Source: Mesostigma viride (lineage: Eukaryota > Streptophyta > Mesostigmatophyceae > Mesostigmatales > Mesostigmataceae). From it: 64,000 nucleotides of DNA. Location of the stretch: positions 438,501-502,500 of the forward strand of contig RPFO01002176.1 of assembly GCA_009746045.1 (NCBI GenBank), given 5' to 3'. This document shows positions 1-64,000 of the stretch, piece after piece (the stretch's first letter is position 1; each line of letters opens with the position of its first letter). The notes beneath the pieces are model-generated. The model had not been told where the DNA came from and ran no database searches. It saw nothing but the letters and a program-made list of their open reading frames with translations. A program made the translations under genes and the position numbers.

Positions 1-135
1 TTTGAACATCGCATTCACTCCCTCTCTCTTGCAATTGGACTGCTATGCAGGACAACAACAAGAGGTGGAAGACCGTTGTCCAGGCTCGTACGCCCGCCCC
101 TGTGGGCAAGCCCCCTCCCCCCAAGCGAAAGGGGC
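1..135 (+). pseudogene. C-terminal end of a LINE reverse-transcriptase ORF
   Basis: The first bases read FEHRIHSLSL and then lose frame. They are a close match to the end of the LINE fragment at about 58206-58330, which reads QFEHRIHSLS and then continues KPPPPQK-like, on the same strand. An indel near base 40 breaks the frame relative to that copy, so this is a decayed copy cut by the window edge. It marks the 3' end of a non-LTR element whose body lies to the left of the window. Confidence 0.6.
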
Positions 136-554
136 GCTTTGCTGAGTAGACTAGGTAGGGTTTTCTAGATTAGTTAGATTACGGCTTAGAGTTAGATTAG
201 TTTGGTTTCGCGGCTTTGTCCCCCCTCCATCCATCCGCAGGAATATGTGCTACATGATCTCCAAACGGAGCTCCGTTGGGAGATATAACATGACTAGTCA
301 TGTTATAATTTAATTTAATTTAATTTTTAATGACCTAGACGGTGGGGCCGGAAACAGCTTGCTTGATCAGGGCGTGTGTTTCGAGCCTAACTGGCCGGGA
401 GTGTCTATATATAGTGGTGAGCACTTTTGCTGCGATCGCTCTCCCACCATTTACGAGGAAATACCCGCAAATGGAAAACCACTGAAAGGGTCTAGCTAGT
501 CAGTCATTACAAATAATCTATCTACAACATCAAGCCAACTCTAGTCTAAGCTCT
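136..554. other. LINE 3' UTR and tail region, no gene
   Basis: No coding signal. After the LINE end the sequence carries CCATCCATCC, then ATATGTGCTACAT and an ACGGAG/CTCCGT inverted pair (258-283), a perfect 22-bp palindrome (285-306) and a (TTTAA)n tract to about 330. The ATATGTGCTACAT...CAACGGAG...(TTAA)n order recurs at 40495-40567, and a variant lies in reverse at 55975-56050. This points to the 3' terminus and microsatellite tail of one LINE family. Bases 331-554 hold the 3' end of the opposed LINE copy that begins at 555. Confidence 0.45.
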
Positions 555-2240
555 CTACCCTAGGGGACCTGTCTGGCGTGCCTCCCGCGTGTTTGCAAAC
601 GCGGGCACTTCCCCACGGGAGGGGGTTCGTTGTCCTCTATGACCTGGGCCCACTTGGCCTTGTCCATCATCTTGTTCCAAATCACGGAGAGGCCTAGGCC
701 CCCCATGTCCTCGACTAGGTGTTCTTTGAAGGTGCGGGCCTTGCGGCGGCGAGCATTGCTGGGCCCGGCCCACGTGAGGAGATGCCGGCCAGGCTGAGCT
801 GGGCGCAGCCCCGCGGGGGGGCCACGTGAGGTGTCTACCTGGTTGGTGCGAGCTAAGTGCCCTACTAGCTGCAGGCGGCGCTGCTTAATGGTGCTGGTGA
901 CATATGGCATGCCGAGGTACAGGTCCTCATTCGAACATGAGCAGCGTGGCCTACACGGAACATGGATCGCAGCATGTTGGTGACCGCCGGCCGTCCAGCT
1001 TTCGGCCAGGTCGGCGGTGAGGGTCCACGCGTCTCGGCCCCGCACGTACGAACAGGGAGGACTAGGACCTTAAACAGGTCCTGTTCCTCTATCTTGCCCA
1101 AGGGCTTCCGCCACAGAGCCCGGTATTGGCGTAAAGCGTGCCAGGCGAGGGAGATGCGGTGGCCCACATCAGCCCTCGCAGCTGGGGAGGAGGCTGCCCA
1201 GCAGCTTGACGCGGTCCCGATACAGGACTCAGAAGCCGTCAAGGAGAAAGAGGTCAGGCGGGGGCTGAGCCGAGCCCAATCGCCAGAGCCTCTGTCTTCT
1301 TGCTGACCTCAAGCCCCACCGCACGGGCCTCGATTGCCAGGCAGTCAAGCCACGTCTGCACATGCTCAGAGCCCTCGAAGAGGGTGGTGTCGTCCGCATA
1401 GATGATGTCCGCCAGCCGGATCTCCTTGTCCGCCCCGCCATGCCAGAAACGGTTGGCTACCCGTTCACCCCTGGTTCCCTGCCCACAATGCGGGCAAACC
1501 GCTTGCGCGCCTGAATCATTACGTATTCGACCACAATAATGAACAGGTAGGGCGACAGCACGCAGCCCTGCCACACACCCTTCTGTAAAGGGCATGGTGG
1601 TGTGGTCCCGTAGGAAGTGCGCACCGAAGTGGTGGACCCTTCATACAGGTTGCAGATGACAGCAATAAGGGGGCGGGGGATCCGGAACAGAGCGAGGATG
1701 TCCCACAGCGTGTGCGCAGGCCAGAAAACCGAATCGAAGGCTTTGATGAAGTCCACCAGCACAAGGTGCAAAGGGGACTTACCAGGCTGAAGGCGTTGCA
1801 GTTCCTCCACAAGGCGGCGAGTAGCGAAGAGCGCCTGTACTGTGTTGCGACCTGAACGGAAGCCGTGCTGAGTCTCCCTGAGTTTGCCGTCCAGGGCCGG
1901 CCGTGCGCAGGCGGTTCAGGATGAGCCGCATGAGAAGCTTGAGGGGGGCACTTTGGATGCACACCCCTCTGTAGTTACCGGGGTCGGCTGGCGACCCCTT
2001 GTTCTTGTACAGCATCATGCGAAAACTGTGTTGCCAGGCCGCTGGGGGCGGTTGCGACGACAGCAGAATGCGGTTGCAGATATCCGGCCGGAAGAGCAGC
2101 ATGACACCAGTGTCCTCGAACTCGGCTGCAAGTTTCACGACCGCGGCCAGAATCTCGTCGGAGCCGGTGGCGGCGTCGTAACGCAAACGCTGGACCGCCT
2201 CCGTGACCTCACGGGAGGTGAAAGGAGGCATGTCTGACGG
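555..2240 (-). pseudogene. Non-LTR (LINE) reverse transcriptase, frameshifted and 5'-truncated
   Basis: Successive minus-strand frames spell a LINE reverse transcriptase. FRMMLYKNKGS and NYRGVCIQSA (RT 0-2a region) lie near 2000-2060. Motif A, LVDFIKAFDSVFW, is near 1730-1765. Motif B, KGVWQGCVLSPYLF, is near 1545-1590. The YADD catalytic box, IIYADDTTLFEG, is near 1380-1415. The C-terminal DLYLGMPYV...QRRLQLVGHLAR segment follows near 835-930. The pieces sit in at least three frames, so the ORF is dead. No apurinic endonuclease domain is visible upstream, which indicates a 5' truncation. A sister copy is at 56150-57408 on the same strand. Confidence 0.85.
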
Positions 2241-2933
2241 GTCGCCAAGCGGGCCGGTTAGCGGGGGGACTAGCAGTCCGCCGCTGACCTGGGCGGGGCC
2301 GGGGGCCAGTATAGCACTTGCTTGTGGGTGATGCCGATCGCATGACCTAGCACGCAGCGAGCGCCCTTGTTGTCATATGCATGTGCTGTACGCCCTACAA
2401 GTCACTAAGTGCACAACAACGTGATGGATAAGAAAATATTGCCACATATTCACATACATGATGTTCAGACTGGCCAGGCCATGATAGATAGATGTTGAAC
2501 ATTTTTCTTCATTAACACAACACAACATGACATGCCCAAGAAGTAAATTAGTAGTACAACAACATTGTGCCCGTAAGACAATGCTGCCACTCCGGCCATG
2601 GCATGCACCTTCCTGATGCTGCCATCCACCGAGAGAGAGGTTGCGTCCCCAAAATTCGTCCAGCAGGCAGAAAAAAATTGTGCTTCCGCAATGCACTGCA
2701 GGGCACTGCCACGAAACGTTCTGCCTCAGCACCATGTCGGTACCGCTTATCCCGTCGCCTTGTCAACAAGGCCCATGAACCCGCTAACTTGCAAAATCTA
2801 TGCCTGGTACTACAGCCCAGCCCGAGCAGCTGAAACTACGTATCCAGGGCAGCTTTGAGCTCTCAAAAAACTAAAAAAGGGTCCCAAAAATGCCAAAGCA
2901 CCTGGCTCAAAATCTGCGGAGCAAATGTACATC
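2241..2933. other. Spacer and G6PD 3' UTR, no gene
   Basis: No exon could be supported here. The segment separates the LINE remnant from the stop codon of the dehydrogenase gene (2934-2936 on the minus strand), so its right part should be that gene's 3' untranslated region. The short reading frames on both strands show no recognisable motif. Confidence 0.4.
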
Positions 2934-5900
2934 CTAATCCTGGTCACCGAAACGGACGTTGTACTTGGAGGCAAGGTAGTAGGTGCCAATCGGCCCCCTG
3001 CTGCCATAGGGGTACAGCTCTGGCTGCATGCGCGTCTCCTCGAGCTTGTCCAGGAGCGGCGTGAACACCTGCAGGTGGTGAGGATGAAACCATACAAAGA
3101 GCGGATGCTACCACGATGAGGTGGAGTCTTCCATGATGTCCCAAAACAGTGCACGAGACTATGGGGTACGCCATGAGTTACTAGTAGTACACACCGCTTT
3201 TCTGCAAGTTCTCTAATTGCTATGACCTGCGTGCTGCTTGATACAGAACAACGTACTGTGTTCAGCATTTTGTAAGTGTGTCCTTTCCAGCCTCCCTTAA
3301 CAGCACGCTTCGTGATAAAGCCTCAACAGATCATGCTCGACGCATCACACAAAACTCATCATGTTCACCTCGTAATACCCTTCTCAATGCACCCAATCTC
3401 ACCGTGGTGAGGTCAACGGACAACGCTTGCCAGACAGGACCACCAGTATCGGGCTGAAAGCAAGCAGATACGGGCGGCAGCCACTGGGCACAACAACCAG
3501 ACCAGGGCGAGACCCTAAACACCGTGTGAAATGACACCATACCACGGCGACGACGATGAGCAAAATTCTGGCAAGGACGGTAAATATCAAGAAGACAGCA
3601 GTAACAAACTCACCACCCACCTTCAAGGACTCTTTCACGCAAAACCCACCTTCCACGACTACTGACACAACAGACAATAGCATGAACTATTGCACACCCC
3701 ACCGCCTTCCACAGAGAACAACAACACGAGGACCACGCCACTCACCTTCCACGACTCCCCCATCAACGCCAATGTTTACACCTAGAACACACACCTTCCA
3801 CGATTCGTCCACACTCACAGAACAACAGCACAAAGAACTACACTTATCCCTTACCTTCCACGACTCCTCGAGCTCGTCGTTGCGGATGAACAGCCGCTTA
3901 TCGCCCTTGAACACATCCAGGATCAGCCGCTCGTAGCTGTCCGGGATGTGCTTGTCGCCAAAGCTGCTGTGGTACTTGAGGTCCAGGTTCATGCGGTCGA
4001 GCTGCATGCCCAGGCCCGGCACCTTGTTGTTGATCTTCAAGTAGATCGCCTCCTCAGGCTGGATGCGGATGACCAGCTCGTTGGTCGCGCGGTCAATGTC
4101 GCTGAAGCGGCTCTTGTACAGGTTGCCGGGGACGTGGCGGAACTGGATGCGGATCTCCGCCCTGGAGTTGTGTGTTTTTTTGTGTGTGGAGTTGTAGTTG
4201 TGGGGGTGATTGGGTGGACACAAGCACAGCGATGAGAGAGAGCTCGAGCGCGAGCGCAAGCGCGAAAGAGAGCGGGAGCGAGAGCGAGAGATTTGCACTG
4301 GTACATGCCTGGGTGGACATCAGTGCAGTCATTCCCGCGTTAAGGTACGATTCTTAAGGTTACCTTCCTGTGTTAAGTTACGACGTCAAGACTCTGGCGG
4401 TGTTTACCTCACCGCCCACCTTTCTGTAAATATCTGGCCGGAAGAATGGACTTCGGGCGACTTCGATGCTGCAGCTGGATCGGGCTTTTCGAGAGCTGCC
4501 GATTGCCATAAAAAGTCCATCAGAGGGGGTGGTCTGCTAGCCTAATTCTACCACTAAGGTTACCTACCTGCGTTAAGTTCAACGCCCACATATTGGCGGC
4601 GATCGTAACTTAGCGCTGGCTGTACATGCCTGGGAGCTTGTGTTGGATGCGGATCTCCACCACATGGTTGTTGGAGGAACTAGTATGGCAGGAGAATTGT
4701 TGGAGTACGTGGTTGGTAGGGTGGGAAAGAGAAATGCGATTTTGCGTTACATTAGTGCAAGCCCACGAGCGTATGTTTGATGCAGATCTCCGCCCTGGGG
4801 TTGTGGGTGGACATGGAACAGCACCTTGGACCAGTGCTACTAACTAATGCATCACAGCAAGCTTGTGCTGAATAAGGAGTTTCCTGAAGTCGTGGGGATG
4901 GGTGGGAAAATAAAGTTTGCTTTTCGACTACATGCATGCATGGCATGTGTCCAACAGAATTATCGCATGTTGTGGGTGCGCGGGGTAGGGTACTTGTTAA
5001 CCTCCTGCAAGTAACGAATTTCATTGATCATTTCCTTTCTAGTAGCTTCCTGATAACGAGCCACGCTCGTCGCTGCATCAGCTGCTTTCGTGGAGCCCTT
5101 TGGCTGCCTTATTAGGTAGGGAGGGCAGAACTGGTACGAGTTTCCCGAACTGGTTCGCTATAGGCGAGCACCGCTCCTTTCCTCTCAGCGTTTACCAGGG
5201 GTGGTGGAGCGCCTTACCGCTATCATGAGTCAAGAACAGGGAGAGCTATAACCCTCATTTCTTCCCACAGAAAGGCAGATGGCGTTCCTGTCACAGTCTA
5301 CCAGCGGTTGAAACAGTTGGCGAGAGACCGGACTACGGCAGGAAAAAAAAGCACATTTTGGCAAATTAATTAATTTTTTGGGTTGCAAGGATTTTTTGGT
5401 CCGTGCCGCTCGAATATGGACAGTTCCTGGGACGTGGCAAGCAGATTCCGAGTGCCCTCATCAAGATCTATCGATTGCACTATAAAACTTTTGTTTGGAC
5501 CCCCCAACGAGCTACTTGGTATGTCTTAGCGTTGGCCCATTTGATGCTTAAATATCAGCTTACAGCCATATTTTTACCGGTCTTGGAGGCCTACTAACGC
5601 TCAATTGAAAACGGACTTTCCAGAATCTAAGGTATGATCCAGGATCCTCTCGCGGAGATCTGTCGATTGCGCTACTCAAAATAAAATTCAAACTTGATTT
5701 TTGAGCCCGAGTCTACGATAGTTGTCCGGTCTCTCACCAAGTGTTTCAGTTGTTGAGCGCCTTGCCCGCCTCAGCGAGAGCAATACGGCTTCTCTTGCAG
5801 AAGATGGCATTGTTGAGCAGCTTGCCCACCTCAGCAAGAGCCAAAGATGTGGCAACAAAACGCCCCTTGGTTATGCAATCATCCGTTCCCTCTCCCTTAC

Positions 5901-8900
5901 CTGCGGTTGTTGAGCGCCTTGCCCGCCTTCATGAGGAAGGGGACGCCATCCCACCGCGCGTTGTCGATGAACATCGCAATGCACGCAAACGTGGGGGTCA
6001 AACTGCCCTTCTTGACCGTGTCATCATCCAGGTAACCTGGATGGGGAGGACGCAGGTACGCAGGTGCAGGTGCGTCTGCATGTCAACCCCAGGGGGGGGA
6101 AGGGGGGGAAGGGGCGGGAAGGGGCGGGAGGAGGGAAGACAAGGTGGAAAAGGGAGTGTGGAGAAAAACCGGAGGGGGCAGGAGGCAGGGGGCAGGGGGC
6201 AGGGGGCAGGGGGCAGGGGGCAGGGGGCAGGGGGCAGGGGGCAGGGGGCAGGGGGCAGGGGGCAGGGGGGGGGGGACAATATATAGATATAGCGACCACT
6301 GCATCCATGTATAACAAGCCCTAGCCCCGGGCTCAACGTGGTGTGCCCAAAGAACCTCAAGTAATTTCCCAAAACACTACGTAACCCACGGAGCAGCGCT
6401 TACGAGTCAGCTAGGGCTTGCTATACGAGAACAACCCTTTCTCTTTGAGACGTTGGCTCCCCACTGTTCTGGGGTCACCGCATAGACTGGACGGAACGTG
6501 CTCCAAAACCCCACACATCTTGTTTGAACGTGGTGACATGAAAAGCACAGCCCAGGACACCAATGTTTTGAGAGAGGTCATTTACAGCTAGGTAGTACAA
6601 ATGATGTCTTTGCGAAAGTGTCTTAATAAAAAGTCGCGCGGGTTCACAACCGATGCCAACAAATGTTTAGTACTGTGCCACCTGCACAACCTCCGCGGCA
6701 GCACCCTTGGCAGCCTGCCCTGCCTGCCCTGACCCCCATGATGTGAAGCTCGTGTTTTTGTATTCACTGCAGAGTGGCATGAGCCTTCTCCCGGTTCCTC
6801 TTAATTTATTAACCTCGCCCCACACTATTTACTTTCCTTCCGGCTCCCTGGCCCTTACACTAATTACTTTCCTTCCGGCTCCCCATAATTTATGAACCTG
6901 GCCCCACACTGATTACTTTCCTTCTGGCTCCTTTTAATAAAAAACCTGGCCCCGCGCTATTTCCTTTACCTTGCACCATTCTGCACCCTCGCTATTTCCT
7001 ACTTCCTTATGTTTTCCTATATCTCTTCACCATGGCCTACACTATAACTATTTCCTTCTCCCAGCTCCGCGCTACTGCCCCCCCTCTCCCCCCCCCCAGT
7101 AATTCTCGCTCCCAGGCCCACACAATCTTCTTCACCTGGCAGCTTGGTGCCCGCGGCGCTGGTAGCGGCCTTGTACTGCCCCAGCACCACGTCGTCCACA
7201 GTGATTGTGCGCATCGACCGCAGCACCTTCACCTTCTCGTTGCGGATGTCTTCGGCCGCGAGCGACACGGGGGGCTCCATCGCAAACAGCGCTAGCACCT
7301 GGGGCCGTACCCAGTGGGTAAATGGCAGGGTAAAAAGACGAGTGGGTAAATGGCAGGGTATGCAGACCAGTGGGCAAATGGCAGGGTATACAGACCAGTG
7401 GGTAAATGGCAGGGTAAACAGACCAGTGGGTAAACAAACGGTAGGGTAAACAAACCAGATACATGTGGTTGGTGCTTTTGGAGTCAAGGCATGAGTCCAG
7501 ACACGGTCAAAGTGTCCAGATAGAGAGACAGGTGTTGAGATATGAGGAATGTTGGGTGACCAGAATAAGGCCAAGGAGAAGCGAGTGAGCCAAATGACAG
7601 AGCGGCATTGTCAGTAAAGGTTGCACGGAGCAGGGGATAAGCGTGTCAAAGCTGCACAAACAGATGGCAGGAGCTTGTGATGACTCCAAGGGAATATATA
7701 TCTTACGCGGCTGTTTTCTTGAATTAAATGACAATCGTCCCTTAGGCCTGCAATGGAAGGGGGAACAGCAGTAGGCGATTGACCTCCAGATTCTACGAGC
7801 AACCACAAATTCTTTTGTCGCGACAGCAACGCTTACAGCGCTGGTAGGCCAAGGGAATGGATGATGTAACGCTTACACCCACCAATGCCATAATGAAAAA
7901 ATCAATCGTATCACCTGCAGCTAACAGAATCTGGTTGCAAGTAATCGGCGTCAAATAAACATGCCAACCCACCCGCGTCTATGGATCCATGCACCCATCG
8001 ATTCTGCCACCAATCAGCATCTATTATCCTGGCCATTCAACTTCACCACAGACTTGTGCCACCCGCCACGCACCCACAAAGTTTGCCACCCACCCACACC
8101 AAATAATCCTGCTACAAGTACTCTGCACCAACTTATTCTGCCACCCACCTGCGTCAAGTGGTTCTGCATGATGTCTCGGATGATCCCGTAGCTGTCAAAG
8201 TACCTGCCAAACGCCACGCGATCGCAAGCACAAGCACAGGGCAGCGCACAGGGCGGTGCGACAAGCAGACCCACACACACCTGATTAGCATATTACTGAT
8301 GACAAAATGTCTCCGAGGGATCCATATGGTATAACAAAGCACACCCGATGTGACGTTATGCCCAAACTAGCCCAAAATAGCAAGCCCAAACTAGCCCCCA
8401 CTCATGTTTGGCACTTCAGCTAAGTCTAGGATGTATGGGAATCCGATTAACATCACACATTGCTGGTGAATAGGGTTGTAAGCAGGAGGTCAGGTGAAGA
8501 GCTCTGATGAAGCAGAGCCAATTCATGATAGGGATAAATTCATACTACTAATGTAGTAGATAAGGCATAGGCAACTCATGCTATCTTCCTATCTCACGTT
8601 CTACCCACCCCCACCCCCACCCCCCGAACCCTTGTTGCTTTCTTCTTGCTCCCCTCCCTCCCTCACACGGCATCTTCCCTCCTCTTCCTGGCATCTCCCT
8701 TCATTCACACCCATCACCACTCGGTGCCAAACCATGTCAATTCGCCCCAACCTCCTCTCTCCACTCACAGACCCCCCCCCATGCCCCCCCTCCCTCGCAT
8801 AGAATCTCTTTCTTCCACTGCCCTCCTCTGACTCACCTCCCGCACCCCTACCTGCCTACCTACAAAATATTCCCCCCTTTGTCTCCATCCCCCCGTCCCC

Positions 8901-11900
8901 CACTCACCTCCCGTGCCCCTACCTGCCCACCTACAAATATCCCCCCTTCGTTTCCACCCCCCCTTCCCCCACTCACCACCCGCGCCCCTACCTGCCTACC
9001 TACAAAATATCCCCCCTTCATTTCCACCCCCCCTTCCCCCACTCACCCCCCGCGCCCCTCCGTGCCGAAGTTCTCGGAGAAGATGATCTGCACGTTGCGG
9101 ATGTACTGGCGCGACCACAGCGGCTCAAACACCAGGTTGGAGAAGCGCAGTACTGTCAGGTTCTCGATCAGCTCCTTGCCCAGGTAGTGGTCGATGCTGG
9201 CGCCCACAGCGCGGGGGAGGGAGGGTAACACCGAGCCCGTGAACAACCAATACATCGACAACAAGAGAGCAGGGCACCATCAGGTTGTTTATCAGCTCCA
9301 TGGCCAGGTGGTGGTCGATGCTGACGCGCGTGGGTGGGGGACACGGGATGGGGGGAGACAGCAAGCGGTCAGGGCAAAGGGGGCATTCGAGGTCACAGTG
9401 CACGATGGCACCAGGGACGAGCAGGCAACAAAAAAGACAGCAAAAGACACTGCACAGAGTCGATGATGCGGGTACTAGGGCCACCATTGGAAACCAAAGA
9501 TGATAGGGGCCATCATAAGGGGTAGGGGCCATCATCCAAAGGACAATGGGAGAGCACAAGGCCCCAGATGAGGCACCCAGGGCTTTTCAAAGTGATCACT
9601 AAAGTAACCTAAGTTTACTCTTCACAAAATATGTAACCCTGTCGGCCAGGGAGGCTGGGGATAAGCGTACATGCACCACAGCAGCTAAGGCATGGAAACC
9701 AGTCATGCAGCAACGGACGTGATGGGTTGATGGCTGATGCCGGCAGATGGGAACAGGATGCACACACACTACTAAAAACACCTCTTCGGAAAGGAGTTGT
9801 ACAGAACAGATGGGGACCTGGCATCCTTGAGGGCTACTGGCACTGGCACTCATATATATCGTCTTTCGTCTGTGAAAACCAAATATTGGGAACGGGTAAA
9901 CCTGGTCGCATGACAGATTAACCCCACTCGGTCACTCTCGTCATATATTAATGTCAACCACCTTACCTACCAGTAGACTTGGTCGTCCAGAAGGCATGTG
10001 TGCCCCTCACGCTATACGGATCCATATTACAAATCCCATATCCACCCACCGGTAGATCTGGTCCTCAGACAGGTACTTGTACAGCTCCGACGACATCTGG
10101 TTGGACGACGCGAGGTCGCGCCCAAACGGCTTCTCGATGATGACGCGCGTGAAGCCAGTCTTGGAGGACGCGTGCGCGCTCGAGCAGCGGGCCACGTCCA
10201 GGAACACGTTGGGCGGGATGGCCAGGTAAAACACACGGTTGCCCTTGAGCTTGCCCTGCGAGCGCGACCGACATGGAAGGGTACATGGATACATGGGGGA
10301 TGGTTTATGAAAAAAAGATTGTGCGGTTGCCTTTCAGCTTGCAAGACAGGAGAGTAAAGGTCGGTACTCAGCATCAAGGCAGGAGAGGTAGGTGCGCAGG
10401 GGATCCATTGATAGGTAGGAACGACACGCTGAAGTGCCACATATCTCCCAGTGCGGACGGCAACCATTGCCATGACGTGTGCAGGGGCATTCTACCGAGT
10501 CCTTTCTTGTTCATGGCCGCGCCGACCACATACGCGGCACTGCCTCGCGTTTATCCACGCCCTGCGACAAGGGGAGCCACCCTACCACCCCACTGCGCTC
10601 ATCTTCATGGCCGCGCCCAGCGTACTATGCCTACTCCCATGCCTACTGCTGTGCCTACTCTCATGCCTACTGCTCCCCCACTAGTCACCGGTCACTTTAC
10701 TGCACTGTACCCACCTCGTTCTTCTTCATGGCCGCGCCCAGCGTCTGGAACGCCTCGTCTGACCCGTACCCGCCCGCGTGGTAGAAGCACTGCTGGATAA
10801 ACTCCTCCGTCTTCCCGCTGCACTTCTGGCGCTCCCTGGGGGAGCAAAGGGGGGGGGCCAACAGGGGAGGGCAACCCGGGGGGGAGAAACGTAATTAAGT
10901 GCACTGCCAACATGAAGCACTCGGCCGTTCAAACAAAGGTCCACAAATACTCGATAACACTTGAACATTTTACATGGGACCCAAGGTGTGACACAAGTTG
11001 CTCCTCCAAGAGAATATAGAAACTCCAATACGCACCAAACACTCGGTGTACACAAAAACTGCAATGAAGTCCCTGAATGCAAAACGTTGCATGCGACATG
11101 AAAAAGGTCAACAGGACGAGAGCGTTCAAAAGCGTCAAGCGCAGGAGGGCCATGCATGATAACAATTGTGGCAGCGACATGCGGCAGGTGAGAGTGGGCG
11201 TGAGGACCACCGCTTGAAGGCAACCCTTAATAAATGGGGTTGGCTTCCCAAATTCTAGGATGGCAACGCGACTACCATTGCCCATGAGGTTATCCTTGCA
11301 CACATGCTTGCCCTGGCCGCAGCGTGACGCGGCAGGTGGGCGTGGAGACAAGGAGGGGTGACATAAGCATACCTTTGTTCACTACATCACCATTGTATAT
11401 GAGCTTACCCTGGCGGCAGCGTGATGCGGCAGGTCAGGGTGGACATGATCAGGTTGCGAAACTCCTCATCGCTCATCTTGCTGCGCGCAAACCCGTAGAT
11501 CTTGAAGTTCTGCCAGTCCTCGCACGATTTTTGGTACAGTTCACAAGGTTTTTGAAAACGGCACGATATGGCCCGTCCATGTACCCAAGGGATTTTTAGA
11601 ATGTGATGCGCCCATCCATGCACCCCAGCATACCAACCGGCACACAAGCAGGGCACACAAGCGGGCACACAAGCGGGCACACAAGCGGAGGACCGAGGGA
11701 TACAAACAGGCAAAGAATTGACAAACAGGTAAACAAACTGACAAACAGGCAAAAGATTGATGCAAGCAGGTGTAATGGGCGGACAAGCAAAAGGAGCAAG
11801 CAAATACAAGCAGTAAGCTAAAAGGCAAGGGAGCGTGCATGAGTATGTTTCGGTCAAGAATGCATGGACGGGTCACTTTACATTTGGCATGCGACCCTAG

Positions 11901-12159
11901 CAAAAAAGCTTCAAGAAGGGGCAAAGATCCACCTTCCCTTGGGCATGTGGCCTTAGCAAGAAAGCGTGAAGAGGGAGGGGAGAGGCATGCTTACCTTGGG
12001 CATGTAGCCCTCGTAGTAGAGCGTGAAGAGCGCAGGGAAGATCTTCTTGCGCGCCAGGTCGCCGGACGCGCCCACCACCACCACGCTGAGGCACTCCTCG
12101 TCGCTGATGTCAGTCGAGAACTCAGTGTCATACCCGGGGAAATCAGTAGGACTGGCCAT
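2934..12159 (-). CDS. G6PD: Glucose-6-phosphate dehydrogenase, ten exons, complete
   Basis: Catalyses the first, NADP+-dependent step of the oxidative pentose phosphate pathway: glucose 6-phosphate to 6-phosphogluconolactone. Exons on the minus strand: 11995-12159, 11409-11509, 10715-10835, 10050-10255, 9047-9196, 8149-8203, 7136-7298, 5901-6036, 3855-4161, 2934-3068. All junctions are GT-AG and phase-consistent, giving 512 residues, the usual family length. [10 protein letters not shown] (30-39) is the coenzyme loop. EKPFG (170-174) and RIDHYLGKE (198-206) hold the substrate Lys and His, and QNHL carries the likely catalytic base His263; these positions coincide with human numbering. The start is the first Met after an upstream in-frame stop. 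No plastid transit peptide precedes the coenzyme loop, so a cytosolic form is likely. Introns are rich in decayed copies of the exon edges. Confidence 0.96.
3617..3866 (-). repeat. Decayed copies of the exon 9 donor edge
   Basis: The real exon 9/intron junction at 3850-3866 reads (plus strand) ACCTTCCACGACTC. Close copies of ACCTTCCACGA(C/T)T(C/A) recur at about 3648, 3745 and 3797, and a weaker one at 3617, all inside the downstream intron. Several keep the AC that is the GT of a donor on the gene strand. Confidence 0.65.
4636..4815 (-). repeat. Decayed copies of the exon 9 acceptor edge
   Basis: The start of exon 9 (4138-4174) reads GGATGCGGATCTCCGCCCTGG on the plus strand with one base varying among copies. 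Similar stretches lie upstream in the intron at about 4643-4665 and 4778-4800; the second still reads PRAEICIK where the gene has RAEIRIQ. They are non-coding relics of local duplication. Confidence 0.65.
5752..5850 (-). repeat. Two decayed copies of the exon 8 3' end
   Basis: Exon 8 ends (plus strand 5901-5935) with GTTGTTGAGCGCCTTGCCCG. The same motif recurs at 5752-5775 almost unchanged and at 5811-5835 with a few changes, both in the downstream intron. On the gene strand they would read EAGKALNN-like peptide. Confidence 0.7.
6172..6275. repeat. 7-bp minisatellite (GGGGGCA)n in G6PD intron 7
   Basis: About fourteen uninterrupted copies of GGGGGCA, ending in a poly-G run, within the intron between exons 7 and 8. 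The long GAGGRGQ and PLPPAPC reading frames over it are artefacts of the repeat. Confidence 0.95.
6795..6990. repeat. ~55-60-bp imperfect tandem repeat in G6PD intron 7
   Basis: Units built around AACCTGGCCCCACACT...ATTACTTTCCTTCCGGCTCC recur about four times with small indels. They lie immediately downstream, in gene orientation, of exon 7. Confidence 0.8.
7306..7457. repeat. ~33-bp tandem repeat in G6PD intron 6
   Basis: Units with the core CCAGTGGGTAAATGGCAGGG recur about five times, starting just beyond the acceptor of exon 7. The predicted reading frames over this stretch are repeat-driven. Confidence 0.9.
8828..9046 (-). repeat. ~66-bp tandem copies of the exon 5 donor edge
   Basis: The exon 5/intron junction (plus strand CACTCACCCCCCGCGCCCCT near 9040-9058) is repeated three times downstream in the intron, at about 8970, 8900 and 8830. 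Each copy keeps ACTCACC..CCCG(C/T)(G/A)CCCCTACCTGCC and is followed by a C/T-rich filler. Confidence 0.8.
9275..9332 (-). pseudogene. Decayed partial copy of G6PD exon 5
   Basis: On the minus strand this reads [16 protein letters not shown], against [15 protein letters not shown] in exon 5, whose acceptor is about 80 bp downstream at 9196. It keeps an AG before the copied ATCGAC but has lost the glycine and lysine of the HYLGKE motif. It sits in the intron and is not needed for the reading frame. Confidence 0.75.
9961..9998 (-). repeat. Decayed copy of the exon 4 donor edge
   Basis: ACCTACCAGTAGACTTGGTC here matches ACCCACCGGTAGATCTGGTC at the true exon 4 end (10044-10063). It lies inside the downstream intron. 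Confidence 0.65.
10501..10632 (-). repeat. Two copies of the exon 3 3' end in the intron
   Basis: TCTTCATGGCCGCGCCCAGC, the plus-strand image of the end of exon 3 (10723-10745), is repeated at about 10601-10622. A shorter version, TTGTTCATGGCCGCGCC, is at 10507-10523. Confidence 0.8.
11166..11355 (-). repeat. Two copies of the exon 2 3' end in the intron
   Basis: The exon 2 end (11409-11450: CCTGGCGGCAGCGTGATGCGGCAGG on the plus strand, split here for length) recurs at 11311-11336 as CCTGGCCGCAGCGTGACGCG followed by GCAGGTG. A more decayed version is at 11168-11190. Confidence 0.75.
11884..11980 (-). repeat. Two copies of the exon 1 3' end in the intron
   Basis: CTTGGGCATGT and the following GCGTGAAGAG of exon 1 (11995-12028) recur at 11938-11975. 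A more decayed version is at 11884-11922. The three are spaced by about 55 bp. Confidence 0.75.
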
Positions 12160-13027
12160 CTCGGTCGCTGTGGCAGGCTCCGCTGCACGTGATTGGGAAG
12201 GTTTTAGAGAATAGTTTCAAAAATGGTTTTTGCGGACCGTTTTTAGTAACGAGTGTGTGGGAGCTGGTTTTGGGATGTGGTTGGAAAAGAAATGTCGGTC
12301 AAAAGGAAATTTTTAAACGTAATGTCTAGAAAGCATGACGCTTAAAGAGAAGGGAGAAAAAAATGGTTCGAGGCATGTAGAAAATGTGCTCAACAGGTGG
12401 TGGACAGGGGATGTTCAGAAGGAAATGTGGGTCAAAAGGAAATGTTTAAACGTAAGAGCTAGAAAGCACAATCTTTAAAGAGGAGCAAAAAATCAGACGG
12501 TTCGAGGCATTTCGAAAAAATATGCTCGCCAGGTGGTGGACAGGGATGTTCAGAAGGAAAAGGTGTGAGGGGGGTGAGGGATTTAAGGATAGAGAAGTTC
12601 CGAAGGATATATAACTGGAGGGGCGCATCATCGGGCATGCACTTGTAAAAGTGGCATGTGAGGAGAGAGCTGAGATATGGCGATTACAACTTGTTTGCGT
12701 CGTGAAAACCAAGCCAGCTCTCGAGAAACCCCAAAGTGAAGAGAAGGAGGCAGATGCTCATGCGTCGTAGTGGGCGGTGTCTAATTCCACTCGGACGATG
12801 CATTTCCGACGAATTTGGCGATTCACTACCATTCACGTGGCTGCATTAGGGAAGCATTACAAACGTGAGAAAGGTCCCATGGCTGCGAAACACGCTAAAG
12901 AACCAACATGCGTAAGTAAAACACTCATCCACTTGATCACAAATGCAGCTAAACCGCGACAAGGACGCAAGAAGAAAGGATTAGACAGATAATCCTTCGT
13001 AAACGTATCGATAGGAGGCCAGCAACG
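12160..13027. repeat. Spacer with a ~130-bp tandem duplication
   Basis: Upstream region of the dehydrogenase gene. Bases 12281-12412 and about 12413-12560 are imperfect tandem copies sharing GGTCAAAAGGAAAT, TTTAAACGTAA, GGTTCGAGGCAT and AGGTGGTGGACAGGG. The stretch from 12560 to 13027 holds nothing I recognise. The promoter of the dehydrogenase gene must be here, but no element can be named. Confidence 0.7.
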
Positions 13028-13546
13028 TTAGGACAGCCCGATTCTCAGGATGATGACGTCAGGATGGACCCATTGATGCATACCTGCTCCGGCCCGAGCC
13101 TCGGCAATGCTCTCGGCCCTTGCATTTAGTACGGCGCCGTTTCTCCGACCGCCTGAGATTGGATGGAGACGCTTGGATAAATGCCGAGAGAAACGATCAT
13201 GAAATGCAGATAAATAGTTGGATGAGCAATCTCTCTGCGAGACAAAAGCCGGCGCGACGGCCAGACGAACTTTATTGGCATTCTTCTGGTGTTGCGCATG
13301 GGCTGAACCGGATAGTGGTCGAACGTCCAAGCGTCCGGTGATGGACGCCGGTGCGGCAAGTCGAGCTGGAGATACCACGCTGGCCATTTTGCACGGCCGA
13401 TGGCGATGGCGGCAGGCTACGCCTGCGTTTCCCCCCGTGCGTAGCAAACTGGCACATGTAAAGGCAGTTGCGTTTTGCACACGCCAGTGCCCCTGTTGCT
13501 TCGCGTGCGTGACCTTTCGACAGTCGGTATGGTAAGACATCAACAA
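13028..13546 (-). CDS. Unrecognised ORF, possible targeted-protein exon
   Basis: A 172-codon open frame on the minus strand with no family I recognise. An internal Met begins MASVVSPARLAAPASITGRL, rich in Ala, Ser, Arg and Val and without acidic residues for about 45 positions, as plastid or mitochondrial targeting sequences are. A possible donor (GGAGCAG then GTATGC) lies near 13080, which would make it a first exon. No following exon could be found toward 12200, so it may equally be a chance ORF. Confidence 0.2.
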   Translation of the reverse strand: MLMSYHTDCRKVTHAKQQGHWRVQNATAFTCASLLRTGGNAGVACRHRHRPCKMASVVSPARLAAPASITGRLDVRPLSGSAHAQHQKNANKVRLAVAPAFVSQRDCSSNYLSAFHDRFSRHLSKRLHPISGGRRNGAVLNARAESIAEARAGAGMHQWVHPDVIILRIGLS

Positions 13547-14546
13547 GATGGCGATCAGAGTTGATCAGATCTTTCTAAAACCTTTAGCATGGCCCAATGG
13601 ATAAATATCAAATCAGATTTCTCCGTTGAAAAGTGAGCTTTTTCCTAGCTGCCTGCCTGGCACCACGGAAAAAGCAAAAAGGCACCTAGCACAATTCTTG
13701 CCCAGGCGCGGCGCTTCTCCCAAACGACGCAAACAGATATGTACTCAGACAGGACTCAGAACTCAGAAAGTCAGAACCAGGCTGGCCTTACCAAGTGTGC
13801 TGCTGCTAGCCTGAAACTAACCACGTTTTGACCCTGCATGGCCCTGCTACTGCAAGACCCCCGCGCCGCGCCACTGGTGAAGGCTGGTGGCGGCGCGTGG
13901 GTGCAGTGCAGCAGATGCAGATGCTTCCCTGTCACTTGTCAGTCAGTCAGTCAGGTTGCAAATCGCCTCAAATGTGTACGGCACGGAAATTGCGGAAACA
14001 CGTCGACTTTCTACAATCCAACTACAGTAATGCACTTTGAAGTCGGAGCATGAACAATCGTCGGCGTGTGGCTATTGGGCGCCTGCGACGGACGACAGGG
14101 CAGGAAATTAGCTATATGCTTCAAGCAGGAGTGCAGGACGGCTCCAAGCTATGACAAACGGCCCTGAACGGCCCCATATTTGTCCTGTTGTTGTTGTTGT
14201 TGCCCACGCCGCACATGGGCAGCAGAGATGTCAGCGTGTGTTACCAACTCGACATTCGACAACGAAGCGGTAATCATGGTGCACTCGTGCAGTTGTACTA
14301 GAAGGCGGTGGCTTCTACTACAGTAGCAAGCAGCAATTCTGTCGGGTAACACGGCGTGGAAACTGAACAACTGACGACTGATGATGGTGCACTGGAAACA
14401 TTACTAATCCGAAATAGAAAAAAACACCCATTTCACAAGGCATTTCACCGGAAAAAGATAATCCGAATATTGCTGAGCGTGGCAACCACACCAAGATGAC
14501 ATTATTATATTAACAAGCTTTGGAAACCACCAGCAGCGCGGTTGAC
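13547..14546. other. Spacer upstream of the four-domain PstS-like gene
   Basis: No gene is supported. It contains a short CAGT repeat near 13943 and a (TTG)n run near 14190. It must contain the promoter of the plus-strand gene, since its first Met is at 14547, but I see no unambiguous box. Confidence 0.4.
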
Positions 14547-17500
14547 ATGGCATCCATGTCGCACCGTAACGTCGTCGCTTTACTGACATTTCTGGTTGCA
14601 GCCGTCTACGTAGGCGCTGAATCGCATGACATCCTCGAATGTCACGGCTCGGGTACGACCAACCCCAGCAAGCTGTTCTGGAAAGTGCTCTCACTTATGG
14701 AGGAGCGCATTGCCCTGCCCGTGAAGCTCACGTACCGGGCGGTGGGTTCTGGAGTTGGGCAGACCGAGTTTGTAAACAATGGCACCGAGCCTCTGAACGA
14801 TTTTGGTTCGGGAGACATCCCCCTGACTCAAGCGAATTGGGAAATTCTGAACGGGGTGGGAATGGTCCATGTCCCCTTCATGCTGGGGGCCATCTCGTTC
14901 TTCCACAGCGTGGATGCTGCACCGAACTTGAATCTGACCGCCTGCCTATTGTCAGGCATTTTCCAGAGGATTATCACCCGGTGGGACGACCCTGACATCT
15001 TGGCAGTGAACCCGTCGCTGAAAGTGCCAGCAGGGCAGAACATCACCGTGGTGCATCGCGGTCTGGGTTCCAGCAGCACCTCCGTCATGTCTTTATACTT
15101 GTCGCGGGCATGCATTTCCTCCAGGTTCAACTGGACCATCGGCGTTGGCTCGGGCGGCCTTGGGCCCAATGACCTTCCGCGCTGGCCCAGCGACACGGTT
15201 GTCGCGGAAGGCTCCGGGGGTGTTTCCGACTACATTGATCAGCACCCGTACACCATTGGGTGAGCACCACTCAGTCTTTGTTGTGCTACTTTCGTGCACG
15301 TTTTGCCTGGATGTTGAGAATAGGCCTGACGCAAAATGTTTTGTTAGATGAGTCAATTTGTCTTTCTCGGCATGCTTTGAAAGCCAGTAGGTTTGAAGGC
15401 TGGTTGCCGATGGAGGTTTGCCAGGAAGGGTAAGGGGGTTAAAGGCCCTGGGTGGTAACCAGCTAGTATTTTGGATGACATTATAATAAAAGTATAACTG
15501 GCACTGTTTTTTTTTCACTCAGTTTCGCTTCTTGCGACACTCTAGGATTGTTATTGTAATAGGTCATTGTCATACAATTCCACAGGATTGATACAACCCC
15601 AAGTCGGTGGGGGTGAAACGTGTGAACAAATGTGGTAAAAGTATCGATTCGGGACGGGTCGCCCACCACCCCACAACTGTTGTTTAGATAGGCGCCCATT
15701 CCATTCCACCCATTGGACTTTCGCTCACGTGACAGCAGACTACGTCACTATAATTAATTAATATAATGCCATACTGTCGTGTCATTGATTGTTGAACCCT
15801 TGTTAAGTTTCTAGATTTGTCGCACGTTTCTCAAACTTGACCGTATTGTGGTACTGCAGTGTTGACTTTCGTTTCGTGCTTCTTGTCGTCGTCGTCGTCG
15901 TCGTCGTCGTTGTTGTTGTTGTTGGTTGCGTTGTTGACCCTTGGTTGATATGTTGTCATACTGCTGTTAGGCAGAATGCGGTACCGGGTGAGCATGGATG
16001 GGCACATGGCAGAGGATGGCCCTACCTCTGGACCTCATCTGCTAGATCCTGGCGTTGCCCACTTGCGCGGTCGATGCGCAACCTGGGTGCATCGACGTGC
16101 ATGCCGAGGCGGGCCAAGGAATGGCTTGGTACTTATTATTGCTTGATGATGTACACAGCCTGACCAAATAGCTTCTTTTTACTGTGCTGAAACCAGATAT
16201 TTGGGCGTCTTGTTTATCTTATTCTTCCTTGATCACATTACGAACAGGTACGTGGAGGCAGGCCATGGCCTGACGCTGGGCCTGAACGAGGTGGCGTTGA
16301 GGAATAGGGACGGTGTTTTCCTCACGTCGAGCCAGGTGTGTGTGCCCACCCTCCAATTTGCTGCACGAAATCTTTTCCCCTAACCTCCAATTCATCTGCA
16401 ACTTGTTGCCTGTTTGATTTGGGGTAGTGTGCCCTGACAACCAGGTATGGGGGGAAATGTCATTATGCCTGGACGAATGCACATGGTTTTTTGGGAACAG
16501 TTGGTCAGACGTAACTGGGTACTTTCATGCCGACCTCATGGTCCTCACGGTAGGTAACTCGTGCCACTTTTAAGTAATTGTGATGAAACATAAGCGGATA
16601 AGATGACAACAGGCTCGAGCTGCCATGATCCGGACTCTCCAGATTTCTGGCCTGCGCTGGTTGTCTCACTGATCATGTGGTGTTGTATCCACAGCACCAA
16701 AGATAGTCATACCTCTCCTTTGCCTGCCCGTTGGTTTGCCTGCAACCCCTGTGTTTCATTTCATCTGCATTTATCACTGTTCTCCTGATCCTCCGTCACC
16801 TCCCCCAGGCGGACATTGCGGCTGCTGCCAGCGGCGAATTCCCTGCCGCGGATGCCAACTGGGCGGCGGTGGACGTGGTGGACCGCGAGGGGGCAAACGT
16901 GTGGCCCATGACCGCCTTCACCTTCCTGTACATCCGGAAGGTACGAGATACCACAAGGTGGACACACTAAAGTAGCAAGTTTACTCTGCACTAGTGATGC
17001 TATAATGCTATACTAGATTAATTTATATTTGTTGGTTCTCAGAAGCACAATTGGCGCGATGATGTGTGCTTCAGACCCCTGTCTCAAATGTTGTGTCAGC
17101 CCCGGTCTCAATGATACGTCAGGCCCTGTCTCATTGATGTGTCAGGGCAGTCAGGCCCTGTCTCAGTCGCGTGTTGCACATCAGTTGTTTTATTTAAAAA
17201 GCTTTTGATAGAAAGGAGGTAAAGGGCTGTTAATGTAGCGTCTGCATAGCTGCTTTCATTCATTGCGCCGTCCATTTTCATGGGATTAGGTGCCCTGTAA
17301 ATGCTCGATGGAGGCATGGGAGCGGTCACTAGCTGTAAGAAACACATGGTGGCCATGTGAGTTCGGACGCCTTAGTCCAAATCAGTGTTTGGAGCCTCTT
17401 GTAGCATGTCCTTGTGATGTAGGGGGGGGAAGCCATCTTGTTGCCTTGCAGTCAGGCTGGGGTGATGCAGGCCGACGAAGCCGGCCTTATGGGTGCAACA

Positions 17501-20500
17501 TCCCATCTACTGGTCGTTGGGTAGGTTGCATCTTCAGTTCTCCTGCAAGTGGCAACCTGCCGGCGCAGCCCCTGTATTGCCTGCACTGGGGACAAGTGTC
17601 TATATGTGCTGGTTTGAAAGTGGAAGTGTATTAAGTGAAGATGAGGCTGAATAATCAGCAGCTTTCAGTCAGAAGTTCTGCTGCCGAGTGTTGTTTCATG
17701 GCCAGCTGTCTAGACTTTTGGGCAGTGATTGTAGCTGCTGCTGTGGTAGAGGGCTAGCCCAAGGAAGATGTGCGGTGAAGGGGCTTGTTGCACCTGGGCA
17801 AGGTAGACTTAGCATGAATTGTAATTATTGGCACACTTAAACCTAACAATGGGCGGACATGAACCAAGAAGGAAGAATAGCCACTTTCTCGACGATAGGG
17901 AAGGTTAGACAGTGTGGTATATTTTCTTGCCATTCATTCGCCAGACTTACCAGAGCGGCATGTATCCATGGCTCTTCAAATCTGGTTGTTGGCTGCAGAA
18001 TCTGACAAGCAAGGGCGAGGCGGGCCCGCTGACCAAGGCGTTTGCCAGGTTCCTGCTGAGCCCTGAGGGCCAGGCGATGACGACACAATATGGGTTCGAG
18101 CCCGCGCCCCCAGAGGTAGGTGTGCCTTTTGACATCTTGGCAGAGAGGCACTTAGTACACTGAGCCCGGATCAGAGGCGCCAGTATGAGTAGCTGGTATG
18201 TTTGTCTTCTATCTTTCAATATTCGCATGGACTGGATTGAAACTCGCCAAAAAACATGGGGACAGGGTGACGCGTTCCCATTTACAGCATCGCTTGCAGA
18301 AGATAGTAATGAGCTGCAGCGCATTAGTGGAGAGGGTGCCCCTGTCATCTGTCAGGAAGTGCTGTTGCTGGGATACTGGGATTGGACAACGCATTGATTT
18401 TTGTCATGACAGGTTATTGGCCGTGTGTCTGCAACTATCTAGTATTTGTTGCCAGATTTTTTTTTCGGGCATCCATGCAATAACATAGCTGATGGTTGGA
18501 ATTGTGTGTTCACCTACCTACCGTTCTTCTATGATGACTAGTTTGTTATATTTCATTTCGGGGAACACGTCATCAGATTGCTTGATGCCCTTGAATGAAA
18601 CTGTGACAGAAAATTGGCGTAAGAAACTAGTTCTGTCACTTGGCCTGTCCTTTATATAAGCCGGGGCCTGTCCTTTAAGTGTGGTTGTTAGAGAGGAATC
18701 ATGTTGACTTGCTTTGGTAACATGTAACCTTTTGGGTCGCGAATTTTGGGTCTCATTAGAATCTGAAGTGTTTTCATTTAATGTTGGAAAGCATCCGTCA
18801 GGCATGGTTTAGGCATCTGCCAAGTTAGTTTGTTCAATGTGCATGTCGTCCAGATGTTAAGTACACTTAATGCAAAGTGGTGAGTTTGGCCTTCGAGGCC
18901 CAGCCAGCTTTGATGGTTTCCCTCTATGCTATAGTCTCTCTACATTCCAGCACTCATTTCTTCTGTGTAGAATACGCTGGCTTCTTCATGGTTTGGCTTG
19001 AAGATTTTCTTTCTCGTCATCATAATGAGCCAGCTGACCTCTCTCGCTTCCTTTTTAGTAACGAGAAACTTCATTTTTTTTTTCTCTGTAACTCTCCTGC
19101 CCTTTCTGCCCAGATTGTGACCCTTGCTCTGGCCGGCGTGAATGCGCTCGAGCTGGATACAACCATCCCTGAGTGGCAGATCGAGGTGCTGGGGGTGACA
19201 CCGCTGGCCGCACTGCCAGGAGCGCGCATCATCAGTGACAAGCGCCGCTCGTACGCCAACATGGCCCTGGATGAGATCCACGCTCAGCTGGGCACAGTCC
19301 ACCTGCCGGACCTGCAGGTATGCCCGCGAAGCACTTTTACAGTCTGGAAAATGCGTTCATTTTCTTGGTGGAATTCCTTTTTGAAGGCATTTGTCCCCCC
19401 GCATAGTCAGATTTAAGGTGGAGGATCGGTAAATACCCCACCTGCCAGGTGGTTTTCCGACCCATCATACCTAGCGACCTTCAAAGGGTGCAATAGCCCA
19501 TTCTAAAGGCCTTGAAAAAGAATCTAGGAGCGCGTGTACGACACAAAACTCATGCAGTAATTTGGTTTGTAGGTAGTAACTGCTGAACAGTAAAAAAATA
19601 GCAAGAACGGCCCCAAAAGGTACCTGCCAAAATATTTACTCAGATATTCTTGGACGAGCTTGTTGGGTCGTTCAAAGAGATGAATCCTACCCAAACCCAC
19701 GTCACACAGAGAAGATTTGCTATTTTTTAGGGTGCCAAATCTGCTTGGGGGGGAATTTCTGGCCCTAAAATCAAGAACTTGAGCTAGCCACCTCTAAAAA
19801 TCAGGCTAAATGCATAGGCTAACTTCAAATGAATGATGTTAGTTGGATGCAAAAGAACAGTCCTCCAAACAATTTTGTGCTTATGCCAGGGTGCGCAAGT
19901 TGCAAAACCCATGAAAGTGGTGAAAATTTTCACCCCCCAAACAATCAAAATTTTGAGCTAGCCACGTCCAAAGTACTCGGGTTTTCGAACACAGTCCATT
20001 CATGGCAAAGTATCTCAAAAAAGTCACTGGGGGTGCCCCTTTGTGGCTAAGACGGGTCGTTTTGTCCCAGAGCTAGCCAAGGAGCTACCAAGCGCAGGAT
20101 TATTCTGTTTGCATGTCGTACTTGAGTTCGTGATACCCTCTGCGATCTTTACTTTGCGCTATCGCGAGCTTCGAACGGACTTGCCTAGATAGAGGTGTAC
20201 CAGGTCATTCACGTCTTAAGCTGTCCTATTTACCATTCCTCCACCTTGATTTCATTTGTTGTCATACGAAAAGTTTCAACCAGGTTTGTGCCAAACTCTA
20301 CTGGATTTGAATCCTCATGGTGAGCACCTACTTACTAGGATGAGTCGGGCACGAAAGGGACTTGGCAGAGCCAAACGGTCTTTATGGCTGTATATTAGGC
20401 GATGCGTTGCCCCTACTGTTCACCAAAAGCTCCCACCAGGGTGGAAGCCCACGTTTTTCCGAGCACCTCTGGCTGCCTTGGTCATGGCCGTAAGGCCACA

Positions 20501-23500
20501 ACTGAACAGGTTCATTCCTTGATTAACAGACACATGGCAAGCACTGCATTTGAGCCTATATTATTACGCAGACGTATCTTTTTTTTTTTTCGTGCGTCCC
20601 ATGTTGACTTTCCCTGTCCCTTCTACGCAGACGTATCTTCTTTTTTTCGTGCGTCCCATGTTGACTTTCCCTGTCCCTTCCCATTTTATTACGTCACATC
20701 TTCTTGCACGCAGGAACGTGTCGTAAAGTTGGAGGAAGAGCAAACCAGCGACAACGTCTTCCATGACGTCCTCGAGTGCCACGGGTCGGGCACCACCAAC
20801 CCCAGCAAGCTCTTCTGGAAGGTGCTGTCCCTGCTGGAGGAGCGCATGGCGCTCCCCGTGAAGCTGACCTACCGCGCAGTGGGGTCGGGGGTGGGGCAGA
20901 CCGAGTTTGTCAACGGGGGCCAGGAACCGCTGAACGACTTTGGGTCGGGAGATATCCCCTTGACCCAACGGAACTGGGATGTGCTGAATGGGACGGGCAT
21001 GGTTCACGTGCCGTTCATGCTGGGGGCGATCTCGTTTTTCCACAGCGTGGAGGATGCACCTGACTTGAACCTGACTGCGTGCCTGCTGTCGCGCATTTTC
21101 CAACGGGACATCACCCAGTGGGATCATCCTGACATCCTGGCAGTGAACCCGTCCCTGATTGTGCCAGCAGGGCAGCCCATCAAGGTGGTGCATCGTGGGC
21201 TGGGTTCCAGCAGCACCTCTGTGATGTCGTTATATTTGTCGCGGGCATGCAGCACGTTCAACTGGACCATCGGTGTGGGCTCGGGCGGCCTTGGGCCCAA
21301 TGACCTGCCGCGCTGGCCCAACGACACGTACACCGCGGAGGGCTCTGCCGGTGTTTCTGACTTCATCAACGAGCACACGTACACGATTGGGTAAGCTTGC
21401 CCCATGCCTCTGAAGTGCCCCCAGTGTCACTGGCCGCATGGCAGCTACATTTGCACTTCAATATGTTTCCTTGGTGCCATCCAGTCCACTGGATCCGCTT
21501 GTTTCAAGGCAATATTTGTTTTTTGGTAAACATAGGGTATGCTTAGTGTGGAAGCCAGCTAGACAAATATATACTGGTTGAGCAGCTTGCGCTGGAATGG
21601 GTGGGCTGATGGCTGCTTCTGTCCCCTTTTTGTAAAGCCAGCCAGCCCTTTGGCATGATTGGAATGAGTTTGGAATTATGGTGTTGCCATAACTATCTGT
21701 TGTGCTGAAATCTGATACCGTTGCACCTTGTTTATCTTATTCTTCCTTGATCACGTTACGAACAGGTACGTGGAGGCAGGCCATGGCCTGACGCTGGGCC
21801 TGAACGAGGTGGCGTTGAGGAACAGGGCCGGTGTCTTCCTCAAGTCGAGCCAGGTCAGTGGGCTGCTTGGGTCATTAGGACCATGTTTGCTTGCACCGTG
21901 AAGCACACATCGATTAGCACAAGATTAGTCAAGCGGCTTTGCTCCATGAATCCTACTGTGGTCATTGGTATCCCCCCCCCCCCCCCGGCTCAACTGGTGA
22001 TGCGAGGAGGGTGTCTGAGGCAATTTTGTCTGGGACAGTAAGCATTTTGAGCGTATTCCATTTTTCGCTCTGCTGCATATCAACGCACTTCAACCTTTGT
22101 TTATTTGGTCTGTCGCTAAAGAGAGGTTGGGACTTTCGGAGCGAATATTAGGATTAAGCAAACAGTTAACAGAAAAAAATTTGCCGAAATAGAAAAATTC
22201 TTCTGAAGATTTCTAGAAGAATTCTAAAGATTCATTTGCAGATCGCGTTTTTCCGCGTTTTCCGCGGACCGGCACTGAACGCAAATGGTTTTCACCTTTG
22301 CGGCGTGCCAAATCAGAAAATTTCTCTTCCAGCGAAGCCAGAGAGTAACTTTTCATCCGCATCAGGAAAGCTTAAACCATAGTAAGGAAAAAGAACTCCT
22401 TGCTGGGTTTTTCCAAGCTCATCCATGTCTTCTAAGAAATAGACATCTCTAGCATTTTTTGAAGGAGCTAGTCCACAAGAATATGCATCATGGAATTATG
22501 TTTGACTATTGAATAGAATCCTCCACGTCTTTCAGAGATGAAAGAACAGGACGCAGCTATAGAAGAAAGTTATTTTAAATATAACATTAATTTTGTAATA
22601 GGACATTAATTTTCCCGCATTTTTCATTTCATTTTTTTGCAAATATCAAAACATATGGAGTATCGGAAACGCTGCAGTTCCTTAAACGTATTTTTTTTCT
22701 TGAAATGCCGTTTTACTCATTTTAGATTTTTTTTTTTTACGATGGTGGCACTGTGTGAGACCAACCGGGTTTACACCATTCATGAACTACGCCAGTTGGC
22801 GCTGACGTTAAACACCCTCCTTGGACATTGTTTGTTCGAGGCTGAATATTATAGCACATTTTCTGTGATAATGTTTAAAGAGCAGATAACGGCAGGCTCG
22901 AGCTACCATGGTCCGGATTCTCCGATTTCTGGCCTGCGCTGGTTGTCTCCTTGATAATGTTTAAAGAGCATGAAGCTGTTCTTTTTCTTTGAAACTCGAT
23001 CTTAGAAATCTTCTTTCTTCAAGTGGAAGTATATATGTCTGTGTATGTGTGATGCCTTTTTTTCCCAATCTTCTCTTCATGGGAAAAGGGAAATGACCTA
23101 GCCAACATGTCTGAAATGCAAGTCTTTTTTGTAGACTTTCAAAATTATTACAAATTTTATCTATTAGCATTGTGGACATGAAGTTGTTCAGCATTGTGGA
23201 CATGAAGTTGTGTTTTTAGTGGTGTGTTTTCAGTATTTGATAAAAACAATCCTTTTCATACAGGTTTCTGGTTTCGCTGTATACTTGAAACGGGTGAGCC
23301 TTGCAAGGTATTTCATGAGACATTCCTAGGTTGTCTCACACGCTATCTTTACTGTCAATATATTTTGTCATCTAACAACAAAGAAAGTGACGCATCAAAC
23401 CCCTCACCATGTGTGTTGTCAATTCCCTCCTACCCTTGTGTCACCTCCCCCAGGCGGACATTGCGGCAGCTGCCAGCGGCGAATTCCCTGCCGCAGATGC

Positions 23501-26500
23501 CAACTGGGCGGCGGTGGACGTGGTGGACCGCGAGGGGGCAAACGTGTGGCCCATGACTGCCTTCACCTTCCTGTACATCCGGAAGGTACGAGATACCACA
23601 AGGTGGACCTTCCTGCAGCAGCATACTGCAGTGACACTCCTCTGTTGGCCAGGCCTACCAAACGGGAATGAAAAGATTGTATCTGTCGGACATATTTGGT
23701 ATAGGTAGATGCCTGGACAGCCGCAGAAATGCTGGGGGAGGGGCAGGAGGGGGACTTTACAGTCTAGTATTAAGTGAGACAACTGTTCTATATCGAGTAA
23801 AGAAGAATCTTCATCAGTTGTCGCGGGTGGTAGCTGGATGCGCCCTGGCATGCCAGTGTTTTTCTTTGTTCTACAACTGGTGTGCAGGAAGGCTGAAGAA
23901 TGAGCATGTACTCAATGTTGGGATAGCAGCATGGTGGTATCTAGTAGATACACGTGACCACCGTGTGTTGAATTTATATGTGCCGGACTAGACACGTGGA
24001 CATTCATTATTCCCCGCTTTCTTTTTATGGAAGGCACGACGTGTGTTAGTGAGGAGTCTGTCGATTGTGTTTGAAGTGCGGGATTGTTTGGCTTTGCACC
24101 GATGTTGGCCACGTGCAGGACCTGAGGAGCAAGGGCGAGGGGGGCCCGCTGACCAAGGCATTTGCACGATTCCTGCTAAGCCCGGAGGGCCAGGCGATGA
24201 CGACACAGTATGGATTTGCGCCCGCGCCACCCTCGGTAAGCCCTCCTTCCTGTCTAACAAGGCATTTTCTATTCCATGTATTTGGGCCGCTGGAGTCGGT
24301 AGCTTCAATTTGCTTTAAATGGCTCCCTCAAATGTGGCTCCTGACATTCGGCGTGACCTCCGGATCTTGAGCTCCTGGCAATCGGGGGCGCCGTGCGACC
24401 TGACCTTCACCGCGTACCAACCTTCCTCCCCCCTCGCGCCTGGTTGCCTCTGGATTCTTCCACAACACCATGACCTGCTGGCGTTCCCCCATGCCTCGTT
24501 GTCGGTCCCCTTGTTCCCACCAGATCCTGGCCATCGCCAGCGCCGGCTTGGACATGCTGCAGCTGGACCCCTCGCTCCCCGAGTGGCAGATCGAGGTGCT
24601 GGGGGTGACGCCGCTGGCCGCGCTGCCGGGAGCGCGCATCATCAGTGACAAGCGCCGCTCGTACGCCAACCTGGCGCTGGATGAGGTTCACGCGCAGCTG
24701 GGCACGGTCCACGTGCCGGACCTGCAGGTATGCCCGCATAGCACTTTTACATGTCTGGAAAATGCGTTCATTATTTTGGTGGGATTCCCTTTTGGAAGAC
24801 ATTTGCCCCAACATATAGTCACATTTGATTTCATTTGTTGTCATACAAAAAGTTTCAACCAGGTTTGTGCCAAACTCTACTGGATTTTAATCCTCATGGT
24901 GAGCACCTACTTACTAGGATGAGTGGGGCACGAAAGGGACTTGGCGGAGCCAAACGGTCTTCGTGGCTGTATATTAGGCGATGCGTTGCCCCTACTGTTC
25001 ACCAAAAGCTCCCACCAGGGTGAAAGCCCACGTTTTTCCGAGCACCTCTGGCTGCCTTGGTCATGGCCGTAAGGCCACAACTGAACAGGTTCATTCCTTG
25101 ATTAACAGACACATGGCAAGCACTGCATTTGAGCCTATATTATTACGCAGACGTATCTTTTTTTTTTTCGTGCGTCCCATGTTGACTTTCCCTGTCCCTT
25201 CTACGCAGACGTATCTTCTTTTTTTCGTGCGTCCCATGTTGACTTTCCCTGTCCCTTCCCATTTGATTACGTCACATCTTCTTGCACGCAGGAACGTGTC
25301 GTAAAGTTGGAGGAAGAGCAAACCAGCGACAACGTCTTCCATGACGTCCTCGAGTGCCACGGGTCGGGCACCACCAACCCCAGCAAGCTCTTCTGGAAGG
25401 TGCTGTCCCTGCTGGAGGAGCGCATGGCGCTCCCCGTGAAGCTGACCTACCGCGCCGTGGGGTCGGGGGTGGGGCAGACCGAGTTTGTCAACAGGGGCCA
25501 GGAACCGCTGAACGACTTTGGGTCGGGAGATATCCCCTTGACCCAACGGAACTGGGATGTGCTGAATGGGACGGGCATGGTTCACGTGCCGTTCATGCTG
25601 GGGGCGATCTCGTTTTTCCACAGCGTGGAGGATGCACCTGACTTGAACCTGACTGCGTGCCTGCTGTCGCGCATTTTCCAACGGGACATTACCCAGTGGG
25701 ATCATCCTGACATCCTGGCAGTGAACCCGTCCCTGATTGTGCCAGCAGGGCAGCCCATCAAGGTGGTGCATCGTGGGCTGGGTTCCAGCAGCACCTCTGT
25801 GATGTCGTTATATTTGTCGCGGGCATGCAGCACGTTCAACTGGGCCATCGGTGTGGGCTCGGGCGGCCTTGGGCCCAATGACCTGCCGCGCTGGCCCAAC
25901 GACACGTACACCGCGGAGGGCTCTGCCGGTGTTTCTGACTTCATCAACGAGCACACGTACACGATTGGGTAAGCTTGCCCCATGCCTCTGAAGTGCCCCC
26001 AGTGTCACTGGCCGCATGGCAGCTACATTTGCACTTCAATATGTTTCCTTGGTGCCATCCAGTCCAATGGATCCGCTTGTTTCAAGGCAATATTTGTTTT
26101 TTTGTAAACATAGGGTATGTTTAGTGTGGAAGCCAGCTAGACAAATATATACTGGTTGAGCAGCTTGCGCTGGAACGGGTGGGCTGATGGCTGCTTCTGT
26201 CCCCTTTTTGTAAAGCCAGCCAGCCCTTTGGCATGATTGGAATGAGTTTGGAATTATGGTGTAGCCATAACTATCTGTTGTGCTGAAATCTGATACCGTT
26301 GCACCTTGTTTATCTTATTCTTCCTTGATCACATTACGAACAGGTACGTGGAGGCAGGCCATGGCCTGACGCTGGGCCTGAACGAGGTGGCGTTGAGGAA
26401 CAGGGACGGTGTCTTCCTCAAGTCGAGCCAGGTCAGTGGGCTGCTTGGGTCATTAGGACCATGTTTGCTTGCACCATGAAGCACACATCGATTAGCACAA

Positions 26501-29500
26501 GATTAGTCAAGCGACTTAGCTCCATGAATCCTACTGTGGTCATTGGTATCCCCCCCCCCCCCCCCCCGGCTCAACTGGTGATGCGAGGAGGGTGTCTGAG
26601 GCAATTTTGTCTGGGACAGTAAGCATTTTTAGCGTATTCCATTTTTCGCTCTGCTGCATATCAACGCACTTCAACCTTTGTTTATTTGGTCTGTCGCTAA
26701 AGAGAGGTTGGGACTTTCGGAGCGAATATGAGGATTAAGCAAACAGTTAACAGAAAAAAAATTGCCGAAATAGAAAATTTCTTCCAGCGAAGCCAGAGAG
26801 TAACTTTTCATCCGCATCAGGAAAGCTTAAACCATAGTAAGGAAGAAGAACTCCTCGCTGGGTTTTTCCAAGCTCATCCATGTCTTCTAAGAAATAGACA
26901 TCTCTAGCATTTTTCGAAGGAGCTAATCCACAAGAATATGCATCGTGAAATTTGTTTGACTATTGAATAGAATCTTCCACGTCTTTCAGAGATCAAAAGA
27001 ATAGGATGCAGCTGTAGAAGAAAGTTATTTTAAATATAACGTTGATTTTGTAATAGGACATTCATTTTCCCGCATTTTTAATTTCATTTTTTGCGAATAT
27101 CAAAACATATGGAGTATCGGAAACGCTGCAGTTCCTTTCAAAAAAAAAAATTGAAATGCCGTTTTACTCATTTTAGATTTTTTAAAGATGGGCACTTTGT
27201 GTGAGACCAAACGGCTTTTACACCATTCATGAACTGTGCCAGTTGGCGCTGACGTTAGACACTCTCCTTGGACATTGTTAGCTCGAGGCTGAATACTAAA
27301 GCACATTTTATGTGATAATGTTTAAAGAGCATTAATCTGTTATTTTTCTTTGAAATTCGATCTTAGAAATCTTCTTTCTTCAAGTGGAAGTATATATGTC
27401 TGTGTATGTGTGATGCCTTTTTTTCCCAAATCTTCTCTTCATGTGAAAGGGTAATGACCTAGCCAACATGTTTGAAATGCAAGTCTTTTTTGTATACTTT
27501 CAAAATGATTACAAATTTTATCTATTAGCAAACGTGTTCAGCATTGTGGGCATGAAGTTGTGTTTTTAGTGGTGTGTTTTCAGTATTTGATAAAAACAAT
27601 CCTTTTCATACAGGTTACTGGTTTCGCTGTATATTTGAAACGGTTGAGCCTCGCAAGGCATTTCATGAGACATTCCTAGGTTGTCTCACACGCTATCTTT
27701 ACTGTCACTATATTTTGTCATCTAACAACAAAGAAAGTGGCACATCAAACCCCTCACCATGTGCGTTGTCCATGCCCTCCCATTTTGTCACCTCCCCCAG
27801 GCGGACATTGCGGCAGCTGCCAGCGGCGAATTCCCTGCCGCGGATGCCAACTGGGCGGCGGTGGACGTGGTGGACCGCGAGGGGGCGAACGTGTGGCCCA
27901 TGACCGCCTTCACCTTCCTGTACATCCGGAAGGTACGAGATACCACAAGGTGGACCTTACTGCAGCAGCATACTGCAGTAACACTCCTCTGTTGGCCAGG
28001 CCTACCAAACGGGAATGAAAAGATTGTATCTGTCGGACATATTTGGTATAGGTAGATGCCTGGACAGGCACAGAGATGCTGGGGGAGGGGCAGGAGGGGG
28101 ACTTAACAGTCTAGTATTAAGTGAGACAACTCTTCTATATCGAGTAAAGAAGAATCTTCATCAGTTGTCGCGGGTGGTAGCTGGATGCGCCCTGGCATGC
28201 CAGTGTTTTTCTTTGTTCTACAACTGGTGTGCAGGAATGCTGAAGAATGAGCATGTACTCAATGTTGGGATAGCAGCATGGTGGTATCTAGTAGATACAC
28301 GTGACCACCGTGTGTTGAATTTATATGTGCCGGACTAGACGCGTGGAAATTCATTATTCTCCGCTTTCTGTTTATGTAGGGCACGACGTGTGTTAGTGAG
28401 GAGTCTGTCGATTGTGTTTGAAGTGCGGGATTGTTTGGCTTTGCACCGATGTTGGCCACGTGCAGGACCTGAGGAGCAAGGGCGAGGGGGGCCCGCTGAC
28501 CAAGGCCTTTGCACGATTCCTGCTGAGCCCGGAGGGCCAGGCGATGACGACACAATACGGATTTGCGCCCGCGCCACCCTCGGTAAGCCCTCCTTTCTGT
28601 CTAACAAGGCATTTTCTATTCCATGTATTTGGGCCGCTGGAGTCGGTAGCTTCAATTTGCTTTAAATGGCTCCCTCAAATGTGGCTCCTGACATTCGGCG
28701 TGACCTCCGGATCTTGAGCTCCTGGCAATCGGGGGCGCCGTGCGACCTGACCTTCACCGCGTACCAACCTTCCTCCCCCCTCGCGCCTGGTTGCCTCTGG
28801 ATTCTTCCACAACACCATGACCTGCTGGCGTTCCCCCGTGCCTCGTTGTCGGGCCCCTTGACCCCACCAGATCCTGGCCATCGCCAGCGCCGGCTTGGAC
28901 ATGCTGCAGCTGGACCCCTCGCTCCCCGAGTGGCAGATCGAGGTGCTGGGGGTGACGCCGCTGGCCGCGCTGCCGGGAGCGCGCATCATCAGTGACAAGC
29001 GCCGCTCGTACGCCAACCTGGCGCTGGATGAGGTTCACGCGCAGCTGGGCACGGTCCACGTGCCGGACCTGCAGGTATGCCCGCATAGCACTTTTACATG
29101 TCTGGAAAATGCGTTCATTATTTTGGTGGGATTCCCTTTTGGAAGACATTTGCCCCAACATATAGTCACATTTGATTTCATTTGTTGTCATACGAAAAGT
29201 TTCAACCAGGTTTGTGCCAAACTCTACTGGATTTGAATCCTCATGGTGAGCACCTACTTACTAGGATGAGTGGGGCACGAAAGGGACTTGGCGGAGCCAA
29301 ACGGTCTTTATGGCTGTATATTAGGCGATGCGTTGCCCCTACTGTTCACCAAAAGCTCCCACCAGGGTGAAAGCCCACGTTTTTCCGAGCACCTCTGGCT
29401 GCCTTGGTCATGGCCGTAAGGCCACAACTGAACAGGTTCATTCCTTGATTAACAGACACATGGCAAGCACTGCATTTGAGCCTATATTATTACGCAGACG

Positions 29501-32500
29501 TATCTTTTTTTTTTTCGTGCGTCCCATGTTGACTTTCCCTGTCCCTTCTACGCAGACGTATCTTCTTTTTTTCGTGCGTCCCATGTTGACTTTCCCTGTC
29601 CCTTCCCATTTGATTACGTCACATCTTCTTGCACGCAGGAACGTGTCGTAAAGTTGGAGGAAGAGCAAACCAGTGACAACGTCTTCCATGACGTCCTCGA
29701 GTGCCACGGGTCGGGCACCACCAACCCCAGCAAGCTCTTCTGGAAGGTGCTGTCCCTGCTGGAGGAGCGCATGGCGCTCCCCGTGAAGCTGACCTACCGC
29801 GCCGTGGGGTCGGGGGTGGGGCAGACCGAGTTTGTCAACAGGGGCCAGGAACCGCTGAACGACTTTGGGTCGGGAGATATCCCCCTGACCCAACGGAACT
29901 GGGATGTGCTGAATGGGACGGGCATGGTTCACGTGCCGTTCATGCTGGGGGCGATCTCGTTTTTCCACAGCGTGGAGGATGCACCTGACTTGAACCTGAC
30001 TGCGTGCCTGCTGTCGCGCATTTTCCAACGGGACATCACCCAGTGGGATCATCCTGACATCCTGGCAGTGAACCCGTCCCTGATTGTGCCAGCAGGGCAG
30101 CCCATCAAGGTGGTGCATCGTGGGCTGGATTCCAGCAGCACCTCTGTGATGTCGTTATATTTGTCGCGGGCATGCAGCACGTTCAACTGGACCATCGGTG
30201 TGGGCTCGGGCGGCCTTGGGCCCAATGACCTGCCGCGCTGGCCCAACGACACGTACACCGCGGAGGGCTCTGCCGGTGTTTCTGACTTCATCAACGAGCA
30301 CACGTACACGATTGGGTAAGCTTGCCCCATGCCTCTGAAGTGCCCCCAGTGTCACTGGCCGCATGGCAGCTACATTTGCACTTCAATATGTTTCCTTGGT
30401 GCCATCCAGTCCACTGGATCCGCTTGTTTCAAGGCAATATTTGTTTTTTTGTAAACATAGGGTATGTTTAGTGTGGAAGCCAGCTAGACAAATATATACT
30501 GGTTGAGCAGCTTGCGCTGGAATGGGTGGGCTGATGGCTGCTCCTGTCCCCTTTTTGTAAAGCCGGCCAGCCCTTTGGCATGATTGGAATGAGTTTGGAA
30601 TTATGGTGTAGCCATAACTATCTGTTGTGCTGAAATCTGATACCGTTGCACCTTGTTTATCTTATTCTTCCTTGATCACATTACGAACAGGTACGTGGAG
30701 GCAGGCCATGGCCTGACGCTGGGCCTGAACGAGGTGGCGTTGAGGAACAGGGACGGTGTCTTCCTCAAGTCGAGCCAGGTCAGTGGGCTGCTTGGGTCAT
30801 TAGGACCATATTTGCTTGCACCATGAAGCACACATCGATTAGCACAAGATTAGTCAAGCGACTTAGCTCCATGAATCCCACTGTGGTCATTGGTATCCCC
30901 CCCTCCCCCCCCGGCTCAACTGGTGATGCGAGGAGGGTGTCTGAGGCAATTTTGTCTGGGACAGTAAGCATTTTTAGCGTATTCCATTTTTCGCTCTGCT
31001 GCATATCAATGCACTTTAACCTTTGTTTATTTGGTCTGTCGCTAAAGAGAGGTTGGGACTTTCGGAGCGAATATGAGGATTGAGCAAACAGTTAACAGAA
31101 AAAAAATCGTTGAAATAGAAAAATTCTTCCAGCGAAGCCAGAGAGTAACTTTTCATCAGCATCAGGAAAGCTTAAACCATAGTAAGGAAAAAGAACTCCT
31201 TGCTGGGTTTTTCCAAGCTCATCCATGTCTTCTAAGAAATAGACATCTCTAGCATTTTTTGAAGGAGCTAATCCACAAGAATATGCATCGTGAAATTTGT
31301 TTGACTATTTAATAGAATCTTCCACGTCTTTCAGAGATGAAAGAACAGGACGCAGCTATAGAAGAAAGTTATTTTAAATATAACGTTGATTTTGTAATAG
31401 GACATTCATTTTCCCGCATTTTTCATTTCATTTTTGCAAATATCAAAACATACGGAGTATCGGAAACACTGCAGTTCCTTAAACGTTTTTTTTTATTAAT
31501 GCCGTTTTACTCATTTTAGATTTTTTAAAGATGGGCACGTTGTGTGAGACCAAACGGCTTTTACACCATTCATGAACTGTGCCAGTTGGCGCTGACGTTA
31601 AACACCCTCCTTGGACATTGTTTGTTCGAGGCTGAATATTATAGCACTTTTTCTGTGATAATGTTTAAAGAGCATTAATCTGTTCTTTTTTTTAGAAATT
31701 CGATCTTAGAAATCTTCTTTCTTCAAGTGGAAGTATATATGTCTGTGTATGTGTGATGCCTTTTTTTTCCCAATCTTCTCTTCATGTGAAAAGGGGAATG
31801 ACGTAGCCAACATGTTTGAAATGCAAGTCTTTTTTGTAGACTTTCACAATGATTACAAATTTTATCTATTAGCAAACGTGTTCAGCATTGTGGGCATGAA
31901 GTTGTGTTTTTAGTGGTGTGTTTTCAGTATTTGATAAAAACAATCCTTTTCATACAGGTTTCTGGTTTCGCTGTATATTTGAAACGGTTGAGCCTTGCAA
32001 GGCATTTCATGAGACATTCCTAGGTTGTCTCTCACGCTATCTTTACTGTCAATATATTTTGTCATCTAACAACAAAGAATGTGGCACATCAAACCCCTCC
32101 TAATGTGTGCTGTCCATGCCCTCCTACCCTTCTGTCACCTCCCCCAGGCGGACATTGCGGCAGCTGCCAGCGGCGAATTCCCTGCCGCAGATGCCAACTG
32201 GGCGGCGGTGGACGTGGTGGACCGCGAGGGGGCCAACGTGTGGCCCATGACCGCCTTCACCTTCCTGTACATCCGGAAGGTACGAGATACCACAAGGTGG
32301 ACCTTCCTGCAGCAGCATACTGCAGTAACACTCTGTTGGCCAGGCCTACCAAACAGGAATGAAAAGATTGTATCTGTCGGACATATTTGGTACAGGTAGA
32401 TGCCTGAACAGCCGCAGAAATGCTGGGGGGGGGACAGGAGGGGGGCTTGACGATCGAGTGTAATAGAATCTTGATCAGTTCTTGCAGGTCCTTGCCGCAG

Positions 32501-34437
32501 GTGACCGTATCAGCGTTTTGCGCCGTTCTACTATAGGTGTGGGTGATGGCTAAAGAACGAGCATGTACTCAGTGTTGGGCTAGCAGCATTGTGGTATTTA
32601 GTTTACGCGTAATCACCGTGTGCTTTGGTGTATATGTGCCGAGCTAAGCCTCGTGAAAATGCAACTTGGCTTTTTTTCTCCATGTTGGCCACACGCAGGA
32701 CCTGAGGAGCAAGGGCGAGGGGGGCCCGCTGACCAAGGCGTTTGCACGGTTCCTGCTGAGCCCGGAGGGCCAGGCGATGACGACGCAATACGGGTTTGAG
32801 CCCGCGCCACCCTCGGTAAGCACTCTTTCCTGTGTAACTTGGCGTTTTCTAGTCCATGTATTTGGGCAGCTGGTGTCGGTACCTTCACTCCGTTATAAAT
32901 GGCCCCTTCAACTGTGGCTGCGAAAGTCCATGGCAATCACGGAAGATTGTCATAGGTACGTAGTCGTTGTAATCTGTGGTTTGTTCACAGGTAGGTAGCG
33001 GTTGAGTCTGCACTGGCCCATTCCCTCCCCCCTCTCGCCGTGCGACCTGACCTGCACCGCGTACCAACCTTCCTCCCCCTCGCGCCTGGCTGCCTCTGGA
33101 TTCACCCACGATGCCATGACCTGCTGGCGTTCCCCTGTGCCTCGTTGTCGGTCCCCTTGTTCCCACCAGATCCTGGCCATCGCCAGCGCGGGCTTGGACA
33201 TGCTGCAGCTGGACCCCTCGCTCCCCGAGTGGCAGATCGAGGTGCTGGGGGTGACGCCGCTGGCCGCGCTGCCGGGAGCGCGCATCATCAGCGACAAGCG
33301 CCGCTCGTACGCCAACCTGGCGCTGGATGAGGTTCACGCGCAGCTGGGCACGGTCCACGTGCCGGACCTGCAAGTAAGGACGGAGAGGGGGGTTTTGTCC
33401 CTTTTTTTTCCAGCGTGGGGGCAGAGGGGGGGGGGTTGGACTCTGCGCTCGTGATGATGCTTGTTGCGCCTGCGTTGTTAATAACCATTTTTAATGCCCC
33501 AGTTTGAATTGTAAGGTACAGTGATGTTGCTTGAGGCCAAGCGGAGGAGCACATGGGGCGTGTTGGCGAGATCGATGGCCGGATGCATTGGCGGCCAGGG
33601 GTGGCGGTTCCAGTACGGACTTGATGGAGACTAAATGGAGTAGCCGTTTATACTGGAGCAGCCGTTTATACTAGAGGCGATTGGTTGCAGAGCGGGAACG
33701 GACCTGGTGGGTGCCTCAGATATTGAACTTTCCAAGGCATTTTCCTCATACCACTCGACTGGTCATCTGCACCCCTGGAGACCAAACATGCTCTTTCTGG
33801 CCCCTTGATAGAATCCTACCAGGTTTCTAGACCATTACTTAAGACCTCTTCTCCTTTTTTTCTGAAGCAAGGAGGCCTACAACGGCTTGTTCTAGATCCC
33901 TCCTGCCTTCCCCACCCGTCCCCTCCACCACCATTGCCACTGTAACTTCATCCCCCCCTCCCTTTCTCCCCCCACCACCTCCCCGGTTCCCCCCCTCCCC
34001 CTCCTTTCCTTCACCCTCCCCCTTGCCACCGCCCTCCCACTCGCCTCCCTTTCGCCCTCCCCCTCCCCTCCCACCTCCTTTTCCCCTCCTCCCCCCACCA
34101 GGCACGCATCCTGGAACTTGAAACTGCGCTGGCCGCCCTCCGCCAGCAAGTGGCCGCCCTCAGCCCCAACAATGCCACTACTAGTGATGACGATGACGAC
34201 GACGACGACGGGAGTGGTGACGGCGAGACCCCCGGCATGGCGCGGGTGAACGCGGCGCTCGCCCTGGCCATCATCGGCACTGCGCTCTCGCTGCTGCTCC
34301 TGATGGCCATGCTGGCGGCGAACCGCTCTGTCCACCGTGAAATGCGGCACATGAACCACGCGTTTGCGGCGGCGGTCACCCCCAGCATCCACAGCGCGCA
34401 CAGCTTCCGCGTCGCCGGGAACGGGATGCACGTGTAG
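14547..34437 (+). CDS. Four-domain PstS-like phosphate-binding membrane protein
   Basis: A single 21-exon gene for a 1747-residue type I membrane protein. Exons: 14547-15259, 16248-16335, 16809-16940, 17999-18115, 19114-19317; 20714-21390, 21766-21853, 23454-23585, 24119-24235, 24524-24727; 25292-25968, 26344-26431, 27801-27932, 28466-28582, 28871-29074; 29639-30315, 30691-30778, 32148-32279, 32699-32815, 33170-33373; 34102-34437. All are GT-AG and every module starts and ends in phase 0, so the four modules read through. Residues 1-26 are a signal peptide (HRNVVALLTFLVAAVYVG). Each module is a PstS-like type II periplasmic-binding fold: GSGTTNPSKLFW, YRAVGSGVGQTEF, FGSGDIPLT, VVHRGLGSSSTSVMSLYLS, YVEAGHGL, VWPMTAFTFL and a C-terminal stalk. 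The role is inferred: extracellular phosphate binding. The start is the first Met; the upstream TTG is not used. Confidence 0.88.
15700..15767 (+). mobile_element. MITE-like fragment in PstS-like intron 1
   Basis: CATTCCATTCCACCC...GCTCACGTGAC...ACTACGTCAC...ATTAATTAAT resembles one arm of the palindromic element at 40135-40352 in motif order, and the fragments at 55375 and 58440. It is short and diverged, so family membership is probable rather than certain. Confidence 0.45.
15882..15926. repeat. (TCG)n(TTG)n microsatellite
   Basis: A run of TCG triplets passing into TTG triplets inside the first intron of the PstS-like gene. The valine-rich reading frame over it is an artefact. Confidence 0.9.
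17067..17172. repeat. ~28-bp imperfect repeat in PstS-like module 1 intron
   Basis: CCC(C/T)(T/G)GTCTCA followed by a variable stretch ending GT(G/A)TCAG occurs four times between exons 3 and 4 of module 1. Confidence 0.7.
19415..20247. mobile_element. 833-bp TIR transposon, non-autonomous
   Basis: The ends are terminal inverted repeats: AAGGTGGAGGATCGGTAAAT on the left and the complement of AAGGTGGAGGAATGGTAAAT on the right. It lies in the module 1-2 linker intron. The homologous introns at about 24820 and 29165 are uninterrupted (CACATTTGATTTCATTT), so they serve as empty sites. GATTT borders both ends, but whether this is a target duplication is unclear. No transposase frame is present. 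Confidence 0.85.
20571..20692 (+). repeat. ~58-bp duplicate in linker intron (three loci)
   Basis: ACGCAGACGTATCTT, a T-run, then CGTGCGTCCCATGTTGACTT occurs twice in tandem just upstream of the module acceptor. The same pair recurs at 25146-25260 and 29493-29607. It contains an acceptor-like TACGCAG twice, about 135 and 75 bp before the acceptor actually used. Confidence 0.85.
20714..24727 (+). repeat. Module 2 of the PstS-like gene (residues 419-824)
   Basis: Five exons of 677, 88, 132, 117 and 204 bp, the same lengths as in modules 3 and 4. It begins after the linker acceptor with ERVVKLEEEQTSDNVFHD, a charged spacer that replaces the signal peptide of module 1. NGGQEP and NRAGVFLKSSQ distinguish it. 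Its second intron keeps an 85-bp and a ~125-bp segment that modules 3 and 4 lack. Confidence 0.87.
25292..29074 (+). repeat. Module 3 of the PstS-like gene (residues 825-1230)
   Basis: Exon lengths are identical to module 2 and the protein is nearly identical; NRGQEP and NWAIGVG (Ala for Thr) are its own or shared marks. Introns match module 4 almost base for base, apart from a variable poly-C tract (26551-26567). Confidence 0.87.
29639..33373 (+). repeat. Module 4 of the PstS-like gene (residues 1231-1636)
   Basis: Same exon lengths as modules 2 and 3. In the phosphate-loop motif it reads RGLDSSSTS, where the others have RGLGSSSTS; bacterial PstS has an Asp at the equivalent place. The intron before its fourth exon diverges after about 32440, and it ends with DLQ encoded by CAA followed by GTAAGG, leading to the anchor exon. 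Confidence 0.87.
34102..34437 (+). other. Anchor exon: coiled coil, poly-Asp, TM helix, tail
   Basis: The last exon of the PstS-like gene, 111 residues (1637-1747). RILELETALAALRQQVAAL is a short amphipathic heptad helix. NNATTS with a run of eight Asp and GSGDGETPG follows, then a hydrophobic helix ALALAIIGTALSLLLLMAML (about 1688-1709), then a basic start NRSVHREMRHMNH and a 38-residue tail. A positive-inside reading places the tail in the cytosol and the four domains outside. Confidence 0.88.
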
Positions 34438-34557
34438 TGGCCGCCACGTGTGGCGGTAGCTCTCGCGCAGCAGCGATTGGCCGCCCTGTGTGGCGGTAGC
34501 TCTCGCGCAGCAGCGAGTGGCCGCCCTGTGTGGCGGTAGCTCTCGCGCAGCAGCGAT
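34438..34557 (+). repeat. Three 40-bp repeats just after the PstS-like stop codon
   Basis: TGGCCGCC(A/C)(C/T)GTGTGGCGGT followed by AGCTCTCGCGCAGCAGCGA occurs three times head to tail beginning one base after the stop. Each unit holds a CCGCC...GGCGG hairpin, so the 3' UTR would carry three small stem-loops. Confidence 0.9.
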
Positions 34558-34911
34558 CATTGTTGTAGCGAGTGCTGCCGGGCGCTCACAGCTGGGGCGG
34601 CGGCTCCAGCCAGCAAATCGTTGCTGGTCTCAAATTTTTTGTGAGGCAGTTTCTGCCGGTGACATTGCGAGTGCTGGCAGCCTCTTGCTGCCAGTGCGAG
34701 GCAGCGGTGGGTACTAGCTAGCGCTTCCGTCGATCAGGCCGGCGGGTGCTTTGCTTGTGACGGGATGCGTGAATTTACTCACCTTTTAGTCATGCGGTCC
34801 CGTTGGGGAGCCGCGGAGCACTAGCCCTGGGCAAGGGATGGGCGCAACGACAGGTCGTGCATATGTCATGCAGCACCGAAGGGGGGGTCTCTGAGGGGCT
34901 TGATCTTGGGA
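34558..34911. other. Spacer between the PstS-like gene and the minisatellite
   Basis: No exon was recognised. It contains GCGAGTGCTG/GCGAGTGCTGGCAGCC echoes and presumably the polyadenylation region of the PstS-like gene, though no clear signal can be named. Confidence 0.4.
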
Positions 34912-37212
34912 ATGCTGGTGGAACGCCTGCGACTGCTGGTGGAGCGCCTGCGACTGCTGGTTGAACGCCTGCGACTGTTGGTTGAACGCCTGCGACTGTT
35001 GGTTGAACGCCTGCGACTGCTGGTGGAACGCCTGCGACTGCTGGTTGAACGCCTGCGACTGCTGATGGAACGCCTGCGACTGCTGATGGAACGCCTGCGA
35101 CTGTTGGTTGAGCGCCTGCGACTGCTGGTTGAACGCCTGCGACTGGTGGTTGAACGCCTGCGACTGCCGGTTGAACGCCTGCGACTGTTGGTTGAACGCC
35201 TGCGACTGCTGGTTGAACGCCTGCGACTGCTGGTTGAACGCCTGCGACTGTTGGTTGAACGCCTGCGACTGCTGGTTGAACGCCTGCGACTGCCGGTTGA
35301 ACGCCTGCGACTGTTGGTTGAACGCCTGCGACTGCTGGTGGAGCGCCTGCGGCTGTTGGTTGAACGCCTGCGACTGCTGGTTGAACGCCTGCGACTGTTG
35401 GTTGAACGCCTGCGGCTGTTGGTTGAACGCCTGCGACTGCCGGTTGAACGCCTGCGACTGTTGGTTGAACGCCTGCGACTGCTGGTTGAACGCCTGCGAC
35501 TGCTGGTTGAACGCCTGCGACTGTTGGTTGAACGCCTGCGACTGCTGGTTGAACGCCTGCGAGTGCTGGTTGAACGCCTGCGACTGTTGGTTGAACGCCT
35601 GCGACTGCTGGTTGAATGCCTGCGACTGCTGGTTGAACGCCTGCGACTGTTGGTTGAACGCCTGCGACTGCTGGTTGAACGCCTGCGACTGTTGGTGGAA
35701 CGCCTGCGACTGTTGGTTGAATGCCTGCGACTGCTGGTTGAACGCCTGCGACTGCTGGTTGAACGCCTGCGACTGCTGGTTGAACGCCTGCGACTGCTGA
35801 TGGAACGCCTGCGACTGTTGGTTGAACGCCTGCGACTGCTGGTTGAACGCCTGCGACTGTTGGTTGAACGCCTGCGACTGCTGGTTGAATGCCTGCGACT
35901 GCTGATGGAACGCCTGCGACTGTTGGTTGAACGCCTGCGACTGCTGGTTGAACGCCTGCGACTGTTGGTTGAACGCCTGCGACTGCTGGTTGAATGCCTG
36001 CGACTGCTGGTTGAACGCCTGCGACTGTTGGTTGAACGCCTGCGACTGCCGGTTGAACGCCTGCGACTGCTGGTTGAACGCCTGCGACTGTTGGTTGAAC
36101 GCCTGCGACTGCTGGTTGAATGCCTGCGACTGCTGGTTGAACGCCTGCGACTGCTGGTTGAACGCCTGCGACTGTTGGTTGAACGCCTGCGACTGTTGGT
36201 TGAACGCCTGCGACTGCTGGTTGAACGCCTGCGACTGTTGGTTGAACGCCTGCGACTGTTGGTTGAACGCCTGCGACTGCTGGTTGAACGCCTGCGACTG
36301 CTGGTGGAACGCCTGCGACTGTTGGTTGAACGCCTGCGACTGCTGGTTGAACGCCTGCGACTGCTGGTTGAACGCCTGCGACTGTTGGTTGAACGCCTGC
36401 GACTGTTGATGGAACGCCTGCGACTGCTGGTTGAACGCCTGCGACTGCTGGTTGAACGCCTGCGACTGCTGGTTGAACGCCTGCGACTGCTGGTTGAACG
36501 CCTGCGACTGTTGGTGGAACGCCTGCGACTGCTGGTTGAACGCCTGCGACTGTTGGTTGAACGCCTGCGACTGTTGGTTGAATGCCTGCGACTGCTGGTG
36601 GAACGCCTGCGACTGCCGGTTGAACGCCTGCGACTGCTGGTTGAACGCCTGCGACTGCTGGTTGAACGCCTGCGACTGCTGGTTGAACGCCTGCGACTGT
36701 TGGTTGAACGCCTGCGACTGCTGGTTGAACGCCTGCGACTGCTGGTTGAGCGCCTGCGACTGTTGGTTGAACGCCTGCCACTGCTGGTGGAACGCCTGCG
36801 ACTGCTGGTTGAACGCCTGCGACTGCTGGTTGAACGCCTGCGACTGCTGGTTGAACGCCTGCGACTGCTGGTTGAACGCCTGCGACTGCTGGTTGAACGC
36901 CTGCGACTGCTGGTTGAACGCCTGCGACTGCTGGTTGAATGCCTGCGACTGCTGGTTGAACGCCTGCGACTGCTGGTTGAACGCCTGCGACTGTTGGTTG
37001 AACGCCTGCGACTGCTGGTTGAACGCCTGCGACTGTTGGTTGAACGCCTGCGACTGTTGGTTGAACGCCTGCGACTGCTGATGGAACGCCTGCGACTGTT
37101 GATGGAACGCCTGCGACTGTTGGTGGAACGCCTGCGACTGCTGGTTGAACGCCTGCGACTGCTGGTTGAACGCCTGCGACTGTTGGTTGAATGCCTGCGA
37201 CTGTTGTTTTAG
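34912..37212. repeat. 21-bp minisatellite, about 109 copies
   Basis: The unit is TTGAACGCCTGCGACTGCTGG, written here in two parts as TTGAACGCCTG and CGACTGCTGG. Because 21 is a multiple of three and only one frame contains stops, five of six frames stay open through the array: ERLRLLV and LNACDCW on the plus strand, QSQAFNQ, VAGVQPA and a Ser/Arg frame on the minus. The longest is an 876-codon minus frame (34786-37416) with unique sequence at both ends. The commonest variants (CTG/TTG, AAC/AAT-type) are silent in the QSQAFNQ frame. A protein is possible but unproven. Confidence 0.95.
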
Positions 37213-40134
37213 GTTTTCTTCTGGTCCCTGGGAGCACTTGGGAGTGCCATCAGGAGGGCCTGCTTGCGAGGGCCTGCGCGTGCATGTGAACACGTGCGCC
37301 CGCTTGCTAGTGACGGATGCGTGCATGAGAGACAATGGCACGCATTCCTGTTGTGTTAGACGCGGGGGGGGGGGGGAAAGAGGTGCCCATTGCCTTTGCA
37401 AGGCAACGGCAAACATGGATGAGTTTGCGCGGAGGCAGCACGCACGTGCGCCATAGGCTGCGTGGGCGATGCGTTGTCATGGTCTGGGGGCATGCACGGC
37501 CCGGGTGCTGCCATCGTCTGTGCGCGCCAGGGACCGCTGTCGCGCCCACGCCCTAAGACCGCTGCTGCAAGACCGCTGTCGTGCCCACGCCTCATCCAGG
37601 TGCCGTACGACCGCTGCGGGACGGATCATCTCCGACGTTATAGTTTATTAACAATGTTGTTCCAGCGCGGCCGCTTGTGCGCGCCAGGATGCGCGGTCTT
37701 AGCAGGCACCAAATTGCCATGTGAGGCGCCATCAACACGCGCCACGTTGCCATGTGAGGCGCCATGAACGCGTGCTGCGTTGCCATGTGAGGCGCCGCGT
37801 TGCCAGGGTCCTAGGGGGCACCACACAGTCATGCCATGTGCGTGGTTCAGCACGTGTGTGCAAGCGTTGGTGTGCGCGTTCGCGCATGGTGTGCGCCCAC
37901 GTGGCGTGCCAGGGACGGTTTGAGGGCACACCGATCAAATAGTGCGCATCAAAGAGAGCGCAACAAATAACGGCATCGAATAGAGGCACCCACCTGCGAG
38001 TCTCCACGCGGTGGTGTTTGCGCGTCGCAGCGCTTGTCTTGTCAAGAGCTCTCTCGCAGGGCCACCGGCTTGCATTTTGCGCGGTGCGCTCGCTGGGCAC
38101 GACTTGGCAGCAGTGCGACATGGAAGCGTACTAGGTTTAGTGCACCGTGAGCGTGCCCAGAACCGGGGGGGGGGGGGGCGGGCGGGAGTTAGGGAGGAGA
38201 CCGATGACTTTTATGACATGTCAGGAACCTCGGGGAGCCTGTACTGGGCTCCGCGGTTGCAGGGCAGAAGGGCGGCCTGGCACTCAAGGGCTGCCTTGTG
38301 TAATCAAAGACAAGGTCGTGTCCCGGGTGGAGGGCCGTAGCAGCACGTCCATCATCGCTCTTCCAAGCATGCGCGCTCGGCACGTATGAGAAGTGTCGAC
38401 GCTGCTGCGTCACAAGGCAGCCACGGGAGCACGCATCGTGTGACGTTGGCGCACTGCGGAGCATGGGCGGCCGCGATGGCGGGGGCCGTTGTAGCGCCAG
38501 CAGCGACAATGGCAACGCTCAGCTGATGCCGGCCCACGCTGCCCTGTTCCCCGCGAGGAGCTGCTCCAGCGCTGGCGAGGACCTTCCACGCTGGCGCGCC
38601 AACGGTCATGTGGGCCGTACGTGGACTCTCGTGACGGATGACGGGAGACAGAGGACTTTTGCGACGCACGGCACCATGTGCCCATGGCGCAACGTGGCCT
38701 TCTGGGCCCCATTTTTCTTTTTTTTTTCCTTGTTGTTTTCTAATAGATAGTTTTTGTTTGATTCAGGGTTGACTTGGGCGAGATCGTCAGGGGACGGTCA
38801 GGGGACGGGTGCCCGCGGAACCCACCAAGCGTGCCGAGTGTTATCTGCTAGCAGCGTCGCTGCAGTGTGGCAGCCTATTTAGATCTGACAGCCTGCGTCT
38901 GACCTCGGAACGCGTGGACCCTCTTGACCGGCACCACCCTGCCCTTCCATCTGGGTAGGGAATCATGTGGTGTTTGTCGGGTGGCGTGGAGACCAACAAA
39001 GGGACGAGTAGAGGCTGGCGCGTGTGTCTCGGCTTTCTGTGCTCTGGGGGGCTGGTTGCGCGTGGGCCGTGGAGCCAGCCATTGTTATTCAGACGCTCCT
39101 CAAGGGTTACCCCCGACGCTGACCCCACTTTGGCAAGAAGTATTTCGTCGATACCAGGATGAGATGCTTGGCAGGGATCACTGGTGACGGGCTGATTCAG
39201 AGCCCCCATGGGATGTGATCCGAGGCTTGTGGCGCTCTGTCATAAGTTCTGTGCCGTCATGTTTACCGCATTTGGCGGGGCAGTTAGCTGCTATTAACGC
39301 TGCCTGTTTGTCGCACGGGGGAGGGGGACCTTGGCAATCCGGTACTGGCAAATGGCGCCTTCATCGATGTCCATGTAGAGCCCCGTGCTTCGAGACAGCA
39401 ATAACCGCACTATTTTCCGTTTTGTCTTCGCTTGGCAAGCTTTGTTCGCTTGCTCGTGGAGTTCCTGCAGCGTTGTGGGCATATTACCTAGCGCAGCTTG
39501 CTCACTTTGCTTTTTTCTCCTCTTTCATCATGGCTACGCTGTTGTCTAGTCAATGATTGTGTGGCTGTTAGTATTTTTGCAGTCTGTGTGTGTGTGTTTG
39601 TATGCGCCTCATCAGGAGATAGTATATTTGCACGGTTGCGCAGGTGTTCCCTGCAGCGCCACTTTTACTGGCCGCATGTGTGCACAATCATGAAAATAGT
39701 GGGAGCTTTTGGAACCTGGGAGCTGCTGACGGAACAGTATGTCAACGCTTTGGAATACTAAGTCGTTTTAGACTTGACAATAGGCTACCCATCTTTGTGT
39801 TGGTGGAAAACAAGGTGAAGCTCATCGTGGACTTCTGTGTGTGCTGTGGTTTATCCTTGTGGCACACATCACTGTAGTAGTTGTTCACCTTGATGACAAA
39901 AGAATAAAAACATTATTGAACTACATTGTCTCCTTGATATGCTATGCCAAGCCCGCGCAGCCCGGGCGTTTTGTCCTCACGTGGCATGGCCCAGGCCGTG
40001 GTCGGGCCGCCCATCGTGGACTTTCAGTGATAGGCTAGCTAGGCACGGACATGTGCTACACTATAGACAGGACGGGCTCGATCATGCCCGGACAGCCTCC
40101 TTGTTTTTCTGTAATATGAGGGCAGATATCGCCG
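37213..40134. other. GC-rich spacer without a supported gene
   Basis: About 2.9 kb with only short, motif-free reading frames on both strands. It includes a ~33-bp repeat around CATGTGAGGCGCCAT (37718-37800), poly-G runs at 37365 and 38166, and T-rich stretches near 38715. From 38760 to 40134 the composition drops toward AT. The PstS-like gene ends at 34437, so this is intergenic. Confidence 0.5.
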
Positions 40135-40352
40135 TACCTCATCCATTCCATCCCCTTTTCCCCTCCCACTGAGGACTTATGCTCACGTGACGCAGTACGT
40201 CGCGTGTCTATTAATTAATTTATTAATCGCTGTACCTGTTTATTATTGATTAACTAATTAATAAATTAATTAATAGACAGACACGTGACTGCGTCACGTG
40301 AGCGTAAGTCCTCAGTGGGAGGGGAACATGGGATGGAATGGATGGTGTAAGC
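40135..40352. mobile_element. Foldback/MITE element, ~100-bp inverted arms
   Basis: The left arm (CATCCATTCCATCCCC...CCCACTGAGGACTTATGCTC, ACGTGACGCAGT, TATTAATTAATTTATTAAT) is matched in reverse by the right arm (ATTAATAAATTAATTAATAG, ACTGCGTCACGTGAGCGTAA, GTCCTCAGTGGGAGGGG, GGATGGAATGGATG). The centre is a short AT-rich loop near 40240. Related single arms are at 15700, 55375 and 58440. Confidence 0.85.
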
Positions 40353-40958
40353 TATCTAGGTCCTAGTTACAGACTGTTTATTATTGTAGAACCTGAGACA
40401 GCATGGTGGTGCCGGTGCCCTGGTTCACCTAGAGCAAAGTAGCTTACATTCCCACCCTTGCATGAAGTAGCCTAGGATGTATTAAAAGCCATATGCCCCT
40501 TCTCAGGGATATGTGCTACATTGACTCCCAACGGAGTGATGTTCCTAATTAATTAATTAATTAATTATTACTGTAGAGGATTATATTATGCGCCAGGCAC
40601 GTCCCCGCTTTGCTAGCATTGCAGTCCGTGCCCATGGCCTAGTGATCACGAACGAGCTTGGGGAAGGGGGGCCGACCAACGTACAGGCAGAATTTACTAG
40701 CTGACCTCATTTATGCCGACAAAGGCAATCCATCCATCCATGATGTCCCTGGACAAGTTGCCCGCGAAAATATGCCGAGCTATTAATTCATTCATCCACC
40801 TGCCAAGCTACGAGCCACGAGGTAGCCATGGCTGACGGCGGAGCTCATAACTTTCACGTTTGAGCACCGAATTTAGCCGTGAATATCACAATCGATGCGT
40901 CTTTCTACGACGCACATGCTGATCGATATAATTTTCCGAAGCTAATACGCAATATACG
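40353..40958. other. Spacer with a truncated LINE tail
   Basis: No gene. At 40495-40567 GGGATATGTGCTACATTGAC, TCCCAACGGAG and (TTAA)n repeat the LINE 3' terminus seen at 228-330, so a heavily 5'-truncated LINE insertion is likely. The rest is unrecognised. Confidence 0.5.
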
Positions 40959-42000
40959 ATGAGCAAACGCCTCTCGACGCAACGCAGCCTGGCGGCTGCG
41001 CTTGGCAATGAAAATACGCCTGCAGCTTCGGCTGCAGCTTCGCCCACCGGCCCAGATGGCAACGGTGACACTAGTCGTGCACTGGTGCTCGCCCAGCCCC
41101 CCGGGCTTGCCTCGCCATCTGAATCGCCTGAACCTCAGCGCAGCCGCTCTGCTGAGCCGCACTGGGACGCGATCGCCTTTGACATCAACGAACCAGGCTA
41201 CTGGACTCGCCGCCCAGCGCTCTTCATGGAAGACGTGTTTTTCGGCACGCACGCCTCGCTTCTAGCCCTGTGCTTGCACCTCATGCACGTCCCACAACCG
41301 CGGCCGCTGGCCTGGTGATGGCCAGCCTGCCGGACCCGCCGAGGCTCTTCCAATCGTTCACCGCATGAATCGCCCCAAGCTCCAACGCTTCGCCCTCTGC
41401 TCCCTCCTTGGACGCTCCGAAGCCGCGATCTGGGCTTCCCCACAGCCCCCCCCAACCTTCCCCACCGAAGCCACCATCCGCACCCTCCTTAAGGAAGCTT
41501 GAGGATTACATCCCCATCTAGTGCTTAACGGTTGGGGGATGATGCAGACGATATTTGTTTAAACTTTTGTGTAATTATTTTTCTAATGAGATTAGCATAG
41601 TACTCCGTGGCATGCCTTTGCGCATGACACGCAAGTACTTACTTACTTACTTAAGGAAGCTTTCGAGCAACACGTGACCCCCCTTGCCACAGATGCACAT
41701 GGCGGCAATGGGAGCCACGCTGGCTGCTGAGCTTCCCACCATCCCCACCGCCACCGCCACCCTCCTCACCTCCACTGACCCCCCCCCGGCCCCCCCCTCC
41801 GCCTCCACCGACTCCATCACCGCCCAGCTCCGCGACATCGACCAGCGCCTCAAGGATAATGCAATCGCTATCGAGGTCCTGCAGAACACCGCAGGCCTCA
41901 CCGCCCAGGCGGTGAAGGACATTGCCGCCAAGCCAGCCCCTGCTGGCCTGGCTGGCCGGCGATGCTCCTCCCATCACGACCTGGGCGGACATGCTTAACC
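40959..42000 (+). pseudogene. LINE ORF1-like gene, 5' part, interrupted
   Basis: Frames read MSKRLSTQRSLAAALGNEN, then PALFMEDVFFGTHASLLALCL, then a shifted MNRPKLQRFALCSLLG...IRTLLKEA frame to 41500. After the 150-bp insert at 41501-41650 it resumes at FEQHVTPLATDAHM and a coiled-coil stretch, TAQLRDIDQRLKDNAIAIEV, and ends with TTWADMLN at 41998. The last motif equals SWADLLK in the intact ORF1-like protein at 54152-55036. The continuation is found 10 kb away at 52160, beyond the DIRS-like element. Confidence 0.7.
41501..41650 (-). mobile_element. 150-bp SINE- or LINE-tail insertion with 12-bp TSD
   Basis: Flanked by direct repeats TTAAGGAAGCTT at 41489-41500 and 41651-41662, a classic target-site duplication, and ending in an ACTTACTTACTTAC tail. 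Part of it (GGGGGATGATGCAGACGATA to TGTAATTATTTTT) is the reverse complement of 58329-58384. It interrupts the ORF1-like frame between LLKEA and FEQHV. Confidence 0.85.
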
Positions 42001-42639
42001 CTTAAATGGTACTGACTGATATCAGTTATAGCGGGCAGTACCAACTGTCCGCTACAAATAGCGGGCAGTTGGTTGGGAGCATAGCGTGAATGCCAGTAGG
42101 TATTTCCGTGATATTTTTAGCCATGCAGGCGTCTTCAGCTAGATGTGTACTACTACGTCCCGTACCTAAACATCACTACATTCTGACAAGTACACAGGGT
42201 CTAATTATTGACCAAAGTACGGGGGGTACCCTTTTCAATGGGACGAAAACGTGAATGTAAAATATTGACATTCGTGCAGATTTGCCGCCATGGCGGTGCA
42301 GAAAACTGACTGGCGCAGGAGCGTCGATGCATGGATTCATTCCAAAATTTGTAGTTGGTGAGCTATGCTCATTTTATCTATGACTAACCTGCTGAGCGGA
42401 GAATGCAACGCCGTATAGCACCAAAAGAAAAAATATTTTTAGAAATTAGAAAAAAATATTTTTTGTGCTGGCACCCGTACCCCAGCCACCCAGGTAGGGG
42501 TTGGCTGGACAGGTGGTTGCTATAAAGGGTGGGCTTCCATTCTATAGGGAAGCAGGTTGTTTCTTTTGCCTGAGAACCTCACGTGACCACATCACAAAAA
42601 ACAAAACGCAATATAACACATCAAGCATTATAACCCACC

Positions 42640-43781
42640 ATGACCTCAGTGTCAGCCCCAGAGCGAAATTTCATAGCAAAGCTCAAGCAAGAAGCCAGGG
42701 AGGGATGCACCCCAATTATTAAAGGAGGCCGCGACTGCGGTCCAGAAGATCCTAGGGGAGGGGCATTGGCTGGAGCGGATCCAGAAGCTCAATCCGGGGC
42801 GTGCCAAGAACGTCATGGACGTGTTGGAGAAAAGGGGGTTTGTCAGCGACTGGGATGGGGAGGAGAACCTGGCCGATGTGCTAGCAGCGCAACTGGGGGA
42901 GGCTATTGCAGAGCCGGATCCACCAGTGTCAGCAGGTGGGGTGGGAGCTGGGGGTGTTCCCCCTTCGGCAGGTGGAAGCGGAGGGGCGGGGCATGGTGGA
43001 CCGGGCGCTGGCGAGGAGGATGGCGCCCCTGGGGCGATCGACCAGGATGTGGCGGACCTAGACCCGGGAACATAGGTCGGCTGCTGGGGACCGAGACGGG
43101 CTATGCAACGCCAGCTAGCGGGAGGGCTTCCATCCCGGCCGGGCAACGCCCGCACTGGCGGATGATATTGGCGACCTGATATCGGCCATGTCGAAGCTGC
43201 TGGACCAGGCAAAGACTCCAGCAACTGCAAGCCCCGAGCCGCAGCGGCGACTGCTGGCCGGGCAGGCTGGCGCGCACGAAGGGGGTGGCGCTGAGCGGGC
43301 ATGCAGTGCCGGTCCTGGTGAGCAACATGCTGGAGGCGGTGCTGCCGGGGATGCTGGACTACGCGGAGAGCGTGGGGGGGAAGTCAATCCGTGCATCGTT
43401 AATGCTGACGATGCACGGCAGCTCAGCCAGCGGGGAGAGGCGGATGCTGCTCCTGCAGACGGCAGTCCTGAATTCTGGACACGATGGTGACAGAATTTGG
43501 CTACTGGGCCACGCCACGCTCCGAAGTAATTCTGGAGCTGGCAGCAGCCGAGTACCTGGCAAAGCTGATGATTCACGGCATGCCAGCTAGTGGATGTGGG
43601 GTCGACGGGGTGGAAGGGGACTCCGTCGGCAATGCTGCCATTCCAGGAGGGTGGAGCAATGCTGGCGTCTCCGGCGGCCGTGCGGGCGGCGATGAGCATG
43701 GGGAAGCTGCAGCACAAGCTGGAGCAGGGTCCCGGCAAGAAGGGGCAGGGCGGCCCGTCCAACAACAACAAGTGAGGGAGC
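42640..43781 (+). pseudogene. Gag-like region of the DIRS-like element
   Basis: Several frames follow each other: LLKEAATAVQKILGEGHWLE...NVMDVLEKRGFVSDWDGEEN, then AVPVLVSNMLEAVLPGMLDY...SASGERRMLLLQ, then MVTEFGYWATPRSEVILELA, and last LQHKLEQGPGKKGQGGPSNN before a stop. The order, the position before the reverse transcriptase and the basic Gly-rich end fit a DIRS gag-like protein. At least three frameshifts make it nonfunctional. Confidence 0.5.
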
Positions 43782-44057
43782 GGTGCCTTCTTCCACTACC
43801 TCTTCCAGCACCCCTGCCACCTCGTGACTGGTGGCAGCAGGAGTACGCTCAGGCCGTAGGCGCGATAGGATGAGTCGGGCTTTTAATGCTCGCACGCTAG
43901 CCTGTCAGACGGTTAGGGCGTTTAACTGGATGGGGGGGGGGGGGCAGACCCGCCTGCTGTAGATTCAGCCCGTGTGCCCGGGCCTCTGTAGCAGGCGGCC
44001 CTAGATGGGATCGATGATGCTTGCAGGTCCTTTGTCCGCCGGAACGGTGGTTCCGTA

Positions 44058-44740
44058 GTGGCAATGGCAGGATCTGTAGTGGATGGGGGTGAATATGCTG
44101 AAGGAGCCCCTTACGAACCGTTAGTGGCCGCACGCTTGGCCTTGCCTGGTCCGGGGGAAGGTGGCCAAGTGGATGTGCTGAACTTACTACCCCCTTCTTG
44201 GGGAGCAATTTTGAATGATGAGAGTAGGATGGTACGGACGCTGAGCCCAGCAGAGCGGATCTTGCAGAAGTCGATGCGGATCTGGCGCGGGGGTGTAGCA
44301 TGGAGGAGTTCGCGCGGGTTTGCACGGTGTGACAGTGTGGAGAGGGGGATTTTGGGTGGATTTTTTGAGGAGGAGCCGCCTATGGTGAACGGTACTTTTG
44401 GGGTCGGAAAGCCCGACGGCCGTATACGGCTGATTGTGGACAACCGGCGTGGCAACATGCCACTACCAGATCATATGCCCGCTTTTTTACCACACCTTGG
44501 CGTGATTTGCGATTTGCCCACGCGCGCGCTGGGGAGGATGTTTTTGGGGGCGTATCAGATTTGGATTCGTACTACAACAGACTCCGCCTGCCAGTTTGGA
44601 TGCGGCGGTACTGTGCGTGGATGCCGGTGTGGTCGGATCTGGTGGGCCTGAGTGGGGCTCGTCGGAAGGTGTGGCCATGGATGTTGTGCTGGCCAATGGG
44701 CAACAAGCTGGCCGGTGGCGCTCCCACGGTCCTAAATTAA
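44058..44740 (+). pseudogene. DIRS-type reverse transcriptase, 5' half
   Basis: FGVGKPDGRIRLIVDNRRGN is the K-x-DG-x-RLI-x-D-R motif typical of DIRS/Ngaro reverse transcriptases. A frameshift near 44520 leads to VSDLDSYYNRLRLPVWMRRY, with the motif A Asp, and then WPMGNKLAG, the LPMG-like motif B start. It stops where GGTCCTAAATT begins, at the edge of the 3.4-kb insertion. Confidence 0.75.
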
Positions 44741-47700
44741 GGACTTTGTCCTAAATCGTCCTAGTGGTCACTATAACCGAGGTACCGGGGGGGGGGGGTC
44801 ACTATATGGACCGTACCCCATGTGGACCGTACCCGGCATGATGTACCCGACCCGTGGTACCGGCACATGGTACCCGGATTCCGTACCCGGGTATACCGGG
44901 TATAATGGCGGGAAAGTAGGTACCTCGATCAAAAATATAACCGATTTTGGAGCGAAAAAGTGGGTGCGGGAATGAAGTGAGGTGGATATGGCGACCTGAC
45001 AATCGTGGCCGGCGTTTTCACGTGCGTTTATCATTTCGGGCGCCCAGTAGCAAAAACGAAAGGTTGTTAGTTATGGCTGTGTCCGGACTAGTTCGGAACA
45101 TAGTCCGGAAACAGGGCGATATATCGCCCTGTTTGACCCCCGGTGGCGCGGCGCTTAATTCCAGGAGCGCCGCGCCACCCGTGACGGATGTCAGTGGTCC
45201 GGTGGGTCTGGGAACACTCAAGGACGAAGGTGATGCATAGGTTTGGGGGTAATATTCGCCATAGCCTGGTAAATACAACGTGTATTGAGACAGTATCACG
45301 TGACTTTGGCGGGAAATTTTCACTCGCGCGCGCGCGTAACGAGATATGGCTGCTAGCGTGCCGTTATCAAGGAAATTTTGCGTCTCGCGGCTTGTAATGG
45401 TTCAGAATGTTGCTCAGAATGATGATGCGTGATTTTCGTAGGTCAGGGGTGGCCAGATGTATAGCATTGGTAAAATACAGGTAGGACATTACTGCTTTCT
45501 TGGTCGTCAGTACCAGATGAGTAATGGCATGCCATATTTCGATTTTCTTCTTATGGCCCGGCAGTCTGCGCCAGCCCGAGCACCCAGGTTTGGTACGGGA
45601 CATCCGCAGCAGCGTCCCTGTGAATTCGGATGCGTTTATAGGTCATCTTTGCACAGAACATCAACCTGGTAATCATGTCGGATGCATGCATTATGCGGCT
45701 ATGGCGGCCTATGCCTGGAAAGCATTAGCCAGTGTGAGATATGAGGGTCCCGGCCAGCAGAACCCGGAAAGGTCGTGATCAAGCCAGGTACGGCAACGTG
45801 TTTGCATGTCGTTTGCACGGGAATCTGTCGTTTATACATCCATTTTACACGAGTGTATCAGTGCCTCTTGCAGCAGGTTTCCATGCCTGCTGTATGAGTG
45901 CTATTAGCCCCAAATCTGCTCAGTTTGTGGTGTTTCTATGGAGGATGCCATTCCGTTAGTGCTGGTTTAGCACTTCTTTGTTTCCCAGCACTTTTGACAG
46001 TCCTATGTGGCTGTATACAATGCATAACTGTGTGGCATTTCATGGATGGCTGCTTACGCGCGCGTAACCCACACACGTAAGTGAGCGCATTATATAGGTC
46101 AGATGGGCTATCCGTGCGGTCTGACCCAAGGAAAGCATGGTGGCACTATCTATTGACATTGTCCAACCCCAGAATAATTTTTTAGAACCCTCCCTGCAGG
46201 GGTAAACTACTAAGGGGATTTCCCTTGCCTGAAAATGATCGTCTTTTGTCCAACTTTGGCAGTAAATATCTTGCAAAGCACTGAATGGACTCGGGATATT
46301 ATTGCATTTTCTGAAAGCCCTTGAAGTGTAGATACTCCTAGCACCTTGGTTGGGGGTATTTGGAGTTGTGGCCTATGAGTTATGATTTTTTCCATTTTCA
46401 GGGGTCTAAAAATGCCAAAAACCCATTCCCGGACTAGTTAGTTAAGGCTGTGAATATTTTCTGCACAAGTTTTTATGTGTAGCGCTGTAGCACAGCGGCA
46501 CAACACAAATGGGTCGCAGATCGCCTGCTCGCGGAGGGTCGATTTTGGCACAAACATGTTAGTGTATTAGCAATGGTGGAGCGAATCAAGCCAGGAAATT
46601 TTTGTGGACGATTTTGATTATAGTCTGGAGTTTAGAAACGGCGTATTTGACATGGGAGCGCCTGGGCCGTGATATTCTTGCCCGATTTCCATTGTCGACC
46701 ATGTTTTAGGGACGTTCAGGCTGGGCAGCGAGTGCACCTTATAGGTCTTCACTTTCGGTATTTCTTGGACCTAGAACGCAGCACAAGCGTGGTTTATATC
46801 ATTTTCGAACCGGTTGGCCAGCTTTGGTGCGCTCAGCTCTCGGAAAGCTGACCTCGCTGCGGATTTCAGGGACTTTTTTGCAACCACTGTCTGGAATGAG
46901 GCGACGTAAGTAGCAGGTACGTGCCGGGGTGTCCTAGATCATGAGTGTAACTGGCAACGCTGTCGTGGTGTTTTGAGTCAGCCAGCTATGCCTAAAAAGA
47001 GGGGACGCTCTCTGTGCACATAACTGTCACACCTAGTTGGTTTACGTCGTACAATTTTTTACGTCTCTACTGATCTTCGTCTTCCGCTGCAGCTAAATTA
47101 ACACACATGCGTAAGAGCAGTTTTACTCATGTGTTAGTTATAAACCATGGTCCTATGGCCTGCAGTCGTTCAGGGTGTTCTCAGACAGCCTATACAGTAT
47201 GGTTTACGTGTTACATGCACCCTGAATTCGCTCACAAAGCGTTGCATGTTAGCACAACGTTGTTTTGTAACTTGATTTGGCTGCATTCATGTGTTAGTTG
47301 CAATGCAAATGCATTGTTTTTTCATCGCTGGGTGGTGGCCAGCATGTCCGTGATGTCAAAGAAGGTTTGGCATATGCTTAGAGAAAGTTCCCCGTAAGGG
47401 GTGCATGGGCCATGTTCAAGCCGGGCAACCTCAGCAGCCATGCAACCGTATATTGCATTACCTGCACCATCTGTGACACCGTTAAGCACGCGTATATATA
47501 GAGGCAGCCACAGCAGGGTATGGCCTTGTTATACGCTGCCCCGCCATCCCAAGGCCTCGTAGGGTCCCCTAGCGCTTGTAACATGCTCAAGGGACCGTGT
47601 GGATAGCATGGTAATGCGTTGACACTAATTGGTCGTATTGGTCCTAAAACCCACATTTTGGCCGAATTCGCGCTTTGAGGTCTGGCAGGTGGCAGGGCCC

Positions 47701-48104
47701 ATTCATGCACTAAATGTAATTATTTGACCCCAGGTTTTTGATAGGAACTAAAAAAGTGTGTTATCTGTCATGGGCACGAATGCCAGGGTCAAATTTTAAT
47801 GTTTGCATATATATTCATTGAGAATGATAGATTACGGAGGTGAGATAGGCATGCAACATAAGGAAAAACCCGATAACTGGGAGAATAACCCTGAAGAAAT
47901 TAATAGTAATCTGACACAGACATCCAAGGATCACGCCAGCGGCACAAGGTACAACTAACTATACATCACAAAACTACACGCAGCAACAGCGCTGCCGGCC
48001 CACCATGCAGGCCTGGAAGGGATCTAGGCATATATATATTCATTGAGAATGATAGATTGCATATATATATTTTAATTCCACTTGGTCCTAAATTTAGGAC
48101 TTTA
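44729..48104. mobile_element. ~3.4-kb insertion inside the DIRS reverse transcriptase
   Basis: The reverse-transcriptase reading stops at 44740 and resumes at about 48118. Both edges carry GGTCCTAAATT(A/T)AGGACTTT (44729-44748 and 48085-48104), itself palindromic, so it could be terminal inverted repeat or target sequence. No transposase or other gene is visible. It holds GTACCC-rich repeats (44780-44900), three consecutive hairpins (45082-45179), and a direct repeat TATATTCATTGAGAATGATA at 47808 and 48036. Confidence 0.55.
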
Positions 48105-49018
48105 ACTGGGAAAATGGACACCAGTGTGTGCATCAGTCTGTGCTGTACCGCTGTGGCCCCAAGCCGCCGTTGGAGGCTAGTCGTGGGCTGAGCATCAACA
48201 TGTCCGCGCTGATCCTCGTGGCGGAGGCCAACGAGGCGGGGGAGACCCTCCGGCTGAGGCTGGAGGAGGACCCCAGTGCTGCGCCCTTGGCGCCCTCGCC
48301 GTGCTTCGAATCTCGGCAGGATCTGGAAGGTATGCATGCTGCATGTGACGATCGATGACCTCCATTTCACCCACTGTGCGTCGGTGGATGGGGTGAATCA
48401 GCAGCTAGATCGTGTTCAGGCTGCCTACGCCGCTGTTGGGCTGGTGCAGAAGTCTGACAAGGTGGTACGGGCGACAGCAGAGCAGACTGGTGTGCAGGCG
48501 GTGGGGGTCATTCACCAAAGAGATGGTGACGTGGTGCCTGTTCCTGAGCGTGTGGTGGCAGTTATCGCTGCTACTCATAGAATCTTAGATCGCGGGTTTA
48601 CATACTACCGCGAACTTAGTTCTGTGCTTGGGAAGTGGGTGTGGATGCATCTGCTGTGCCGCCCCATGCTTTCGGTGTGGTCTGAGACGTACCGGCTGCT
48701 AGCAGCCATGAATGCCTCCCTGCCTGGGCGCCGCTGGCGCCAGTCCCTGCGCGGGGGGCCCGCCAGGAGCTTCAGGCGGCGATCGACCTGGCCCCCTTTT
48801 TGAGGGCGGCCAGGGCCCGGCCCCTTTCTGACCGGGTCGTCGCAAGTGATGCGAGCGGCTCCGGCGGTGGGGTGGTCTATACAGGGACCTGCCTGGGGCC
48901 GATTGTGCCCGGCTGGCGACCCGGCGCGAAGCGCGGGGGTGGCGGACGACAGCTTTAACGTCTGGGGAGGACTGGGACCTGCAGCGCATGGAGGAGGGGG
49001 ACTACAGCCTGCTGGATA
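48105..49018 (+). pseudogene. DIRS reverse transcriptase 3' half and RNase H start
   Basis: HQSVLYRCGPKPP resumes the reverse transcriptase after motif B. VTIDDLHFTH is the catalytic DD motif C at about 48341-48370, followed by QLDRVQAAYAAVGLVQKSDK, the LGV-type region and LGKWVWMHLLCRPMLSVW. RNase H begins with VVASDASGSGGGVV, which carries its first Asp, near 48835. Frames change at about 48325 and 48790, so the ORF is broken. Confidence 0.75.
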
Positions 49019-50293
49019 GTGGCCACTGGCGTACGGCACTGTCCTACCGGTGGCCGGCGGGGGCAGCCTAACCACATCAACGTCAAGGAGGCGATTGCTG
49101 CGACACAGGGGGTTGAGTGGTCGTGCCGGACCAAGGCGTGTCGAGGTAAGCGAGTCGTCCGGCTCGTGGACTCCAGTGCTGTGGTGGGGGCGTTTGTCAG
49201 AGGGCCGGGTCGTCTTCCTACCGCCTCAACCAGCTGGTTCGGCGCTACTGCGCTCTGTCACTGGCTGGCGACATGCAGAGCCACTGGGTCTGGGTGGCTA
49301 CCGACCACCGACAACCCAGCTGACAAGGCCAGTCGGCGTGGCGCTTGGATTCCTGACTTGACCCTGTGTGGTGACGTGCATCCCAACCCTGGGCCTGAGG
49401 GGGCGCGACGCCCTCGGGACTTGGCACTTTTGGAGGGCACAGTCAACCCTGTGTCTACCTTGCCAGCGTACTGGCGCGCGGCGGCCATGTCTACGTGGCG
49501 TGGGCGCCACCTGGCCCTGTCGACCCAGCTGACGCGGAAGCCATTTTCTGTGAGTGGATTTCTGCTGTCAGACTACCATGCCAGAGGCGGGCGGGGGCGT
49601 ACCTTATGCCAGCACGCCAAGGCCTGTCTGCACCTGTACTACCCCGACGTTGTTCGGAATTGGGTACTGGCGGACCGCCTGCTAGCAGGTTGGCAGCGGC
49701 TTGTTCCGGCTGTCAGCCCTCCGCCTATGCCCTGGCGCCTTTGCTATTTCACTGCCCTGTTGCTAGTTTCACGTCGACAGGTGCATTTGAGTGCGTTGAT
49801 TATTATTGCTTTCCAGCAGTATTTACGCATTAGCGAGGCGCTTAGTAGGGCTGCGGGTTCGGGATGTGGCTCATCCCGGCCACCCCCTTCTCGAGCCATG
49901 GTCGGTGCCCTTGTGCTGCGCAACCCCAAAACTGCGCAGGGGGCGGCCCAGCACGTCCTCGTCCGGGATCCACTTTCTTTGTGGCTCCTGCGACGTCTGA
50001 CGGCTGGCCAGCCCCCGGATGCACTCCTTTTTCGGGGCTTAACGTACAGCCAGGCTAGGCAGCAGTGGGAGGCTGTGCAGGCCCGCATGGGCATCCCATG
50101 GATGTTTTCTTTTCACAGCCTCCGGCATGGGGGGGCAACGCACGACGCCATCGCTGGCGAGTCGCCGGAGGCCATCCAGCTGCGCGGCCGGTGGGCTTCG
50201 GCTCTCTCAGTCACGCGCTACATTGGCCTCCACCGCAGCCTCCTGGGGCGGGACATCCCGCCCGCCCTCTGGGCTCACTGCCCTGGGTTTTGA
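49019..50293 (+). CDS. RNase H remnant, 2A-like motif and tyrosine recombinase
   Basis: A 424-codon open frame. HINVKEAIAATQGVEW (19-34) and TTDNPADKASRRG (96-108) are RNase H segments with a locally shifted stretch between them. CGDVHPNPGP (117-126, 49367-49396) is a 2A-like motif that would release the downstream recombinase by ribosome skipping. The recombinase has catalytic Arg270 in YLRISEA, His366-x-x-Arg369 in HSLRHGGA, Trp392 in GRW and Tyr401 in TRYIGLH, the tetrad and spacing of DIRS tyrosine recombinases. The recombinase part appears intact. It has no ATG at the 2A junction, consistent with translation as part of a longer RT polyprotein. Confidence 0.85.
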   Translation: MATGVRHCPTGGRRGQPNHINVKEAIAATQGVEWSCRTKACRGKRVVRLVDSSAVVGAFVRGPGRLPTASTSWFGATALCHWLATCRATGSGWLPTTDNPADKASRRGAWIPDLTLCGDVHPNPGPEGARRPRDLALLEGTVNPVSTLPAYWRAAAMSTWRGRHLALSTQLTRKPFSVSGFLLSDYHARGGRGRTLCQHAKACLHLYYPDVVRNWVLADRLLAGWQRLVPAVSPPPMPWRLCYFTALLLVSRRQVHLSALIIIAFQQYLRISEALSRAAGSGCGSSRPPPSRAMVGALVLRNPKTAQGAAQHVLVRDPLSLWLLRRLTAGQPPDALLFRGLTYSQARQQWEAVQARMGIPWMFSFHSLRHGGATHDAIAGESPEAIQLRGRWASALSVTRYIGLHRSLLGRDIPPALWAHCPGF

Positions 50294-52150
50294 CCCAGCG
50301 GCTTTCCGGCGCCACTTCGGTGGCGTCGAGTTTTGACGTCCTCCTGTCTTAATCTCTCGTCTTTTAGCTATCAACTGACCTCACCCTTGTGTGGGAGGTC
50401 AGGGGGGAAATGGTTTAACTAACCCGAGGGTGAACCTGGGTTGGGACAAAGTACCCCCATAGCTAGGTAGTTTAAGTTTTCTTTTTTGCATGTCCTACGT
50501 ATTATCGGCTGTTAGCCATGTAAGGCCGGGTAGAGCAGGGGCACAGCTGCTGTGGGCTGGCCCTGCACATTCACATAGTGTGCTCACTCACAGACACCCT
50601 AGCATACATTCACATAGTGTGCTCACCCTAGCATACAGATGGCCGTGTTGCCATCTGGTAGACATGTCTGTGTTATTCCACCGTATAGAGCTAGCACACA
50701 TATTGTAATAAATTTGATGTTTTGTGGTGATGCATGCAAAGCAAGGCAAGGCCAGAAATGGATGCACACTTTATACGTCATAAAGATGCTATAGACCTAG
50801 TTGCGCAACCTCTAACGAGGCGCGCAATCATCTCGGGCTGGTTTTTATCGCGTCAACACTCGTTCACTACCACGAGGATGCCGATGAAGCTAGCACTTGG
50901 TATTTGCCGTTTTATCATTGAATATTTCGCAACGATTAAATTTCTTATGATGTATATCGCATAGTTCATCGGCGCTGTGGGCCAGGGAAGCCTCGGGGCA
51001 TCGTTTCTGTCATGAGCTTGCTACCTGTCAGACAGCCTGTTTTGCGGTTGTTGGACCTGGCGCAGTTTGCAGTCCCTGCCGCTCACCGTGAGGGAGGTAA
51101 AGTGGTTTTATCGTTCGGTAAGTAATCCCGGACTTATTATTAAGGTTTCGTGGTGTTAGCTCTAGTTCCCTCCTTACTACTATTATGTAATGGTTTGTCG
51201 TGGTGGCTGCGTACAATCATTTCGCCCAGTTTATCATCCGTTTTGTTCATGGTTAGCTGCGTCTTCATCCTATATACTAGAGTAACGATCGATGTAATGC
51301 TTCAATATGTTGTGCATGGTATTGTGCATGATGGGTTTTCTTGCCTACATTCTTTGGAAAGATGGTATCTTGGCCAGGTTTTGGTTAGCTTTTTGGTTTT
51401 GTTTGTAGAGGACACCCCATATAGCCACTGAGTTAGCAGCTAGTATGATAAAGCCCAGCATACAGGGAGCACTAGCTAGCATTGTCATTGAGCTAGGCTT
51501 ACTTGCACTTGTTTATTACAGCATCAGCACAAGAAAAAAGTGAGCATCGTGTTTGGCTTGTGTGGTTTCAAGGGTGTGCCCTTATGTACCATGCTATCTA
51601 TGATCGATACGTACAAATGTGACTGTGCATAGGCGTGGTTACTACCTAGCTATCTTTATATGCTATGATGGATGTTCTGCAGCCTGGACAGGATGTAATT
51701 AGCATGTTTGATCATCCATGATGTTTTTTGTTGCTAGGGGATAAGAACTTAGCTTTGTAATGCTAGCAAGCGTCACCAGCCAAACTGTCCGCTAATATGT
51801 AGCAGGCAGTTATTTTTAGAGCTTGGCAGCTGGGTCCCTGGGACACCCCATGATGTCAGTGTTCAGGAGCCCTTACTAGCTTCCTTTCTCACTGCCTTGT
51901 TGAATCCAGGACCAACAAATAAGATTTGACATCCAATATTGCATTATATGTGTTTCTTGTCTCGCACCCTGCGCACCCCCTGCCAGGGGGTGCTATATTT
52001 AGCACCCACAGGACATTGCAATATGACCAATGACATGACCCCCAAGGAGGTCCATATATGTGTGTGCTTTGGTCCTAGTATGGACCATAAATAGTTATTA
52101 GGTTGGTTTGTGGGCATTATGATGCCAAGTGCTAACTGACTGATATTTAT
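50294..52150. other. 3' non-coding part of the DIRS-like element
   Basis: No gene. Just after the recombinase stop is a hairpin GGCGCCAC-TTCG-GTGGCGTC (50308-50329). A 25-bp repeat containing ACATTCACATAGTGTGCTCAC is at 50570-50630. The end region has the AACTGTCCGCTA hairpin at 51784 and the terminal GACTGATAT near 52136. Confidence 0.5.
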
Positions 52151-52552
52151 AGCAGTGAGTTGGATACCATACCACCGGCCTCCACCACCTCCGCCGTCGC
52201 AGCCCAGCTCCAGCGGCAGACGCTTGACCTCCGCGAGGAGGCCGAGCTCGCCAAGCGCAGCCTCAACGCCATACTCAAGAACTTCGACATGGAAGAAGGT
52301 GAGAATTCCGAGAAGCTTGCACGTGCGTTTGAGAGCAAAATCCTTGCACGCATGGGCCTTCTTGGTGAGATTAAGCTCAGTGACCGCCGCCACCGCCTCC
52401 CCCGCGCGCGGGGTAAGGCAGGGGCGCCTCCGCTTCTTCTCGATCATCTTTGAGAGCCCAGCGGACAAGATTTCGTTTCTCAGACCCCGCAAGCGGCTCG
52501 AGAAGACTCACTTCACCGTGGACGACGACTTGACCCTGGCGCAGCAACAACG

Positions 52553-52635
52553 GCGACGCCGGGGAGCTATGGCCGACCTACCTCCAGCTCCGGCAGACCA
52601 AGGCAGGCCAGCCGGTGTACTGGAAGGGGGCGGCC
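52553..52635 (+). repeat. 83-bp flanking duplication, left copy
   Basis: Starts GCGACGCCGGGGAGCTATGG and ends GTACTGGAAGGGGGCGGCC. The same 83 bp stand at 53862-53944, exactly bracketing the inverted-repeat array. The sequence is part of the ORF1-like target gene, so it was duplicated together with the insertion. Confidence 0.9.
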
Positions 52636-53861
52636 GAATTAACTTGGGTGCTCGGAAGTGGTTATTCCGGGCAAAATAGTGTTACGGACCGATTTGCCTC
52701 AGGCGGCAAAAGGTTCTATCACTATTTAACGTAACTAAAACCTGGCCTCGTGGAGGGGGGACGAAGAGCCCGAGACATCCGCCTAGGCCGCTGAGCACGC
52801 ACCACTAAATGCGCCGGAGCTGCCTCAGTGAGGATTCGAACCCCTGACCTCCAAGGTGCACGGGTTTTAGTTACGTTAAATAGTGCCGGAACCTTTTGCC
52901 GCCTGAGGCAAATCGGTCCGTAACACTATTTTTGCCCGGAATAACCACTTCCGAGCACCCAAGTTAATTCGGCCAGTTACGTTAAATAGTGATAGAACCT
53001 TTTGCCGCCTGAGGCAAATCGGTCCGTAACACTATTTTGCCCGGAATAACCACTTCCGAGCACCCAAGTTAATTCGGCCGAATTAACTTGGGTGCTCGGA
53101 AGTGGTTATTCCGGGCAAAATAGTGTTACGGACCGATTTGCCTCAGGCGGCAAAAGGTTCTATCACTATTTAACGTAACTAAAACCTGGCCTCGTGGAGG
53201 GGGGACGAAGAGCCCGAGACATCCGCCTAGGCCGCTGAGCACGCACCACTAAATGCGCCGGAGCTGCCTCAGTGAGGATTCGAACCCCTGACCTCCAAGG
53301 TGCACAGGTTTTAGTTACGTTAAATAGTGACGGAACCTTTTTGCCGCCTGAGGCAAATCGGTCCGTAACACTATTTTGCCCGGAATAACCACTTCCGAGC
53401 ACCCAAGTTAATTCGGCCGAATTAACTTGGGTGCTCGGAAGTGGTTATTCCGGGCAAAATAGTGTTACGGACCGATTTGCCTCAGGCGGCAAAAGGTTCC
53501 GGCACTATTTAACGTAACTAAAACCTGTGCACCTTGGAGGTCAGGGGTTCGAATCCTCACTGAGGCAGCTCCGGCGCATTTAGTGGTGCGTGCTCAGCGG
53601 CCTAGGCGGATGTCTCGGGCTCTTCGTCCCCCCTCCACGAGGCCAGGTTTTAGTTACGTTAAATAGTGACGGAACCTTTTTTGCCGCCTGAGGCAAATCG
53701 GTCCGTAACACTATTTTGCCCGGAATAACCACTTCCGAGCACCCAAGTTAATTCGGCCGAATTAACTTGGGTGCTCGGAAGTGGTTATTCCGGGCAAAAT
53801 AGTGTTACGGACCGATTTGCCTCAGGCGGCAAAAAAGGTTCCGTCACTATTTAACGTAACT
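52636..53861. mobile_element. Array of ~340-bp elements with ~100-bp TIRs
   Basis: The arm (U) begins GAATTAACTTGGGTGCTCGG and ends CTATTTAACGTAACT; the core (C) has CCTCGTGGAGGGGGGACGAA and GGTTCGAATCCTC on one strand. Read left to right the array is U C U', U', U C U', U C' U', U, where primes mean inverted: three full elements, one with its core flipped, and two solo arms. Junctions read TTAATTCGGCCGAATTAA. The core contains a match to the Pol III B box, GGTTCGAATCC. No protein is encoded. Confidence 0.85.
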
Positions 53862-53944
53862 GCGACGCCGGGGAGCTATGGCCGACCTACCTCCAGCTCC
53901 GGCAGACCAAGGCAGGCCAGCCGGTGTACTGGAAGGGGGCGGCC
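53862..53944 (+). repeat. 83-bp flanking duplication, right copy
   Basis: The second copy of the 83-bp target segment, directly after the last element arm (CTATTTAACGTAACT). The ORF1-like sequence continues from it with ATCTTCGTCGGCCACAAGCC. Confidence 0.9.
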
Positions 53945-54078
53945 ATCTTCGTCGGCCACAAGCCCTGGCACGCGACCCCCTCGACCACCGCGGCCCCAGC
54001 GACTCCAGAAGCCCCAGCCTAGGGGAATACAGCAGCAGTACTGAGTGTAGAATAGTTAGACAGTGGCCTTGTACATGC

Positions 54079-54137
54079 CCGCCTACTACAGGCACACCTA
54101 CTACAGGCCCGCCTACTACAGGCCCGCCTACTACAGG
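54079..54137 (+). repeat. 15-bp repeat before the intact ORF1-like gene
   Basis: GCCTACTACAGGC(A/C)C is repeated four times. In the frame of the following gene it would read LLQAR/LLQAH, continuing its coiled-coil periodicity, but no ATG precedes it after the upstream TAG. Confidence 0.85.
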
Positions 54138-54151
54138 AGCAGCTGGCGCCG

Positions 54152-55036
54152 ATGGCTGAGCAGCTCGCCGCCCTGAACGCGCCTGACGGCCCACTCAACA
54201 CTCTCTCGGCCAAGGTCAACAACATTGAAGCCAGAGTCGCCCTTAAGCTCCAGCCTCAGTTTACTGCTACGCAAGAGCACATTGCCACCAAAGTTTCCGA
54301 GGCCACAGCCACTGTGACCACCCGCCTTAACCAGGTGGAAGGCCGAGTCGGCCAAGGCACCGTGAAACTTGAGGCAGTTGCCGCCAAGGTAGACGCCCTG
54401 GCCACGCAGGTCCCCGAGATCGCCGAGCGAACGGCCACCATCGCCGCCCAACCTGCTGGTAGGGCTAGTGATGACCCCTCGACTCGCGCCTCCTGGGCGG
54501 ACCTGCTCAAGAGCCAGGCATCCTCTACCACGACCGCCATCACCACCAAGCTCCAGGAGCTGGAAGACACGCGCCGCGAGGCCGCTGACCGCGACCGTCG
54601 CCGCTGCCGGGTCATCCTCAGGCGCTTCGACATGCTGCCGGAGGAGACCCCAGACTCTCTTCTCGACGAGCTGAAGAAACAGCTCTTGGCGCGCATGCAG
54701 CTGCCAGGTGCGATACTGCAGGGCGCCTACCGCCTGCCCCATCCACGGGCCAAGGCTGGGCCCCCTCCAGTGGTCCTCACCTTCAGCGACATCACAGCCC
54801 GAGTTCGGTTCCTCTCTCGCCGCCAGAAGCTGGTGGACACCTCCTGGTCGCTTGACGACGACCTGACGCCAGCCCAGCAGCAGCAACGCCGCGATCAGTG
54901 GCCCGACTACATCCGCCACAAGACCAACCCCGAGAAGCCCCAAGTGTACTGGCGGGGCGGGGACCTCTACGTCAACAAGAAACTGTGGAAGCCCCCCGGG
55001 CTTCCCCGGGATAGAGCACTCCAGCTAGTTGTCTAG
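54152..55036 (+). CDS. LINE ORF1p-like RNA-binding protein, intact
   Basis: 294 residues with the layout of a non-LTR retrotransposon ORF1 protein. There is a long coiled coil (about 1-100 and 118-150: NTLSAKVNNIEARVALKL, VTTRLNQVEGRV, TTKLQELEDTRREAADRDRR). An RRM-like segment follows (RCRVILRRFDM...DELKKQLLARM...GAYRLPHPRA...VVLTFSDITARVRFLSRRQK). The C-terminal domain has SWSLDDDLTPAQQQQRRDQW and VYWRGGDLYVNKKLW. It would bind element RNA as a trimer. No reverse-transcriptase ORF follows on this strand, so it is a stranded ORF1. A decayed relative is at 40959-54022. Confidence 0.75.
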   Translation: MAEQLAALNAPDGPLNTLSAKVNNIEARVALKLQPQFTATQEHIATKVSEATATVTTRLNQVEGRVGQGTVKLEAVAAKVDALATQVPEIAERTATIAAQPAGRASDDPSTRASWADLLKSQASSTTTAITTKLQELEDTRREAADRDRRRCRVILRRFDMLPEETPDSLLDELKKQLLARMQLPGAILQGAYRLPHPRAKAGPPPVVLTFSDITARVRFLSRRQKLVDTSWSLDDDLTPAQQQQRRDQWPDYIRHKTNPEKPQVYWRGGDLYVNKKLWKPPGLPRDRALQLVV

Positions 55037-56149
55037 ATGGGGGCAATCGATGATGGGATAGCTTAGGCATTACAGCACTTGAAACGATATTAGCGCACAG
55101 CGTTATAGTACCTTCAATTAGCTCTGGCACCTTGTGGCCATCAGCTTGCGCCTTAATTAGCCGACGTCTTGAGCCCACCTCACATTTGTAGCATAAGCTA
55201 TGCGTCAGCCTACCTATGGTATTGCACTGGTTGTATTGCACCCACAGTGTTGCGCCCCGGCACCATGCCGTGGAGAGAGCGCTCTGTGGCCTGCCCACCT
55301 GCGGCAGTGAGAGAAGCTAGGGCGCCCTCCCTCCTTCTCACTGTGTATATAGGGTTGAAGGTTCCTTTACTCTGTATTGGCACCCACGTGACGCAGTCAC
55401 GTGCTTATTAATTAATTAATTAATTACTACAGGCACTATATACCAGCTGAGGCCTAGCCTTTTTAGTCATGTACATGTGTGCCACCCTCCAGATGATGCC
55501 TAGCTTTATTTAATCATACAGTTCGCTGAGGACCGCGTAGTTGGCTGAGTTGGTGGTTCAGAGTCCACTGGTACCGCCACGTTTTAATAATCTTCGTACG
55601 GCTTTTCGGCTGCAGCGCCGGACCACACGTTCTTCCATTGGTTCATAATCCTCGATCCACGCGTGCTTGCAGAGTAAAAACGGGTTCAGACTGTAATCCC
55701 ATTGGTCCGCGGACGCTGTCCAGTTGTATATGCGCTGGCATGTGCTTTCCAAATTTTATTGTTTCTTCCATTTGTGCGTGTCCATTTGGGAAAAAAAAAA
55801 CAGGATGAACATATATTGATGATGTATTGATGATGTATTGATGATGTTATTACCATGGACAACCCTAGCATCCATGCTCATCTGTATCAAGCTCCCGGGA
55901 GACCAGGTATTTATCCGCAAGCCTCGCTCACGCTCAAGCTTATACTTCTTCTGGCGATAATCATGCAATTACCTTAATTAATTAATTAATTAGACTCGTG
56001 CTGCCGTTGGGGAGTCACGGAGCATTTACCCCGATGGATGGATGGATGGGTGCAAACAGTCCTACTGTACCGGTCTAATCTATCTACATCAGCTACCTAC
56101 GACATCGATCTAACAGCATTCTAACTACAACATCTATCTAGACAGCTGC
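55037..56149. other. Spacer with MITE fragment and LINE tail
   Basis: No gene. CACGTGACGCAGTCACGTGC with (TTAA)n at 55385-55425 matches the foldback family of 40135. GATGATGTATT is tripled at 55818-55848. Bases 55975-56149 are the 3' UTR and (TTAA)n tail of the minus-strand LINE copy beginning at 56150, with GGATGGATGGATGGG and CGTTGGGGAGTCACGGAGC. Confidence 0.5.
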
Positions 56150-57408
56150 ACGCTGCCCTAGGGGAGCTGTCTGGCGTGCCTCCCACGGGTTTGCACACGC
56201 GGGCGCTTCCCCACTGGGGGGGGCTCGTTGCCCTCTATGACCTGGGCCCACTTGGCCTTGGGCCATCATCTTTTTCCAAATCACGGAGAGGCCTAGGCGG
56301 CCCCCCATGTCCTCTACTAGCTGTTCTTTGAAGGTGCGGGCCTTGCGGCGTCTAACATCACTGGGCCCGGCCCACGTCAGGAGGTGCCGGCGGCAGGCTG
56401 AGCTGGTCGCAGTCCTGCGGGGGGGCCACGTGAGGTGTCTATACCTGGTTGGTGCGAGCGGCTAGGTGCCCTACTAGCTGCAGGCGTCGCTGCTTAATGG
56501 TGCTGGTGATATATGGCATGCCCTGGTACAGGTCCTCATTGCGGACATGAGCAGCATATCCTACTCTGAAAATGGAACGCAGCATGTTGGTGACCGCGCC
56601 GTCCAGCTTGCGGGCCAGGTCGGCGGTGAGGGTCCACGTCTCGGCCCCATACGTGAGAACTGTCAGGAAGGATGAGGACCTTGAACAGGTCCTGTTTCTC
56701 GATCTTGCCCAGGGGCTTGCGCCACAGGGCCCGGTACTGGCGTAAAGCGTGCCAGGCGAGGGAGATGCGATGGTCCACATCAACCTCGCAGCTGGGGAGC
56801 AGGCTGCCCAGCAGCTTGACGCGGTCCCGGTACAGGACTTGAGAGCCGTCGAGGAGATAGAGGGGCGGCGGTGAGTGGGTGAGCCCAACCGCCAGGGCCT
56901 CTGTCTTCTTGCTGACCCCAAGCCCCACTGCATGCACGGGCCTCGATAGCCAGGCAGTCAAGCCATGTCTGCACGTGCCCAGTGTCCTCGAAGAGGGTGG
57001 TGTCGTCTGCGTAGATGATGTCGGCCAGCCGAATCTCCGTGTCCGCACCGCCATGCCAGAATTTGTTAGCAACCTGCACCCCTGGTTCCCTACCCACGAT
57101 GCGGGCAAATCGCTTGCGCGCCTGAATCATTACGTATTCGACCACAATAATGAACATGGGTAGGGCGACAGCACGCAGCCCTGCCACACTCCCTTCTGTA
57201 AAGGGCATGGTGGCGTGGTCCAGTAAGAAGTGCGCTCCGAAGTGGTGGACCCTTCATACAGGTTGCGGATGACAGCAATCAGGGGGCGGGGGATCCGGAA
57301 CAGCTCGAGGATGTCCCAAAGCGCAGGCCAGAAAACCGAATCGAAGGCTTTGATGACGTCCACCAGCACAAGGTGCAAAGGGGACTCACCAGGCTGAAGG
57401 CGTTGCAA
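56150..57408 (-). pseudogene. Second LINE reverse transcriptase copy, truncated
   Basis: A close relative of 555-2240 in the same orientation. Minus-strand frames give QRLQPGESPLHLVLVDVIKA with AFDSVFW (motif A), KGVWQGCVLSPY (motif B), IIYADDTTLFEDTGHVQTWL (motif C), KLLGSLLPSCEVDVDHRISL, and DLYQGMPYI with QRRLQLVGHLA. Frames change several times. It begins abruptly at motif A, at 57408-57411, where it abuts a fragment of a different retroelement on the other strand. Confidence 0.85.
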
Positions 57409-57410
57409 TT

Positions 57411-57662
57411 ACCTTGATCTCAACATTACCCACAATCGACGTGGGTGGCGTACCAGGATCTATGACAAGCGTCTAGAGCCGAAGTTTAGCATGATCCAGT
57501 TTATTCGTTTTCCTGCCATCGACAGCGCTCTCTCAGATACAGCCAAGTATGGTGTGGTCCTCAGCCAGTTACATCATTTTTCTAGGCTTTGTTCATACGA
57601 ACAGCACTTAATCAAGGAGGTTGAACGCCTGTTGCATGCTCTGATTTTGAAAGGATACAACC
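57411..57662 (+). pseudogene. Fragment of a different reverse transcriptase
   Basis: Reads YLDLNITHNRRGWRTRIYDK, then PKFSMIQFIRFPAIDSALSD, then AKYGVVLSQLHHFSRLC and LIKEVERLLHALILKGY. I associate the R-F-P...YGV..SQL.R pattern with the region after the reverse-transcriptase core of some retroelements, possibly Penelope-like, without being certain of the family. The frame then runs without a stop into LINE sequence (LLGSMLPDTADDVDTRIDLA). Confidence 0.5.
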
Positions 57663-58330
57663 AGTGCATTATGCTATTGGGGAGCATGCTCCCTGACACC
57701 GCCGACGATGTGGACACCCGCATCGACCTGGCCTGGGCCAGGCTCCGCTCGCTCAACACCTAGCTACTGGCGCTCGAACTTCGAAGGGCCTGGGCGAGCA
57801 CCGCAAGTGCATGCTCTTCAAGGTCCTCGCCCTCACGGTGCTCATGTATGGCGCCGAAGCGTGGACACTCACGGACACACTGGCAGCTAAGCTAGACGGC
57901 ACGGTTTACAGGATGCTCCGACAGGTCCTGAATGTAGGGTTTTCCCAGCGTAGGTCATTAGAGTCTTTGTATCATGGTATGCCTCGGATTTCGGACGAGA
58001 TTAGGCAGCGTAGGATAGCATTTGTAGGACATCTTGCTCGCACCAGCCAGGTGGACACCGCCCTTGGTCTGGCCGGCCCCCAGCGACTTGGCCAGTCAGG
58101 GCGGCATATTTTGATCTGGCCTGGCCCCGTGCACTGAGGACATTCCCAGGAAGCTAGGTAAACCTGCCATGAACTACACCCAGATGTTGCTGGCCGACCT
58201 GTAGTGGTCCCAGCTCAGTTTGAACACCGCATCCACTCCCTCTCCCTTCTTTGGACTGCAATGCGGAACAAGAAGCGGAAGATTGTCCAGGCTCACACGC
58301 CAGCCCCTGTGGGCAAGCCACCCCCCCCCC
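57663..58330 (+). pseudogene. LINE reverse transcriptase C-terminal region, plus strand
   Basis: LLGSMLPDTADDVDTRIDLA parallels KLLGSLLPSCEVDVDHRISL of the minus-strand copy. After a frameshift near 57770, LFKVLALTVLMYGAEAWTLT, SLYHGMPRISDEIRQRRIAF and VGHLARTSQVDTALGL follow, then a stop at 58135 and decayed sequence ending KPPPPQK-like at 58330. It is a distinct subfamily from 56150-57408 and shares its end with bases 1-135. Confidence 0.8.
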
Positions 58331-58385
58331 AGAAAAATAATTACACAAAAGTTTAAACAAATATCGTCTGCATCATCCCCCAATT
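58322..58385 (+). mobile_element. Copy of the short insert seen at 41501, reversed
   Basis: AAAATAATTACACAAAAGTT through ATCGTCTGCATCATCCCCCA is the reverse complement of part of the 41501-41650 insertion, joined here to the end of a LINE. It shows that the short family and the LINE share a 3' terminal sequence. Confidence 0.7.
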
Positions 58386-58956
58386 TCTGTACAAATACGT
58401 ATGATTAATTAATTAATTAATTAATTAATTAATTAATTAACACGTCACGGCTTTATGTGAGCTTAAGTCCCCAGTACAGCCGATAGTGGGATGGGATGGG
58501 ATGGGAGGGAGCTCTAGCTATCTAAGACCTAGTTACGGGTTGTGGGCACCATGGCCCGAATCACTGTGAATGCCATACGTGGTCACACGCGGAGCCCCCA
58601 CAGAATTGGTGGTGGTCTCCTTCATGACTACCTATCAACTATCCTAACGGACAATCTGCCTCCAGATGACAGACATGCCAGGGGGCTGCCCTGGCGTGAG
58701 CCCATTGCGACGTGGGTAACACATATCCATGCCTAGCCTATCCCGGAAGGACCACGGAAGGTCCACGGGTGGCGTATCCCGGAAGGTCCACGGGTAGCCT
58801 ATCCCGGAAGGTCCACGGGTGGCGCCCCGGCCGCATTCGGCCCGGGGCACGCCATGTGAGAACAAAACGCCCAGGTACAATTCGTATGATGGGTAAGTAA
58901 AACTATCATATGTATCCAACCATCAAGGAAGGCAAATGTCACTAGCGAGTTTGAGG
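58386..58956. repeat. (TTAA)n tract, MITE arm and 29-bp repeats
   Basis: (ATTA)n runs at 58404-58440. ACACGTCACGGCTTTATGTG, AGCTTAAGTCCCCAGT and GGGATGGGATGGGATGGGAG up to CTAGTTACGG (to 58537) match one arm and the flank of the foldback element at 40260-40375. At 58737-58823 CCTATCCCGGAAGGTCCACG is repeated three times at ~29-bp spacing. No gene is supported. Confidence 0.7.
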
Positions 58957-61900
58957 CTATCTGACACTGAAATAGCTTAGTTGCCTGCGTAGAACAGTAC
59001 CGCTGTGAAGACTACTATCACTGCCCTCTCGTGTCAACACCGTTTCAAAGAGTGCATTTGGCTTCGTGATAGAATCTGCCATTTCGCCACTGGAATGGGT
59101 GGAGGCGTAGTTAAAGGTTGGGGAGGCAGATGGAGCTGGAGGGCAATGCATGACGATGTCTATGCTCGTGCTGTTGTTCTCTACAGGTGAGCCGAACACC
59201 CGGGCAGCAATGAGCGGGCTTGCCACTTGTGACAAAGGCACCGACGAGGACACCCCCTGCAAATACCAGCAGGAAAATGTCGAAACCAATTAGTGTCAGC
59301 ACAGCAGCATGAGCCCAGCGGATATATGTCACATGCCCAACAACACCACTCATACGTAGCGATAAGGACATTTCTCTACCTGCATGTCCTACATCTTGCC
59401 AACCATGTCCTTCATATCGGACAACGGATGAAATAGTGCTCCCAGCACATGCACATGTCAAACGCAAGTTGGCTACTCTTCACCCAAATGTTCGGCAGGT
59501 CCTTTTGGCACATGTTCAGCTTTTCTAGCACCCAGATGTTGACCTGGGCTACATAAAAGCCAAGCCACTACCAATCATACTGCCGGCTTTGCTCCCACAC
59601 AGGCTACGCATATATTTGATCACATGATATATATGTATCTAGTGAATATCTCTCTCCAGGTACCCGTGAGGTGCATGGCTGCTATCGGAAACAATGCCAC
59701 AGTCATGGTCTTGACTGATTTTTTTGCCCCTTCCGCAGCTTCCGGTATGAGCTCCCCTCCCCCGTTAAGTCGCCGCGTATTGAAGTTAACGCTTCATGAG
59801 ATAGTACACTACATAGCATTTTCTGAAAGCACAGGGGGGCCCATCCATACAGCCCCACGCGGCCACGCCTTGCATGCATGTGAAGGGACGTAACGGCGCA
59901 CGCACCCACACTCCCAATTAGTACTGTGGCCATTTTCCTAATGGCGTGGACTTTGCAAGCCATGCGTACCATTGCGTGAGGACCTGACTGCCCAAAGAAA
60001 AGGTGTTGACGGAATCTGGTTCGACAGATCACAGCCATGGCCGCAGCACTGCCTTTTCTTCTCTTGATTTGGCGGCAAAGAGATGACGCTGTGCCTGCAA
60101 GGTCAAGTGATGACATATTCTGCTACATATGTGATGACATACCCCTGCAGCGTAAATTTTCATTTTTGTTAAACGTTTCTTACCTTCAAACCGGGGGAGC
60201 CAATGAAGGTGAATGTCACGGGCAGAACGGCTGGGTCTGCCACCTTGTCATCCATATTTTTACACGCCTCGTTGTAGGCCTCCACAGCCTCGCTGTTGCA
60301 CAGTGTCTGGCCGGCGCTTGCGTAGGACGCGATGCGCGCGGCGCGGTTCATGAGGGGGCCAAAGTAGGCGGCGCGCCCGGTGCTGCCATGTGGCAGGCAG
60401 CGGGTGGGGATGCCCCAGTAGAAGCCGCACTTGATGCGCAGGCCGCTGCATGGTGCGAATTGGTGGGGAGAATACATATGCATGCACTTCAGCATACCTT
60501 CATGTTTGAGTCCAACGACAACCGGGGATGGCTTGATGGCTTGCAGAGCATACCCCATGCAGCAGAAAGAATATGGGTCTAGGTTCAGCAGCAGATGAAA
60601 CTGATATCAGATTTCAAGGACTCCTCGTAACAGCCACACAATGCTATTGGATTGGCTCATCATGTAGCCCTCCCTCCCACTTAACGAAAACAGGTGCCAG
60701 TTGAAGGCCACTCACCGAAACAGCCAGGGGGTTGAGGTGGCCGGTGGGCCCAGCACACATCCGGGGCTGTCAGCGTTGCCATTCTGCGTCGCAAACGTCA
60801 GCGCCACCGCTTCCGCTTCTGCCTCTTCAAGAATGCTCCTGGGCCATGGGAGCGCCATTGCGCCCACCTGGAGCGCCTGGCTGAACTGGACGGCGTCCAC
60901 CAGACTGCCAAACGCCAGCAGAAAATCGCCGTTCCTCTCCTCGCACTCATAGCCACGGTGCGTGCGCAGGAGCCTGCGGGTGAAAGATACGAACGTGGCT
61001 AGTGCTGACTCATAGTCAAGGTTTTGTTTGAGACGCATGCTCGGCTTGACAAAGGTGAACATGATGCACATGGGTTCCGAGGGGGGAGTGCCCCGCACGA
61101 AACTACTTGCGGCAGGGGCATCGAAGAACGAAGGGGACAGCTGCTGGCGGGAACGCAAGGGGGCGAATGGCGCCCGCTTTTGCAGTGATTGCGGGAGCAC
61201 CTCGAGCAGCTGCATCGGCATCAGGTGACCCGTTAGAATGTGCTCTCCCAGGTGGTGCACGACCAGGTTTAGGCCTATAATCTCTGATGGCGTCAGCGAG
61301 GCCCACGTGCTGCTGGACATCAGCACCTGGCCACCCTGGGAGGCAGCATTCACAATGGCCCGAGCCACATCCACAACACGCCCTTCATAACGCTGGCGAC
61401 CACTCGTGGAATGGCGGAAGTTTGCTTCTGGAACCCCCCGGTGAATGCCCATGCGCACACGAAGGCCCCGGAATAGGGTCGTGCCGTCGGGGCCAAGGAC
61501 AAGCCGTCCCACCTCATGTGACTGGAGGCTCTCGGGCCATGTGCACAGCAGCTTGGAGTGGAAGGGGATAATTCCTTTTGGGGCAAGCAGGGTCTCTGGG
61601 CGGAGGAGGGCCAGCTGCACCTCACACGCCCAGCGGACCGCGTCGCCAGCACGGTGGAAGACTACCTCGAACGCGTCGCCCTCGGTATTGCACTCGTAGC
61701 CGTGGTGGATGCCCAGGAGCAAGCGCAGCACCTGCGTGGTGAGATATCAAACGATGTACAACAAAAGTTATTCTCATTGTAGTATGAGTTATACTTTGTA
61801 AACAAAAGTTTTGCAAGTGGATGCCCAGAAGAAAGTGCAGCAGCACCTGTGCGAGATCAGAGTCGGGACACATCGATGATTTCTATTTGTAGTAGTATTG

Positions 61901-62392
61901 AATCTTTGCGAAGTGTTGTCAAGGACACCTGCACTAGATAACGACAAGAATAATGTTGTTGCTGTTACTGTGGCTTTTGATGCTCATCATTATTACTTGG
62001 GTTACATAGGGACTTCAAACAACCTTTTCAGAAGAGCGCAAAGAGGAAATTTGCACGATTGGCAAGCCAACCCCACATGGAAGTGCATCTGTTACCATGT
62101 AGGCCTTGATCATGACAATGCTTTGGACCGTTGTCAACCACAAACAAGCAGAGGATGGAACACTGCCAGCCCCATTGTAGTACTTTTGTGCCAAGAGCTT
62201 GTGACAGCAGACAGCAAGAAAGCGTGCACATCTGGTTGTACATGAAACACGATCAATAAAGAAGCTTGAGAGATTACATACCAGAAATGACGAACACGTG
62301 CAATACAGCTAAGAGCGTACCCGGTGGTGGACTTGGAGGCTATGGTCCATCATCTCAGGGTCATGCTCCCACAGCTGGGTGGAGCCTTCGAT
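58957..62392 (-). CDS. Tandem class III nucleotidyl cyclase, 3' part of gene
   Basis: Would make cAMP or cGMP from the nucleoside triphosphate. Exons on the minus strand: 62321-62392, 60716-61731, 60184-60445, 58957-59256, all GT-AG and in phase, giving the last 549 residues; the 5' end lies beyond the window. Domain 1 starts IEGSTQLWEHD, then YECNTEGDAFEVVF (metal Asp), LFRGLRVRMGIHRG and VVDVARAIVNAASQGGQVLM. Domain 2 has MFTFVKPSMRL, HRGYECEERNGDFLLAFGS, LFRGLRIKCGFYWGIP and FGPLMNRAARIASYASAGQT. Domain 1 lacks the Asn of N-x-x-x-R; domain 2 has it but lacks the first Asp, so one composite site is likely. The tail is Ser-rich. Adenylyl and guanylyl specificity cannot be told apart. Confidence 0.85.
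61812..61862 (-). repeat. Decayed copy of a cyclase exon start in the intron
   Basis: On the minus strand GCACAGGTGCTGCTGCACTT and CTGGGCATCCACTTG imitate the true acceptor at 61731 (CGCAGGTGCTGCGCTTGCTC, CTGGGCATCCACCACG). It lies about 100 bp upstream of the used acceptor. This is the same type of exon-edge duplicate as in the dehydrogenase gene. Confidence 0.75.
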
Positions 62393-62575
62393 CTGCAATA
62401 TTTGCGGCGCGGCCGACAGGTCGCAAAACAGGACCATGCAACCGACGAAGCAAATTCAAAGTACTTGACTATTACGTATCGTACCTAATGGAATGTCTCA
62501 GTCTCACTTCTGTAGAGAGAAAGTTATTCTAGTACTAGTATGAAATCAGTATCTCGAAAACTATGCAAGTAAGAA
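62393..62575. other. Cyclase intron sequence
   Basis: Upstream, in gene orientation, of the first visible cyclase exon. The exon coding the preceding (V/L)TFVFTD-type strand was not found here and should lie beyond the microsatellite. Nothing else was recognised. Confidence 0.4.

Positions 62576-64000
<1,425 letters not shown>

What the first reader, a model, noticed from the sequence alone, without database searches (positions are those of the whole stretch)
14547..34437. One gene encodes four tandem PstS-like domains on a single membrane anchor
Twenty-one exons splice in phase into signal peptide, four ~400-residue phosphate-binding-like modules, coiled coil, poly-Asp and one TM helix. Bacterial PstS is a single soluble domain feeding an ABC transporter. 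A surface-anchored four-module version suggests a multivalent phosphate receptor, scavenger or sensor. The module boundaries have no stop, new signal peptide or internal anchor; linkers read ERVVKLEEEQTSDNV.
Basis: partly seen in the sequence, partly recalled or inferred. Interest (0 to 1): 0.88.

Follow-up and report, generated by a model that had tools for sequence, protein, structure and literature searches.

The report
Four-module anchored phosphate-binding protein, green alga
A single-celled green alga carries a gene for what looks like a cell-surface protein with four similar copies of a bacterial-type phosphate-catching domain on one membrane anchor, one case of a little-studied family found in algae and other protists in which the number of copies seems to have grown more than once.

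Summary
Twenty-one exons (14547-34437) joined by 20 GT-AG introns read in frame into 1747 residues: signal peptide, four PBP_like_2 (PstS-type) modules, helical spacer, eight Asp, one TM helix, short tail. The window is probably Mesostigma viride: a deposited model, Mv02212-RA.2, equals this protein minus exactly 406 residues, one module. Modules 2-4 differ by 3-4 residues per pair while their introns diverge by up to 19%, so they are distinct paralogues. Exons 2-3 of module 1 carry gene-conversion-like tracts.

Best explanation: an outward-facing, multivalent phosphate trap feeding ordinary transporters. Architecture is well supported; function is inferred. Module number in cells (three or four) is unsettled.

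The parts
14547..14618 (+). Signal peptide (about aa 1-24), start of exon 1
   Evidence: Translation; N-terminal hydropathy 1.71; the cleavage point is my reading of the sequence, no predictor run
14619..19317 (+). Module 1 (aa 25-418), exons 1-5: 14547-15259, 16248-16335, 16809-16940, 17999-18115, 19114-19317
   Evidence: PF12849 109.8 bits; exons 2-3 with intron edges nearly identical to those of module 2
20714..24727 (+). Module 2 with linker ERVVKLEEEQTSDNVFHD (aa 419-824), exons 6-10
25292..29074 (+). Module 3 (aa 825-1230), exons 11-15
   Evidence: 403 of 406 residues identical to module 2
29639..33373 (+). Module 4 (aa 1231-1636), exons 16-20; Gly to Asp in the phosphate loop (HRGLDSSST)
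34102..34185 (+). Exon 21, first part: spacer ARILELETALAALRQQVAALSPNNATTS (aa 1637-1664), probably helical
   Evidence: the equivalent part of homologue P0012 is modelled as a long helix 419-480
34186..34209 (+). Eight consecutive Asp (aa 1665-1672)
34252..34320 (+). Transmembrane helix, about aa 1687-1709
   Evidence: Hydropathy 2.55 from residue 1689; the equivalent of P0012 is modelled as helix 509-538
34321..34437 (+). 38-residue tail, Arg/His-rich next to the membrane, and stop codon
   Evidence: positive-inside reading is inference
19318..20713 (+). Intron 5, first module border (1396 nt); introns 10 and 15 are 564 nt shortened relatives (88% to intron 5, 99% to each other)
   Evidence: the repeat spacing is 4347-4578 bp for modules 2-4

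Best explanation
The gene encodes a type I surface protein of Mesostigma viride that holds four PstS-type venus-flytrap domains outside the cell on short spacers and one membrane anchor. It most likely works as a multivalent phosphate trap: each module binds orthophosphate, so one anchor raises the local concentration of Pi next to ordinary plasma-membrane phosphate transporters, or carries it inwards when the membrane is internalised. The array grew from one module by in-frame tandem duplication of a five-exon unit with phase-0 ends, with later gene conversion. SHOWN by computation: gene model, module count in this assembly, fold of a homologue, kept pocket residues, architecture in other eukaryotes. 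INFERRED: surface location, phosphate binding, hand-over to transporters, course of the duplications. No ABC permease partner is assumed.
Against: No binding, localisation or expression data for this gene. The F11 position is Asn in 70 of 76 modules (gap in 6) and G140 is Ser in 75 of 76, so affinity or ligand could differ. Module 4 has Asp in place of the loop Gly, possibly a weakened site. No common endocytosis signal was seen in the tail by eye. The field pstS transcripts were assigned by KO number, the authors report the eukaryotic seasonal shifts as not statistically significant, and none is tied to this gene. No PHR1-type site lies upstream of the gene in the window. A pst permease in the same genome could not be looked for (the genome search did not complete).
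Confidence: 0.6

Rival explanations
1. Phosphate sensor or receptor: ligand-driven closing of the modules is passed through the stalk and the membrane helix to the cell interior.
For: Single TM helix and a stalk, modelled as a long helix in homologue P0012; binding proteins of this fold are used in bacterial signalling (general knowledge).
Against: The cytoplasmic tail is only 38 residues and the 111-aa C-terminal part has no Pfam match at E 0.1; four near-identical sites fit capture better than graded sensing (inference).
Confidence: 0.17
2. Ligand is another oxyanion or a phosphorylated compound (phosphonate, arsenate, pyrophosphate, phosphoester), not mainly orthophosphate.
For: F11 to Asn, G140 to Ser and loss of D137 (Asp in only 4 of 76 modules) distinguish the family from E. 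coli PstS.
Against: D56 (Asp or Glu in 73 of 76 modules, gap in 3) and R135 (76 of 76) are kept; E. coli D137 variants were crystallised with phosphate (PDB titles); the first 38 rows of the fold comparison are phosphate binders by title.
Confidence: 0.12
3. The living gene has three modules; the fourth is an allele, a copy-number variant or an assembly product, and extra modules are nearly neutral products of unequal crossing over.
For: Mv02212-RA.2 equals the window protein minus exactly 406 residues. Modules 2 and 3 are 93-99% identical in their introns. The published NIES-296 assembly used PacBio reads of N50 11.2 kb (passage of PMC6947507), shorter than the 13-kb array; that the window comes from that assembly is not known.
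Against: Modules 2, 3 and 4 are each distinguishable (introns 3 and 4 of module 4 only 81-82% to the others), so four distinct units are in this sequence. The missing 406 residues also fit skipping of exons 8-12, 9-13, 10-14 or 11-15, all in frame (worked out from the exon lengths and the deletion range).
Confidence: 0.25

Closest known systems
Bacterial PstS, substrate-binding protein of the Pst ABC transporter (TIGR00975, PF12849)
   Same: Same fold (homologue model: 311-318 residues aligned at 2.4-2.7 A in the 15 best rows); same core pocket residues
   Different: Soluble or lipid-anchored single domain in bacteria (general knowledge); here four domains, a TM anchor, a conserved extension after the PstS fold (SxKR) and spacers; scores below the PstS equivalog cut-off
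Uncharacterised eukaryotic PBP-domain proteins with C-terminal TM helix (P0012 environmental, Chrysophaeum P0029, Nitzschia P0041, Grammatophora P0065, Emiliania P0097)
   Same: GSGTTNP start, module extension with SxKR, hydrophobic C-terminal helix
   Different: One module instead of four; P0029 and P0097 show no strong N-terminal hydrophobic stretch as deposited (0.91 and -0.48)
Multi-module members: Cymbomonas P0122 (6), Polarella P0129 (3), MMETSP0359 P0130 (3), Bigelowiella P0133 (2), Diplonema P0139 (2)
   Same: Tandem modules, hydrophobic C-terminal helix; Cymbomonas modules nearly identical to each other, as here
   Different: Their modules group separately from those of Mesostigma; P0139 lists Kelch-type Pfam domains too
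Mv02212-RA.2, deposited Mesostigma viride model (P0121)
   Same: Same gene: identical residue for residue apart from one missing module
   Different: Three modules, 1341 aa
DING / human phosphate-binding proteins
   Different: No DINGGG N-terminus here; a nuclear gene with 20 introns is present; DING are weaker matches than PstS
Phytotransferrin and triplicated transferrin of algae (recalled, no call)
   Same: Analogy only: surface-held, sometimes multi-lobed nutrient-binding protein of algae
   Different: Unrelated family and nutrient; not tested here

Membership tests
PF12849 PBP_like_2 | Score above gathering cut-off | tested here: met
   Module 1: 109.8 bits against 27; modules 2-4 by a session profile only
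Bacterial PstS (TIGR00975 equivalog) | Score above curated cut-off | tested here: not met
   Module 1: 157.9 bits against 205
Bacterial PstS | PstS fold | tested here: met
Bacterial PstS | Phosphate-contact residues T10, F11, S38, D56, R135, S139, G140, T141 (list and numbers recalled) | tested here: inconclusive
   T10, S38, D56, R135, S139 identical in all four modules; T141 is Ser, F11 is Asn, G140 is Ser; module 4 carries Asp at Gly138; correspondence by the alignment
Bacterial PstS | Single domain without its own membrane-spanning anchor | tested here: not met
   Four modules and a C-terminal TM helix
Bacterial PstS | Works with PstC, PstA, PstB | not tested
   Genome search unavailable in eight attempts; no such domain among the 20 window ORFs scanned with Pfam, of 189 listed
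Eukaryotic anchored PBP family (unnamed) | GSGTTNP start, module extension with SxKR | tested here: met
   CHGSGTTNPSK and SDKRRSY in each module; conserved columns; GSGTTNP in 118 of 144 rows, a number of the rows being fragments
Eukaryotic anchored PBP family (unnamed) | Signal peptide, spacer, C-terminal TM helix | tested here: met
   hydropathy only, no dedicated predictor. The helical spacer is seen in the homologue model
DING proteins | N-terminal DINGGG | tested here: not met
   N-terminus after the signal peptide reads ESHDILECHGSG

The most novel reading that the evidence does not exclude
Eukaryotic algae and some other protists have a general phosphate-acquisition device unlike the bacterial Pst transporter: a membrane-anchored PstS-type antenna whose module number has been raised independently in several lineages and may be variable within a species, tuning the number of capture sites per anchor without any ABC permease.
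Probability: 0.35. Interest if true: 0.8.

Novelty: new variant of a known kind. Interest (0 to 1): 0.55.

Why it matters
Phosphate is a limiting nutrient in many waters, and eukaryotic algae are usually described as using symporters while bacteria use PstS with an ABC transporter (general knowledge). An anchored PstS-type family in several groups of eukaryotes, apparently multiplied in tandem more than once, points to a surface-capture step that could be measured directly. In Mesostigma, a deeply branching streptophyte alga, near-identical phase-0 exon units also make this a tractable case of domain-array growth by unequal crossing over and gene conversion.

Tried and rejected
Assembly artefact by re-use of one unit: rejected, because modules 2-4 differ in introns 1-4 by about 1-19%, with length differences in introns 2-4. 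Viral or prokaryotic close relatives: motif scans of viral contigs and genome contigs matched 43 and 35 stretches, none encoding a relative at E 1e-3; this tests only the family-specific motifs, not PstS at large. Phage tblastn gave 55 records of distant PstS, best listed 28%. PHR1/PSR1-type GNATATNC sites (motif recalled): 7 in the window against 9.05 expected, none upstream of the gene, three inside intron 2 of modules 2-4, so no regulatory support. Pst permease in the genome: not testable. The two-module fold of Bigelowiella P0133 was weak (pLDDT 67.5, pTM 0.45); it shows a helix between the modules at 456-481 but the arrangement is not trustworthy. Molybdate-type ligand: ModA folds score far lower. 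Literature: all 10 paper searches used; three returned no paper. No description of tandem or TM-anchored PstS in eukaryotes was seen in the listings or passages, but most subscription journals are not held. Papers: passages seen of PMC3237598, PMC7170224, PMC3429862, PMC6947507, PMC7027972, PMC12981677, PMC13086504 (also its section 3.5 in full) and PMC8465370; the DING papers only as search listing with abstract starts. What is said of bacterial PstS anchoring and of phytotransferrin is recalled.

Full report
OBSERVATION. The region 14547-34437 was re-annotated from raw sequence. Twenty-one exons, separated by 20 GT-AG introns, join without frame break into 1747 codons and a stop. Each module is encoded by five exons (713 or 677, 88, 132, 117 and 204 nt); module borders coincide with phase-0 introns, so duplicating or skipping a whole unit keeps the frame. 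The protein reads signal peptide, four modules, a short probably helical spacer, eight Asp, a hydrophobic helix and a 38-residue tail that begins with basic residues.

ORGANISM. A search with the full protein returned P0121, listed as jgi/Mesvir1/12664/Mv02212-RA.2. The label points to Mesostigma viride (my reading; taxonomy, a streptophyte green alga). P0121 equals the window protein with exactly 406 residues missing; the missing block can start after any residue from 665 to 987. The rest is identical, so this is the same gene. Whether the shorter version is another assembly, a splice form or a gene-model choice could not be told. The published NIES-296 genome was built from PacBio reads of N50 11.2 kb, Illumina reads and optical maps (passages of PMC6947507); a second published genome, CCAC 1140, is from short reads (passages of PMC7027972). 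Which assembly the window comes from is not known.

REPEATS ARE DISTINCT PARALOGUES. Spacing of modules 2-4 is 4347-4578 bp. Modules 2, 3 and 4 differ by 3-4 of 406 residues per pair (dS 0.03-0.05, NG86), module 1 by 49-50 of 392 (dS 0.48-0.49, dN 0.08). Intron identities are 93-99% between modules 2 and 3 and fall to 81-82% for introns 3 and 4 of module 4, so no unit is a re-used copy. Exons 2 and 3 of module 1 differ from those of module 2 at 7 of 220 sites, against 190 of 998 in exons 1, 4 and 5 (Fisher p 6e-11), and the adjoining intron edges are nearly identical too. This is the signature expected of gene conversion.

FAMILY. Module 1 with signal peptide found 393 proteins at E 0.001 or better among the 7997 candidates scored; 120 are listed, most without a name, the named ones including diatoms, Chrysophaeum taylorii and Emiliania huxleyi. 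The full-length query gave 23 long proteins, including Cymbomonas tetramitiformis, Polarella glacialis, a Bigelowiella model, Cladocopium goreaui, a symbB model and Diplonema papillatum. Of the 144 rows examined (the 143 listed database proteins and the window), full modules number 0 in 7, 1 in 118, 2 in 7, 3 in 7, 4 in 4 and 6 in 1; 108 have a hydrophobic helix after the last module, and a number of the rest are cut short at or soon after a module. In a maximum-likelihood tree of 76 modules from 41 of these proteins, the four Mesostigma modules form one clade (100/100). The modules (all, or all but one, of those included) of Cymbomonas, P0131, P0123, P0124, P0128, P0132 and P0139 also group by protein with starred support; those of Bigelowiella (80/93) and P0127 (96/76) do so without it. 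Against this pattern, modules 1 of four dinoflagellate-type proteins group together apart from their modules 2 and 3, and the modules of P0125/P0126 group by position, so those duplications are older; within Polarella, modules 2 and 3 are sisters. Grouping by protein may reflect separate multiplication or homogenisation; the conversion tracts here suggest that the second does occur.

MECHANISM. Eighteen glycosylation sequons against 9.1 expected (one lies just inside the membrane), a signal peptide, a single C-terminal TM helix and a basic inner edge agree with an outward-facing type I protein. The likeliest role is capture of Pi at the surface for ordinary transporters. Field data agree but do not prove it: in Baltic metatranscriptomes pstS-assigned reads made up 92% of Chlorophyta transporter transcripts in summer (PMC13086504 section 3.5), which the authors link to dissolved inorganic P below 0.3 uM; the same section says the eukaryotic seasonal shifts were not statistically significant. 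A PstS marked as prokaryotic in origin and 'SP' was already listed among diatom transporters in 2011 (table passage of PMC3237598). The gaps and negative results are the genome search for a permease that never ran, no upstream PHR1-type site, three altered contact positions, and no experimental data on this gene.

VERDICT. What is new is the combination of tandem growth, gene conversion and a possible three- or four-module difference in a deep streptophyte, and the sign that multiplication of this module may have occurred more than once.

Noticed in passing
34913-37203: A 21-nt minisatellite of 109 copies lies just downstream of the gene. On the minus strand it is inside a stop-free stretch of 896 codons (34786-37476) reading (FNQQSQA)n; long open frames also exist in other frames, so coding is not shown.
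   Followed up: partly
34438-34557: Three copies of a 40-bp repeat start directly after the stop codon of the gene.
   Followed up: no
48959-50293: A 444-codon ORF with a weak Phage_integrase (tyrosine recombinase) match, below the Pfam cut-off; possibly a mobile element.
   Followed up: no
3687-4319: Minus-strand ORF with part of the C-terminal domain of glucose-6-phosphate dehydrogenase.
   Followed up: no
60712-61746: Minus-strand ORF with an adenylate/guanylate cyclase catalytic domain match.
   Followed up: no
62570-64000: About 1.4 kb of GA- and GAGAGC-type simple repeats at the window end.
   Followed up: no
22479, 26934, 31279: The same GNATATNC site (GAATATGC) sits in intron 2 of modules 2, 3 and 4, as a by-product of the duplication; the total in the window is not above chance.
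   Followed up: no
P0128, P0132, P0139: Diplonema papillatum P0139 and two unnamed proteins list Kelch-type Pfam domains together with PstS-type modules.
   Followed up: no
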